From Candidatus Eubacterium faecigallinarum (GTDB taxonomy: Bacteria > Bacillota > Clostridia > Oscillospirales > Acutalibacteraceae): a stretch of 44,235 nucleotides of DNA. A program made the position numbers and the translations under genes. The DNA lies in NCBI GenBank assembly GCA_019115455.1, contig DXDN01000002.1, forward strand, positions 1-44,235, read 5' to 3'. The notes beneath the pieces were generated by a model. It searched no databases and was not told the origin of the DNA. It worked only from the letters and a program-made list of their open reading frames with translations. Shown piece after piece: positions 1-44,235 of this stretch (positions are counted from its first letter, which is position 1; every line of letters starts with the position of its first letter).

Positions 1-729
1 GTTATTTTTTATAACGTCGGCAAGCTTTTTAAGGCACTCTCCCGTATCTGCGTTCTTAAACTCGATAGTATTTCCGGGATTTGCGGTTTTTATCTGCGCT
101 TTAGTTATCAATATGCCTGAAGCTTTTTTAGCCTCCGTTTCAAGCACCTTAAAGTTGTCATCCAACAGGATATATTTTTTATCCTGCTTAATTGAATACT
201 TTGGCGTTGCTTCTGTGATTTTTATTTCAATGGTATATGGTAATTTTCTTGTAATCTGAGCGTTATATATATACGGGAGGTTTGTTTCAAGCTTTTGCTT
301 TGCTTCTTCAGTATCCGACAAAAAGAGATTTTCGCCTATACTTATTGGGCATTGAGCGATTATCTCATCCTTAGTATAAATCTCATTGCCCTTAACATTA
401 ATTGTATCGATTTGGAAGAAAACAGTCAGCGAAAGAACAGTCCCTACCACAGCAAAAACCAGCAGAGCAACAAACCATATTATTATTTTTCTTAATGTAT
501 TTCGTTTTTTGCGTTTCTTGCTGTCCAGCTGTCGTTTCTCGGATCTTGTCAGCTCTTCAGTGCGTCTGCTCCTCTTGCTGACCTTTTTATTATATGAATA
601 CTCTGCCTTCTGAGAATCCCTGTATAATTTCGGAGGCTCGATTCCAAGGTCATATAAATTTTCAGAGCCATTATAAGCTTTCTGTTTCCTTTTGGACTGC
701 GGGCCCTTTTTCTTCTCTGATTTCTTCAT
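1..729 (-). CDS. ftsQ: FtsQ/DivIB cell-division protein (3' end off window)
   Basis: Division protein of the FtsQ/DivIB-FtsL-FtsB complex, which links septal peptidoglycan synthesis to the Z ring. The frame is open for 243 codons from ATG at 729 to the window edge, so the C-terminus is missing. Visible parts are a very basic cytoplasmic tail (about residues 1-80, rich in KK and KR), one membrane segment at about 82-104, then a POTRA-like segment at about 106-175 (starts IDTINVKGNEIYTKDEI; includes ITRKLPYTIEIKI). A GAGGG ribosome site lies 6 bases before the ATG. The start overlaps the end of murA by 59 bases, so the two are probably translationally coupled. Family assignment rests on topology, POTRA pattern and position after murA. 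Confidence 0.85.
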   Translation of the reverse strand, partial: MKKSEKKKGPQSKRKQKAYNGSENLYDLGIEPPKLYRDSQKAEYSYNKKVSKRSRRTEELTRSEKRQLDSKKRKKRNTLRKIIIWFVALLVFAVVGTVLSLTVFFQIDTINVKGNEIYTKDEIIAQCPISIGENLFLSDTEEAKQKLETNLPYIYNAQITRKLPYTIEIKITEATPKYSIKQDKKYILLDDNFKVLETEAKKASGILITKAQIKTANPGNTIEFKNADTGECLKKLADVIKNN

Positions 730-1981
730 CTTTAACCCTCTTGATATCAGCGCCTAACTGCTGCAATCTTTTTTCAAATTCTGCGTATCCCCTGTCTATG
801 TGCCTGATACTGCGGACAATGCTGTTCCCCTCGGCTGCCAATCCTGCTATCACCAATGCCGCACCGCCGCGTAAATCGGTGGCATACACATCAGCACCGT
901 GCAGTGATTTAACACCGTTTATTACAGCCATCTGTTCCTCGACCTGAACATCAGCACCGAAACGGTTGAGCTGATTTACAAATCTGAACCTGTTTTCAAA
1001 TATATTTTCCTTTACCACCGACGTTCCCCGTGCCACTGTAAGCGCCGCCGTAACAAGCGACTGAGAATCGGTGGGAAATGCCGGGTAAGGCATTGTTTTT
1101 ATCATTTTTACTCTTCTGAGCCTTTTGGGCGCCTGTATTTTCAGTTTATTATGTTCAAGGTATAACCTGCATCCCATTTCGCCAAACACCGGAAAAACCG
1201 GAGAAAGATGCGTTGGTCTGACGTCGTTTATTACAATATCGCCGCCGGTTATAGCGCAGGCGCTCATGTATGTTGACGCTAAAATCCTGTCAGGAATTAT
1301 TCTGTGCTCGCATGGGTGAAGAGAGCTTACGCCCTCGATTTCAACAATGCTCTCCCCTGCGCCATAGATACGCGCGCCGCATTTATTAAGGAATTCTGCA
1401 AGGTCGCATATTTCCGGCTCTCTTGCAGGGTTTACTATCGTTGTTCTGCCTACGGACACCGCCGCGGCTATCATTATATTTTCTGTTGCGCCCACGGAGG
1501 CAAATGGCAGAATTATCTTTGTTCCGGTAATTTTATCGGCACAGCAGGTTATTGAGGAACCGTTTTCCTTAACAGCCGCGCCAAGACTTTTAAGGGCGCT
1601 TATATGCATATCAACCGGTCTTGCTCCTATGTCGCATCCACCCGGAAGATAAATTGAAGCACAACCGGTTCTTGAAACAAGCGAACCTAAAAACAATATT
1701 GAGGAGCGCATAGTACGCATAACGTTCTCATCAATCTGTGAGCCTGTAATTTCTGATGAGTCAACCGTTACGGTATCCCCCTGTCTTTTAACCTTACAGC
1801 CAAGGCTTTCAAGAATTCTTATGGTTGTTCTTACGTCGCTGAGATCGGGACAATTATGTATTTCACACTCGCCTTTTACAAGAACGCAGGCGCACAAAAT
1901 AGGCAGTGCAGAATTTTTTGCCCCGTGCAATTCCACCTCGCCTTTAAGCGGAACCTGACCTGAAATTTTGAATATTTCCAC
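671..1981 (-). CDS. murA: UDP-N-acetylglucosamine 1-carboxyvinyltransferase
   Basis: MurA transfers enolpyruvate from PEP to UDP-GlcNAc, the first committed step of peptidoglycan synthesis, in the cytoplasm. The 436 residues are the usual length. K22-N23 of the substrate site lie in GAKNSALPIL; the fosfomycin-reactive cysteine is C116 in LPGGCDIGARPVDMH; the FPTD motif with the catalytic Asp follows at about 300, and ENRFRFV is also conserved. The start is GTG at 1981 with AGAGGTG seven bases upstream. The presence of C116 predicts fosfomycin sensitivity of this copy. It lies 111 bases after murG and overlaps ftsQ. Many Clostridia carry two MurA paralogues; only this one is in the window. Confidence 0.95.
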   Translation of the reverse strand: MEIFKISGQVPLKGEVELHGAKNSALPILCACVLVKGECEIHNCPDLSDVRTTIRILESLGCKVKRQGDTVTVDSSEITGSQIDENVMRTMRSSILFLGSLVSRTGCASIYLPGGCDIGARPVDMHISALKSLGAAVKENGSSITCCADKITGTKIILPFASVGATENIMIAAAVSVGRTTIVNPAREPEICDLAEFLNKCGARIYGAGESIVEIEGVSSLHPCEHRIIPDRILASTYMSACAITGGDIVINDVRPTHLSPVFPVFGEMGCRLYLEHNKLKIQAPKRLRRVKMIKTMPYPAFPTDSQSLVTAALTVARGTSVVKENIFENRFRFVNQLNRFGADVQVEEQMAVINGVKSLHGADVYATDLRGGAALVIAGLAAEGNSIVRSIRHIDRGYAEFEKRLQQLGADIKRVKDEEIREEKGPAVQKETESL

Positions 1982-2092
1982 TTTATCACCTCTGCATCAT
2001 ATGGGAATAAGAAAATCTTATTGCCATACATCCTATGCACAGGTGTATTTTTTGCCATTAATCGTAAAAAGCCATACGTTTATCAAGCGTTA

Positions 2093-3211
2093 TCACTTAA
2101 TCAGTGAAAGTATTATCTGAGCTATGCGCTCACGCGAATCAGTCACCGCCATTGCTTTGGCGTTTTGTCCGACTGATTTAAGAAGTTTTGCGTCGGACAA
2201 CAGCTCGTCTATTTTTTTGCCCAGCACGTCCGAGTTCAAATCTTTTTCCTCAATTATAAATCCGGCATTTCTGTTTACCAGCGCCATTGCATTATGATAC
2301 TGATGATTTTCTGAAACGTAGGGCGACGGGATGAGGATTGAAGCTTTGCCCATTGCCTCTATTTCAGACAAGGACGAAGCCCCTGCTCTGCCGATAACAA
2401 GATCAGCGGCTGCCATGCACACGTCCATATTGTCAATATACTGACGGACCTCAACCGTGCCTTTTTTGCCGTTTATAAATCCTTGTTTTTCAAACTTTTC
2501 AAGATATTTGCCGCCGTTAGTACCGACTGAATGAATGTGGCAGTACCTTCCTGTTTCAGCACTCTTTAGAAGAATATCATACATAGCCTCGTTGATTGGT
2601 TCTGCTCCGAGAGAACCGCCGAAGGAAAGGACCAGGAATTTATCATCGGGTATACCGAGCTGAGCTCTGGACATTTCCCTGTCTGCATTAAGGAGCTCGC
2701 CTCTTACAGGAAGACCTGTTACCTCAGGTTTGTTCTTTGAGTCAAGGTATTTTGCAGCGTCCTCAACGGTAAGCATTACCCTGTCCACCTCTTTGGCAAG
2801 GGTTTTATTCGTTATGCCGGGAAATGCGTTTTGCTCATGAATACAGGTGGGTATACCCATTTTAACCGCTGTCTGAAGCACCGGACCTGAGACGTAACCC
2901 CCAAAACCCACAGCTACGTCGGGTTTAAATTCGTTTATTATTTTTTTACTCTCACCTGAGGATTTCATTATCCTTACAACTGTTTTCAGATTATGAGCGA
3001 TTGCCTTTGGAGAGAAAGAACGCCTAAAGCCTGATATATCTATCGTTTTAAAATCAAATCCTGCTTTCGGAACGAGGGTGGATTCCATATGGTCCTTAGT
3101 TCCGATAAAAAGAATTTCGGCGTCCTTTTGTGTTTCTCTTATATAAGAAGCCACGGCGAGCGCAGGATTTATATGTCCTGCCGTTCCGCCGGTTGCGAAT
3201 AAAATTTTCAT
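2093..3211 (-). CDS. murG: MurG N-acetylglucosaminyltransferase (lipid II synthesis)
   Basis: Adds GlcNAc from UDP-GlcNAc to lipid I to make lipid II on the inner face of the membrane. It is a GT-B fold protein of 372 residues. The N-terminal glycine loop is GGTAGHINPALA (about residues 8-19). GFGGYVSGPV and HEQNAFPG follow in the acceptor domain, then SFGGSLGAEPINEA, and the donor-binding stretch RAGASSLSEIEAMGK and PSPYVSENHQYHNA. ATG at 3211 is preceded by CGGGAGTG. It sits 49 bases after ftsW, in the usual dcw order ftsW-murG. Confidence 0.96.
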   Translation of the reverse strand: MKILFATGGTAGHINPALAVASYIRETQKDAEILFIGTKDHMESTLVPKAGFDFKTIDISGFRRSFSPKAIAHNLKTVVRIMKSSGESKKIINEFKPDVAVGFGGYVSGPVLQTAVKMGIPTCIHEQNAFPGITNKTLAKEVDRVMLTVEDAAKYLDSKNKPEVTGLPVRGELLNADREMSRAQLGIPDDKFLVLSFGGSLGAEPINEAMYDILLKSAETGRYCHIHSVGTNGGKYLEKFEKQGFINGKKGTVEVRQYIDNMDVCMAAADLVIGRAGASSLSEIEAMGKASILIPSPYVSENHQYHNAMALVNRNAGFIIEEKDLNSDVLGKKIDELLSDAKLLKSVGQNAKAMAVTDSRERIAQIILSLIK

Positions 3212-3260
3212 AGCCTTACACTCCCGTCTGTTTTATAGTTCAAATTATTCCCTGCCGTCG

Positions 3261-4475
3261 CTAAACCTTTTTTTGGCTCGCTTTTCGCGACACGGACAAG
3301 ACCACTCCTATCTCAAACAGCAGTACCAGCATAGCAGTACCTCCGTAAGAGAAGAACGGCAGAGCGATACCCGTATTCGGTATAGTATCTGTAACTACCA
3401 TAATATTCAGCGCCACCTGAAGTCCTATCTGCGAAACAATGCCGATAATCAGCAGTGAGCCGAACTTATCATGGCATCTTGCCGCAATGTAAAAGCCCCT
3501 TGCTACCAGTGCGCCGAACAGAATAATTATTGCGGCAGCTCCGATAAATCCGAGCTCCTCGCACACAATTGAGAAAATAAAGTCGTTCTGCGGCTCGGAC
3601 ACGTAGAGATATTTCTGCTTTGAATTACCGAGTCCCACTCCGAAAAATCCGCCTGAACCTATGGCATAAAGGGAGTTATTTGTCTGCCATCTGCTTCCGG
3701 TAGGGTCATAGTCCTTGTCAAGCCATGCCTTGATTCTGTCGCCTGCATAACTCTCAAGCAGTTCAGGAAAAGAGATAACAATAACAACAACAATTATCAA
3801 AACCGCCGCTCCGAAAGCAAACAACTTCCAGTCGCTGCCGCCGACCCACATCATTGTGGCACCGATAAGAAACATCAAAATAGTACATGACATATGGTGC
3901 TCCAGAAAAATAAGTCCGCAGAACATTACGATTATTCCCAGGGGATATAATATGCCGTACTTGAATGTTTTCATCCTGTTATAATACTTACTTATATAAA
4001 CTGCAAAAAGCAGTATGATTGCAAATTTAGCAAAGTCTGACGGCTGGAAAGTAAGCCCTCCGGGAAGCGGAATGAACCTCTTAAAGCTTGAGCCGTCGGC
4101 ACCGGGAATATTGGTGTGATAAAACAGTACGATGACAAGACAAATCAAAGTAACCGCAAGGTAAGGAAGGTTTGCTACCATAAGCCACTTATAATTTATC
4201 TTTGACATTATAAACATTGCCACAAGTCCCACAACGACAAAAATAAACTGACGTGTAAAATAGTAGTATGAATCGTGATTGTTATTATAGTAAGCATACG
4301 GATATGTCGCCGAAAAGAGCATAATAAGTCCTATTGTCAACAGCGCTATGGTAAGCGCAAGAAACGGAATATCAATGCTGCCGGTAATAAAAAAATCTTC
4401 CTTGGTAAAGCCTTTAATGCTTTTGACACGTGATTTGATAATTTTATTTCCGTCACCTGATGTTTTTCCAGACAT
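3261..4475 (-). CDS. ftsW: FtsW/SpoVE-type SEDS peptidoglycan polymerase
   Basis: SEDS-family lipid II glycosyltransferase that works with the class B PBP at the septum. It has 404 residues, a polar N-terminus of about 35 residues and about ten membrane segments. Conserved family stretches are QPSDFAKFA, the catalytic-Asp loop EPQNDFIFSIVCEELGFIG, and PNTGIALPFFSYGGTAML near the C-terminus. The start ATG at 4475 has AAAGGAG upstream. Position between mraY and murG favours FtsW or the sporulation form SpoVE over RodA; sequence alone does not decide between them. The 110-base gap to mraY is where murD is normally found. Confidence 0.92.
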   Translation of the reverse strand: MSGKTSGDGNKIIKSRVKSIKGFTKEDFFITGSIDIPFLALTIALLTIGLIMLFSATYPYAYYNNNHDSYYYFTRQFIFVVVGLVAMFIMSKINYKWLMVANLPYLAVTLICLVIVLFYHTNIPGADGSSFKRFIPLPGGLTFQPSDFAKFAIILLFAVYISKYYNRMKTFKYGILYPLGIIVMFCGLIFLEHHMSCTILMFLIGATMMWVGGSDWKLFAFGAAVLIIVVVIVISFPELLESYAGDRIKAWLDKDYDPTGSRWQTNNSLYAIGSGGFFGVGLGNSKQKYLYVSEPQNDFIFSIVCEELGFIGAAAIIILFGALVARGFYIAARCHDKFGSLLIIGIVSQIGLQVALNIMVVTDTIPNTGIALPFFSYGGTAMLVLLFEIGVVLSVSRKASQKKV

Positions 4476-4585
4476 TCAGTACACTCCTTTCTAAAAAATT
4501 ACAGCGGCAATTTTCCGCATTTCAAATATAAATAAGCCAAAATATCCCGTGCGCTGAACAGCAGTCACCGCATCGGGATACAATA

Positions 4586-5635
4586 TTATTTCACAATACC
4601 GAAATAAAGAAGAATAACTCCCACTATACAGCCCACTGCATTTACGGCGGAAAATACTACGCATATCTTTTTCTCTTTCCAGCCGCACATTTCAAAATGA
4701 TGGTGAATGGGCGCCATTTTAAATACTCGCTTGCCGTGAGTTAGCTTGAAATAACCAATCTGAATTATATCGCTGAGAGTTTCGCACACGTAAACAATTC
4801 CAATCGGCAGAAGCAGAAGCGGGCACTTGCACATATAACCGAGAGCAACCACCATACCGCCCAGGAAAAGTGAGCCGGTATCGCCCATAAAGGTCTTTGC
4901 AGGATTCCAGTTCCAGCAAAGGAAGCCGAGAACGCCGCCCAGAAGAGCTCCTGCGAATAATTTCATTCCTGTAAAATTCTGAATAAAACCAATAACGATA
5001 AACGTTATGGCAACTGTTGCGGTTACTGAGGAGCAAAGTCCGTCAATACCGTCAGTAAGGTTAACGGAATTTATACATCCGTAAATTATAAAGAACGAAA
5101 CTGCCCAGAACACAATAGCAGTAAACAGATTCTTTTCAAAATTCACTGTTCCGAAAAACGGAATATACCAGCTTGTGTTGTGGGAAAGCCAAAGAGTCAG
5201 AATATAACCTACAGTCATAATAACCTGACCGATAGTCTTTTGCTTTGCCGTCAGTCCCTCATTTCTCTTAAGCTTGATTTTGATAAAATCGTCGGTAAAG
5301 CCTACAAGTCCGCAACCCAGCGCAAGTACTAAGCCTGCAATCATCAAAACTGTTTCACGTCCTGTGATGAGGCTTGAATACTCGCTTTCAAGGTTGCCGC
5401 CTGTTAGATGAACGGTAACGGCAGTGGCGGCAAAGGAAAGGATTATACCAATTATAAACATCAGTCCGCCCATATTAGGCGTGCCCTGCTTTGACTTGTG
5501 CCACGACGGACCTATATCTAAAATAGTCTGGCCGAATTTCAGCTTTCTAAGCCACGGAATGATAATAAAGCCAAGTCCGGCTGTGACGCCGAAGGATATT
5601 ACTATACTTATAATCAGAGCAATTGTAGTATTCAT
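4586..5635 (-). CDS. mraY: Phospho-MurNAc-pentapeptide transferase MraY
   Basis: Integral membrane enzyme that transfers phospho-MurNAc-pentapeptide to undecaprenyl phosphate, making lipid I. It has 349 residues and about ten membrane segments. All family signatures are present: PNMGGLMF, the DD pair in GFTDDFIKIKLKRNEGL, NSVNLTDGIDGL, GDTGSLFLGG and the PIHHHFE histidine cluster. The ATG directly follows the stop of murF (5636), so the two are tightly coupled. Downstream is a 110-base gap and then ftsW. Confidence 0.96.
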   Translation of the reverse strand: MNTTIALIISIVISFGVTAGLGFIIIPWLRKLKFGQTILDIGPSWHKSKQGTPNMGGLMFIIGIILSFAATAVTVHLTGGNLESEYSSLITGRETVLMIAGLVLALGCGLVGFTDDFIKIKLKRNEGLTAKQKTIGQVIMTVGYILTLWLSHNTSWYIPFFGTVNFEKNLFTAIVFWAVSFFIIYGCINSVNLTDGIDGLCSSVTATVAITFIVIGFIQNFTGMKLFAGALLGGVLGFLCWNWNPAKTFMGDTGSLFLGGMVVALGYMCKCPLLLLPIGIVYVCETLSDIIQIGYFKLTHGKRVFKMAPIHHHFEMCGWKEKKICVVFSAVNAVGCIVGVILLYFGIVK

Positions 5636-6988
5636 TTATTTTCCCCACCTGTCATATAAACTATGGATCACATCCTCAAGTTTCATACCTCTTGAAGCCT
5701 TGAAAATTACTGCGTCACCGGCTTTTATTATCTCTAAAAGCTTTTCGGTAAGCTCTTGCTTTGTATCAAAATGGAAGACGTTTTCCATTTTACACTCCTT
5801 AGCCTCCAGCGCTGTAAATCTGCTCATATCGCCCACGGTAAGAAGATAATCAATTCCTGCCTCAGCCGTCATTCTGCCCACTTCTCTGTGAGCTGTTTCG
5901 GAATAGTCGCCAAGCTCCAGCATGTCGGAAAATACGGCGATTCTCCTGTTTGCTGTGATTCCTGCCAGCGTGTTTACAGCCGCTCTCATAGAGTCGGGGC
6001 TTGCGTTATAGCAGTCTTCAATAAATGTAACGCCGTTTTTTACCACTGATTTTTGTCTCATACCCTCAGGCGTATATTTTTTAAGCCCGTCGGCACATTT
6101 CTCAGGTTCAATGCCAAGGCAATAGCCAACAGCAAAAGCAGCAAGGGCATTATATACATTATGAATACCGATTGTAGGTATCACAAGACGCTGAGTTTTG
6201 CCGAAATACTCCACATCAAATGATGTTTCATTTTCCGATGAGGAGATGTTCTTAGCTTTGAAATCACCGTTTTCCACACCGAAGAAAAGTATATTATAGT
6301 CGTCGTTTTTTACTTCTTTAAGCAGGTCGTTATCGCCGTTAAGTATAAGCGTTGAACCTTTTTCCAGCCCGTCAAGTATTTCAAGCTTGGCTTTAAGTAT
6401 TCCCTGCCTTGAGCCGAGGTTTTCAATATGCGAGGTGCCTATATTCGTAATAAGTGCAATAGTGGGCTTTGCCGCTGCGGTCAGCCTGTGAATTTCGCCA
6501 AAATGGTTCATACCCATTTCAATAACCGCCGCCTGAGTACTGCTGTCAAGATGAAACAGCATTTGCGGTAAACCGATTTCATTATTGAGGTTACCCAGCG
6601 TCTTAACGGTCTTAAATTTTTCATTAAGCACAAGATACACAAATTCCTTGGTAGTGGTCTTGCCCACCGAGCCTGTGAGCCCTACGAGATTAAGTTCAAA
6701 TTTTGAGCGGTAATATCCGCCCAGCGCCAAAAGCGCTTTTGACGTATCGTCCACCATAACAAACGAACCGTCAACATCGGTTTTCTGATGAATCATTACT
6801 GCGGCGGCGCCTTTTTCAAGCGCTTCGGCGGCAAACTGATGTGCGTCAAACCTTTCGCCTTTAATACAGATAAACAAGCAGCCTTTGGTTATTTTTCTTG
6901 TGTCGATACAAACGCCGTTTATCTCGCAGTCGGTATTATACGTACCGTTGCAGGCGGCGGCAATTTCGCTTAATTTTAATTTTTCCAT
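5636..6988 (-). CDS. murF: UDP-MurNAc-tripeptide--D-Ala-D-Ala ligase
   Basis: Mur ligase that adds D-Ala-D-Ala to UDP-MurNAc-tripeptide, finishing the soluble precursor. It has 450 residues: an N-terminal uridine-binding domain (1-95), an ATPase centre with P-loop GLTGSVGKTTTKE (about 103-115), then EMGMNHFGEI and TNIGTSHIENLGS, and a C-terminal domain with DCYNASPDSM, typical of MurF. The start ATG at 6988 lies 11 bases after the murE stop. The DYNASP-type motif distinguishes it from MurE and MurD. Confidence 0.95.
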   Translation of the reverse strand: MEKLKLSEIAAACNGTYNTDCEINGVCIDTRKITKGCLFICIKGERFDAHQFAAEALEKGAAAVMIHQKTDVDGSFVMVDDTSKALLALGGYYRSKFELNLVGLTGSVGKTTTKEFVYLVLNEKFKTVKTLGNLNNEIGLPQMLFHLDSSTQAAVIEMGMNHFGEIHRLTAAAKPTIALITNIGTSHIENLGSRQGILKAKLEILDGLEKGSTLILNGDNDLLKEVKNDDYNILFFGVENGDFKAKNISSSENETSFDVEYFGKTQRLVIPTIGIHNVYNALAAFAVGYCLGIEPEKCADGLKKYTPEGMRQKSVVKNGVTFIEDCYNASPDSMRAAVNTLAGITANRRIAVFSDMLELGDYSETAHREVGRMTAEAGIDYLLTVGDMSRFTALEAKECKMENVFHFDTKQELTEKLLEIIKAGDAVIFKASRGMKLEDVIHSLYDRWGK

Positions 6989-6999
6989 AATTCTTAATA

Positions 7000-8439
7000 T
7001 CAGCCGAGTTTTTCAAGAATTTCGGCAACTACTTCTCTTTCGTCAAAATGAATCGTTCCTGTGGGAAGAATCTGATATGTCTCATGACCCTTTCCGGCAA
7101 GAAGGATTATATCGTCTTTTTGAGCATTTTTGATAGCGTATTCAATAGCATCCCTGCGGCTTTCTATAACTACATGCGGTGTATCGATTCCTTCCAAACC
7201 CACAAGGATATCCTTAATAATATCGCCCGGTTTTTCCGAACGCGGGTTATCCGACGTTACTATACAGAAATCGGAAAGTTCTGCAACAATCTTGCCCATT
7301 TTCGGGCGTTTTGTTTTATCCCTGTCGCCGCCGCAGCCAAAGAGTGTTACTACTCTGCCTTTGGCTATCTCCTGAAGGGATGAGATGATATTTTCAAGTC
7401 CGTCAGGCGAATGAGCGTAGTCGATTATTATTGTGAAATCACGTCCGCCTGTGGGCACAACCTCAATTCTGCCTTTAACACCCTTTGATTTGCTGATGGC
7501 ATCAAGGACGTCGTCAAAGGGAATTCCCAGAGTAAGCGCACAGGTGGCGGCGCAAAGAGAATTATAAACTGAAAATCTGCCGGGTATCGGACAGTTGCAT
7601 CTGCCGATTCTGTCTCCAACCAGCTCATATTCAACTCCTGTCGCCTTAAAGGCAACATTTTTAGCAACGTAGGTTGCGTCATTGGTATTTACAGCATATG
7701 TTACGACCTTGTCAAAATTAAGACCTTCAACTATACGAAGTCCGTTTTCATCATCCGCATTTGTTACTGCAATATCTGCGTTTTCAAAAAGAATACGCTT
7801 TGAATTAAAATAATTTTCCCATGTTTTATGGTAATCAAGATGGTCCTGTGTAAGGTTTGTAAATGCAGCCAAGGTAAATCTCAGTCCGTTGACCCTGCCC
7901 TGGGCAAGTGCCTGAGAAGATACCTCCATTACGCAGTATTCGCAACCGTTTTCCACCATCATTGAAAACAGTTTCTGAAGCTCATACGGGTCAGGAGTTG
8001 TGAATTTAGCAGGATATATTTTATCCCCTATCATATTCTGTACAGTACCGATAAGACCTACCTTTTTGCCAGCATGTTCAAGTATCTGCTTTATCAAAAA
8101 GGTTGTAGTGGTTTTGCCGTTAGTACCTGTAAGACCTATCAGCTTGAGCTTATCTGCCGGATTGCCGAAGAAATTAGCGCACAAAAGCGAATATACCGCT
8201 CTTGAATTATCAACTATTACCTGACCTGACAGTCCCAGATCGTGGTCCACAACAACTGCTGCGGCTCCCTGTTCGAGCATCTGAGCAGCTACGCTGTGAC
8301 CGTCAAATGCCGCACCCTTAATGCATACGAAGAGCGACCCCTCCTTTACAAGTCTGGAGTCCTGTGTTACATCAAGCACTTCAGTATCTGTGTATGAATT
8401 TTTAACTTCAATACCTTTTAACATTTCCGAGAGCTTCAT
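7000..8439 (-). CDS. murE: UDP-MurNAc-dipeptide--meso-diaminopimelate ligase
   Basis: Adds the third stem-peptide residue. It has 479 residues. The P-loop GLTGTNGKTTTT is at about 102-113; the carbamylated lysine is expected in YFNSKRILFE (K214); the substrate-selecting motif is DNPR at 397-400. In this family DNPR marks meso-diaminopimelate rather than L-lysine, so the organism should have A1-gamma type peptidoglycan. The start ATG at 8439 is preceded by AAGGG. It lies 38 bases after the PBP stop. Confidence 0.95.
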   Translation of the reverse strand: MKLSEMLKGIEVKNSYTDTEVLDVTQDSRLVKEGSLFVCIKGAAFDGHSVAAQMLEQGAAAVVVDHDLGLSGQVIVDNSRAVYSLLCANFFGNPADKLKLIGLTGTNGKTTTTFLIKQILEHAGKKVGLIGTVQNMIGDKIYPAKFTTPDPYELQKLFSMMVENGCEYCVMEVSSQALAQGRVNGLRFTLAAFTNLTQDHLDYHKTWENYFNSKRILFENADIAVTNADDENGLRIVEGLNFDKVVTYAVNTNDATYVAKNVAFKATGVEYELVGDRIGRCNCPIPGRFSVYNSLCAATCALTLGIPFDDVLDAISKSKGVKGRIEVVPTGGRDFTIIIDYAHSPDGLENIISSLQEIAKGRVVTLFGCGGDRDKTKRPKMGKIVAELSDFCIVTSDNPRSEKPGDIIKDILVGLEGIDTPHVVIESRRDAIEYAIKNAQKDDIILLAGKGHETYQILPTGTIHFDEREVVAEILEKLG

Positions 8440-8477
8440 TACTCATTTCCCTTTCACACCGGCACAGCCGTTTATTT

Positions 8478-10748
8478 TTAGTCAAGTACACTTTCTGTAT
8501 TTTTAAACGTAACCGTAATAACTGTTCCCTGCTCAACAGAAACGCCCTTGTCATCGCTCTGTCTGTCCGCTATTACGGAACCGCTGCTGATATCATTTCC
8601 GCTTATTTCAATATTAAGATTATTTGTCTTTGCCAGGCTCTTAGCCTCGTTTACCGTAAGCCCTGTAAAGTCGGGCACTGTGGTCATTTTCTTATCGCTG
8701 TCATCTGTATAGATATAAACCGTTCCACCCGACGGAATCGTTCCGGCGCTTGTGGGGCACTGTCTTGTTACCGTGTCGCCGTCTCCGATTACCGTATATT
8801 CGAGTCCGTACTGCTTGAGCTGAGTTTTTGCGTCCTCAAGAGTTTCGCCTACAACGTTCGGCGTATACGATGACAGATTCTCTATTTCCTCGTCATCATA
8901 CTTCGGCTCGATTCCAAGAACGCTCATTGCTTCTTCAATAACTTCGGATGCAATCGGAGCGCAAAGAGCGCCGCCGCCGAGGTCCTGATTAGGCTCATCA
9001 ATAATGATTATCATTGCTATTTCAGGATCGTCACTGGGTGCTATAGCAGCAAAGGAAACTATGTATTTATCTCCCTCACCCTCTTTCGATTCACCGAGCT
9101 TTGTAGATGTACCGGTTTTTCCGCCGACTCTGTAACCGGCAACGTAACCGTTCTTTCCCGTTCCGTTATCAACAACGCCCTTCATCATTTCACGTACTGT
9201 TTCGGAGGTCTCACTGCTGATAACCTGACGAATCACCTTTGGTTCCGTCTTTTTAACGGTCTTGCCGTCGGCATCAACGATTGATGAAACAAGGTAAGGC
9301 TGAACAAGCTTGCCGCCGTTTGCAATAGCGCAAAGTCCTGTGCAAACCTGAATAGGCGTCAGCGAGTTTGTCTGACCAAAGGAAGCTGAGGACAACTCAA
9401 CAATACCGTATTCGTCCTCTTTATAATACTGAGGAGTCGCTTCACCCGGCAGGTCTATTCCGGTAATCTGGGTAAAACCGAAAGCGTCGAAATATTTGAA
9501 ATAATTATGCACGCCGAGTTTCTGACCGACTGTGATGAAAAACGGGTTGCAGGAATTTGCAAGTCCCTGAGCAAATGTCTGTGTGCCGTGACCGGCATGA
9601 TAGTGACAGTTCATTGTGTGAACGTCTACCTTAATTGAACCGGTACAAGTGTAAGTGGTTTCAGGGGTTACAACATTCTCCTCCAGCGCTGCTGCGGCAA
9701 TAAACGTCTTGAACACAGAACCGGGAACATACGTATCGTTTATTGTGAAATTTCTCCACTGATTCAGTGTTGCGGCACTCTCGGCTTTCTGCTTTTCCTC
9801 TTTATCCTTTATTTTCTTTATCTCATTTTTATCCTTGCTGTATGTAAGAGTGTACGGTTCATTACAGTCATAGTCCGGAAGCGACGCCATTGCAAGAACG
9901 CCTCCTGTATTGCAGTCCATTACTACTCCGTATGCGCCTTTTGCCTGATACTCCTCAAGGGTATTTCTAAGTCCCTTTTCAAGGTAATACTGTATCGTCT
10001 GGTTAATCGTAAGCACCAGTGAATTACCGTCGGTAGCCTCAACCGATGTTTCATAATCGTCCGAAATATCGTTTGAAAAAGCGTCCTTTGCGGTAATCAC
10101 TCTGCCGTTGGTGCCTGTAAGCTCCTCGTCATAATAAGATTCTATACCATAGAGTCCCTGATCATCATCACCGGTGAATCCGATAACTGTTGAAGCCAGT
10201 GAGCCGTATGGATAATATCTTTTTGACGACTGCTCCATACCGATAAAGTTAATATCATTCTCGGAGATAAATTCAGATATCTCCTCCTTAACGTTATTCT
10301 CAACCTTTTTTTCAACCATTGTATAATGGTTTTCTTCAAGCGTTTTTTTGTACAGCTCTTCTTTTTCTTCCTCGTCATAATCAAAAAGCTCCGTGAACTT
10401 TTCAACTAAGAGGTTGCGCCTTTTTTCGCTTTTCGCCTCTTTTTCGGCGATATCCTCGGCGGTATCTTCCTCTTCAATCTCAAGATCGATGGCAAGGGGG
10501 TCAATATAAATATCCCAAACCGTTGCCGACTGTGCAAGCACATTTCCCTCCGAGTCGTATATCGTGCCGCGCATGGCGGATATCTCCGTATCTCTCATCT
10601 GCTGGGATTCTGCTTTGCTTGAAAGTTCCTCGCCCCGCACTACCTGAAGATAAAACACCCTTACTGTATTGCTGCAAAGGAGGAATATTATCACCGCCGA
10701 CAATGCCAGCAGCCTTTTTAACATACTTTTACCGGTATTTCTTTTCAT
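8478..10748 (-). CDS. ftsI: Class B penicillin-binding protein with two PASTA domains
   Basis: Transpeptidase that cross-links septal peptidoglycan, partner of FtsW. It has 756 residues from ATG at 10748, chosen because AGGAGG lies seven bases upstream; the frame stays open further upstream but without a ribosome site and through a hairpin. It has a short basic N-terminus, a membrane anchor (about 10-30), a PBP-dimer domain with a long acidic Glu/Lys insert (about 90-140), then the transpeptidase domain: active serine in SVFK (about S344), SCN (about 399), KTGTS (about 544). Two PASTA repeats end the protein (about 640-756). In Firmicutes this architecture covers PBP2x and the sporulation protein SpoVD; which one it is cannot be settled here. 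Confidence 0.93.
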   Translation of the reverse strand: MKRNTGKSMLKRLLALSAVIIFLLCSNTVRVFYLQVVRGEELSSKAESQQMRDTEISAMRGTIYDSEGNVLAQSATVWDIYIDPLAIDLEIEEEDTAEDIAEKEAKSEKRRNLLVEKFTELFDYDEEEKEELYKKTLEENHYTMVEKKVENNVKEEISEFISENDINFIGMEQSSKRYYPYGSLASTVIGFTGDDDQGLYGIESYYDEELTGTNGRVITAKDAFSNDISDDYETSVEATDGNSLVLTINQTIQYYLEKGLRNTLEEYQAKGAYGVVMDCNTGGVLAMASLPDYDCNEPYTLTYSKDKNEIKKIKDKEEKQKAESAATLNQWRNFTINDTYVPGSVFKTFIAAAALEENVVTPETTYTCTGSIKVDVHTMNCHYHAGHGTQTFAQGLANSCNPFFITVGQKLGVHNYFKYFDAFGFTQITGIDLPGEATPQYYKEDEYGIVELSSASFGQTNSLTPIQVCTGLCAIANGGKLVQPYLVSSIVDADGKTVKKTEPKVIRQVISSETSETVREMMKGVVDNGTGKNGYVAGYRVGGKTGTSTKLGESKEGEGDKYIVSFAAIAPSDDPEIAMIIIIDEPNQDLGGGALCAPIASEVIEEAMSVLGIEPKYDDEEIENLSSYTPNVVGETLEDAKTQLKQYGLEYTVIGDGDTVTRQCPTSAGTIPSGGTVYIYTDDSDKKMTTVPDFTGLTVNEAKSLAKTNNLNIEISGNDISSGSVIADRQSDDKGVSVEQGTVITVTFKNTESVLD

Positions 10749-10830
10749 AGGGCATCCTCCTCTGCGATATTCGACGGGGCTTTGTGATTTAAGCAAATCG
10801 AAATTTCCCGCCGTTTCTTTTAATAAAACT

Positions 10831-10862
10831 ATATTGAGAGTCAGCTTTCCGACTCTCAATAT
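10831..10862 (-). terminator. Strong hairpin between ftsL and the PBP gene
   Basis: A perfect 12-bp inverted repeat (ATATTGAGAGTC / GACTCTCAATAT) with an 8-base loop lies in the 138-base gap between ftsL and the PBP start. On the minus strand it is followed by AGTTTTATT, a weak U tract. It could be a partial terminator (attenuator) or an RNA processing or stability element inside the dcw transcript. Confidence 0.55.
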
Positions 10863-10886
10863 TTTACGCAAAACATATTAATATTA

Positions 10887-11405
10887 TTACTTTGCGGCAG
10901 CCTTTTCAGCCACGTATTCCACCGCGGTTTTATACTCCTCTTTAAACTGTGTAACGTCAATATATCTTATCTGGTGGGACTGAATCTTAGTCATTCCCAG
11001 CTTCTCAACGGCATACTGGTCTATCATGCTCATGGAAACAAGTGAATTTAATTCACTGTTTATTCTCGTGTTTTCACTCTGTGAAACAGATAGCTGAGAT
11101 TCAAGGTCAGCTATTTCGTGATTAAGCTCATTTTTAGTTGCAAAAGTCTTTATCACGCCGAAAAACATTGCCAGCACCAATAATGACGCTGTAACTATCA
11201 TTACAATATTTGCAAAGCCTACGCGCTGTTCCTTTAAAAGCTGTTTTTTGCTTTTGCGTTTTTCGTTTTCACGCACTTTAAGTCTGCGCTGAGTGTCAGG
11301 CGCATACGCCGGCGCAGCGGACGACCTGCTCACATCAAAAGAATTAATAAGATAAGTAGTGTCACCCGAATATGAATAACGTCTGAAATCACCTGTATTA
11401 GTCAT
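10887..11405 (-). CDS. ftsL: FtsL-like cell-division protein
   Basis: Small bitopic division protein that acts with DivIB and DivIC. It has 172 residues from ATG at 11405, which has AGAGGTG six bases upstream; a GTG nine bases earlier lies inside that site and is less likely. The cytoplasmic N-terminus (about 70 residues) is basic (KRKSKKQLLKEQR), followed by one membrane segment (IVMIVTASLLVLAMFFGVI) and a heptad-like coiled coil (about 95-135). The C-terminus ends in AVEYVAEKAAAK. Primary sequence is poorly conserved in this family, so the call rests on size, topology and position between rsmH and the PBP. Confidence 0.82.
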   Translation of the reverse strand: MTNTGDFRRYSYSGDTTYLINSFDVSRSSAAPAYAPDTQRRLKVRENEKRKSKKQLLKEQRVGFANIVMIVTASLLVLAMFFGVIKTFATKNELNHEIADLESQLSVSQSENTRINSELNSLVSMSMIDQYAVEKLGMTKIQSHQIRYIDVTQFKEEYKTAVEYVAEKAAAK

Positions 11406-11435
11406 CCTGCTCACCTCTTTACAATAATTTAATGA

Positions 11436-12353
11436 TTAGTATTTTTCAAAAACCCTGAGTCTTGATGATCTCGCTCTGGGATTTTCGTCAAGCTCCTGCT
11501 GCGACGGAGAAATCGCCTTAAACGCCTTCCCCTTCGGTTTATTGCCGCAAACACATACCGGAAATTCTTTCGGGCAGGTACAGCCCCTTGTCCACTCTGC
11601 GAATTTTTCCTTTACAATTCTGTCTTCCAGCGAATGGAACGTGATAACTGCTATTCTGCCTGAGCTGTTAAGACAGTCAAAGGCGTCGTCAAGAGCGGTT
11701 TTAAGAGCGTCAAGCTCGCCGTTTACTTCAATACGTATCGCCTGAAAAGTTCTCCTTGCGGGATGAGAATCTCTCATCGCCCTCTGGGGCATTGAAGCTT
11801 TTATAATATCCACCAGCTCAAAGGTGGTAACTATGGGCTTGTCCGCCCTTGCTTTAACTATATTTGCCGCTATCCGTCGAGAAAATTTTTCTTCACCGTA
11901 TTTATATATGATATCGGCAAGTTCCTGCTCGCCGTACGTATTTACAACGTCGTAGGCGCTCAGTCCCGTCTTACTCATACGCATATCAAGGGGAGCGTCC
12001 TTATGGAATGAAAACCCCCTGTCCGCCGTATCAAGCTGAAAAGAGCTTACGCCAAGATCCAGCAGAAGTCCGTCTATAGCTTCAATCTGAAGATCGCTGA
12101 GTATATTTTTTATATCCGAGAAATTGCCGTGGACAATCGTAACGTTGTCCATACCGCCAAGCCGTTCATGCAAAACCTCAATGGCGTCAGGGTCACGGTC
12201 AACGGCAATCAGCCGTTTTGCGGTTTTTGCAATCTCCTTAGAATGACCTCCGCCGCCGGCGGTGCCGTCCATTATTATTTTTTCGCCGGTAAGAACCAAC
12301 GCTTTTACAGACTCGTCAAAAAGCACACTCTTATGATTAAATTCCGTACTCAT
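11436..12353 (-). CDS. rsmH: 16S rRNA (cytosine1402-N4)-methyltransferase RsmH
   Basis: SAM-dependent methylation of C1402 in 16S rRNA. It has 305 residues from ATG at 12353 (a TTG one codon earlier is possible). The SAM loop is MDGTAGGGGHSKEI and AVDRDPDA follows; the catalytic region has LLLDLGVSSFQLD, then HPARRTFQAIRIEVN and the C-terminal ITFHSLEDRIVK, all diagnostic. AGAGGA lies nine bases upstream. It overlaps the end of mraZ by 17 bases, as is usual for this pair. Confidence 0.96.
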   Translation of the reverse strand: MSTEFNHKSVLFDESVKALVLTGEKIIMDGTAGGGGHSKEIAKTAKRLIAVDRDPDAIEVLHERLGGMDNVTIVHGNFSDIKNILSDLQIEAIDGLLLDLGVSSFQLDTADRGFSFHKDAPLDMRMSKTGLSAYDVVNTYGEQELADIIYKYGEEKFSRRIAANIVKARADKPIVTTFELVDIIKASMPQRAMRDSHPARRTFQAIRIEVNGELDALKTALDDAFDCLNSSGRIAVITFHSLEDRIVKEKFAEWTRGCTCPKEFPVCVCGNKPKGKAFKAISPSQQELDENPRARSSRLRVFEKY

Positions 12354-12771
12354 CAAGAATGTCCTCTACCTCTTCCTCATCAATACCGTTAAGCTGCTCG
12401 TAGAACAGGTCACAGTTCCATATCTCAATTCTTCTGTTATTGCCGAACACCTCAGCCTCTTTCTGACCGAGAAGTCCTACCTGACGGCGAAGATTTTCAT
12501 TAAGCAGCAGTCTGCCCTGACCGTCAAGGCTCATTTTTTCGGCATTGGCTGAAAAATAAAATTCCAGCTTCTTTCTCTTTTTCTGATTTATGGTGCTTAT
12601 TTCTTTCATAAATCTGTTCCACTCATCCATCGGATAGAGAGCAAGGCATTTTCCGAAACCTCTGGACGCGATAAATTCCTGACCGAGATTTGCACGCATA
12701 TCGGCAGGGATTGAAATTCTGCCCTTGGCGTCAATCTTGTGTGTCTTATGGTTTACAAACAGCTCGTCCAC
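12337..12771 (-). CDS. mraZ: MraZ transcriptional regulator of the dcw cluster
   Basis: Double AbrB/SpoVT-like DNA-binding protein that forms rings and, in studied bacteria, controls its own dcw promoter. It has 144 residues, the standard length. The two half-sites are visible as KIDAKGRISIPADMR (about 12-26) and SLDGQGRLLLNENLR. The start is GTG at 12771 with AAGGAGGAG five bases upstream. It is first in the dcw operon; a consensus promoter and a run of TGGGATTT repeats lie just upstream and probably form its operator. Confidence 0.95.
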   Translation of the reverse strand: MDELFVNHKTHKIDAKGRISIPADMRANLGQEFIASRGFGKCLALYPMDEWNRFMKEISTINQKKRKKLEFYFSANAEKMSLDGQGRLLLNENLRRQVGLLGQKEAEVFGNNRRIEIWNCDLFYEQLNGIDEEEVEDILDEYGI

Positions 12772-12794
12772 TTGCTCTCCTCCTTTCTGAAAAA

Positions 12795-12863
12795 TGGGAT
12801 TTTGATTTCAAATCGAATTATTTTTGGATTTTTATGGGATTTGTATTTACTTTTATGGGATTT
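12795..12863. promoter_or_regulatory. mraZ: Candidate MraZ operator (TGGGATTT direct repeats)
   Basis: On the plus strand TGGGATTT occurs exactly at 12795, 12835 and 12856, with a near copy TTGGATTT at 12824. Start-to-start steps are 29, 11 and 21 bases, so the last three are close to whole helical turns apart. They lie between the mraZ promoter and its ribosome site. MraZ is known in E. coli to bind TGGGN direct repeats with 5-base spacers upstream of mraZ. The assignment here is inference from that pattern and the location. Confidence 0.65.
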
Positions 12864-12879
12864 CGCACCACTTACCTAT

Positions 12880-12908
12880 ATTATAGATGTGCATACCCCC
12901 GTTGTCAA
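12880..12908 (-). promoter_or_regulatory. Consensus SigA promoter of the dcw operon
   Basis: On the minus strand TTGACA (12908-12903) is separated by exactly 17 bases from TATAAT (12885-12880); both hexamers are perfect. Transcription would start near 12873, about 100 bases before the mraZ GTG, and run through the TGGGATTT repeats. Confidence 0.85.
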
Positions 12909-12970
12909 GAATTTTATTTTTACTAATATTTTTGTAAAGAGTTGTAATTCTTTTGTAATTTTTATAAAAT

Positions 12971-12999
12971 TTGCCTTAGGTGATTTATTATGTTATAAT
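12971..12999 (+). promoter_or_regulatory. SigA promoter of the GPH transporter gene
   Basis: TTGCCT (12971-12976), 17-base spacer, TATAAT (12994-12999), 31 bases before the ATG at 13031. It is divergent from the dcw promoter; the two -35 boxes are about 60 bases apart. Confidence 0.7.
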
Positions 13000-13030
13000 T
13001 GTTTTATAAATTTGCCACGGAGGAAAATAT

Positions 13031-14434
13031 ATGAGTGAATACAAAACTACTTGGCGCGAAAAAATAGGATACGGCGTCGGAGCAATAGGTCTTGATTTAA
13101 GCTACGGAATGTTTTATTCTTTCCTGAGCTACTACCTGTCCAGCGTTCTCGGACTTAAGGAAGGATTTCTTCTGCTGCTTACTCCGCTGGCAAGAATCTG
13201 GGATGGTATCAACGACCCGATGATGGGAACAATCGTTGATAACACAAGAAACAAGCACGGAAAATATCGCCCGTGGATACTTATAGGCGCTGTTTGCAAT
13301 GCTATTGTACTGTTTCTGCTTTTTACAAATTTCGGACTCAGCGGCACAAAACTTTATATCTACATAGGCTTTATGTATGTATTTTGGGGTATGACAAACA
13401 CTATGGCGGATATTCCCTACTGGAGCATGGTTCCGTCCTTTACCAGCGACCCGTCGGACAGGAACATGGTATCCACGGTTGCACGTACCTTCAGCGGTCT
13501 CGGTCAGGGAATAATCACCATTGCCACGCCGATAATCCTCCCGCTGCTTTCCACCGGAATGACCACCGACCAGGGATACAGCGCCACGGGATTTTCTCGC
13601 TGGGCGGCGATTTGCGCAGTTATGCTGGTTCTGTTTGCGCTGATTTGCGTTTTATCCACTAAGGAAAAGAACGTAGTTTATGACAAAAAGACGAAATTCT
13701 CATTTAAAAAGATATTTAAAGTAATTGCCAAAAACGATCAGCTTGTTGTATTCATGGTAGTTGCCATGCTTTCAAACGCAGGCTGGTATCTCACCTCAGG
13801 CACGGCGGTATATTATTTTACCGATGTACTGGGCGACCCCAAGGGGCAATCACTCTTCCAGACTGTCGGCGCAGTCGGTTCTGTTTTAGGTCTGCTGGTT
13901 ATTCCGATTCTTTCAAAATGGATGAGCAAAAAGAAAATTTATCAGGTATCGCTTTTGGCGACAATTCTCGGTTATGTGCTCATGTACATATTCGGACCGG
14001 TACTTAAGATAACAATAGCTCTTGATATTGCATACATAATTTCCTCCACCGGAATAGCGTCAATGTTCGTTGCTCAGACAATATTCCTTGCCGATATAGT
14101 CGACTACGGCGAATACAAAAACGGCGAAAGAAACGAATCAATCACCTTCTCCATGAAAGGTTTTCTTCAAAAAATGGCTTATACCATTCAGACCATCATT
14201 CTTTTCTGCGGACTCGGTCTTGTAAACTACAACGAGCAGATAACAAGCGCCGAAAGAATTCTGGATTCCACCACAAAGAATGCTATCGGATTTATTTGCT
14301 TTGGCGTACCTCCGATTCTCATACTGATTTCCCTTGCAGTATTTTCAGCTAAGTTTAAACTCTACGGAGAGCTCGCCGACAAGGTTCACAGCTTCATTGT
14401 TGAAAGACGAAGCAATGATTCAGCTGAACAGTAA
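13031..14434 (+). CDS. GPH-family sugar:cation symporter (MelB-like)
   Basis: Membrane transporter of the glycoside-pentoside-hexuronide:cation symporter family, probably importing a glycoside or oligosaccharide with Na+ or H+. It has 467 residues and about 12 membrane segments. The family signature is clear: ARIWDGINDPMMGTIVDN followed by RNKHGKYRPWILIGA (about residues 56-88), and the second-half motif ADIVDYGEYKNGERNES. GGAGGA is seven bases before the ATG. It is single-gene: own promoter, own terminator at 14457. The substrate cannot be read from the sequence and no glycosidase lies next to it. Confidence 0.88.
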   Translation: MSEYKTTWREKIGYGVGAIGLDLSYGMFYSFLSYYLSSVLGLKEGFLLLLTPLARIWDGINDPMMGTIVDNTRNKHGKYRPWILIGAVCNAIVLFLLFTNFGLSGTKLYIYIGFMYVFWGMTNTMADIPYWSMVPSFTSDPSDRNMVSTVARTFSGLGQGIITIATPIILPLLSTGMTTDQGYSATGFSRWAAICAVMLVLFALICVLSTKEKNVVYDKKTKFSFKKIFKVIAKNDQLVVFMVVAMLSNAGWYLTSGTAVYYFTDVLGDPKGQSLFQTVGAVGSVLGLLVIPILSKWMSKKKIYQVSLLATILGYVLMYIFGPVLKITIALDIAYIISSTGIASMFVAQTIFLADIVDYGEYKNGERNESITFSMKGFLQKMAYTIQTIILFCGLGLVNYNEQITSAERILDSTTKNAIGFICFGVPPILILISLAVFSAKFKLYGELADKVHSFIVERRSNDSAEQ

Positions 14435-14456
14435 AAACTAAATCTATAAAACAGAA

Positions 14457-14491
14457 ACCTCCGAGCGGTGTTACCGTTCGGAGGTATTTTT
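14457..14491 (+). terminator. Intrinsic terminator of the GPH transporter gene
   Basis: A 13-bp stem (ACCTCCGAGCGGT / ACCGTTCGGAGGT, one G-T pair) with a 3-base loop is followed by ATTTTTAT, 22 bases after the stop codon. Confidence 0.88.
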
Positions 14492-14553
14492 ATGCTCTGA
14501 TATTAATTTTTTAACTATGCCCATTAATGCAACAAAATATAATTAGGCAACAA

Positions 14554-14595
14554 AAAAGGACGGATAACGAGCACCCTTGATAAAGAGGGTGCTCG
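14554..14595 (+). repeat. Left copy of a hairpin repeat flanking the island
   Basis: AAAAGGACGGAT (14554-14565) is followed by a 10-bp hairpin, CGAGCACCCT / AGGGTGCTCG, with loop TGATAAAG. An inverted copy lies at 25142-25188 and shares the AAAAGGACGGAT block and a 22-base hairpin core. The outer stem bases differ but remain paired in each copy. Confidence 0.75.
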
Positions 14596-14611
14596 CAGGG
14601 CTTCAATGATT

Positions 14612-16333
<1,722 letters not shown>

Positions 16334-16361
16334 CTATACTTCAACACTTTAAAGTGTAATT

Positions 16362-16622
16362 TCAATATTGCTTTTCTGTCTGTTCTAAAATACGGACTGT
16401 CTTTTCTTCAATACTTTCTGTTGAGGTTTTGTTAAAATGTGTATTGACTGTATAGATTGTGTTATCTATTTCTTTTGTAAAGTTGATAGGCTTGTAAAAA
16501 AGAGAATAGTTATACCAATTTATTCTTTCGGCAGGTGACATTTTCTTTAGCTTTTCTATTTGATTTTTCATCAGTTCATTGACATAATTGTATTCACTTT
16601 TAGTCAGATAAAGTTTAATCAT
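16362..16622 (-). CDS. TnpW-like small transposon protein
   Basis: An 86-residue protein directly upstream of the recombinase (95-base gap, same strand). The C-terminal half, EIDNTIYTVNTHFNKTSTES then EEKTVRILEQ, fits the pattern I recall for TnpW-family proteins (IG.T.Y.V..HF...., then a helix ending in R.L), which accompany TnpX-type recombinases in Tn1549-like elements. The N-terminal half (MIKLYLTKSEYNYVNELM) is helical and not recognised. ATG at 16622 has AAAGGAG upstream. Function of TnpW is unknown. Assignment is from memory of the family plus position, not from alignment. Confidence 0.6.
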   Translation of the reverse strand: MIKLYLTKSEYNYVNELMKNQIEKLKKMSPAERINWYNYSLFYKPINFTKEIDNTIYTVNTHFNKTSTESIEEKTVRILEQTEKQY

Positions 16623-16665
16623 TTTACGCTCCTTTCAAACGGGTTTCAGGGTGTCCCTGACAGGC

Positions 16666-16699
16666 ACTGTTTGGAATTTGTAATTACAAACAGTCTGCT
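16666..16699 (-). repeat. Inverted repeat copy A (with palindrome)
   Basis: Read on the minus strand this copy begins AGCAGACTGTTTGTAATTAC and ends AATTCCAAACAGT. It is homologous to the plus-strand sequence at 17218-17256: 21 bases identical, then the shared AATTCCAA.CAGT block, with a 5-base insertion in the other copy. It can itself fold through ACTGTTTG/CAAACAGT. It lies 44 bases upstream of the TnpW-like gene. Confidence 0.75.
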
Positions 16700-17212
16700 G
16701 GTTATGACAACGCAACGGGTTGAACATCGGAATGTTTGCAAACAACTTAGATATTTCTTCGGTTGGTAAAATAGGGATTTTCTACTGCTCAAGTATCAAG
16801 TTTATATCTCAATTTTACAGAATTATTTTCCCTTTTTTCAAGCGGACAGCTTCACGGCATCGTGAAATAAAGGACTTGACAAGCAGGCATTTATGTGCTA
16901 CCTATCCTCACTATATTACTGAATAAACAGGTGCAAATTATTAATCTATTCAAACTATTTTTAAGCAAAAAAACAAAGCCGTTTACACAAATCAACTCAC
17001 TTTCGGTGGGTTAATTTAATATGTAAACGACTTGATTAAAGTCACATTTTGCTTTCGGCAAAAGCATTATTTATGTGTATTAAATTGTGGTTTTGTATTG
17101 TTAATTTTCAGTTTTTCTATTTGAATTTTAACATATTTAAAAGCGAAATACAACCCGAACAAATCAAATTCAAAAAGATAAAATCATAGACCTAACTGTC
17201 CTTGCTCTGCCT

Positions 17213-17268
17213 TAACGAGCAGACTGTTTGTAATTACATTCGTAATTCCAAGCAGTAAATGCTCGTTA
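17213..17268 (+). repeat. Nested hairpin containing inverted repeat copy B
   Basis: The outer stem TAACGAGCA / TGCTCGTTA (9 bp) encloses CTG/CAG and AATTAC-ATTC-GTAATT. The part at 17218-17256 is the inverted partner of 16666-16699. A T-rich stretch (CCTTTTTATAA) follows about 18 bases later, so it may act as a plus-strand terminator, or be a recombinase or regulator site. Confidence 0.6.
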
Positions 17269-17305
17269 GGGGTAAATCCCTAAGACCTTTTTATAAAACT
17301 TAAAT

Positions 17306-17331
17306 CCGCACAATCTGTACAGATTGTGCGG
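17306..17331. repeat. Perfect 26-bp palindrome
   Basis: Each half is CCGCACAATCTGT (17306-17318) and its exact reverse complement (17319-17331), with no spacer. There is no U tract after it in either direction, so a terminator is unlikely. It could be a dimeric protein site or a cruciform-forming site of the former mobile element. Confidence 0.8.
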
Positions 17332-17378
17332 CAAATCATATTCAAAAGAAGTCGAAGTTCCAACTACCATAAAAAAAG

Positions 17379-17507
17379 GTGGTAACCGAAAACGTTAAAG
17401 AAGAGGAAGAAAGCAAAAATTCACTATGGAGACCGTTCATTCTTACAGGATTTGCAGTAGGAGGCATAATATGCTTTGCAATTCCAACGGCAATTTATAA
17501 ATCATGA
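17379..17507 (+). CDS. Possible 42-residue single-span membrane peptide
   Basis: A short frame from GTG at 17379 to TGA at 17505 encodes an acidic N-terminus (TENVKEEEESKNS) and one hydrophobic segment (FILTGFAVGGIICFAIPTAI) ending YKS. AAAGG lies immediately before the start, with poor spacing. The stop codon directly abuts the right-end hairpin of the IS200-like remnant (17508), so a longer original gene may have been cut by the insertion. I do not recognise a family; it may not be translated. Confidence 0.3.
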   Translation: MVTENVKEEEESKNSLWRPFILTGFAVGGIICFAIPTAIYKS

Positions 17508-18049
17508 CCACGACTCAGCCGATGGTTTGCCCTGCCCCTGTAAGGGGCTGTTACCGTCCGCCACTGAGGTGGCGCTGAAGCGGTTTGCCAACCGCATTAC
17601 TTTTTCACGCTTACGCTGAAGCGTTTTTTCTTACTCTTTTGTACCGTCTCACCCATAAACGGGTCTATGTATTCTTTGAGTGACAGTTGACCAGCTACAA
17701 GATCTTCTTGTAGCTGATTTTTTATGTACTCTTTTATCTTTTTACTGTTCTTTCTTACTATATCTACGTAATATCCTCTACACCAAAAATGTCTGCTTCT
17801 GCTGTTTCTGTTGAAAGTTCTCGTAATATTTTGCCTGCGTCATCCCTGTTTTTCCATATATCACTTGTCTTCTATACTTTGGTACGAATACCCAACGGTA
17901 TTTGCATTCCCGTGTTGTATGTAATAAACTGTTTTTATCCATTGCGGACACCTCATTAATATTTTTGTGCGGTCGACCACATTCATTATATCACGGAGGC
18001 TTTTTTCCTTTTATCTAAAGTACTTTGTCTCCACCTGCATAGCAGATGG
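17508..18049 (-). mobile_element. Deleted IS200/IS605-type insertion sequence
   Basis: The element is oriented on the minus strand. The left-end imperfect hairpin is CCATCTGC-TAT-GCAGGTGG (18049-18031) and the right-end hairpin CCATCGGCTGAGTCGTGG (17525-17508) carries a bulged T, the terminal-hairpin style of this family. Between them is a broken Y1 transposase gene. The length of about 540 bases is less than the roughly 700 bases of intact IS200 elements, in line with an internal deletion. Further hairpins (GCCCCT-TAC-AGGGGC, GCGGTT-TGCC-AACCGC) lie near the right end. No orfB/tnpB is present. Confidence 0.8.
17597..17942 (-). pseudogene. tnpA: IS200-family TnpA transposase, deleted and frameshifted
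   Basis: The N-terminus reads MDKNSLLHTTRECKYRWVF then VPKYRRQVIYGK, the classic IS200 TnpA start. The frame then shifts (KILREL appears in another frame), and the central third with the HUH histidine motif (normally in PDHIHML) is absent. The C-terminal part resumes as RHFWCRGYYVDIVRKNS, includes KKIKEYIKNQLQEDLVAGQL and KEYIDPFMGE, and ends FSVSVKK. The catalytic tyrosine region is partly kept but the metal-binding histidines are lost, so the protein cannot be functional. ATG is at 17942, stop at 17597. Confidence 0.88.
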
Positions 18050-18069
18050 TTTATTTGTTGATACCAAAA

Positions 18070-18102
18070 AGCGTGTAATGATTATAAAAATCATTACACG
18101 CT
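18070..18102 (-). terminator. Terminator of the surface-protein operon
   Basis: A 14-bp perfect stem (AGCGTGTAATGATT / AATCATTACACGCT) with a 5-base loop lies 31 bases after the stop of the last surface-protein gene; on the minus strand it is followed by TTTTTGG. Confidence 0.88.
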
Positions 18103-18133
18103 GATTTAATTATACAATATTAAAATAATTAAA

Positions 18134-19108
18134 TTATGCTGTTTCTTTTTTCTTTTTAGAAATGAGAATTACTGCAAAAGCCATAGCTCCTGCACCAACA
18201 GCAGCAAGGAATATCGGCGTCTCGTTTCCCGTGTTTGGAGACTTTTTGTCTTCATTTTTTGAAGCAGTATCGCTCGTTCCTGCGCTGACAGTTGATGTAT
18301 TTGCTTTAACGGTAAAATCAGCAGTTGCAATACCTGTTGCCGAAACAATAGAAATTGTATGCTTGCCGGGAGACAAAGTTTCAAGATAGTCAGCTTTGAG
18401 TGTAACTACTGTACTGCCTTCCTTAACTGTATAGTTTGAATTGTTAAGGTCTTTGCCGTCTACCTGAACTTTCTGAAAATCAGCAAATGCTGCATTAGAT
18501 GTAAATGCAAGCCCATCGCTTGAGCCTTTCTGCCATGTGCCGTTTGCACCTTTAGTAATTTCTATTGACTGTGTTACAGTCTTTGCTTCCTTATATTCAA
18601 TCATAATTCCATATACTGAAGCGCTGCCGTATACTACATCAATAGTTAATGGAAAACTAACTGAAGTTGCTGTATAACCGCTTGCTGACGCACCGTTCTC
18701 AATACGGGCAGTAGCTCCATCATAACCATTTGGAAGAGGAACAGTAAGCGTTCCGCTGAGGGTTTCACCTTCGTAGTCAACTAAAGGAATACTTACATGA
18801 TATTCAGCATGCATATCATAGCCTTCGCTGGGATTTCCCATCTCGCTGTGCATTGCATTATAGTAATCAATACGAAGTCCGTCATATTCGCCCATCTCTC
18901 CCACATTCACTGAATTGTCAGGCGTAAATGTAGCAGAAAGTTCCGGTCGAAATACATAATCAATATCTGATTCCGATTCAATAGTCCTTACCGGCAAATC
19001 AATGGATTGTGCCGCAAACACTGTGGTTGGAACAAAACTTACAAGCAGGCACATACTCATAAGTAATGCTGCCAAGATTGTTTTTTTGCTTTTCTTTTTT
19101 GTTATCAT
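18134..19108 (-). CDS. Secreted protein with SPNTG sorting signal and X2-like domain
   Basis: Surface protein of 324 residues. The signal peptide has a KKKSKK start, a hydrophobic core and cleavage after VFAA (about residue 33). A novel-looking region follows (35-195), then a segment at about 196-270 (ITKGANGTWQKGSSDGLAF, KVQVDGKDLNNSNYTVKEGS, LSPGKHTISI) of the Ig-like X2/CBM_X2 type common on Clostridia surface proteins. It ends with a Ser/Thr-rich spacer, SPNTG (about 290), a hydrophobic segment and KKKK, the layout of a sortase substrate. AGGAGG precedes ATG 19108. It is the last gene of a three-gene operon, 63 bases after the LRR gene. Its ligand is unknown. Confidence 0.8.
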   Translation of the reverse strand: MITKKKSKKTILAALLMSMCLLVSFVPTTVFAAQSIDLPVRTIESESDIDYVFRPELSATFTPDNSVNVGEMGEYDGLRIDYYNAMHSEMGNPSEGYDMHAEYHVSIPLVDYEGETLSGTLTVPLPNGYDGATARIENGASASGYTATSVSFPLTIDVVYGSASVYGIMIEYKEAKTVTQSIEITKGANGTWQKGSSDGLAFTSNAAFADFQKVQVDGKDLNNSNYTVKEGSTVVTLKADYLETLSPGKHTISIVSATGIATADFTVKANTSTVSAGTSDTASKNEDKKSPNTGNETPIFLAAVGAGAMAFAVILISKKKKETA

Positions 19109-19171
19109 GATAATTTTCCTCCTTTTGATTTATAAAAGCCGATACTTAGATTTTTATATTATCGACATAAA

Positions 19172-22108
19172 TCACTTTTTAATTTTATATCTCTTTTTGT
19201 AAACAGCCGCAGCTGAATAAGTGCTGAATATAGATACGAAAAGTACTAATACCCACATATAAACGCCGCTTTCATTTCCTGTCTGCGGAGATTTTACGTT
19301 ATTAGGCTTATTTGTTTCCGTATTTGAATTTTCAGTTTTTGTGTCAGCCTTGTCCGATTGCGCATGTGTTGCGGCAGCAGGAATCACAACAGCAGTTTTT
19401 TTGTAACCGCAAACCTCACATTCTTCATGCTTGTAGCCGTTTTCAGTTTCTGTTGCGTCTTTATCAATTACCCACTTAAAACTATGTTCCGCCTTGCTGT
19501 CTTCATAAACAAAGCCACAGCCTGCTGTACATCCATGCCAATGGTTATCTGCATCATAACTCCACTGAGTACTTTCGGTATGACCGAGAGCCTCGCCCTC
19601 AGTAATGCCGCAAACAGAACAGGTTTTAGGAGCAGTGCACGTAGCCGCCGTCCATGAATGATCTGCATATTCTCCGTACTCCGTGTCACAAACATCGCAC
19701 ACTGCTTTCTTCTTGCAAGTTGCAGCATTTGCACCTGTAGAGGAATGAGCTGCTTTGTCGATTATTTCACCACAGACAGTACAACGCTTATAATGCTCGT
19801 CATCAGTTTTTGTCCAGTCTTCATCGGCAGTATGTTCTAATTTAGGTATAACGAGTAATGATTGGTCTTTTATCAGCACAGTACAGTCTGCATCCTCAAA
19901 CAATTGACCGCAGTCAGCACATTTATAATGACTTTTTACACCTTCCTTTGTGCAGGTAGCCGCACTCTCAAGAACTAAAATACCCGTATGCTCACTTACA
20001 ATAAGATTTCCGTTTTCCCAGCTTCCTGACTTGAGTTCTACTGAATTGTCAATTTCGATATTTTCTTCCAGAATATTCGTCACCTTACAGTCTGATTTTG
20101 TCTGGAAAGTACCGCCGTTGATTGCAATAACACCTTGTTCCATAGGGTCAAAATATATTGCACATTTGGGATCATCGTAGTAAGCTACGCCGTCCATTAA
20201 TGTTAAGGTTCCGTTGTTCATCACAAGCTTGCTTTCCGTTTGGTCGCTGTTGCTGCCGTTACCCAAAGAAAGAGCCTTTCCCGTAACAGAGGTAGTATCT
20301 CCGTCAACCGTGACAGTACTCTGGTGATTGGCGGTAATTTTTTCCGCCACATCTACCGTTGCGCCGTTTTTAAACGTAATATTGTGGTGAACAAAGAGAT
20401 AGGTTCCCACATTGACGGTTGCGCCGTCGATTACCAAATCACCCGTGTCGTTGTTTCCGCCGTAACCACTATCCCGACCTAAATCCATCTGCTTGTTGGT
20501 AGTAAGAGTACCGTCTCCAGTTATAACAAGATTGCATCCAACATCTGAGTTTATACTGTCACCCTCGGAATTGATTGTATTTTCTCCCACCAAAACGATG
20601 GTAAGATTTTCAAATCCTGAGTTTATTGCTCCGCAATAGCCGTATTTACCGCCGTATTCGGTAATGGTTGCATTGGTCAGTGTAAGGGTATTTGTATCAG
20701 GGTCAAACGCTGCCGTGCCGTCCCCGCAGGCTACGGTCAGCTTATCGCTGCGAAAACGTTCTCCATTAACAAAAAGAGGATAAAACAATGTGCCGCTATC
20801 CAAGATATATCCGGCAAAATCCTCACCCAGTGCTGCAATATATGCTTCTTCCGAGCCCTCTGGTACGTGAATACGGAAAGCCGGCTGTGAAGGATTAAAC
20901 ACATTATAAGAAAATGCAGGCGGTGTAGCGCTTTCAAAAGTTACGCTGACAAGACCGGTACAGCCATCAAATGCGCTGGAATCAATACTTTTGACGGTGG
21001 AAGGAATAGTGATTTCAGCCAGACCGATGCAGTCGGCAAACATAAAACCGCTGATATGATTTGGAACCTGTATCTCTGTCAGGGAAGTACAGCCTTTGAA
21101 CGTCCTGATCCCGCTGTCAGAAATCTTGTTAAACGGAAAAGACGTAAGAGACGTGCAGTTTTCAAAGGCGTACATATCAATGTAGAAGCTTTCTCCGCCA
21201 TTCACTGTTACTGTAGTGAGTTTTTTACAGTTGTAGAAAGCCCAATCGGCAATACGAACAATTTCATTTGCGGAAAAGGTTTCAATGGCGCTCCCGGCAA
21301 ATGCCTGAGACGCAATTATCACTGCATTTGCCGTGATGTTTTTCAGTTTTGTGTTTTCGTAAAAGGCTTTATAGCTGATAGAATTTACAGCGCTTGGGAC
21401 AGTAAAATCTGTATCTGTTTTTCCTCCGGGATATGCCTGAAGCCACACTTTGCTTGCGTTATACAAAACGCCGTCCTCTGCACAATAAGACGTGTTGCCG
21501 TCTTCCACCGTATAGGCGGCGAGATTCGGATATTCATTTGCCGGGAAGTCACGACCATCAATGACGCAATTCACATCTTTCCAAATATTCACGCCAACAA
21601 CGCTTTCTTTATACAGCATTTGATAAAGGGTATTCTGTGTTTTCAGCCAGTTTTTCCAGTTGGCAAGTCCCTTGTCTGCCTCAATATGTAAAATCCCGTT
21701 TTCGTCCAGTGTCCACCAGTCCCATTCGGGGATATTGATAAGCGTTACCTCGCTCTCCGTTCCGTCTTCGCCCTTTACCACGAGAAACAACAGATAAAGG
21801 TCGGTAGTAAGATTTCCTACGGTAACCGAAACTTTTTCTCCTGCAGCACAAGGAACTCCTTCACCCGTAGTATCAATTTCCAAGTCTTGTGTAAACTCGC
21901 TTGGCAGTATCGCCGCATAATAGTATTCTCCCGCTGTATCGCTGGTAAATTCTACCACCGCCTCAGTTCTTGTAGTGCGGTATACGTCACCCGGCGTCAC
22001 TGTCGGCTCCGCCGCAAATACGGTCACAGGCATCAAGCCCACCAGAAGACACAGACTGAGCATTAACGCCCCAAGTTTTGACATTAGTCTTTTCTTTTTT
22101 ATTTTCAT
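19172..22108 (-). CDS. BspA-type LRR / beta-helix surface protein with SPQTG signal
   Basis: Surface protein of 978 residues. Signal peptide 1-33 (VFAAE), a beta-sandwich-like region (36-125), then leucine-rich repeats of the BspA/LRR_5 kind at about 195-425 (NSISYKAFYENTKLKNI, FENCTSLTSF, FKGCTSLTEIQVP, IDSSAFDGCTGLVSV). A stretch at about 445-715 has repeated TLTLTNATI, LVITGDGTLTT and LVMNNGTLTL strands, suggesting a right-handed beta-helix. Four or five CxxC knuckles follow (CADCG, CTVCG, CDVCD, CSVCG, CEVCG) between His-rich repeats, then SPQTG (about 940), a hydrophobic segment and KKRYKIKK. ATG overlaps the stop of the 113-residue gene (ATGA). Such proteins often bind host or food glycans and proteins; the ligand here is unknown. 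Confidence 0.85.
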   Translation of the reverse strand: MKIKKKRLMSKLGALMLSLCLLVGLMPVTVFAAEPTVTPGDVYRTTRTEAVVEFTSDTAGEYYYAAILPSEFTQDLEIDTTGEGVPCAAGEKVSVTVGNLTTDLYLLFLVVKGEDGTESEVTLINIPEWDWWTLDENGILHIEADKGLANWKNWLKTQNTLYQMLYKESVVGVNIWKDVNCVIDGRDFPANEYPNLAAYTVEDGNTSYCAEDGVLYNASKVWLQAYPGGKTDTDFTVPSAVNSISYKAFYENTKLKNITANAVIIASQAFAGSAIETFSANEIVRIADWAFYNCKKLTTVTVNGGESFYIDMYAFENCTSLTSFPFNKISDSGIRTFKGCTSLTEIQVPNHISGFMFADCIGLAEITIPSTVKSIDSSAFDGCTGLVSVTFESATPPAFSYNVFNPSQPAFRIHVPEGSEEAYIAALGEDFAGYILDSGTLFYPLFVNGERFRSDKLTVACGDGTAAFDPDTNTLTLTNATITEYGGKYGYCGAINSGFENLTIVLVGENTINSEGDSINSDVGCNLVITGDGTLTTNKQMDLGRDSGYGGNNDTGDLVIDGATVNVGTYLFVHHNITFKNGATVDVAEKITANHQSTVTVDGDTTSVTGKALSLGNGSNSDQTESKLVMNNGTLTLMDGVAYYDDPKCAIYFDPMEQGVIAINGGTFQTKSDCKVTNILEENIEIDNSVELKSGSWENGNLIVSEHTGILVLESAATCTKEGVKSHYKCADCGQLFEDADCTVLIKDQSLLVIPKLEHTADEDWTKTDDEHYKRCTVCGEIIDKAAHSSTGANAATCKKKAVCDVCDTEYGEYADHSWTAATCTAPKTCSVCGITEGEALGHTESTQWSYDADNHWHGCTAGCGFVYEDSKAEHSFKWVIDKDATETENGYKHEECEVCGYKKTAVVIPAAATHAQSDKADTKTENSNTETNKPNNVKSPQTGNESGVYMWVLVLFVSIFSTYSAAAVYKKRYKIKK

Positions 22109-22446
22109 GCAGGTTTATCTCCTTTCTGCTTAATAAAAACCGATATTTTCAGCTCATTTTCCAAAAGCTGTTCCACACGATCTGCCAAATACTCCACCGC
22201 ACGCATTTTGCCCTTGTCTGACAGCCCTTCTCTCGGGCTTTTTATTTTTACTGTCAGGACTGTTGCAGGCGGTTCGTCCGATATGGTTAATTCAAATCCG
22301 CTTGTGTTTCCGAAAACCGAAATACTTGCGTCGATTTGTCCTGCATTTTCTTTTTTATAAACGCTGTTTTCGGAATCCAAAACATCATAAAGCGCATAAA
22401 GAACCAGCTGTTTGGTATACGGCAATATACGCCTGACGGATTTCAT
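22105..22446 (-). CDS. 113-residue protein of unknown function, first in surface operon
   Basis: Not recognised. It has no signal peptide or membrane segment, so it is probably cytoplasmic. The N-terminus is helical and basic (MKSVRRILPYTKQLVLYALY); the middle alternates strand-like segments (IDASISVFGNTSGFELTISD, TVLTVKIKSP); a helix (KGKMRAVEYLADRVEQLLE) and a short basic tail follow. It has an AGGGAGGTG ribosome site and is translationally coupled to the LRR gene through ATGA, which suggests a linked role such as control, export help or modification of the surface proteins. That role is inference from the arrangement alone. Confidence 0.7.
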   Translation of the reverse strand: MKSVRRILPYTKQLVLYALYDVLDSENSVYKKENAGQIDASISVFGNTSGFELTISDEPPATVLTVKIKSPREGLSDKGKMRAVEYLADRVEQLLENELKISVFIKQKGDKPA

Positions 22447-22530
22447 GATTTTTCACCTCCCTTATTTATTTACCTTTAAAGTACGTCTAAATAGTAACTT
22501 GCCGAGAAAATTTTTTGTAGTCCACATTAG

Positions 22531-22566
22531 TGACATAATGTCAAATTAAGAGGTTCACATATGTGA
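22531..22566. promoter_or_regulatory. Two palindromes upstream of the surface-protein operon
   Basis: TGACAT-A-ATGTCA (22531-22543) and TCACATATGTGA (22555-22566, perfect) have centres about 23 bases apart. A minus-strand TTGACA (22544-22539) overlaps the first palindrome; 17 bases on, the -10 position reads ACTACA, a poor hexamer. A weak -10 with palindromes over and upstream of the -35 fits an activator-dependent promoter. The nearby LuxR-type protein is the obvious candidate, which is inference. Confidence 0.5.
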
Positions 22567-22584
22567 CTTTTTAAAAAAATCACA

Positions 22585-22617
22585 TAAAAAAGCACCGTTT
22601 TCTGTGGAAAACAGTGC
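22585..22617 (-). terminator. Terminator of the LuxR-type regulator gene
   Basis: An 11-bp stem GCACTGTTTTC / GAAAACGGTGC (minus strand, one G-T pair) with a 4-base loop is followed by TTTTTTAT, 27 bases after the stop codon at 22644. Confidence 0.85.
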
Positions 22618-22643
22618 ATAAATAAAAAACATTTATTTTTCTT

Positions 22644-24074
22644 TTATTTTATTTCAAAACTTGTATAGCTTTGGAACAAACCGATACGACTTTTTGTTTC
22701 AGTCTTTTCATAAATCGAAGCTATGTACCGCTGAAGCATTCTGCGGGAAATATAAAGGCTGTCGGCAATTTCCTGAACACCGTCCTCGGTTGTAAGCAAT
22801 TTCTCCAGGACCTCGGTTTCACGGGGAGTCAATGAACAACTTTGCGCATACAGACTCAATCTTTCCTGAGGTGATAATGCAGAATCGCTTAATGACTCTT
22901 TTGATTTTTCCGTTTTATTTCCGAAATGGAGATATCCGCCGACAGCAAAGGATAGGACTAATACAACGAACATCAAAATATCTATTGTTATAATTAGATT
23001 TAAAGGAAGATCGGCAATACACGCAGCAGCCAGAACGCTGTCAGCCAATCCGCTTATTACACGTCCCATTCCCGCCCAAAGCTCGGGATATTTGGTTTCC
23101 TGCGCAATATTCCAAAACATTAAGTTGAAATAGGAAACATTTGCGCCGAGGCAAACGTAGTAAAGGCACATATTAAGATAATAATTTCCAACCTCGCCGA
23201 ACAAAATCGGATTAAACACGGCAAACATTGCCATACACAAAGTGGCGATAGGAACATACTTTTGCTTCTTTATATCGCCAATAAATCCAATCAAGACATA
23301 ACTCGCTATAATAAAAAGACGAGGCCAGGCATAATAATTAAATTCCTGATAATTTGTCTGCACGTTAAGACGCATCATCTGGGTATCATAAAAAGTTCCG
23401 ATTACGGATAGCGCCACAACTGTCAGCGATAGTATAATAAGCCTTTTGCGTATATCGCTTTTTGTTTTCAAAGACTCTTTTTCATAAGGCAGACAGTCTT
23501 CTCCCAGCCATGACCACGGTTTTTTGACGGCAAGCCAGAGAGTTACGGCAAAGCCCAAAACAAGCACAATGGGAAGCCCGAACATAATGTCCAAATGCTC
23601 CTGTAGCAAGTATTGAAATAAAACAGCTATAGATGCACCGATTGCCATCACTTTTCCGATATAATGTGTCTGTGCCAAAGCCAGGGACATACAAAAATAA
23701 ACCGTTCCGCCGAGGACTCCCAAGGAAAATGCCGCCAGCATTGCCATAACAGAATATGTAACAACCCAATTCATAAAATAAAGTGCAAGCACACTGACAA
23801 AATATACAATGTTGGGAATAACCAGCATCCTAAGCCGTGCTTTTTCAGACTTAAATATTTTGCGCTGTAATGAAAAAAACACAAATCCAGCAGCTACCAG
23901 TATATAGTCAATATAATGCAGTGCAAGCTGCCACGAGGAATCAGAAACGCTGATATTTCTCTGGTCAATAAAAGAAAGCGTTACCATATATTCAAACATA
24001 TAGGCGGAAAAAAACACAATCAAGAAAATAATTTTATGTTTCTTTATTTTATGCTTAAATAAAACCAAGTCCAT
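22644..24074 (-). CDS. Membrane-embedded LuxR-type regulator
   Basis: Protein of 476 residues with about 12 hydrophobic segments (residues 15-385) arranged like an MFS transporter, then a linker and a C-terminal LuxR/GerE helix-turn-helix (about 410-470: LTPRETEVLEKLLTTEDG, then VQEIADSLYISRRMLQRYIA). ATG at 24074 with AGGAGAG upstream is preferred to a TTG 45 bases earlier. This one-component design (membrane sensor fused to LuxR domain) is common in gut Actinobacteria and found in Clostridia; the signals are unknown. It probably controls the surface-protein operon that starts 200 bases downstream on the same strand, as it has its own terminator and the operon promoter has palindromes. Confidence 0.85.
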   Translation of the reverse strand: MDLVLFKHKIKKHKIIFLIVFFSAYMFEYMVTLSFIDQRNISVSDSSWQLALHYIDYILVAAGFVFFSLQRKIFKSEKARLRMLVIPNIVYFVSVLALYFMNWVVTYSVMAMLAAFSLGVLGGTVYFCMSLALAQTHYIGKVMAIGASIAVLFQYLLQEHLDIMFGLPIVLVLGFAVTLWLAVKKPWSWLGEDCLPYEKESLKTKSDIRKRLIILSLTVVALSVIGTFYDTQMMRLNVQTNYQEFNYYAWPRLFIIASYVLIGFIGDIKKQKYVPIATLCMAMFAVFNPILFGEVGNYYLNMCLYYVCLGANVSYFNLMFWNIAQETKYPELWAGMGRVISGLADSVLAAACIADLPLNLIITIDILMFVVLVLSFAVGGYLHFGNKTEKSKESLSDSALSPQERLSLYAQSCSLTPRETEVLEKLLTTEDGVQEIADSLYISRRMLQRYIASIYEKTETKSRIGLFQSYTSFEIK

Positions 24075-24606
24075 TATTATTTTCTCTCCTTTTAGCAGAA
24101 TGCACAAAACTTTTTTCAAGACGTTCTCAAGATATACATATGTTTATTATATAACAGAAACATAATGCAAAGCAGACGAAATTTATCAAAATCCAATACC
24201 TGTTTCAGGCAACTCAACATTGAATTACTAAAGGTTAGACGTCCTAATTTACTGTGCTTTAACCGTATTTATTCGTTAATGCCAACATCAGTTAACATTG
24301 TTTATTAAGCCGTATTTTTGCACATTTTTATCATATCTACTTTGACCGCAGTATATCACATTTTCTATAAAAAATCAATGAGGCGAAAGACTTGCCCTAA
24401 TTAATATATGTCTATAACTGTAAAAAATCACACTCCTGTCATATAACAAATATTTCAGCACAACAGAAAAAGGTAGAACAATATCAGTAACACAAACAAA
24501 GCAACTTAATTTTCTTAAATTTGGAATAATAATGTCAAGCATCATCACCACAGGCGATAAAATCATGCATTCCAAAAAAACGACATATTACTGATTAAAT
24601 ATTTAA
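24075..24606. other. AT-rich gap without a supported gene
   Basis: No convincing gene. On the minus strand TATAAT (24144-24139) lies upstream of the regulator gene, with only a weak TGCTTT at 17-base spacing. A 66-codon frame at 24375-24575 (minus) has no ribosome site and no recognisable features. Short protein-like stretches near 24540-24590 (minus strand) may be more pseudogene debris. Confidence 0.5.
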
Positions 24607-24942
24607 TCATCTTTTAATATTGGCTTGTGCTAAATTTATAATTCTGTTAGCGTCTTTGCTGAAAAAGCCGTTTGTAATCAATTCTCTATTAGAGATATTC
24701 ATTTTTTCGTTACAGAATGAATTTTACAAACTATTTCAGGATACAGCAACGGGTCGCTGCCAAAAGTCATAAGAGAATTGATTTTATAATGCATGCAAAT
24801 ATCGTAAACTACTTTTTCAAGAATTTCGCCGTCGATGTGCATTTGAAATATAACTGCCTTTTGAGCAATGCTTGCACTTGCCTATACAAATCATAGTTAT
24901 TACAAGTTCAATTCTATTTATGTTTTTCAAATATTTATTCAT
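24607..24942 (-). pseudogene. Decayed radical SAM protein fragment
   Basis: Reading minus from ATG at 24942 gives MNKYLKNINRIELVITM then ICIGKCKHCSKG, with the radical-SAM CxxxCxxC iron-sulfur motif (C19, C23, C26). The frame then shifts near 24843 and continues MHIDGEILEKVVYDICMHYK, then LMTFGSDPLLYPEIVCKIHS, the usual GGEPLL-type region (here GSDPLL). A second shift near 24702 leads to MNISNRELITNGFFSKD and a stop at 24607. The three pieces are collinear and together make only the first third of a radical SAM enzyme. The target peptide or substrate cannot be inferred. Confidence 0.75.
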
Positions 24943-24955
24943 TAGTAACTACTGC

Positions 24956-25075
24956 TTATGCCTTTGTCCTCCAAAATCCGATTGTGTAATTTGTATTTGT
25001 TGCAACAAAGTTCGGAATTTGTACTTCTCCTACATGTCTATAACCGATACCCATTTCTTCCATTAATGATTTCAT
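24956..25075 (-). pseudogene. TnpV-like fragment
   Basis: A 39-residue frame begins MKSLMEEMGIGYRHVGEVQI then PNFVATN. This matches the start I recall for transposon-encoded TnpV proteins (MKSL.EEMG..Y..VGDY..PNL), which are about 120 residues long in Tn1549-like elements. The rest is missing: it ends IGFWRTKA after a region where TnpV has IGIWG.RR. So it is a remnant, and places Tn1549-type sequence at the right edge of the island as well as at the left. Confidence 0.55.
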
Positions 25076-25141
25076 TGCTTTTTCTCAAATAAAATTATTT
25101 TCTTATAACCTGCAATCAAATCATTTTAGCTGTTTACAAAG

Positions 25142-25188
25142 TTTTAGGGCACCCTCTTTATCAAGGGTGCCCTAAAATCCGTCCTTTT
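25142..25188 (-). terminator. Terminator of the coiled-coil gene; right copy of island hairpin repeat
   Basis: On the minus strand AAAAGGACGGAT is followed by a 14-bp stem TTTTAGGGCACCCT / AGGGTGCCCTAAAA with loop TGATAAAG, 24 bases after the stop at 25201. It is the inverted homologue of 14554-14595. In this position it can end the rsmD-coaD-coiled-coil transcript. Confidence 0.75.
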
Positions 25189-25200
25189 CATTATTAAAAC

Positions 25201-25761
25201 TTATTTGTTTTTGTTCTGGCTGTTCATGATGCCCTGTCTGATTCTTCTTACATCTGAAAGAGCCTTGTAGAGAGAATCGTCAATTGCCAAAAGAGTATCA
25301 TCGGCATAATTATTAACAGCGGTGAGCATTTCACGTGATTTATTCTGAGCAGTTGTTACCATCTCGTTTGCCTGATTGGTAGCGTTGCTGAGAATTTCAG
25401 AAGCCTGATTCTGAGCGTCTGTAATATAAGCGTCGCCCTGTTCCTTAGCCTTAGCGATGATATCGGCTGCTTCAGCCTGTGCGGTCTGAGTAATCTGATC
25501 CCTGGCAACAAGCTCCCTTGCCTGCTCCTGAGCCTTGGCAACGATATCGGCTGCCTGCTTGTTAGCCTCTTCAAGGATGCTGTTTCTTGAATCAACAATA
25601 GCCTTAGCCTGCTTTGTTTCCTGAGGAGTGTTCAGACGTATATCCTCAATAATTGTTTTGATTTTATCTACGTCAACAGCATACTTTTTGCTGAGCGGTA
25701 TTGAAGTAGCGTCGTCAAGCACATCTTCAAGATCTTCAAGCAAAATATCGGTATTTGTCAT
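25201..25761 (-). CDS. Ala/Gln-rich coiled-coil protein next to coaD
   Basis: A soluble protein of 186 residues. The N-terminal 65 residues (TDILLEDLEDVLDDATSIPL, SKKYAVDVDKIKTIIEDIRL) form a short helical domain. Then come imperfect 11-to-14-residue repeats of the type A.DI.AKA.EQA.E (about 70-150), predicting a long helical coil, and a final helical segment (LYKALSDVRRIRQGIMN). This resembles DivIVA-like or ATP-synthase-b-like coils annotated beside coaD in Clostridia. There is no DivIVA N-terminal membrane-binding motif that I can see. It starts two bases before the coaD stop, so it is in the rsmD-coaD operon. Function unknown; a structural or envelope role is a guess. Confidence 0.8.
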   Translation of the reverse strand: MTNTDILLEDLEDVLDDATSIPLSKKYAVDVDKIKTIIEDIRLNTPQETKQAKAIVDSRNSILEEANKQAADIVAKAQEQARELVARDQITQTAQAEAADIIAKAKEQGDAYITDAQNQASEILSNATNQANEMVTTAQNKSREMLTAVNNYADDTLLAIDDSLYKALSDVRRIRQGIMNSQNKNK

Positions 25762-25762
25762 T

Positions 25763-26245
25763 TTAATTATCTCCTTTACATCTTAAATAAATATCTTTTG
25801 CAATTTCCTTTGGAACAAAGGGTGAAATATCTCCGCCAAGGCTGCACACCTCTTTCACCATGCTGGAGGAAAGAAACATATTTTCGCTCCTGGCTGTGAG
25901 AAACACCGTTTCTATCTCAGGAAAAAGACTTTTGTTTATCAGCGCCTGCTGAAATTCGTAATCAAAATCGGACACCGCTCTAAGCCCTTTTACTATAGCT
26001 ACGGCTCCATTTTGCTTTGCGTAATCCACCAACAGTCCGTCATACGTGTCAATCTCGATAGCGGGATTGGATACGCACTTCTTAAGCAGTGCGATCCTCT
26101 CATCTATAGTAAAGGCACAGTGCTTAAGGCTGTTGCTCATTACAAGGATAATCACCTTGTCAAAAAGCTTTGTGGCTCTTTGGATTATATCAAGATGCCC
26201 CAGCGTAACCGGGTCAAAGCTGCCGGGACAAACCGCAATCTTCAT
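25763..26245 (-). CDS. coaD: Phosphopantetheine adenylyltransferase
   Basis: Converts 4'-phosphopantetheine and ATP to dephospho-CoA, the penultimate step of CoA synthesis. It has 160 residues, standard for the hexameric enzyme. The nucleotidyltransferase motif is GSFDPVTLGHLDI (T/HxGH, about 8-20), the middle has VKGLRAVSDFDYEFQ, and the second signature FLSSSMVKEVCSLGGDISPFVP lies near the C-terminus. It begins five bases after rsmD, a pairing very common in Firmicutes. Confidence 0.96.
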   Translation of the reverse strand: MKIAVCPGSFDPVTLGHLDIIQRATKLFDKVIILVMSNSLKHCAFTIDERIALLKKCVSNPAIEIDTYDGLLVDYAKQNGAVAIVKGLRAVSDFDYEFQQALINKSLFPEIETVFLTARSENMFLSSSMVKEVCSLGGDISPFVPKEIAKDIYLRCKGDN

Positions 26246-26250
26246 TTTTA

Positions 26251-26790
26251 TTAGTCCTTTCGGTAAAGGGTAAGTTTAGTTTTTCCGTACCGTCTTGAAC
26301 GCTGAGCGCTCCAGCCCTCTACACATTCAGGGAGTGTTTCGTCAGCCGCAGTCTCACACACGACTATACCGGAATCCGTCATCTTTGGCAAAACAAGGGA
26401 AAGGCATTTTTCCACAAGTCCCATATGATACGGCGGATCGAGAAAAACTATGTCAAAGCTGTTGTTTCTCATCAAAAAAGAAACGGCGTCTGACTGGAGA
26501 ATTTTTGCCCTGTCGGCAAGTTTGCAATGGGAAACATTGTTCTCAACCACCTTGACAGCTTGTCTGTTATTCTCAACAAATGTACAGCTCTGTGCTCCTC
26601 TTGACAACGCTTCTATTCCCAGCTGACCGGATCCCGCAAAGAGGTCAAGAACTCTTTTACCCTCTATCTCAAACTGTATCATTGAGAACAGCGCCTCTTT
26701 TACAGATTCAGTTGTGGGTCTTGTGACATCCTCGCCGGGCAGCGTTTCAAGCCGCCTGCCCCTGGCAGTGCCTGTAATAACACGCATCAT
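26251..26790 (-). CDS. rsmD: 16S rRNA (guanine966-N2)-methyltransferase RsmD
   Basis: SAM-dependent methyltransferase for G966 of 16S rRNA. It has 179 residues. RVITGTARGRRLETLPG at the N-terminus, RPTTESVKEALFSMI, the SAM loop VLDLFAGSGQLGIEALSRGA and the catalytic DPPY in FDIVFLDPPYHMG are diagnostic. Two adjacent ATG codons (26790, 26787) follow GAGGA; either may be used. A TTGACT-17-TATAAT promoter lies about 70 bases upstream, making it first gene of rsmD-coaD-coiled-coil. Confidence 0.95.
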   Translation of the reverse strand: MMRVITGTARGRRLETLPGEDVTRPTTESVKEALFSMIQFEIEGKRVLDLFAGSGQLGIEALSRGAQSCTFVENNRQAVKVVENNVSHCKLADRAKILQSDAVSFLMRNNSFDIVFLDPPYHMGLVEKCLSLVLPKMTDSGIVVCETAADETLPECVEGWSAQRSRRYGKTKLTLYRKD

Positions 26791-26859
26791 TTTTATCTTC
26801 CTCGGTAAATGGCTAAGCTGTTTCTGTAAATAGGCACACTTCAGCCATTACTAATCTAC

Positions 26860-26888
26860 ATTATACAAACAAGCGTTTTATTAGTCAA
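26860..26888 (-). promoter_or_regulatory. SigA promoter of rsmD-coaD operon
   Basis: Minus strand TTGACT (26888-26883), 17-base spacer, TATAAT (26865-26860). The leader before rsmD also holds an imperfect inverted repeat (AATGGCT / AGCCATT) of unknown meaning. Confidence 0.75.
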
Positions 26889-26917
26889 GATGATTAACAT
26901 TATTTTTACAAAATATA

Positions 26918-28738
26918 TCATCCGTGGTAAAACTCATATATCTTTTGGGCATTATTTTTGCTGATACCGGGCGCCTGCTCCAAGGCTTCAACCGTGGCTT
27001 CCTTGATTGCACCCACAGTTTTAAAATGCTTTAAAAGCGCTTTTGCCTTAGCGTCGCCGATGCCCTCAATTTTTGTAAGAGATGTTGAAAGCGAGCTTTT
27101 TTTGTGCTTTTTATGGTGATATGAAACGGCGAAGCGGTGCACCTCCTCCTGAATGGAGGAAACAAGAGTAAACACCTTTCTGTGGGAATTAATTTCAATT
27201 TCGCCGCCGCTCAGAGCAATGGCTCTTGTTCTGTGTTTGCCGTCCTTAACCATTCCGAAAACAGGTATATCAAGTCCCATTGATTTTATCACAGGGAGCA
27301 CGGCATTCACCTGAGGCTCGCCGCCGTCCAGCAGAATCAAATCAGGAAGAATCTTAAATGTGCTGTTTTCATCTTCGTCGTTATAGTAATGATTAAATCT
27401 TCTGGTGAGGACCTCTTTCATTGAACCGACGTCGTTTTGACCGTCAAATCCTTTGATTGAAAAGCGTTTGTACGCGCTTTTCATTGGTCTGCCGTTATGG
27501 AACACAACCATGCCGGCAACGTTGTCAGCGCCAAAAGTGTGAGAAATATCGTAAGATTCAATATATTCGGGCAGTTTATCCATTCCCAAAAGGTCACGGA
27601 GTTCCTCCAGCGTCGCAAGTTCCCTGCCCAGACGACCCTGCTGCTGTGCCAGATGCTCGTTTGCATTTTTGATACACATATTGACAATGGAAAGATGCTC
27701 ACCGCGCTGGGGATGAATAAACTCTATCTTTTTTTCTCTCCTGCTTTCAAGAAATTCTTTAAGAAGTTCCTCATCTGCGATTTCACCGTCCACGGCTATT
27801 CTTGACGGGATACGGCTTCGCATTGAATAGTACCTCTCAATAAGCTCAAAACGAGCCTGGGAAGGATCATCCACAGGGTCAATCAGCCAGTATTCAGTAT
27901 CGGTAAGCTTGCCGTGCTCGAAGCGAATCACCTCAAAGCAAGCTTTTTTATTTGAGCTTACCAGGGCGAACACGTCCTCCTCGGGCACATTTATTGATAC
28001 TACCTTCTGCTTTTCCTCAAGATTTTTTATTGATCTTATTCTGTCACGGAGCTTTGCCGCCTCTTCAAACTGCAAATTATCCGACAGTTCAAGCATCTGA
28101 GCCTGCATTTCCTTAACAGCATTTACACTTCCGCCCTTAAGAAAAGCAATGGCGTCTTCCACGTTTTTAGAGAACTCCTCCTGAGTAACACGACCGGCGC
28201 AGGGCGCGCAGCAAATCCCCATAAATCCGTTCAGGCAAGGTCTGCTTTTGCCGTAATCCCTGGGGAATTTTTTGTTGCACCGGGGAAGTTTAAAAATTCT
28301 CAGCGTTTCCTCCACAGCCTGCTTTACGGAAAAATTAGACGTGTACGGTCCGATATAAACAGCATTGTCATCGTCAACACGCTTACATTCACGGATACGG
28401 GGAAATTCCTCTTTTGTAATTTTTATATAATTATAGCCTTTGTCATCTTTTAAAAGAATATTATATTTAGGCTGGTGCTGCTTTATCAGCGAACACTCAA
28501 GCACCAGCGCCTCAAACTCGCTGTCGCACAGAATATAGTCAAAATCGTCAACGTTTTCGACCATTCTTATAACCTTAAGGGAGTGATTTGAATGTGAGCC
28601 GAAATATGACGAAACCCTGTTTTTTAATTTCTTTGCCTTGCCGATATAAATTATTTTTTTATCTTTATTTTTCATTATATAGACTCCGGGCTGCAGCGGC
28701 AGCGCCATTGCCTTTTTTCTCAGCTCATTTTCTGTCAC
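26918..28738 (-). CDS. uvrC: UvrABC excinuclease subunit C
   Basis: Makes both incisions in nucleotide-excision repair. It has 606 residues. The N-terminal GIY-YIG nuclease is GVYIMKNKDKKIIYIGKAKK (about 18-37); an iron-sulfur-type Cys cluster PCLNGFMGICCAPC lies at about 167-180; a UVR helix pair at about 200-235 (EMQAQMLELSDNLQFEEAAK); the RNase H-like second nuclease at about 390-500 (ESYDISHTFGADNVAGMVVF, LILLDGGEPQVN); and tandem helix-hairpin-helix at the C-terminus (LTKIEGIGDAKAKALLKHF). The start is GTG at 28738 after AAAGGGGG. It is alone between the HPr gene and the rsmD promoter. Confidence 0.96.
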   Translation of the reverse strand: MTENELRKKAMALPLQPGVYIMKNKDKKIIYIGKAKKLKNRVSSYFGSHSNHSLKVIRMVENVDDFDYILCDSEFEALVLECSLIKQHQPKYNILLKDDKGYNYIKITKEEFPRIRECKRVDDDNAVYIGPYTSNFSVKQAVEETLRIFKLPRCNKKFPRDYGKSRPCLNGFMGICCAPCAGRVTQEEFSKNVEDAIAFLKGGSVNAVKEMQAQMLELSDNLQFEEAAKLRDRIRSIKNLEEKQKVVSINVPEEDVFALVSSNKKACFEVIRFEHGKLTDTEYWLIDPVDDPSQARFELIERYYSMRSRIPSRIAVDGEIADEELLKEFLESRREKKIEFIHPQRGEHLSIVNMCIKNANEHLAQQQGRLGRELATLEELRDLLGMDKLPEYIESYDISHTFGADNVAGMVVFHNGRPMKSAYKRFSIKGFDGQNDVGSMKEVLTRRFNHYYNDEDENSTFKILPDLILLDGGEPQVNAVLPVIKSMGLDIPVFGMVKDGKHRTRAIALSGGEIEINSHRKVFTLVSSIQEEVHRFAVSYHHKKHKKSSLSTSLTKIEGIGDAKAKALLKHFKTVGAIKEATVEALEQAPGISKNNAQKIYEFYHG

Positions 28739-28795
28739 GTTATACCCCCTTTCGGCAATCAGATTTACTTAATAGAATTATACCACAATCAAGCA

Positions 28796-28829
28796 AAAAA
28801 ATAAAGGCGTCTGCCATATGACAGACGCC
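28796..28829 (-). terminator. Terminator of the HPr gene
   Basis: The 8-bp stem GGCGTCTG / CAGACGCC (28806-28829) has an internal CATATG; on the minus strand it is followed by TTTATTTTTTT, 20 bases after the HPr stop. Confidence 0.85.
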
Positions 28830-28848
28830 ATAACCATTCACGTTCCAA

Positions 28849-29112
28849 TTATTCGGTAAATCCGCTTTTTACCAGTGCAACAAGTCCCTCAACGGCAGCC
28901 TCTTCGTCTGATCCGTCAGCGATGATGCGTATATCTGTACCGCCCATGATGCCCAGTGAAAGAACACCCAAAAGGCTCTTGGCATTTACCCTTCTCTCTT
29001 CCTTCTCAACCCAAATGGAAGATTTAAATTCATTTGCTTTTTGAATAAAGAAAGTTGCAGGACGTGCGTGAAGACCAACTTGATTTTCAACCTTTACATC
29101 TTTTACAAACAT
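28849..29112 (-). CDS. ptsH: HPr-family phosphocarrier protein
   Basis: Small PTS phosphocarrier of 87 residues. The phosphorylated histidine is H15 in VGLHARPATFF and the regulatory serine sits in VNAKSLLGVLSLGIMGG (S46 region). The histidine is present, unlike in Crh, so PTS phosphotransfer is possible. The gene stands alone, not with ptsI, as often seen in Clostridia that use few PTS sugars; there it may act mainly through Ser-phosphorylated HPr and CcpA. Promoter and terminator are both visible. Confidence 0.9.
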   Translation of the reverse strand: MFVKDVKVENQVGLHARPATFFIQKANEFKSSIWVEKEERRVNAKSLLGVLSLGIMGGTDIRIIADGSDEEAAVEGLVALVKSGFTE

Positions 29113-29183
29113 AAAAATAACCTCTCATTCTTAAAATGTACAATATCTTGTATAATGTAAACCTTAACCTTTCTTCTTTACAT

Positions 29184-29211
29184 ATTATACCACCAAATTC
29201 AATTCGGTCAA
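29184..29211 (-). promoter_or_regulatory. Promoter of the HPr gene
   Basis: Minus strand TTGACC (29211-29206), 16-base spacer, TATAAT (29189-29184), about 70 bases before the ATG. Confidence 0.65.
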
Positions 29212-29292
29212 CAAATTCCTATTAAGTTCGTTTGACGTGTTAATTTTAACCAAATTATTATGTGGTTATTTGTGCAATTTACACATTAATTT

Positions 29293-30024
29293 TTAGTCTT
29301 TTTCCAATTGCGACAAAAAATCCTTATCTTCGTCAGAAAGTTCGGCTCTCTCTAAGAGATCAGGACGGCGACTGGCGGTACGTTTTAACGACTGCTCACG
29401 GCGCCATTTGTCGACCTTGGCATGATTCCCGGAAAGCAGTATCTCCGGCACCTGCCTGCCCTGCCACTCAGCGGGATGCGTATACTGGGGATATTCCAAA
29501 AGAGAATTATAATGGCTTTCCTCCTGAAAGCATTCATCATCGCTGAGCACTCCCGGAAGCATGCGTGACACAGCGTCCGCAACAATAAGGGCAGGAAGCT
29601 CGCCGCCTGTGAGCACATAATCGCCTACAGATATCTCCTCAGGCTCAAGCGCCTCAATGACTCTTTCGTCAATTCCCTCATAGTGTCCGCATAAAAGCGC
29701 AATATTATCCAGCTTTGAAAGCTGTTTTATCCTCTCCTGCGTAAGAGTTCTGCCCTGGGGAGTCAAATATATAAGATGCGGTCTGCACCCAAGCTCGCCG
29801 CATAGACTTTGAAAGCAGTCATATATCGGCTGAGCCGCCATAACCATTCCCATACCTCCGCCGTAGGGCTTATCGTCAACCCTTCTGTGTTTATCCTGGG
29901 TATAATTGCGTATATCTATACAGTTTATCTGCACTTTGCCGTTTTTCCTGGCTCTTCCTATTATGGATTCGCTCATTACGGTATCGCACATATCCGGGAA
30001 AAGAGTCAGAATATCAATCCTCAT
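29293..30024 (-). CDS. trmD: tRNA (guanine37-N1)-methyltransferase
   Basis: Methylates G37 next to the anticodon, preventing frameshifting. It has 243 residues. The SPOUT-fold signatures are IDILTLFPDMCDTVMSESII at the N-terminus, DDKPYGGGMGMVM, YLTPQGRTL, LLCGHYEGIDERVI, EEISVGDYVLTGGELPA and a C-terminal HPAEW (in the usual TRP/HPAE..G region). It overlaps rimM by 11 bases. The normal rplS partner does not follow. Confidence 0.95.
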   Translation of the reverse strand: MRIDILTLFPDMCDTVMSESIIGRARKNGKVQINCIDIRNYTQDKHRRVDDKPYGGGMGMVMAAQPIYDCFQSLCGELGCRPHLIYLTPQGRTLTQERIKQLSKLDNIALLCGHYEGIDERVIEALEPEEISVGDYVLTGGELPALIVADAVSRMLPGVLSDDECFQEESHYNSLLEYPQYTHPAEWQGRQVPEILLSGNHAKVDKWRREQSLKRTASRRPDLLERAELSDEDKDFLSQLEKD

Positions 30025-30523
30025 CGAACAATCCTTTCATTTTCTTTATAAGTATTTCTTCTTTATCGGTATTTATCTGTTTAACTATATCTGCCGTTGC
30101 AGGTATCATCAGCCGCTTGCCTGCCGCATTTATCTCATAAATATCACACGAGCCGTAATTGAGAACATCCGTAACCTCACCGTAATTCTCACCGCTGTCG
30201 ATATCTATAACACTGCACCCGATAAGATCGGCAATGTAATTAGCGTCTTCGCTGATCTCAGCGTCGTCACGATTGCAATAAAGCACCCTGCCCTTGAGAG
30301 CCTGAGCCTTTTCAATAGTATCAATGCCGGAAAGCTTGATAATCGCCGCATTTTTCTGCGGACGAACAGCCAGCACGTCAACAGACTCTTTGCCTTTATC
30401 GTCAAGATATAATGTTTTAAACTGCTTTAGATATTCGATATCGTCGCACCATAATATCAGCTTGAGTTCTCCTCTTATTCCGTGGGTATTGTTCATCAGC
30501 CCTACTTCGAGAAATTGTTTCAT
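30014..30523 (-). CDS. rimM: Ribosome maturation factor RimM
   Basis: Assembly factor for the 30S head (binds S19). It has 169 residues: N-terminal RimM barrel starting EVGLMNNTHGIRGELKL, then a PRC-barrel domain from about 90 (NYIADLIGCSVIDIDSGENY, YEINAAGKRLMIP). ATG 30523 is preceded by AGGTGA. It is the first gene of rimM-trmD with its own promoter. Confidence 0.93.
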   Translation of the reverse strand: MKQFLEVGLMNNTHGIRGELKLILWCDDIEYLKQFKTLYLDDKGKESVDVLAVRPQKNAAIIKLSGIDTIEKAQALKGRVLYCNRDDAEISEDANYIADLIGCSVIDIDSGENYGEVTDVLNYGSCDIYEINAAGKRLMIPATADIVKQINTDKEEILIKKMKGLFDED

Positions 30524-30540
30524 ATAATCACCTGTAAGAC

Positions 30541-30569
30541 ATTATATATTTTTTTATTTGCTTTGGCAA
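30541..30569 (-). promoter_or_regulatory. Promoter of rimM-trmD
   Basis: Minus strand TTGCCA (30569-30564), 17-base spacer, TATAAT (30546-30541), 18 bases before the rimM ATG. It is divergent from the tRNA promoter that begins 11 bases away. Confidence 0.7.
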
Positions 30570-30580
30570 TAAAAATATCA

Positions 30581-30609
30581 TTGACATTTCAAAGAATTTG
30601 TTATATATT
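30581..30609 (+). promoter_or_regulatory. Promoter of tRNA-Ala(GGC)
   Basis: TTGACA (30581-30586), 17-base spacer, TATATT (30604-30609), 15 bases before the tRNA. Confidence 0.75.
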
Positions 30610-30624
30610 ATACTTACTTTGCAT

Positions 30625-30700
30625 GGGGCATTAGCGCAGTTGGGAGCGCATCACACTGGCAGTGTGGGGGTCAGGGGTTCAAGTCCCCTATGCTCCACCA
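30625..30700 (+). tRNA. tRNA-Ala (anticodon GGC)
   Basis: Seventy-six bases with encoded CCA. The acceptor stem GGGGCAT/ATGCTCC contains the G3-U70 pair that specifies alanine. Anticodon stem TCACA/TGTGG encloses the loop CTGGCAG with anticodon GGC (reads GCC and GCU). The T loop GTTCAAG is in place. Confidence 0.95.
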
Positions 30701-30704
30701 GATA

Positions 30705-30741
30705 AATTCCGGAGCCGATTCGTGCTCCGGAATTTCTTTTT
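30705..30741 (+). terminator. Terminator after tRNA-Ala(GGC)
   Basis: An 11-bp perfect stem AATTCCGGAGC / GCTCCGGAATT with an 8-base loop is followed by TCTTTTT. Confidence 0.9.
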
Positions 30742-30880
30742 GCCTAAACAAAGCCGTCCGTGTATAAAACGGCAATTTGTTTTTTGTTAAACTTTTTCAG
30801 GCTGAATCAGTCTTTAGTCAAAGCAATGTAAAATCAGGCAAATATCAGCCTTTTATAATGCAGTATAAATAAATTACTAC

Positions 30881-30909
30881 TTGAACACGATAATATTTTG
30901 TGATAATAT
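30881..30909 (+). promoter_or_regulatory. Promoter of tRNA-Ala(CGC)
   Basis: TTGAAC (30881-30886), 17-base spacer, TAATAT (30904-30909), 11 bases before the tRNA. The region 30742-30880 holds nothing else that I can recognise. Confidence 0.55.
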
Positions 30910-30920
30910 ATTTTAAGCAC

Positions 30921-30996
30921 GGGCGCGTAGCTCAGTTGGGAGAGTGCTGCATTCGCATTGCAGAGGTCGAGGGTTCGACTCCCTTCGCGTCCACCA
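30921..30996 (+). tRNA. tRNA-Ala (anticodon CGC)
   Basis: Seventy-six bases with encoded CCA. Acceptor stem GGGCGCG/CGCGTCC carries the G3-U70 alanine identity pair. Anticodon stem CTGCA/TGCAG encloses TTCGCAT, anticodon CGC (reads GCG). D arm AGCTCAGTTGGGAGAGT and T loop GTTCGAC are normal. Its last 21 bases plus the terminator are repeated downstream at 31171. Confidence 0.95.
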
Positions 30997-31219
30997 AAAA
31001 AGCAACACATTTTGTGTTGCTTTTCTTATTTTAGGGAGTCGAACCCGTGAGGGTCTGAGCGTTAAAAAAACAATCCCGTGAATTGTTTTTAGCGAAGAGC
31101 GGCGAGGCGGGTACCGACATCCTTGTCGGTCGGCGAGCCATCAGTATGCAAGGCTTGCCGCCGCATACGCCGACTCCCTTCGCGTCCACCAAAAAAGCAA
31201 CACATTTTGTGTTGCTTTT
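30976..31219 (+). repeat. 49-bp direct repeat of a tRNA 3' end flanking a structured insert
   Basis: Positions 30976-31024 and 31171-31219 are identical over 49 bases: T-arm end, acceptor 3' strand with CCA, and the terminator hairpin GCAACACA/TGTGTTGC. The 146 bases between begin with an inverted piece of the T arm (AGGGAGTCGAACCC, 31032-31045). They then contain three hairpins: AAAAACAAT/ATTGTTTTT (31066-31090), CCGACA-TCCT-TGTCGG (about 31117-31132) and GTATGC/GCATAC (31144-31168). No coding frame is evident. It may be the scar of an integration at the tRNA or a copy of a tRNA-associated repeat element. Confidence 0.8.
30998..31025 (+). terminator. Terminator after tRNA-Ala(CGC)
   Basis: The stem AAAAGCAACACA / TGTGTTGCTTTT with a 3-base loop begins right after the CCA end; the second copy at 31192-31219 is identical. 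Confidence 0.85.
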
Positions 31220-31424
31220 ATTTTATAAGCCTTATAAGCCATTATGCAGTTTACGAATGACCAAAACATAAAGATTATAATGCACAAAATACATCACCAT
31301 AAAAAGCGCATATTATAACCATAATTAATTCAATATTTCTTACACAAAAATTTTTAATTTAAAGATTTTTTAACAATTATATGTTAATATAAAATTACAA
31401 AATAAAAGTAAAGGAGTAATATTT
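31220..31424. other. AT-rich leader of the alcohol dehydrogenase gene
   Basis: No gene seen. TATAAA at 31388-31393 may be a -10, but no good -35 lies at 16-18 bases. AAAGGAG lies eight bases before the ATG at 31425. Confidence 0.4.
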
Positions 31425-32573
31425 ATGGCAAACAGATTTGTGTTAAATGAAACGAGCTATCACGGCGCAGGGGCTATTAAGGAAATAGCAACTGAGGTCA
31501 AAGGCAGAGGCTTTAAAAAAGCTTTTGTTTGCTCAGATCCCGACCTTATCAAGTTCAATGTAACCAAGAAGGTTACCGACGTTCTTGACAATGCCGGAAT
31601 CGACTATGCGATTTACAGCAACATAAAGGCTAATCCCACAATCGAGAATGTTCAGGCAGGCGTTGAGGCGTTTAAGGCAAGCGGCGCTGACTGTATTATC
31701 GCAATCGGCGGCGGCTCATCAATGGATACTGCCAAGGCAATCGGCATTATCATCAAGAATCCTGAATTTGCAGATGTTCGTTCACTTGAGGGAGTTGCCC
31801 CGACAAAGAACAAATGCGTGCCTATTATCGCAGTTCCCACCACAGCAGGCACTGCCGCTGAGGTTACTATCAACTACGTAATCACAGATGCAGAAAAGAA
31901 CAGAAAAATGGTTTGCGTTGACGTTCACGACATTCCTGTAGTTGCTGTAGTTGACCCGGATATGATGGCATCAATGCCTAAGGGACTCACTGCCGCAACC
32001 GGTATGGATGCACTTACTCACGCAATTGAGGGCTACATTACCGCAGGCGCCTGGGAGCTGTCCGACATGTTCCACCTGAAGGCGATAGAGATAATATCAA
32101 AGAGCCTTCGCGGCGCTGTTGAAAACACTCCTGAGGGAAGAGAAGAAATGGCACTCGGTCAGTATATTGCCGGAATGGGCTTTTCAAACGTTGGTCTGGG
32201 TATCGTTCATTCAATGGCTCACCCGCTGGGCGCTCTTTATGACACACCTCACGGCGTTGCCAACGCTATCATTCTTCCGACGGTTATGGAATACAACGCT
32301 CCTGCAACCGGTGAAAAGTACAGAGATATAGCAAAGGCAATGGGAGTTAAGGGTGTTGACGATATGACTCTTGACGAGGCACGCAAGGCAGCTGTTGACG
32401 CAGTTAAAAAGCTTTCTCAGGACGTTGGCATTCCTGCTGACCTCAAGGAAATTGTAAAGCCTGAGGACGTTGATTTCCTTGCTCAGTCAGCATATGACGA
32501 CGCATGCAGACCCGGTAACCCGAGGGAAACAAGCGTTGAGGAAATCAAAGACCTTTATCTTTCACTTATGTAA
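31425..32573 (+). CDS. fucO: Iron-containing alcohol dehydrogenase, lactaldehyde reductase-like
   Basis: NAD-linked group III alcohol dehydrogenase of 382 residues, the length of E. coli FucO, which I recall as matching closely along the whole protein (MANR..LNET start, NPEFADVRSLEG, PTTAGTAAEVTINYVITD, DALTHAIEGYI, ALGQYIAGMGFSNVGLG, HPLGA.Y.TPHGVANAI). The nucleotide loop is IGGGSSMDTAKAIG (about 94-107). Likely metal ligands are D195, H199, H262 and H276. FucO reduces lactaldehyde to 1,2-propanediol during fucose or rhamnose fermentation. No fucose or rhamnose genes are near, so a broader fermentative role is possible. It is a single-gene unit ending in a strong terminator. Confidence 0.87.
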   Translation: MANRFVLNETSYHGAGAIKEIATEVKGRGFKKAFVCSDPDLIKFNVTKKVTDVLDNAGIDYAIYSNIKANPTIENVQAGVEAFKASGADCIIAIGGGSSMDTAKAIGIIIKNPEFADVRSLEGVAPTKNKCVPIIAVPTTAGTAAEVTINYVITDAEKNRKMVCVDVHDIPVVAVVDPDMMASMPKGLTAATGMDALTHAIEGYITAGAWELSDMFHLKAIEIISKSLRGAVENTPEGREEMALGQYIAGMGFSNVGLGIVHSMAHPLGALYDTPHGVANAIILPTVMEYNAPATGEKYRDIAKAMGVKGVDDMTLDEARKAAVDAVKKLSQDVGIPADLKEIVKPEDVDFLAQSAYDDACRPGNPRETSVEEIKDLYLSLM

Positions 32574-32592
32574 ATTATCATAATCCTAAAAG

Positions 32593-32624
32593 AAAAACCG
32601 ATTGATTAATTTCAATCGGTTTTT
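32593..32624 (+). terminator. Terminator of the alcohol dehydrogenase gene
   Basis: A 13-bp stem AAAAACCGATTGA / TCAATCGGTTTTT with a 6-base loop lies 20 bases after the stop. Confidence 0.9.
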
Positions 32625-32651
32625 ATAATAGCGTCAATACTGTTTAGTAGC

Positions 32652-32688
32652 AAAAAGCACCCACGGCAATTTTACCGTGAGGTGCTTT
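32652..32688 (-). terminator. Terminator of the FkbM-type gene
   Basis: On the minus strand AAAGCACCTCACGG / CCGTGGGTGCTTT (small internal mismatch, 8-base loop) is followed by a T run, 18 bases after the stop at 32706. Confidence 0.8.
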
Positions 32689-32705
32689 GTTAAAATTCAT
32701 TTTAA

Positions 32706-33767
32706 CTAATCCGCTGTACAGTAAAAATTACATTCCCACGCCGGAATATAACGGCTGTGCCTAAAATAAATTTTATAGCCGTCATAAATATCAAGGATTT
32801 TTTCAGGCAGAGAAAAAAGGTCCTCGTTTCTGTGATACGCACAAACATAAAGCTTAGGTCTGTACTTTCGTATTGTTTTTTCAGCCCCTTTCAAAGCGTG
32901 AAGCTCCGAGCCCTCAATATCCATCTTAAGCATCGTGACGGGAGAGTCAATGAGCGAATCAATATCCGTTACGCTGACAGCCACGCCCTTTGATGACAGC
33001 TTTGAATTCCTGCCTGCTTTTTTATCAAATATAAGCGTGTCTTTTTTATGCCACGCACCCACATTATATAAAAAAACGTTTTCCATACCCTGAGTATTTG
33101 CAAGGAGCTTTTTATAATTTTTAGCGTCGGGTTCAAGGGCATAAATCCTGTCATACTTACCGTCTGTAAAGGAAAGAAATTCCCTTATTGTATCGCCGTC
33201 ATACGCTCCCATATCCACAATGGTTTCATTTTGGGACAGTTTCAATATACTGCGGTAGACCTCTTCCTTATCGCAGAAAGTGGCAATGAGATAATGAATT
33301 TTGCCGCTGATTTTATAATTAAGGATGCTAAGATAAACTCGCCTGCTCTCTTCGTCGGCAAGACGGCTGTAAACGAAGTCAAACTTCTCCTCATTTTCAC
33401 GCACGTAATCTATTGTAAAAAGTCCTGAGCCTGCCACTGGAACGTCCGGCGCATAGACCGGGTGCTGTGAATTTATCCGCTTAATATTTTCAATAACGTC
33501 ATCCAGATGGCTGGCAAATCCCAGTACCACAATAAAATCATCGTATTTTTCACAGACCTGTGAATATTTAAGCACTTTATGGCCTAAAAAAGAGTGTCCC
33601 CTGACAAAATCATCGCTGGCAAACACTTCGCTGACTTTTCCGCCGAAACGCTCTATTGTTTCAATTATGCGCTGGGAACCGTTTCCCATACCGTAAACGG
33701 CTATAGGCTTATCGGTGTTGGCAAGAACATCCCACACATTCTGTTTTTCACTCAAAAGCTCAAGCAA
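32706..33767 (-). CDS. FkbM-family methyltransferase with N-terminal Rossmann-like domain
   Basis: Protein of 353 residues starting with TTG at 33767, chosen because AAAGGAGG lies seven bases upstream; a GTG 54 bases earlier has no ribosome site. The N-terminal part (1-140) has a nucleotide-binding-like glycine loop PIAVYGMGNGSQRIIETI and DDFIVVLGFASHLDDVI. The C-terminal part (about 195-330) is an FkbM-type SAM methyltransferase: ETIVDMGAYDGDTIREFL (SAM loop), ALEPDAKNYKKL, MLKMDIEGSELHALKGAEKT and KLYVCAYHRNEDL. FkbM proteins usually methylate sugar or polyketide hydroxyls. No glycan cluster is near, so the substrate is unknown. Confidence 0.82.
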   Translation of the reverse strand: MLELLSEKQNVWDVLANTDKPIAVYGMGNGSQRIIETIERFGGKVSEVFASDDFVRGHSFLGHKVLKYSQVCEKYDDFIVVLGFASHLDDVIENIKRINSQHPVYAPDVPVAGSGLFTIDYVRENEEKFDFVYSRLADEESRRVYLSILNYKISGKIHYLIATFCDKEEVYRSILKLSQNETIVDMGAYDGDTIREFLSFTDGKYDRIYALEPDAKNYKKLLANTQGMENVFLYNVGAWHKKDTLIFDKKAGRNSKLSSKGVAVSVTDIDSLIDSPVTMLKMDIEGSELHALKGAEKTIRKYRPKLYVCAYHRNEDLFSLPEKILDIYDGYKIYFRHSRYIPAWECNFYCTAD

Positions 33768-33803
33768 GGCGCTTCCTCCTTTTAAGTATATTTTGCTTTT
33801 ATG

Positions 33804-33833
33804 ATTATAGACTATAAACACGGCTCTTTACAA
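33804..33833 (-). promoter_or_regulatory. Promoter of the FkbM-type gene
   Basis: Minus strand TTGTAA (33833-33828), 18-base spacer, TATAAT (33809-33804). It is back-to-back with the plus-strand promoter at 33837. Confidence 0.6.
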
Positions 33834-33836
33834 GGC

Positions 33837-33865
33837 TTTACAAAAATAATAATTTATTATATAAT
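33837..33865 (+). promoter_or_regulatory. Promoter of the corC-phoH-ybeY-era operon
   Basis: TTTACA (33837-33842), 17-base spacer, perfect TATAAT (33860-33865), about 70 bases before the first ATG. No other promoter or terminator is evident before recO and mutS2. Confidence 0.75.
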
Positions 33866-33935
33866 AACATAGATTAGATTATTTTTACAATTCACTGTAA
33901 AAAATATGCTATCAGATTTGGAGGTATATGCCTTT

Positions 33936-34751
33936 ATGGGCAGTGGTCTACTGAAATTTTTTAAAAAAGGAAATTCAACGGAAGAAGAAATCAAACAGCT
34001 TGTTGAGGGCGATGAGGAAATCGGCGAACTCAGAAAAGATCAGCGTGAAATGATCAACAATATATTTGAGTTTGACGACCTTAACGCAGGAGACATAATG
34101 ACTCACCGTACCGACGTGGACGCGGTGGAGCTGGACGATCCTATCGAAGAGGTAGTGAAGGTCTCAATAGAACACGGAAGATCAAGAATTCCCGTTTACA
34201 AAGAAGATCTTGATGACATTTGCGGCATAATATACGTAAAGGATCTTCTCAAATTTGTAGGCACAGAAATAACACCTGATGATAAAATTTCCGATTATCT
34301 GCGCAAACCGCTGTTTGTGCCGGAGACAATCCCATGCGGAAAGCTTTTTGCCCAGATGACCGAAACAAGAATAATGATGGCGATTGTTGTGGACGAATAC
34401 GGCGGAACAGCAGGAATCGTCACAATGGAGGACGTGCTTGAAAGCATTGTGGGCAACATTCGTGACGAATATGACAAGGAAGAAGAGCTTGTCACCAAGA
34501 TTGACGACAAGACATACACCTTTGACGGAGTGGCTGACATCGACGATGTGGCGGAAATACTCGGCGTTGAATTCCCTGAGGGTGAATATGACACCCTTGC
34601 GGGATTTGTCATCAACCTTTTGGGTTATCTTCCGACAGGCAAAAACGAGACTGCTGTTTATCAGGATCTCACATTTACCGTTTTGGAAGTTGATGAAAGA
34701 AGAATAGAAAAAATAAAAGTAGAGAAAAACGATGACAGAACAGATAATTGA
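33936..34751 (+). CDS. CorC/HlyC-type CBS-domain protein
   Basis: Soluble protein of 271 residues starting at ATG 33936 after GGAGG (11-base spacing); an in-frame ATG 30 bases earlier lies before that site. The CBS pair covers about 45-175 (FDDLNAGDIMTHRTDVDAVE, HGRSRIPVYKEDLDDICGII, MMAIVVDEYGGTAGIVTMED), followed by the CorC_HlyC C-terminal domain (about 190-265: YTFDGVADIDDVAEILGVEF, YDTLAGFVINLLGYLP). The CNNM membrane domain is absent, as in E. coli CorC. The family is tied to Mg2+/Co2+ homeostasis. It overlaps phoH by 20 bases and lies in the usual phoH-ybeY neighbourhood. Confidence 0.88.
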   Translation: MGSGLLKFFKKGNSTEEEIKQLVEGDEEIGELRKDQREMINNIFEFDDLNAGDIMTHRTDVDAVELDDPIEEVVKVSIEHGRSRIPVYKEDLDDICGIIYVKDLLKFVGTEITPDDKISDYLRKPLFVPETIPCGKLFAQMTETRIMMAIVVDEYGGTAGIVTMEDVLESIVGNIRDEYDKEEELVTKIDDKTYTFDGVADIDDVAEILGVEFPEGEYDTLAGFVINLLGYLPTGKNETAVYQDLTFTVLEVDERRIEKIKVEKNDDRTDN

Positions 34752-35697
34752 ATTTGAAGCGCTGGATCAGGCAGTCAGCCTTTTCGGCAGCTTTGATGAA
34801 AACGTTAAGTTAATAGAGCGTGAATACGGAGTGTCGATAATTTCACGTGGCACCGACCTCAAGGTGGTCGGCGACACAGAAAACGTATCAAAGGCAGTAA
34901 GGGCGCTCAATTCCCTGCTGGTGCTTATCGGCAAGGGCGAAAGCCTGTCTGACCAAAATGTGAGATATGTTATCTCCCTGGTAAACGAGGGCAACGAGGA
35001 TAAGCTAAACACCATGACCTCCGACTCCATTTGCATCACATCAAAGGGCAGACCTGTAAAGCCGAAAACTCTCGGTCAGAAAAGATACTGCGAATCAATA
35101 AGCAATAACACCATTACCTTTGGTATCGGACCTGCCGGCACGGGAAAGACTTATCTTGCAGTTGCCATGGCGGTTACCGCTTTCAGGGCTAAGGAAGTAA
35201 ACAGGATAATCCTCACCCGCCCCGCTGTTGAGGCTGGAGAAAAGCTCGGTTTCCTGCCGGGCGACCTTCAGAGCAAGGTTGACCCGTATCTCAGACCGCT
35301 TTACGACGCTCTGTTTGATATGCTGGGTGCGGAAAACTTTCAGCGATATCAGGAACGCGGCGCAATTGAAGTGGCTCCCCTTGCCTATATGAGGGGCAGG
35401 ACGCTGGACGACAGCTTCATCATCCTTGACGAAGCGCAGAACACCACTCCCGAGCAAATGAAGATGTTTTTAACACGTTTGGGATTCCGTTCAAAAATGG
35501 TAATTACCGGCGATATTACACAGATAGACCTGCCCGACGGTAAAAAATCGGGGCTTAAAAAGGTTTTGCATATACTCAAAGATGTGGATGATATCTGCAT
35601 CTGCAAATTCGGCAAAAAAGATGTTGTGCGCCACAAGCTCGTTCAGGACATTGTAAACGCATACGAAAAATATGAAAAGGAGGAGAAGAAAAAATAA
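34732..35697 (+). CDS. phoH: PhoH-like ATPase
   Basis: Cytoplasmic P-loop protein of 321 residues. It has an N-terminal KH-like region (1-100), Walker A GIGPAGTGKTYLAVAMA (about 132-148), RPAVEAGEKLGFLPGDLQSK, Walker B SFIILDEAQNTTPEQMKMFL and VITGDITQIDLP. These are typical of the YbeZ/PhoH group, which interacts with YbeY in rRNA maturation. Its stop overlaps the ybeY start (TAATG). Confidence 0.94.
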   Translation: MTEQIIEFEALDQAVSLFGSFDENVKLIEREYGVSIISRGTDLKVVGDTENVSKAVRALNSLLVLIGKGESLSDQNVRYVISLVNEGNEDKLNTMTSDSICITSKGRPVKPKTLGQKRYCESISNNTITFGIGPAGTGKTYLAVAMAVTAFRAKEVNRIILTRPAVEAGEKLGFLPGDLQSKVDPYLRPLYDALFDMLGAENFQRYQERGAIEVAPLAYMRGRTLDDSFIILDEAQNTTPEQMKMFLTRLGFRSKMVITGDITQIDLPDGKKSGLKKVLHILKDVDDICICKFGKKDVVRHKLVQDIVNAYEKYEKEEKKK

Positions 35698-36200
35698 TGG
35701 ACTCCGTAAAAGTAATAATATCTAACGACCAGAAAGACGTAAAAATACCTACCGGTATCCGTCTGCTTATAAGACGCTGCTGCCATGCGGTGCTTGAGCT
35801 TGAAAATTTTGAAGGTTCGGCAGAGGTCAGCGTGCGTTTTGTAAATAACGAACAGATAAGAGAACTTAACAAGCAATACCGCAACATTGACAGGGAGACA
35901 GATGTTCTTTCTTTTCCTCTGGGCGAAAACGGCGTATATGACATCAATTACGACACCGGCGCAAAACTGCTGGGCGATATAGTTATTTCCATGGAAAAGG
36001 CTGTGGAGCAGGCTGAGCTTTACAATCACCCGCTCCAGCGTGAAATCGGATTTCTTACAGTACATTCAATGCTCCACCTGCTGGGCTACGACCACGAGCA
36101 GGGCGGACTTGAGGAAGTACATATGAGAGAAAAAGAGGAAACCGTGCTGACACAAATCGGCTGGAAGAGAAATAACAGCTACTATATGGGTGACGAATAA
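35697..36200 (+). CDS. ybeY: Endoribonuclease YbeY
   Basis: Metal-dependent RNase for 16S rRNA 3'-end maturation and ribosome quality control. It has 167 residues. The zinc motif HxxxHxxxxxH is clear in TVHSMLHLLGYDHEQ (about 118-132), preceded by NRETD-type DRETDVLSFPL and LLGDIVISMEKA. It is coupled at both ends by TAATG overlaps, to phoH and era. Confidence 0.95.
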   Translation: MDSVKVIISNDQKDVKIPTGIRLLIRRCCHAVLELENFEGSAEVSVRFVNNEQIRELNKQYRNIDRETDVLSFPLGENGVYDINYDTGAKLLGDIVISMEKAVEQAELYNHPLQREIGFLTVHSMLHLLGYDHEQGGLEEVHMREKEETVLTQIGWKRNNSYYMGDE

Positions 36201-37087
36201 TGACCAAGACCGCTTTTATCGCCATAGTCGGCAAACCCAATGTCGGCAAATCATCACTGCTCAATAAAATACTGGGTCAAAAAATAGCGATAGTATCCTC
36301 AAAGCCGCAGACCACCAGGACCAAAATAATGGGCGTGCTTACCGAGGGTGAGATTCAGCTTGTATTTACCGATACGCCCGGATTTCACAGAGCTCACAAC
36401 AAGCTCGGCGAAAAGATGAATGCCGCTGTGGGAGATACTGTCGGCGGCGTAGACGCCTGCCTGTTTTTAACAGAGCCATACGGCGAGCTCAATGAACAGG
36501 AGCTTCAGCTCATCCAGATGTTTAAAAAGCAAAAGCTCCCGGTGATTCTGGCAATAAACAAAATTGATATGATAAAGGACAAAAAGGAGCTGCTTGACAG
36601 GATTGTTTACCTGACGTCCTTTTATGATTTTCAGGCGGTGGTTCCCATCAGCGCCCAGAACGGTGACAATATCGACGAGCTAAAAGCCGAGCTTGACAAG
36701 CTGACCTTTGAGTCGCCGCATTATTTCCCCGACGACACGCTGACAGACCAGCCCGAAAGAGTGCTTGTCGCTGAAATAATACGTGAAAAAATACTGAGGC
36801 TTATGGACAAGGAGATTCCCCATGGAATAGCTGTTGCCATTGAAAAAATGAGTGAGCGTGACAATGCGGACATCCTTGACATTGAAGCAACCATTTACTG
36901 CGAGCGTGAAAGCCACAAAGGCATGGTAATAGGCAAAAACGGAGCTATGCTCAAAAAAATATCCACTTACGCACGGCAGGACATTGAAAAATTTTTCCAA
37001 ATCAAAGTTAATTTAAAATGCTGGGTAAAGGTAAAACTTGACTGGAGAAACCGTGAGGGACTGATTCACAATTTCGGTCTTGATTAG
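36200..37087 (+). CDS. era: GTPase Era
   Basis: Ras-like GTPase with a KH domain that binds the 3' end of 16S rRNA during 30S assembly. It has 295 residues. G1 is GKPNVGKSSLLNKI (about 11-24), G2 region QTTRTKIMG, G3 FTDTPGF, G4 NKID, G5 SAQ. The C-terminal KH domain holds GMVIGKNGAMLKKIS (about 247-261). In some Firmicutes dgkA and cdd separate ybeY and era; here they are adjacent. Confidence 0.96.
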   Translation: MTKTAFIAIVGKPNVGKSSLLNKILGQKIAIVSSKPQTTRTKIMGVLTEGEIQLVFTDTPGFHRAHNKLGEKMNAAVGDTVGGVDACLFLTEPYGELNEQELQLIQMFKKQKLPVILAINKIDMIKDKKELLDRIVYLTSFYDFQAVVPISAQNGDNIDELKAELDKLTFESPHYFPDDTLTDQPERVLVAEIIREKILRLMDKEIPHGIAVAIEKMSERDNADILDIEATIYCERESHKGMVIGKNGAMLKKISTYARQDIEKFFQIKVNLKCWVKVKLDWRNREGLIHNFGLD

Positions 37088-37191
37088 TTTTTCCTTAAAG
37101 TGGCACAAATTAATAACCCGCCATAGGATAAAATAATAAGGCGGCTCAGGTGATTCCTTATTTGCCGCATATTTTACGGCGGGTGTTTATT

Positions 37192-37332
37192 ATGGATGAA
37201 GATTGGCTCAATTTTTGGGAAACAGGTTCAGTAAACGATTACCTGAATTATAAAAAGAACGAAAAGGCTTATCAGAATGACGACTACGACCAAAGGCTTA
37301 GTAATCAGAGAACAGACAATTGGGGAGAGTGA
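37192..37332 (+). CDS. yqzL: YqzL-like small protein
   Basis: A 46-residue protein, MDEDWLNFWETGSVNDYLNY then KKNEKAYQ. The W..F..TG....YL.YK pattern and the location between era and recO match YqzL of Bacillus (about 47 residues, function unknown). The ATG at 37192 follows GGCGGGTG; an in-frame ATG 42 bases upstream would add an unrelated hydrophobic leader. It overlaps recO by 56 bases in another frame, so the two are probably coupled. Confidence 0.72.
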   Translation: MDEDWLNFWETGSVNDYLNYKKNEKAYQNDDYDQRLSNQRTDNWGE

Positions 37333-38011
37333 CCGTTTAGTTACTCTCCTTACTGCTGATTGGGGACTTGTAAGGGCATTCGTGAGAGGAGCAAAACAGG
37401 TAAAAAGCAAACTTGCCTCCTCTACCTCGTTGTTTGCGTACTCGGATTTTTCACTTTACAGGGGTCGCGACGCTTTTTCGATTAACAACGCAGTGCCTAT
37501 TGAGGTGTTTTTTGACCTTAGAAAAGACATTGTGCGACTTGCTTTGGCGCAGTATTTTGCTCAGCTGGCATACGAGCTTGCCGAGGAGGAACAGCCTGCT
37601 AATGAAATGCTCAGCGTACTGCTTAACTCACTTCATCTGCTGTGCCACAGCGGCAAAGACCTTAGGATAATCAAGTCCGCTGTAGAATTCAGGCTCATGT
37701 GCCTGAGCGGATACATGCCTAACATACTTGCATGCGCCGAGTGCGCCACGTATGAAACGAATATAATGTATTTCGACACGCTAAACGGCTGCATCTACTG
37801 CTCAAACTGCCCGAAAGAAGGCGCCGCAGTATGCCCCAAGAATGTTATAACCGCCATTAGATACATATGTCTGACGGAACCTAAAAAAATTTTTTCATTT
37901 AATCTGTCTGAGGAAAACACGCAGCTTCTTTCGCAGATAAGCGAAAAATATCTGCTTACCAGAGTACAGAAAAAACTCCCCACCCTTGAATTTTACAAGG
38001 CATTACAATAA
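37277..38011 (+). CDS. recO: DNA repair protein RecO
   Basis: Loads RecA in the RecFOR pathway together with RecR. It has 244 residues. The N-terminal OB fold starts TTTTKGLVIREQTIGESDRL, then LTADWGLVRAFVRGAKQVKS. The helical part follows, with a zinc-binding knuckle CAECATYET...GCIYCSNC (about 152-176). The ATG lies inside yqzL with AAAGG upstream. Followed 20 bases later by mutS2. Confidence 0.93.
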   Translation: MTTTTKGLVIREQTIGESDRLVTLLTADWGLVRAFVRGAKQVKSKLASSTSLFAYSDFSLYRGRDAFSINNAVPIEVFFDLRKDIVRLALAQYFAQLAYELAEEEQPANEMLSVLLNSLHLLCHSGKDLRIIKSAVEFRLMCLSGYMPNILACAECATYETNIMYFDTLNGCIYCSNCPKEGAAVCPKNVITAIRYICLTEPKKIFSFNLSEENTQLLSQISEKYLLTRVQKKLPTLEFYKALQ

Positions 38012-38031
38012 CCTCAGAAGAGGATAAAAAC

Positions 38032-40401
38032 ATGGATAAAAATTACAAAACTCTCGAACTTGACCTGATACTTGAAAAGCTCGCCGCCGAATGTTCCTGC
38101 GAGGATGCGGCTGAGCTTGCAAAATCGCTGAAACCTGTTACTCAGATCAATGACGCTGAAATGCTCCTCACCCAGACTGAGGACGCATTCTCCCTTTTGG
38201 CACGCTTTGGCGCTCCGTCATTTTCAGGTCTTAAAAACGTAAATAACCCACTGCACAGAGCGGCAGCAGGCGGTTCGCTTAACGGCAAGGAGCTGCTTGA
38301 TATTGCATACTGTCTGCGCTCAATCAGGACTCTTTACGAATGGAGGAACCATTGCAGCTCGGTTAAAACCAGTCTTGATTCTTATTTTGAATGCATAACA
38401 GTCAACAAATATCTGGAAAACAGAATATTCACCTGCATAATAAGCGAAGAGGAAATTTCCGACAATGCTTCTGAGACGCTTAAAGATATCAGGAGAAAAA
38501 TCCGTTCAAAGGAAAACTCCGTCAGGGAAAAGCTTGACTCAATGATACATTCATCTCATTATCAGCAGTATCTTCAGGAGGCAATCGTAACCCAGAGAAA
38601 CGGCAGATTCGTAGTGCCTGTAAAGGCGGAATGCCGCGGCAGTGTTCCCGGACTTGTTCACGACACGTCGTCTACAGGCGCAACGGTATTTATCGAGCCG
38701 TCGTCAGTTGTTGAGCTTAACAACGACATCAAGGTGCTCCACGGCAAAGAGCGCGACGAAATTCTTAGAATTCTCTACGAGCTTTCTGCCGAAGCTGGTG
38801 ACTTTGCCGAATCTGTTAAGCACTCCTACGAAAGCGCCGTTATGCTGGATCTCATTTTTGCCAAGGCTCGCCTGGCATATAAAATGAAGGCGTCCAAACC
38901 TATTTTGAATAATGACGGAATAATCAAATTAAAAAAGGCGCGCCATCCCCTGATTGACGCAAAAAAAGTAGTTGCCATTGATATATCTCTGGGCGACGAA
39001 TACGATACGCTCGTAATCACCGGACCTAACACCGGCGGCAAGACGGTATCTCTTAAAACACTGGGTCTGCTGACGGCTATGGTTATGTGCGGACTGCTTA
39101 TCCCCGTGGCAGACAGGTCAAAAATATCTGTTTTTGACAGGATTCTTGTTGATATCGGCGATGAGCAGAGCATTGCGCAGTCACTTTCAACATTCTCGGC
39201 TCACATGGTAAACATCATCAGCATTATGCAAAAGGCTGATGAAAAATCCCTTATTCTTATTGACGAACTCGGTGCAGGCACGGACCCTGTTGAGGGAGCG
39301 GCGCTTGCTGTATCCGTTATAGAAGATCTGCGCTCAAAAGGAGCTGTAATAGCTGCCACCACCCACTATGCCGAGCTTAAGGCATACGCCCTGAGCACTC
39401 CCGGTGTAACAAACGGCTGCTGCGAATTTGACGTGCAGACGCTGAGGCCTACTTACAGACTGCTTATCGGAGTTCCGGGCAGGTCGAACGCCTTTGCCAT
39501 TTCCGAGCATCTGGGTATGGATAAAAACGTTGTGGAGCATGCAAAAAGCATAGTAAACTCTGAAAACAGAGATTTTGAGGCGGTACTGGAAAATCTCGAA
39601 TCCTCCCGAAAAGAGCTTGAAAAAGAGAGAAAAAAGGCTGAGGAAATGACCGAAAAAGCCAGAAAAACGGTTGAAAAGGCTCAGTCAGAAAAGGACAAAA
39701 TCGAAACCCTGAAAAACAGGGAGCTTGACCGCGCCAAACGTGAGGCACAAAAGCTTATTGACGCTGCCAAGCGAAAGTCCGCTGAATTTTTGCTGGAGCT
39801 TGAAAAGCTCAAAAAAGAGCAAAACGACACAAACGCCACGGAAATTGCCCGAAAAGCACGCCGTGCCGTCAGGGCTCAGACGGGAGAAATGGACGATATC
39901 ATTAACCCTGCCGAGCTGGCGGACAACTGGGACTACGACTACAAGCTGCCCCGTGAGCCAAAGCCCGGCGACAGAATCGTCATCAAGGGTATCGGCGAGG
40001 GTGAAATTATAGAAGTCGGCGAAAGAGTCCTTGTAAAATCAGGACTGCTAAAGACCAGAGTTAAACTCTCAGACATAATGCTGCTTGACAAGCCGAAAGA
40101 AAAGCCGAAAACGCCAAGGCACAACGTATACCGCACATCATCAAGAGCTGACGCCGATGTTAAGACAGAAATTGACCTGAGGGGCGACACGGTGGATGAA
40201 GCGCTGGGAACTCTCGGACTGTTTATTGACAAATGTGTATTAAATAACATTGAGGAAATACGAATCATTCACGGCAAAGGTACCGGAGCCCTTCGCTCAG
40301 CGGTTACAGAATATCTGCGCCGTCATCCCAACATTGCAGAATATCGGCTGGGAAAATACGGCGAGGGTGAAAACGGAGTTACCATTGCCAGACTGAAATA
40401 A
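38032..40401 (+). CDS. mutS2: MutS2 endonuclease/ribosome rescue ATPase
   Basis: Protein of 789 residues, the family's usual length. Core and lever helices (1-290), ATPase with Walker A ITGPNTGGKTVSLKTLGLL (about 327-345), SxxS-type STFSAHMVNI, Walker B LILIDELGAGTDP and ATTHYAELKAYA; a long Glu/Lys coiled coil (about 515-625), a KOW-like segment (PGDRIVIKGIGEGEIIEVGE) and the C-terminal Smr domain (TEIDLRGDTVDEALGTLGLF, IRIIHGKGTGALRSAVTEYL). The Smr nuclease motifs DLRG and HGKGTG are intact. In B. subtilis MutS2 acts on collided ribosomes; older work proposed suppression of recombination. Confidence 0.95.
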   Translation: MDKNYKTLELDLILEKLAAECSCEDAAELAKSLKPVTQINDAEMLLTQTEDAFSLLARFGAPSFSGLKNVNNPLHRAAAGGSLNGKELLDIAYCLRSIRTLYEWRNHCSSVKTSLDSYFECITVNKYLENRIFTCIISEEEISDNASETLKDIRRKIRSKENSVREKLDSMIHSSHYQQYLQEAIVTQRNGRFVVPVKAECRGSVPGLVHDTSSTGATVFIEPSSVVELNNDIKVLHGKERDEILRILYELSAEAGDFAESVKHSYESAVMLDLIFAKARLAYKMKASKPILNNDGIIKLKKARHPLIDAKKVVAIDISLGDEYDTLVITGPNTGGKTVSLKTLGLLTAMVMCGLLIPVADRSKISVFDRILVDIGDEQSIAQSLSTFSAHMVNIISIMQKADEKSLILIDELGAGTDPVEGAALAVSVIEDLRSKGAVIAATTHYAELKAYALSTPGVTNGCCEFDVQTLRPTYRLLIGVPGRSNAFAISEHLGMDKNVVEHAKSIVNSENRDFEAVLENLESSRKELEKERKKAEEMTEKARKTVEKAQSEKDKIETLKNRELDRAKREAQKLIDAAKRKSAEFLLELEKLKKEQNDTNATEIARKARRAVRAQTGEMDDIINPAELADNWDYDYKLPREPKPGDRIVIKGIGEGEIIEVGERVLVKSGLLKTRVKLSDIMLLDKPKEKPKTPRHNVYRTSSRADADVKTEIDLRGDTVDEALGTLGLFIDKCVLNNIEEIRIIHGKGTGALRSAVTEYLRRHPNIAEYRLGKYGEGENGVTIARLK

Positions 40402-40422
40402 CACGCTACACAGCTATATACT

Positions 40423-41211
40423 ATGATTACACTGATATACTGCTTAATTATACTTATCGCCTGCTCCGTGGGTGCCATTATCGGCATTGGGGGAGGAATA
40501 ATAATCAAACCCGTGCTTGACCTGATCGGGTATCACAGTGTTGAAACCGTCGGGTTTATTTCAAGCTGCGCTGTTTTTTCCATGAGCATAAGTTCCAGCG
40601 TAAGTCACATAGTGTCAAAGACAAAATTTGACAAAAAAATCGTTATATATATTTCTCTTGGCTCCGTGCTGGGAGGCATTGCAGGAAACGCAATCCTGAG
40701 CCAAGCCTTTGCACGGCTGAACGAAAACACGGTAAAAGGAATACAGGGTATAATGATAGCGGCAATAATTATTTTTGTTGTTATTTATGTTAATTTAAAA
40801 AACGCAGTATCCTTTAAGCTGAAAAGTCCTGTCATTATCGTTATAACTGCGTTCATACTTGGAATGATAAGCACTTTTCTGAATATCGGCGGTGGGCTTT
40901 TGAACATTGCGTGCCTCACGCTTCTTTTCTCTTTCACCGTCAAGGAAAGCGCAGTATACTCGGTGGCGGTTATTTTCTTTAGCCAGCTAAGCAGGCTTGT
41001 AATGGTTTTCATAAGCAATCAATTTGAGCCCTTCAGAGAATATTTCCCGATAATCGCGGCGGTTATCTGCACGGCGATTATAAGCGGAATTATCGGCTCA
41101 AAATTAAACAAGAAGCTGTCTGCATCAGCAGTAAACGCAGTTTTTTCCGTTGTATTATCGTCCGTGGCGCTGATTAACATATTTAACGCCGTAACAGGAT
41201 TTACTTTCTGA
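40423..41211 (+). CDS. TauE/SafE-family membrane exporter
   Basis: Integral membrane protein of 262 residues with about eight hydrophobic segments. The two half-repeats each carry the glycine-rich loop of the family: GAIIGIGGGIIIKPVLDLIG (about 17-36) and STFLNIGGGLLNIACL (about 151-166). TauE/SafE proteins export sulfite, sulfoacetate or related anions. No ribosome site is seen before the ATG, 21 bases after mutS2. It is followed after 17 bases by a sulfatase, so export of sulfate or sulfite released by that enzyme is a reasonable inference. Confidence 0.85.
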   Translation: MITLIYCLIILIACSVGAIIGIGGGIIIKPVLDLIGYHSVETVGFISSCAVFSMSISSSVSHIVSKTKFDKKIVIYISLGSVLGGIAGNAILSQAFARLNENTVKGIQGIMIAAIIIFVVIYVNLKNAVSFKLKSPVIIVITAFILGMISTFLNIGGGLLNIACLTLLFSFTVKESAVYSVAVIFFSQLSRLVMVFISNQFEPFREYFPIIAAVICTAIISGIIGSKLNKKLSASAVNAVFSVVLSSVALINIFNAVTGFTF

Positions 41212-41228
41212 CAGCAAGGAGGACTATC

Positions 41229-42554
41229 ATGAATCAGAAAAACATAATCTTTTATTTTTCAGACCAACAGCGGTGGGACACCGTAAATGAAGAAGTAACG
41301 CCAAATCTGTGCCGTCTTGCCCGTGAAGGTGTAAAATTTGAAAACAATTTCACCTGCCAGCCTGTATGCGGACCGGCAAGGGCGTGTCTGCAATCCGGAT
41401 TATACGCCACACAAAACGGCTGTTATTTTAACGGAATCGCCCTTCCTCGTGACATTGCTCCGCTGGCAAGATATTTTAACAACGCAGGCTACCAAACGGC
41501 TTACATAGGCAAATGGCACCTTGCCTCCGACAGACTGCCGGGCATAGGAGTTCACTGCGAAAGCAAGCCTGTTCCCAAAGACAGGCAGGGCGAATATCAA
41601 TACTGGAGAGCCGCCGACGTTTTGGAATTCACCTCCCACGGATATGACGGATATGTCTTTGACGGCGACGGAAACAAAATTGATTTTAAGGGTTACAGAG
41701 CCGACTGCATTAATGATTTTGCGCTTGAATACCTTGACAAGCGTGACAAAAGCAAGCCGTTTTTTATGTTTGTCAGCCAGCTTGAACCGCATCACCAAAA
41801 CGACCACGGCAAATACGAGGGCTACAAACCGACAGTGGAAAAATTCAAAAGCTATCCCCTGCCCGATGATCTTACATTCCTAAAAGGCGATTACCGTGAA
41901 ATGTACCCCGATTACATATCGGCAATTAACAGGCTTGACTACAATGTCGGCAGACTGATTGACAAGCTCAAAGAAGAAGGAATTTATGACGACACCATTA
42001 TAATTTACACGTCGGACCACGCAAGCCATTTTAAGACCAGGAATCCGGAATACAAAAGAAGCTGCCACGAAAGCGCAATACATACTCCCCTTATTATCAA
42101 GGGCGGAGGATTTGACTCAGGACGGACAGAAACTCGGCTAACATCGCTCATTGACCTGCCGCCCACCCTGCTTTCCATGGCGGGAATACCGATACCTGAC
42201 AGTTATATGGGCATTGACCTTACAGTAATGGAAAAGGACACGCAGATGAAACGTGACTGCGTTTTTATTCAGATCAGCGAGGCTTCAAATTCCAGGGCAA
42301 TCAGGACGGAGCGATTTAAGTATGAGGTTCGCGACATGGCACCTACGGGTTATGCCCATCACAAATCGAAGATTTATTTTGAAAGCTATCTTTACGATTT
42401 AAAAAAAGACCCGATAGAGAAAAACAATCTTGTGCGCGACCCAAGATACGCTCACGTGCGCCACGAGCTAAAATATCTTTTGCTAAAGCAAATGCAGCTT
42501 GCTGATGAGGAAGCCCCGGTTATCTTCCCTGCTCTTAAAAAAAGGAAAAAATAA
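41229..42554 (+). CDS. Sulfatase, Cys-type (formylglycine-dependent)
   Basis: Type I sulfatase of 441 residues. Metal ligands in FSDQQRWD (about 11-18), the formylglycine motif C47-G-P-A-R followed by ACLQSG, GKWHL (about 97), and the second metal-binding site IYTSDHASH. The modified residue is Cys; in anaerobes it is converted to formylglycine by a radical SAM maturase (anSME), which is not in this window. There is no signal peptide, so it acts in the cytoplasm on imported sulfated sugars. AAGGAGG precedes the ATG. Alternative hydrolase activity (phosphonate or choline-sulfate type) cannot be excluded. Confidence 0.88.
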   Translation: MNQKNIIFYFSDQQRWDTVNEEVTPNLCRLAREGVKFENNFTCQPVCGPARACLQSGLYATQNGCYFNGIALPRDIAPLARYFNNAGYQTAYIGKWHLASDRLPGIGVHCESKPVPKDRQGEYQYWRAADVLEFTSHGYDGYVFDGDGNKIDFKGYRADCINDFALEYLDKRDKSKPFFMFVSQLEPHHQNDHGKYEGYKPTVEKFKSYPLPDDLTFLKGDYREMYPDYISAINRLDYNVGRLIDKLKEEGIYDDTIIIYTSDHASHFKTRNPEYKRSCHESAIHTPLIIKGGGFDSGRTETRLTSLIDLPPTLLSMAGIPIPDSYMGIDLTVMEKDTQMKRDCVFIQISEASNSRAIRTERFKYEVRDMAPTGYAHHKSKIYFESYLYDLKKDPIEKNNLVRDPRYAHVRHELKYLLLKQMQLADEEAPVIFPALKKRKK

Positions 42555-42580
42555 ATCTGTATATAAAATTTAACCAAACA

Positions 42581-42612
42581 AAAAATGCAATGGATCACTC
42601 CATTGCATTTTT
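42581..42612. terminator. Bidirectional terminator between sulfatase and GPH transporter
   Basis: A 14-bp perfect stem AAAAATGCAATGGA / TCCATTGCATTTTT with loop TCAC lies between convergent genes and has A and T tracts on both sides. Confidence 0.92.
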
Positions 42613-42640
42613 ATTTTACAGGCTATTATTTTATAGTGGA

Positions 42641-44197
42641 TTAAGCGTCCTTTGCTTCGCCGTCTCTCTTGGAAACAAGCTCCTTGAGCATTCTTGCATG
42701 CTCCTTATCAGTAAGAGCATACTTCAATGTCGGGATTGCTGAGAGAAGCATGCCGATTGCAGGCGGAATAGAGATAAGGAAGAACATAGCAGCCGCATAT
42801 TTGCCGGCACCTGTGCCGCCGTCGTATGTGATAAAGCTTGCTCCGTCCTCGATAGCTCTGTTAAGAGTATCAATATTAGCGCCGCTGTAGCCTACATAGG
42901 CATATACAGCTGATGAGAATATTGTTGCAAGACCTGCTGAAAGCTTTGTGATAAAGCTCTGTCCTGAGAAGAATACGCCGTCGGTACGAACGCCGTTTGT
43001 GTACTCCTCGTAGTCGATACAGTCGGCAATCATTACTGACTGAAGCACGTTGATACCGCCGAATGCTGCGCTGGCAAAGAGCATGCAGATACCGATAACG
43101 ATTGACCATCCGGTTGTGGTAAGGTCGCCGCCTGAAAGCTTATAGAACACAAAGATAAAGCAGAACGGAAATGCACCTGCGATAGAATAGAAATTATAAA
43201 GATTCTTCTTTTCAAACTTCTTTGTAAGAGCCGGAGTGATACCCATTGCAACAAACTGGCCAACGAAAAGACCTGCGGCAACGCTTCCGAGACCTATAAG
43301 AATCTTAAAGTCAATTCCTGCTAAAGAACCGTCCTCGTTGTATTTGAGGATGTTCATGATATTACCGTTAGCATAGTAATATGTAACAAGTGTCATAGCA
43401 ACGATCATGAGAAGCTGAATCGGGCTTCTGAGAACGCCTGATATGAATATCTGTCTGAAAGGCTTGTTTCTGAACATGATCTGGAAATTCTCTTTGAAAG
43501 TATATCTCTTTTCAGAGGACTGTACTTTCTCCCTTGTGCTGATACCGGCAAACTCAAACAGAATTACCGAGAAAACAGTCATAATAACAACGGTAAGAAT
43601 AAATCCATACTGAGAAGCAGTTGAGGAATCCATACCCTTGCTCTTGAATATCTCGCTGGCAGCCTGAGCGATCTGTACAACCAGCACACCGATACCGCCG
43701 ACACCGGCAGCAATACGCGCAAGTCCGAGAAGCTTGCTTCTGTCGTTTTCGTCCTCTGTAATAAGAGAAGTTATGCCCCAAAGCGGAATATCGCAGACAG
43801 TGAAGCTCATTCCCCAAAGAACATATGAAATACCTGCCCATGCAACGATAAGCACTTTCTGTGATGTGCTGTCAGCTGTGGCGTAGTTGCCGTTTATGAA
43901 AGTCAGAATAGTAATTAAACCGATAAGTGCCGGCGCAAAAAGAAGATACGGACGGCATTTGCCCCATTTACTTCTTGTTTTGTCAACTATTGTGCCCATC
44001 ATCAAATCGTTGATAGCGTCCCAAATTCTCGCTATCGTCATAATCCATCCCAGAGCCATCGCCGGAAGGCAGATAACATTCTGGAAATAGAAGTAGAGAC
44101 CTGTAGAGATAATGTTGTAGATAAGGTTCTGTCCGAACATACCTACAAGATAGCCTGCAAGCTCTTTACCCGTATAGGTTCGTTTTGTCTCACCCAT
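42641..44197 (-). CDS. GPH-family sugar:cation symporter
   Basis: Membrane transporter of 518 residues with about 12 spans. The GPH signature is ARIWDAINDLMMGTIVDKTR then SKWGKCRPYLLFAP (about 55-90); the second-half motif is ADCIDYEEYTNGVRTDGVFF. It is about 50 residues longer than the first GPH gene, mainly from a loop with NILKYNEDGSLAGIDF (about 285-305) and a C-terminal tail. ATG 44197 has AGGAG upstream. Its promoter would lie at or beyond the right edge. Convergent neighbour of the sulfatase, so a sulfated or related glycoside is a possible substrate; not shown by sequence. Confidence 0.88.
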   Translation of the reverse strand: MGETKRTYTGKELAGYLVGMFGQNLIYNIISTGLYFYFQNVICLPAMALGWIMTIARIWDAINDLMMGTIVDKTRSKWGKCRPYLLFAPALIGLITILTFINGNYATADSTSQKVLIVAWAGISYVLWGMSFTVCDIPLWGITSLITEDENDRSKLLGLARIAAGVGGIGVLVVQIAQAASEIFKSKGMDSSTASQYGFILTVVIMTVFSVILFEFAGISTREKVQSSEKRYTFKENFQIMFRNKPFRQIFISGVLRSPIQLLMIVAMTLVTYYYANGNIMNILKYNEDGSLAGIDFKILIGLGSVAAGLFVGQFVAMGITPALTKKFEKKNLYNFYSIAGAFPFCFIFVFYKLSGGDLTTTGWSIVIGICMLFASAAFGGINVLQSVMIADCIDYEEYTNGVRTDGVFFSGQSFITKLSAGLATIFSSAVYAYVGYSGANIDTLNRAIEDGASFITYDGGTGAGKYAAAMFFLISIPPAIGMLLSAIPTLKYALTDKEHARMLKELVSKRDGEAKDA

Positions 44198-44235
44198 TGT
44201 TTTTACTCCTTATGTAATTTTTTCAACTAATTAAT

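Follow-up and report, generated by a model that had tools for sequence, protein, structure and literature searches.

Organization of the locus and its insertion

The window, the whole 44,235-nucleotide stretch of Candidatus Eubacterium faecigallinarum contig DXDN01000002.1 analyzed here, carries on its minus strand a gene for a membrane LuxR-type regulator (luxR, 22644-24074, with the ATG at 24074 in an open reading frame spanning 22644-24119). This is followed on the same strand by genes for a 113-residue protein, termed P113 (22105-22446), a 978-residue surface protein with BspA-type LRR_5 repeats and an SPQTG tail (19172-22108; Pfam and tail pattern), and a 324-residue surface protein with an X2-like domain and an SPNTG anchor (18134-19108). 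An earlier note, made from the sequence alone, had described the last three as consecutive genes sharing one terminator, with a membrane LuxR regulator just upstream of P113. The gene positions were confirmed, as was the regulator, whose C-terminus matched PF00196 (GerE) with 30.2 bits against a cut-off of 23.5. The ATGA coupling reported between P113 and the LRR-protein gene was also found, the overlap at 22105-22108 joining the stop of the former to the start of the latter; P113 is likewise coupled to a surface gene in L002, a locus of the strain Gallibacter intestinalis DSM 108706 and one of the P113 loci compared below.

Stem-loops followed by a T run were detected on the minus strand after luxR (22592-22617, 11-pair stem) and after the X2 gene (18070-18102, 14-pair stem), and a scan of the 63-nt gap between the LRR and X2 genes on that strand revealed no terminator-like site. 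Because of this distribution of terminators, it is plausible that the P113, LRR and X2 genes form one transcription unit, and luxR is probably transcribed apart from it.

By simple patterns, both surface proteins possess a signal peptide, the SPQTG or SPNTG tail attributed to them previously, a hydrophobic stretch and a basic end; their signal peptides, formerly called near-identical, proved to be merely similar. PF13306 (LRR_5) was clear in the 978-residue protein (92.5 bits), whereas CBM_X2 stayed under the cut-off in the 324-residue protein (22.7 vs. 28.9 bits), a cut-off that was passed by the L002 homologue (29.5). Over 328 columns, the 324-residue protein is 51% identical to the C-terminal part of a 550-residue L002 protein. 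Its anchor was recognized by TIGR01167 (23.1 bits, cut-off 15.9), a model that did not recognize the anchor of the 978-residue protein in either the protein scan or the genome search. With regard to the host sortase on which display had been proposed to depend, the genome contains one, outside the window (a single PF04203 match, 35.2 bits), whose gene adjoins one encoding a protein that, by eye, ends in an APATG-type tail. The clostridial SrtB of C. difficile, with substrates bearing (S/P)PXTG motifs, cleaves SPQTG peptides, the motif of the 978-residue protein; the part of that report at hand does not name SPNTG, found in the 324-residue protein, as one of its motifs (PMC4155245). Anchoring of both surface proteins by the single sortase of the host is predicted.

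The genes described above lie in an insertion of approximately 10.6 kb (from about 14554 to about 25188). It is bounded by imperfect terminal inverted repeats, the left one (approximately 14554-14592) being an inverted match to the right one (approximately 25149-25188). At one end, the minus strand encodes a large TnpX-like serine recombinase (14627-16267; Resolvase, Recombinase, Zn_ribbon_recom and DUF4368 in Pfam) and an 86-residue TnpW-like protein (16362-16622; PF14202, 33.5 bits, cut-off 25). The description of this region as an island was borne out by an empty site in the congener L087 (genome G1160), where the flanking MFS gene and the gene for a 186-residue protein are 56 bp apart. The closest known counterparts of the insertion are integrative mobilizable elements of the Tn4451 type. 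With these it shares terminal inverted repeats and an end that encodes a TnpX-like recombinase and TnpW, and it differs from them in having a surface regulon as cargo and no relaxase gene: only open reading frames of under 70 residues were present at 16622-18134, and none elsewhere in the insertion looked like a relaxase. In L002, a relaxase-like open reading frame was seen by eye. Further, an IS200-type transposase-like remnant, with nine stops in the frame tried, was noticed by eye at 17620-17950 on the minus strand, and in another congener (L089) the same insertion site is occupied by a gene for a probable secreted protein of 1412 residues (2184-6419).

P113 and its partners across loci

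P113 is a family without a clear Pfam or NCBIfam match, a few members giving weak and inconsistent matches. P113 of the window matched nothing in Pfam at E up to 1, and in NCBIfam only S-ribosylhomocysteine lyase at chance level (11.8 bits against 275). DUF2102, GIPC1_GH2 and RsiG (best E 6e-4, 8e-4 and 0.05) and methanogenesis marker 6 (best E 2e-3), each matching 2 of 15 members, were rejected as chance matches, together with PDB sequence matches at E 0.13 or worse.

Relatives were found in nine loci in GTDB contigs (best segment 61-72% identical). A single-sequence search of the class detected P113 in 6 of 391 genomes, and a profile search of the order in 16 of 394. Among 398 genomes of the phylum two were positive, that of the window and another from its order. 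These matches were patchy and spread over several families; among the 394 genomes of the order, P113 was not found in the three other genomes of the genus or in other members of the family. An assignment as a plasmid gene was discarded, no plasmid match being found. The same applied to an assignment as a phage gene: the one record filed as Bacteriophage sp. (MT835506, L063) looks bacterial, with sugar transporter-like genes and the LuxR-P113 order. No relative was found in IMG/VR with A2 or with the LuxR sensor of the window.

In order to establish what accompanies P113, 28 loci were compared, leaving out L052 as a duplicate of L007. Twenty-two of them, with at least 2.9 kb upstream of P113, were testable; in the other six (L003, with 2.5 kb upstream, L006, L008, L009, L058 and L059), the contig ends first. 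A membrane LuxR gene was present in 22 of the 22 testable loci, which represent 15 lineages (P113 clustered at 85%; L010, too short, counted apart). The regulator gene is split in L051 and L057 and cut by the locus end in L004. Each of 17 genomes held one LuxR-P113 locus. A LuxR profile gave 26 positives among 394 genomes, and all 14 genomes above 300 bits were P113-positive. The remaining two P113-positive genomes (G605 and G639) contain only decayed copies near contig ends, and 12 of the 394 showed weaker or cut LuxR matches without P113, at least two of them (G592 and G658) cut at the contig end. The score gap is partly built in, P113 loci having served as seeds for the profile; with single-clade profiles, P113-linked regulators still scored above the P113-less ones, although narrowly in one of two cases (148.6 vs. 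131.9).

The genes accompanying this pair were far less uniform. Only 5 of the 22 testable loci (the window, L002, L019, L055 and L057) have an xPxTG-anchored gene after P113 on its strand. In L018 the sequence breaks off once a secreted-protein gene has begun, the tails in L007 and L010 carry other motifs (SPDSA and VPASA), and LPxTG genes in L004 occur only on the strand opposite to P113. Elsewhere, P113 is followed by SLH proteins (L021, L053), lipoproteins (L004, L005 and L010, by a simple pattern) or TM/TPR proteins (L054, L062 and L063, with Pfam run on L054 only). L022 carries FHA, PP2C, trypsin-FHA and protein kinase genes, and gene order and N-termini led us to group L020, L051 and L056 with this kinase type; a single L020 neighbour (7860-9569) was scanned and had no Pfam match. 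Since the cargo differs between loci, P113 belongs, as judged from these gene neighborhoods, with the regulator, its constant partner, and not with the SPxTG proteins. Of the co-occurrence formerly proposed as a check, with P113 always preceding SPxTG genes and a LuxR/12-TM gene nearby, the regulator half stood and the SPxTG half did not.

The same comparison bears on the role of P113, for which a dedicated helper or switch had been suggested. A cytoplasmic protein that helps to export or anchor the surface proteins would be in line with the ATGA coupling in the window and in L002, and simple patterns class much of the cargo as secreted or membrane-bound. However, xPxTG cargo occurs in few testable loci, P113 forms part of a kinase protein in L051 and has kinase-type genes as neighbours in L020, L022 and L056, and in L005 it is the last gene of the strand run. 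We regard such a role as improbable. A dedicated display helper is therefore unlikely, and a switch is possible.

Structure prediction of P113 alone, one of the checks formerly proposed, gave a helix-grip fold (beta-alpha-beta4-alpha), with the N-terminal domain of BamC and KA1 domains as nearest folds and KA1 folds among the top matches; helix-grip folds are common to many functions. In L051, P113 constitutes the C-terminus (residues 646-739) of a Ser/Thr kinase protein with its kinase domain (Pkinase) at 57-315, and it is free-standing in all other loci examined. KA1 domains of MARK, SAD, Chk1 and AMPK also lie C-terminal to a kinase, an arrangement shared by P113 in L051 only. P113 differs from both KA1 and BamC-N in being free-standing elsewhere and without a sequence-family match, the Pfam matches listed at E up to 1 for 15 members including neither KA1 nor BamC. 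The BamC domain is part of an outer-membrane-assembly lipoprotein, whereas neither a signal peptide nor a lipobox was seen by eye in P113.

Based on the predicted fold, the fusion to Pkinase and the kinase-type neighbours in L020, L022 and L056, P113 could be a KA1-like module with kinases or membrane lipids as binding partners; where the island has no kinase, it would target a host kinase or persist as a relic. We consider this unlikely: kinase-type operons were assigned in only 3 of 15 lineages (the others without a gene-by-gene scan), neither a Pfam KA1 match nor a Pfam match of the scanned L020 neighbour was obtained, and the strong conservation of P113 in surface-type copies argues against a relic.

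Some loci contain additional copies. In L055 (11105-11353), L057 and L058, a further P113-like copy is present that contains two TGA codons in frame and is common to several species; TGA recoding was considered and set aside in favor of a decayed paralogue, and an intact P113 stands beside it in L055 and L057. In L056, a decayed P113 (17343-17495) directly follows the operator, and the intact one lies about 8 kb downstream beside the kinase-type genes.

Operator and chimeric appearance of the regulator

Tandem dyads with the consensus AATGGCGCACATRCGAAC follow the luxR terminator in eight loci, spaced 33 bp (32 bp in L005 and L051). On the minus strand of the window, site A (22553-22569) is found 33 bp upstream of site B (22520-22536), which would be centered near -43 if the -10-like hexamer TACTAT (22491-22496) is the -10 element. 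A TATNAT-like hexamer lies at a fixed distance from site B in seven of the eight aligned operators and one nucleotide further in L010. The lux box of Vibrio fischeri occupies a position close to that of the near dyad (about 43 bp upstream of the start).

In the whole genome, model R1, built from eight rows with the window site included, matched the complete operator-promoter (22491-22571, minus strand) with 55.8 bits (E 7.2e-15), the next site having an E of 0.41. A matrix from the seven other loci, leaving out the window, scored the site at 15.8, compared to -15.9 for the next one in the window and at most 2.7 in 20 base shuffles. Site B is weaker than site A (2.5 vs. 13.3 bits). Only the two-site-plus-promoter model was significant, a single-site IUPAC pattern in the window being at chance (2 found vs. 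1.5 expected), as was a generic promoter scan (14 vs. 15.8).

In a direct-repeat scan of 20 loci, with 20 base shuffles each, the top pair after luxR was spaced 32-33 bp in 12 loci (L002 and L054 not above the best shuffle) and 35 bp in L021 and L053. The top pair of L022 (32 bp) is located before a divergent luxR, and that of the window, L020, L050, L061 and L062 is another repeat or spaced 48-60 bp; a 32-bp pair was seen by eye in L020. Other lineages show other dyads, often spaced 32-33 bp. L010 contains a second, partial operator (3108-3164) on the other strand, upstream of luxR and toward a secreted-protein gene. A small Cro/C1-type HTH_26 gene (Pfam) precedes luxR in L002 (6128-6331), and genes of the same kind were noticed by eye at the corresponding place in L005, L007 and L019, with none seen in the window.

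The regulator comprises a sensor (about residues 1-390), with ten hydrophobic segments in a simple scan and 12 long helices in a structure model of low confidence in the TM part, and an HTH domain (about 400-476) modeled with confidence. Compared to L002, the window's TM part is 27% identical and its HTH 87%; other members of the L002 operator group keep the TM part at 70-81%. Identity jumps in the linker, near residues 390-405, from 16-43% to 87-97% per 30 residues. Further, the TM tree placed the window with the P113-less LuxRs L092-L094 (support 0.999), and in the HTH tree it joined the L002 group (0.867). The regulator thus looks chimeric, and the HTH/TM contrast is most simply read as an exchange of sensors with the operator retained.

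Fast evolution of the sensor, with no domain exchange, is a serious possibility, albeit short of probable. In E. lenta, TM domains are generally of low identity beside homologous HTHs, according to the part of the work of Dong et al. at hand (PMC9734109), in line with such an explanation. In contrast, the abrupt change in the linker and the different placement of the window in the two trees, where long branches could mislead, speak for exchange.

Proposed mechanism and comparison with known regulators

We consider it fairly likely that the locus is a mobile one-component surface-protein switch in which P113 serves the regulator as a partner in the cytoplasm or as a feedback element. The membrane LuxR would sense a signal through its 12-TM domain, and its cytoplasmic HTH would bind the two dyads 33 bp apart, just after luxR's own terminator. 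Because the proximal dyad, about 43 bp upstream of the presumed start, would stand in for a weak -35, the regulator is expected to activate a sigma-70-type promoter. The resulting transcript would encode P113, then the LRR adhesin-like protein and then the X2-like protein, the latter two predicted to be anchored by the host's single sortase via SPQTG/SPNTG. P113, with its predicted helix-grip fold, would most likely act on the regulator itself and not assist the anchored proteins as a chaperone. The TnpX/TnpW-type element would make the unit mobile, and the regulator would have kept its operator-matching HTH, its sensor having been either replaced or altered by divergence. The insertion, the order of the genes, the conserved operator, the co-occurrence and the HTH/TM contrast can be read directly from the sequences. 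Points against this reading are the varying place of P113 in the operon, the LuxR matches without P113, the weak site B, the many functions among which the fold is shared and the 978-residue anchor missed by TIGR01167. The mobile build of the island would also suit a collection of independent passengers, with the regulator, P113 and surface genes gathered by the mobile element; however, linkage in 15 lineages with different cargo, plus the shared operator, makes this highly improbable.

A broader and rather doubtful extension is that Clostridia possess mobile membrane LuxR switches with a fixed output domain and operator, in which both sensors and cargo (adhesins, lipoproteins, SLH proteins, kinase relays) are exchanged and a KA1-like P113 gates the regulator at the membrane. 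If true, a bacterial KA1-like domain would serve both kinases and a membrane transcription factor. The cassette offers a testable operator for the membrane LuxR class, which it would extend from metabolism to surface display, points to P113 as a new protein family with a near-strict partner, and suggests a route by which gut bacteria gain adhesins under ready-made control.

Searches of a limited literature collection revealed no relevant work on membrane LuxR regulators beyond that on E. lenta and Gordonibacter (PMC9734109, PMC11585353). The 10-12-TM LuxRs of Coriobacteriia (DadR, HcdR, CadR) share with the window regulator the N-terminal 12-TM part, the C-terminal GerE HTH and a location beside genes presumed to be controlled. 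As far as the available part of that study goes, they neighbour metabolic enzymes, whereas the Clostridia regulators described here neighbour surface, lipoprotein or kinase-type operons; 83 such regulators occur in one E. lenta strain, compared to one locus per genome in the 17 genomes here (PMC9734109). Unlike them, the P113-linked LuxR has a constant partner in P113 and a conserved tandem operator, and no operator is given in the same part of that study (PMC9734109). P113-less membrane luxR genes are also found directly upstream of genes for secreted proteins of about 2000 residues in L092 (6330-13999) and L093 (1644-9530), and that of L094 stands before lipoprotein-like genes.
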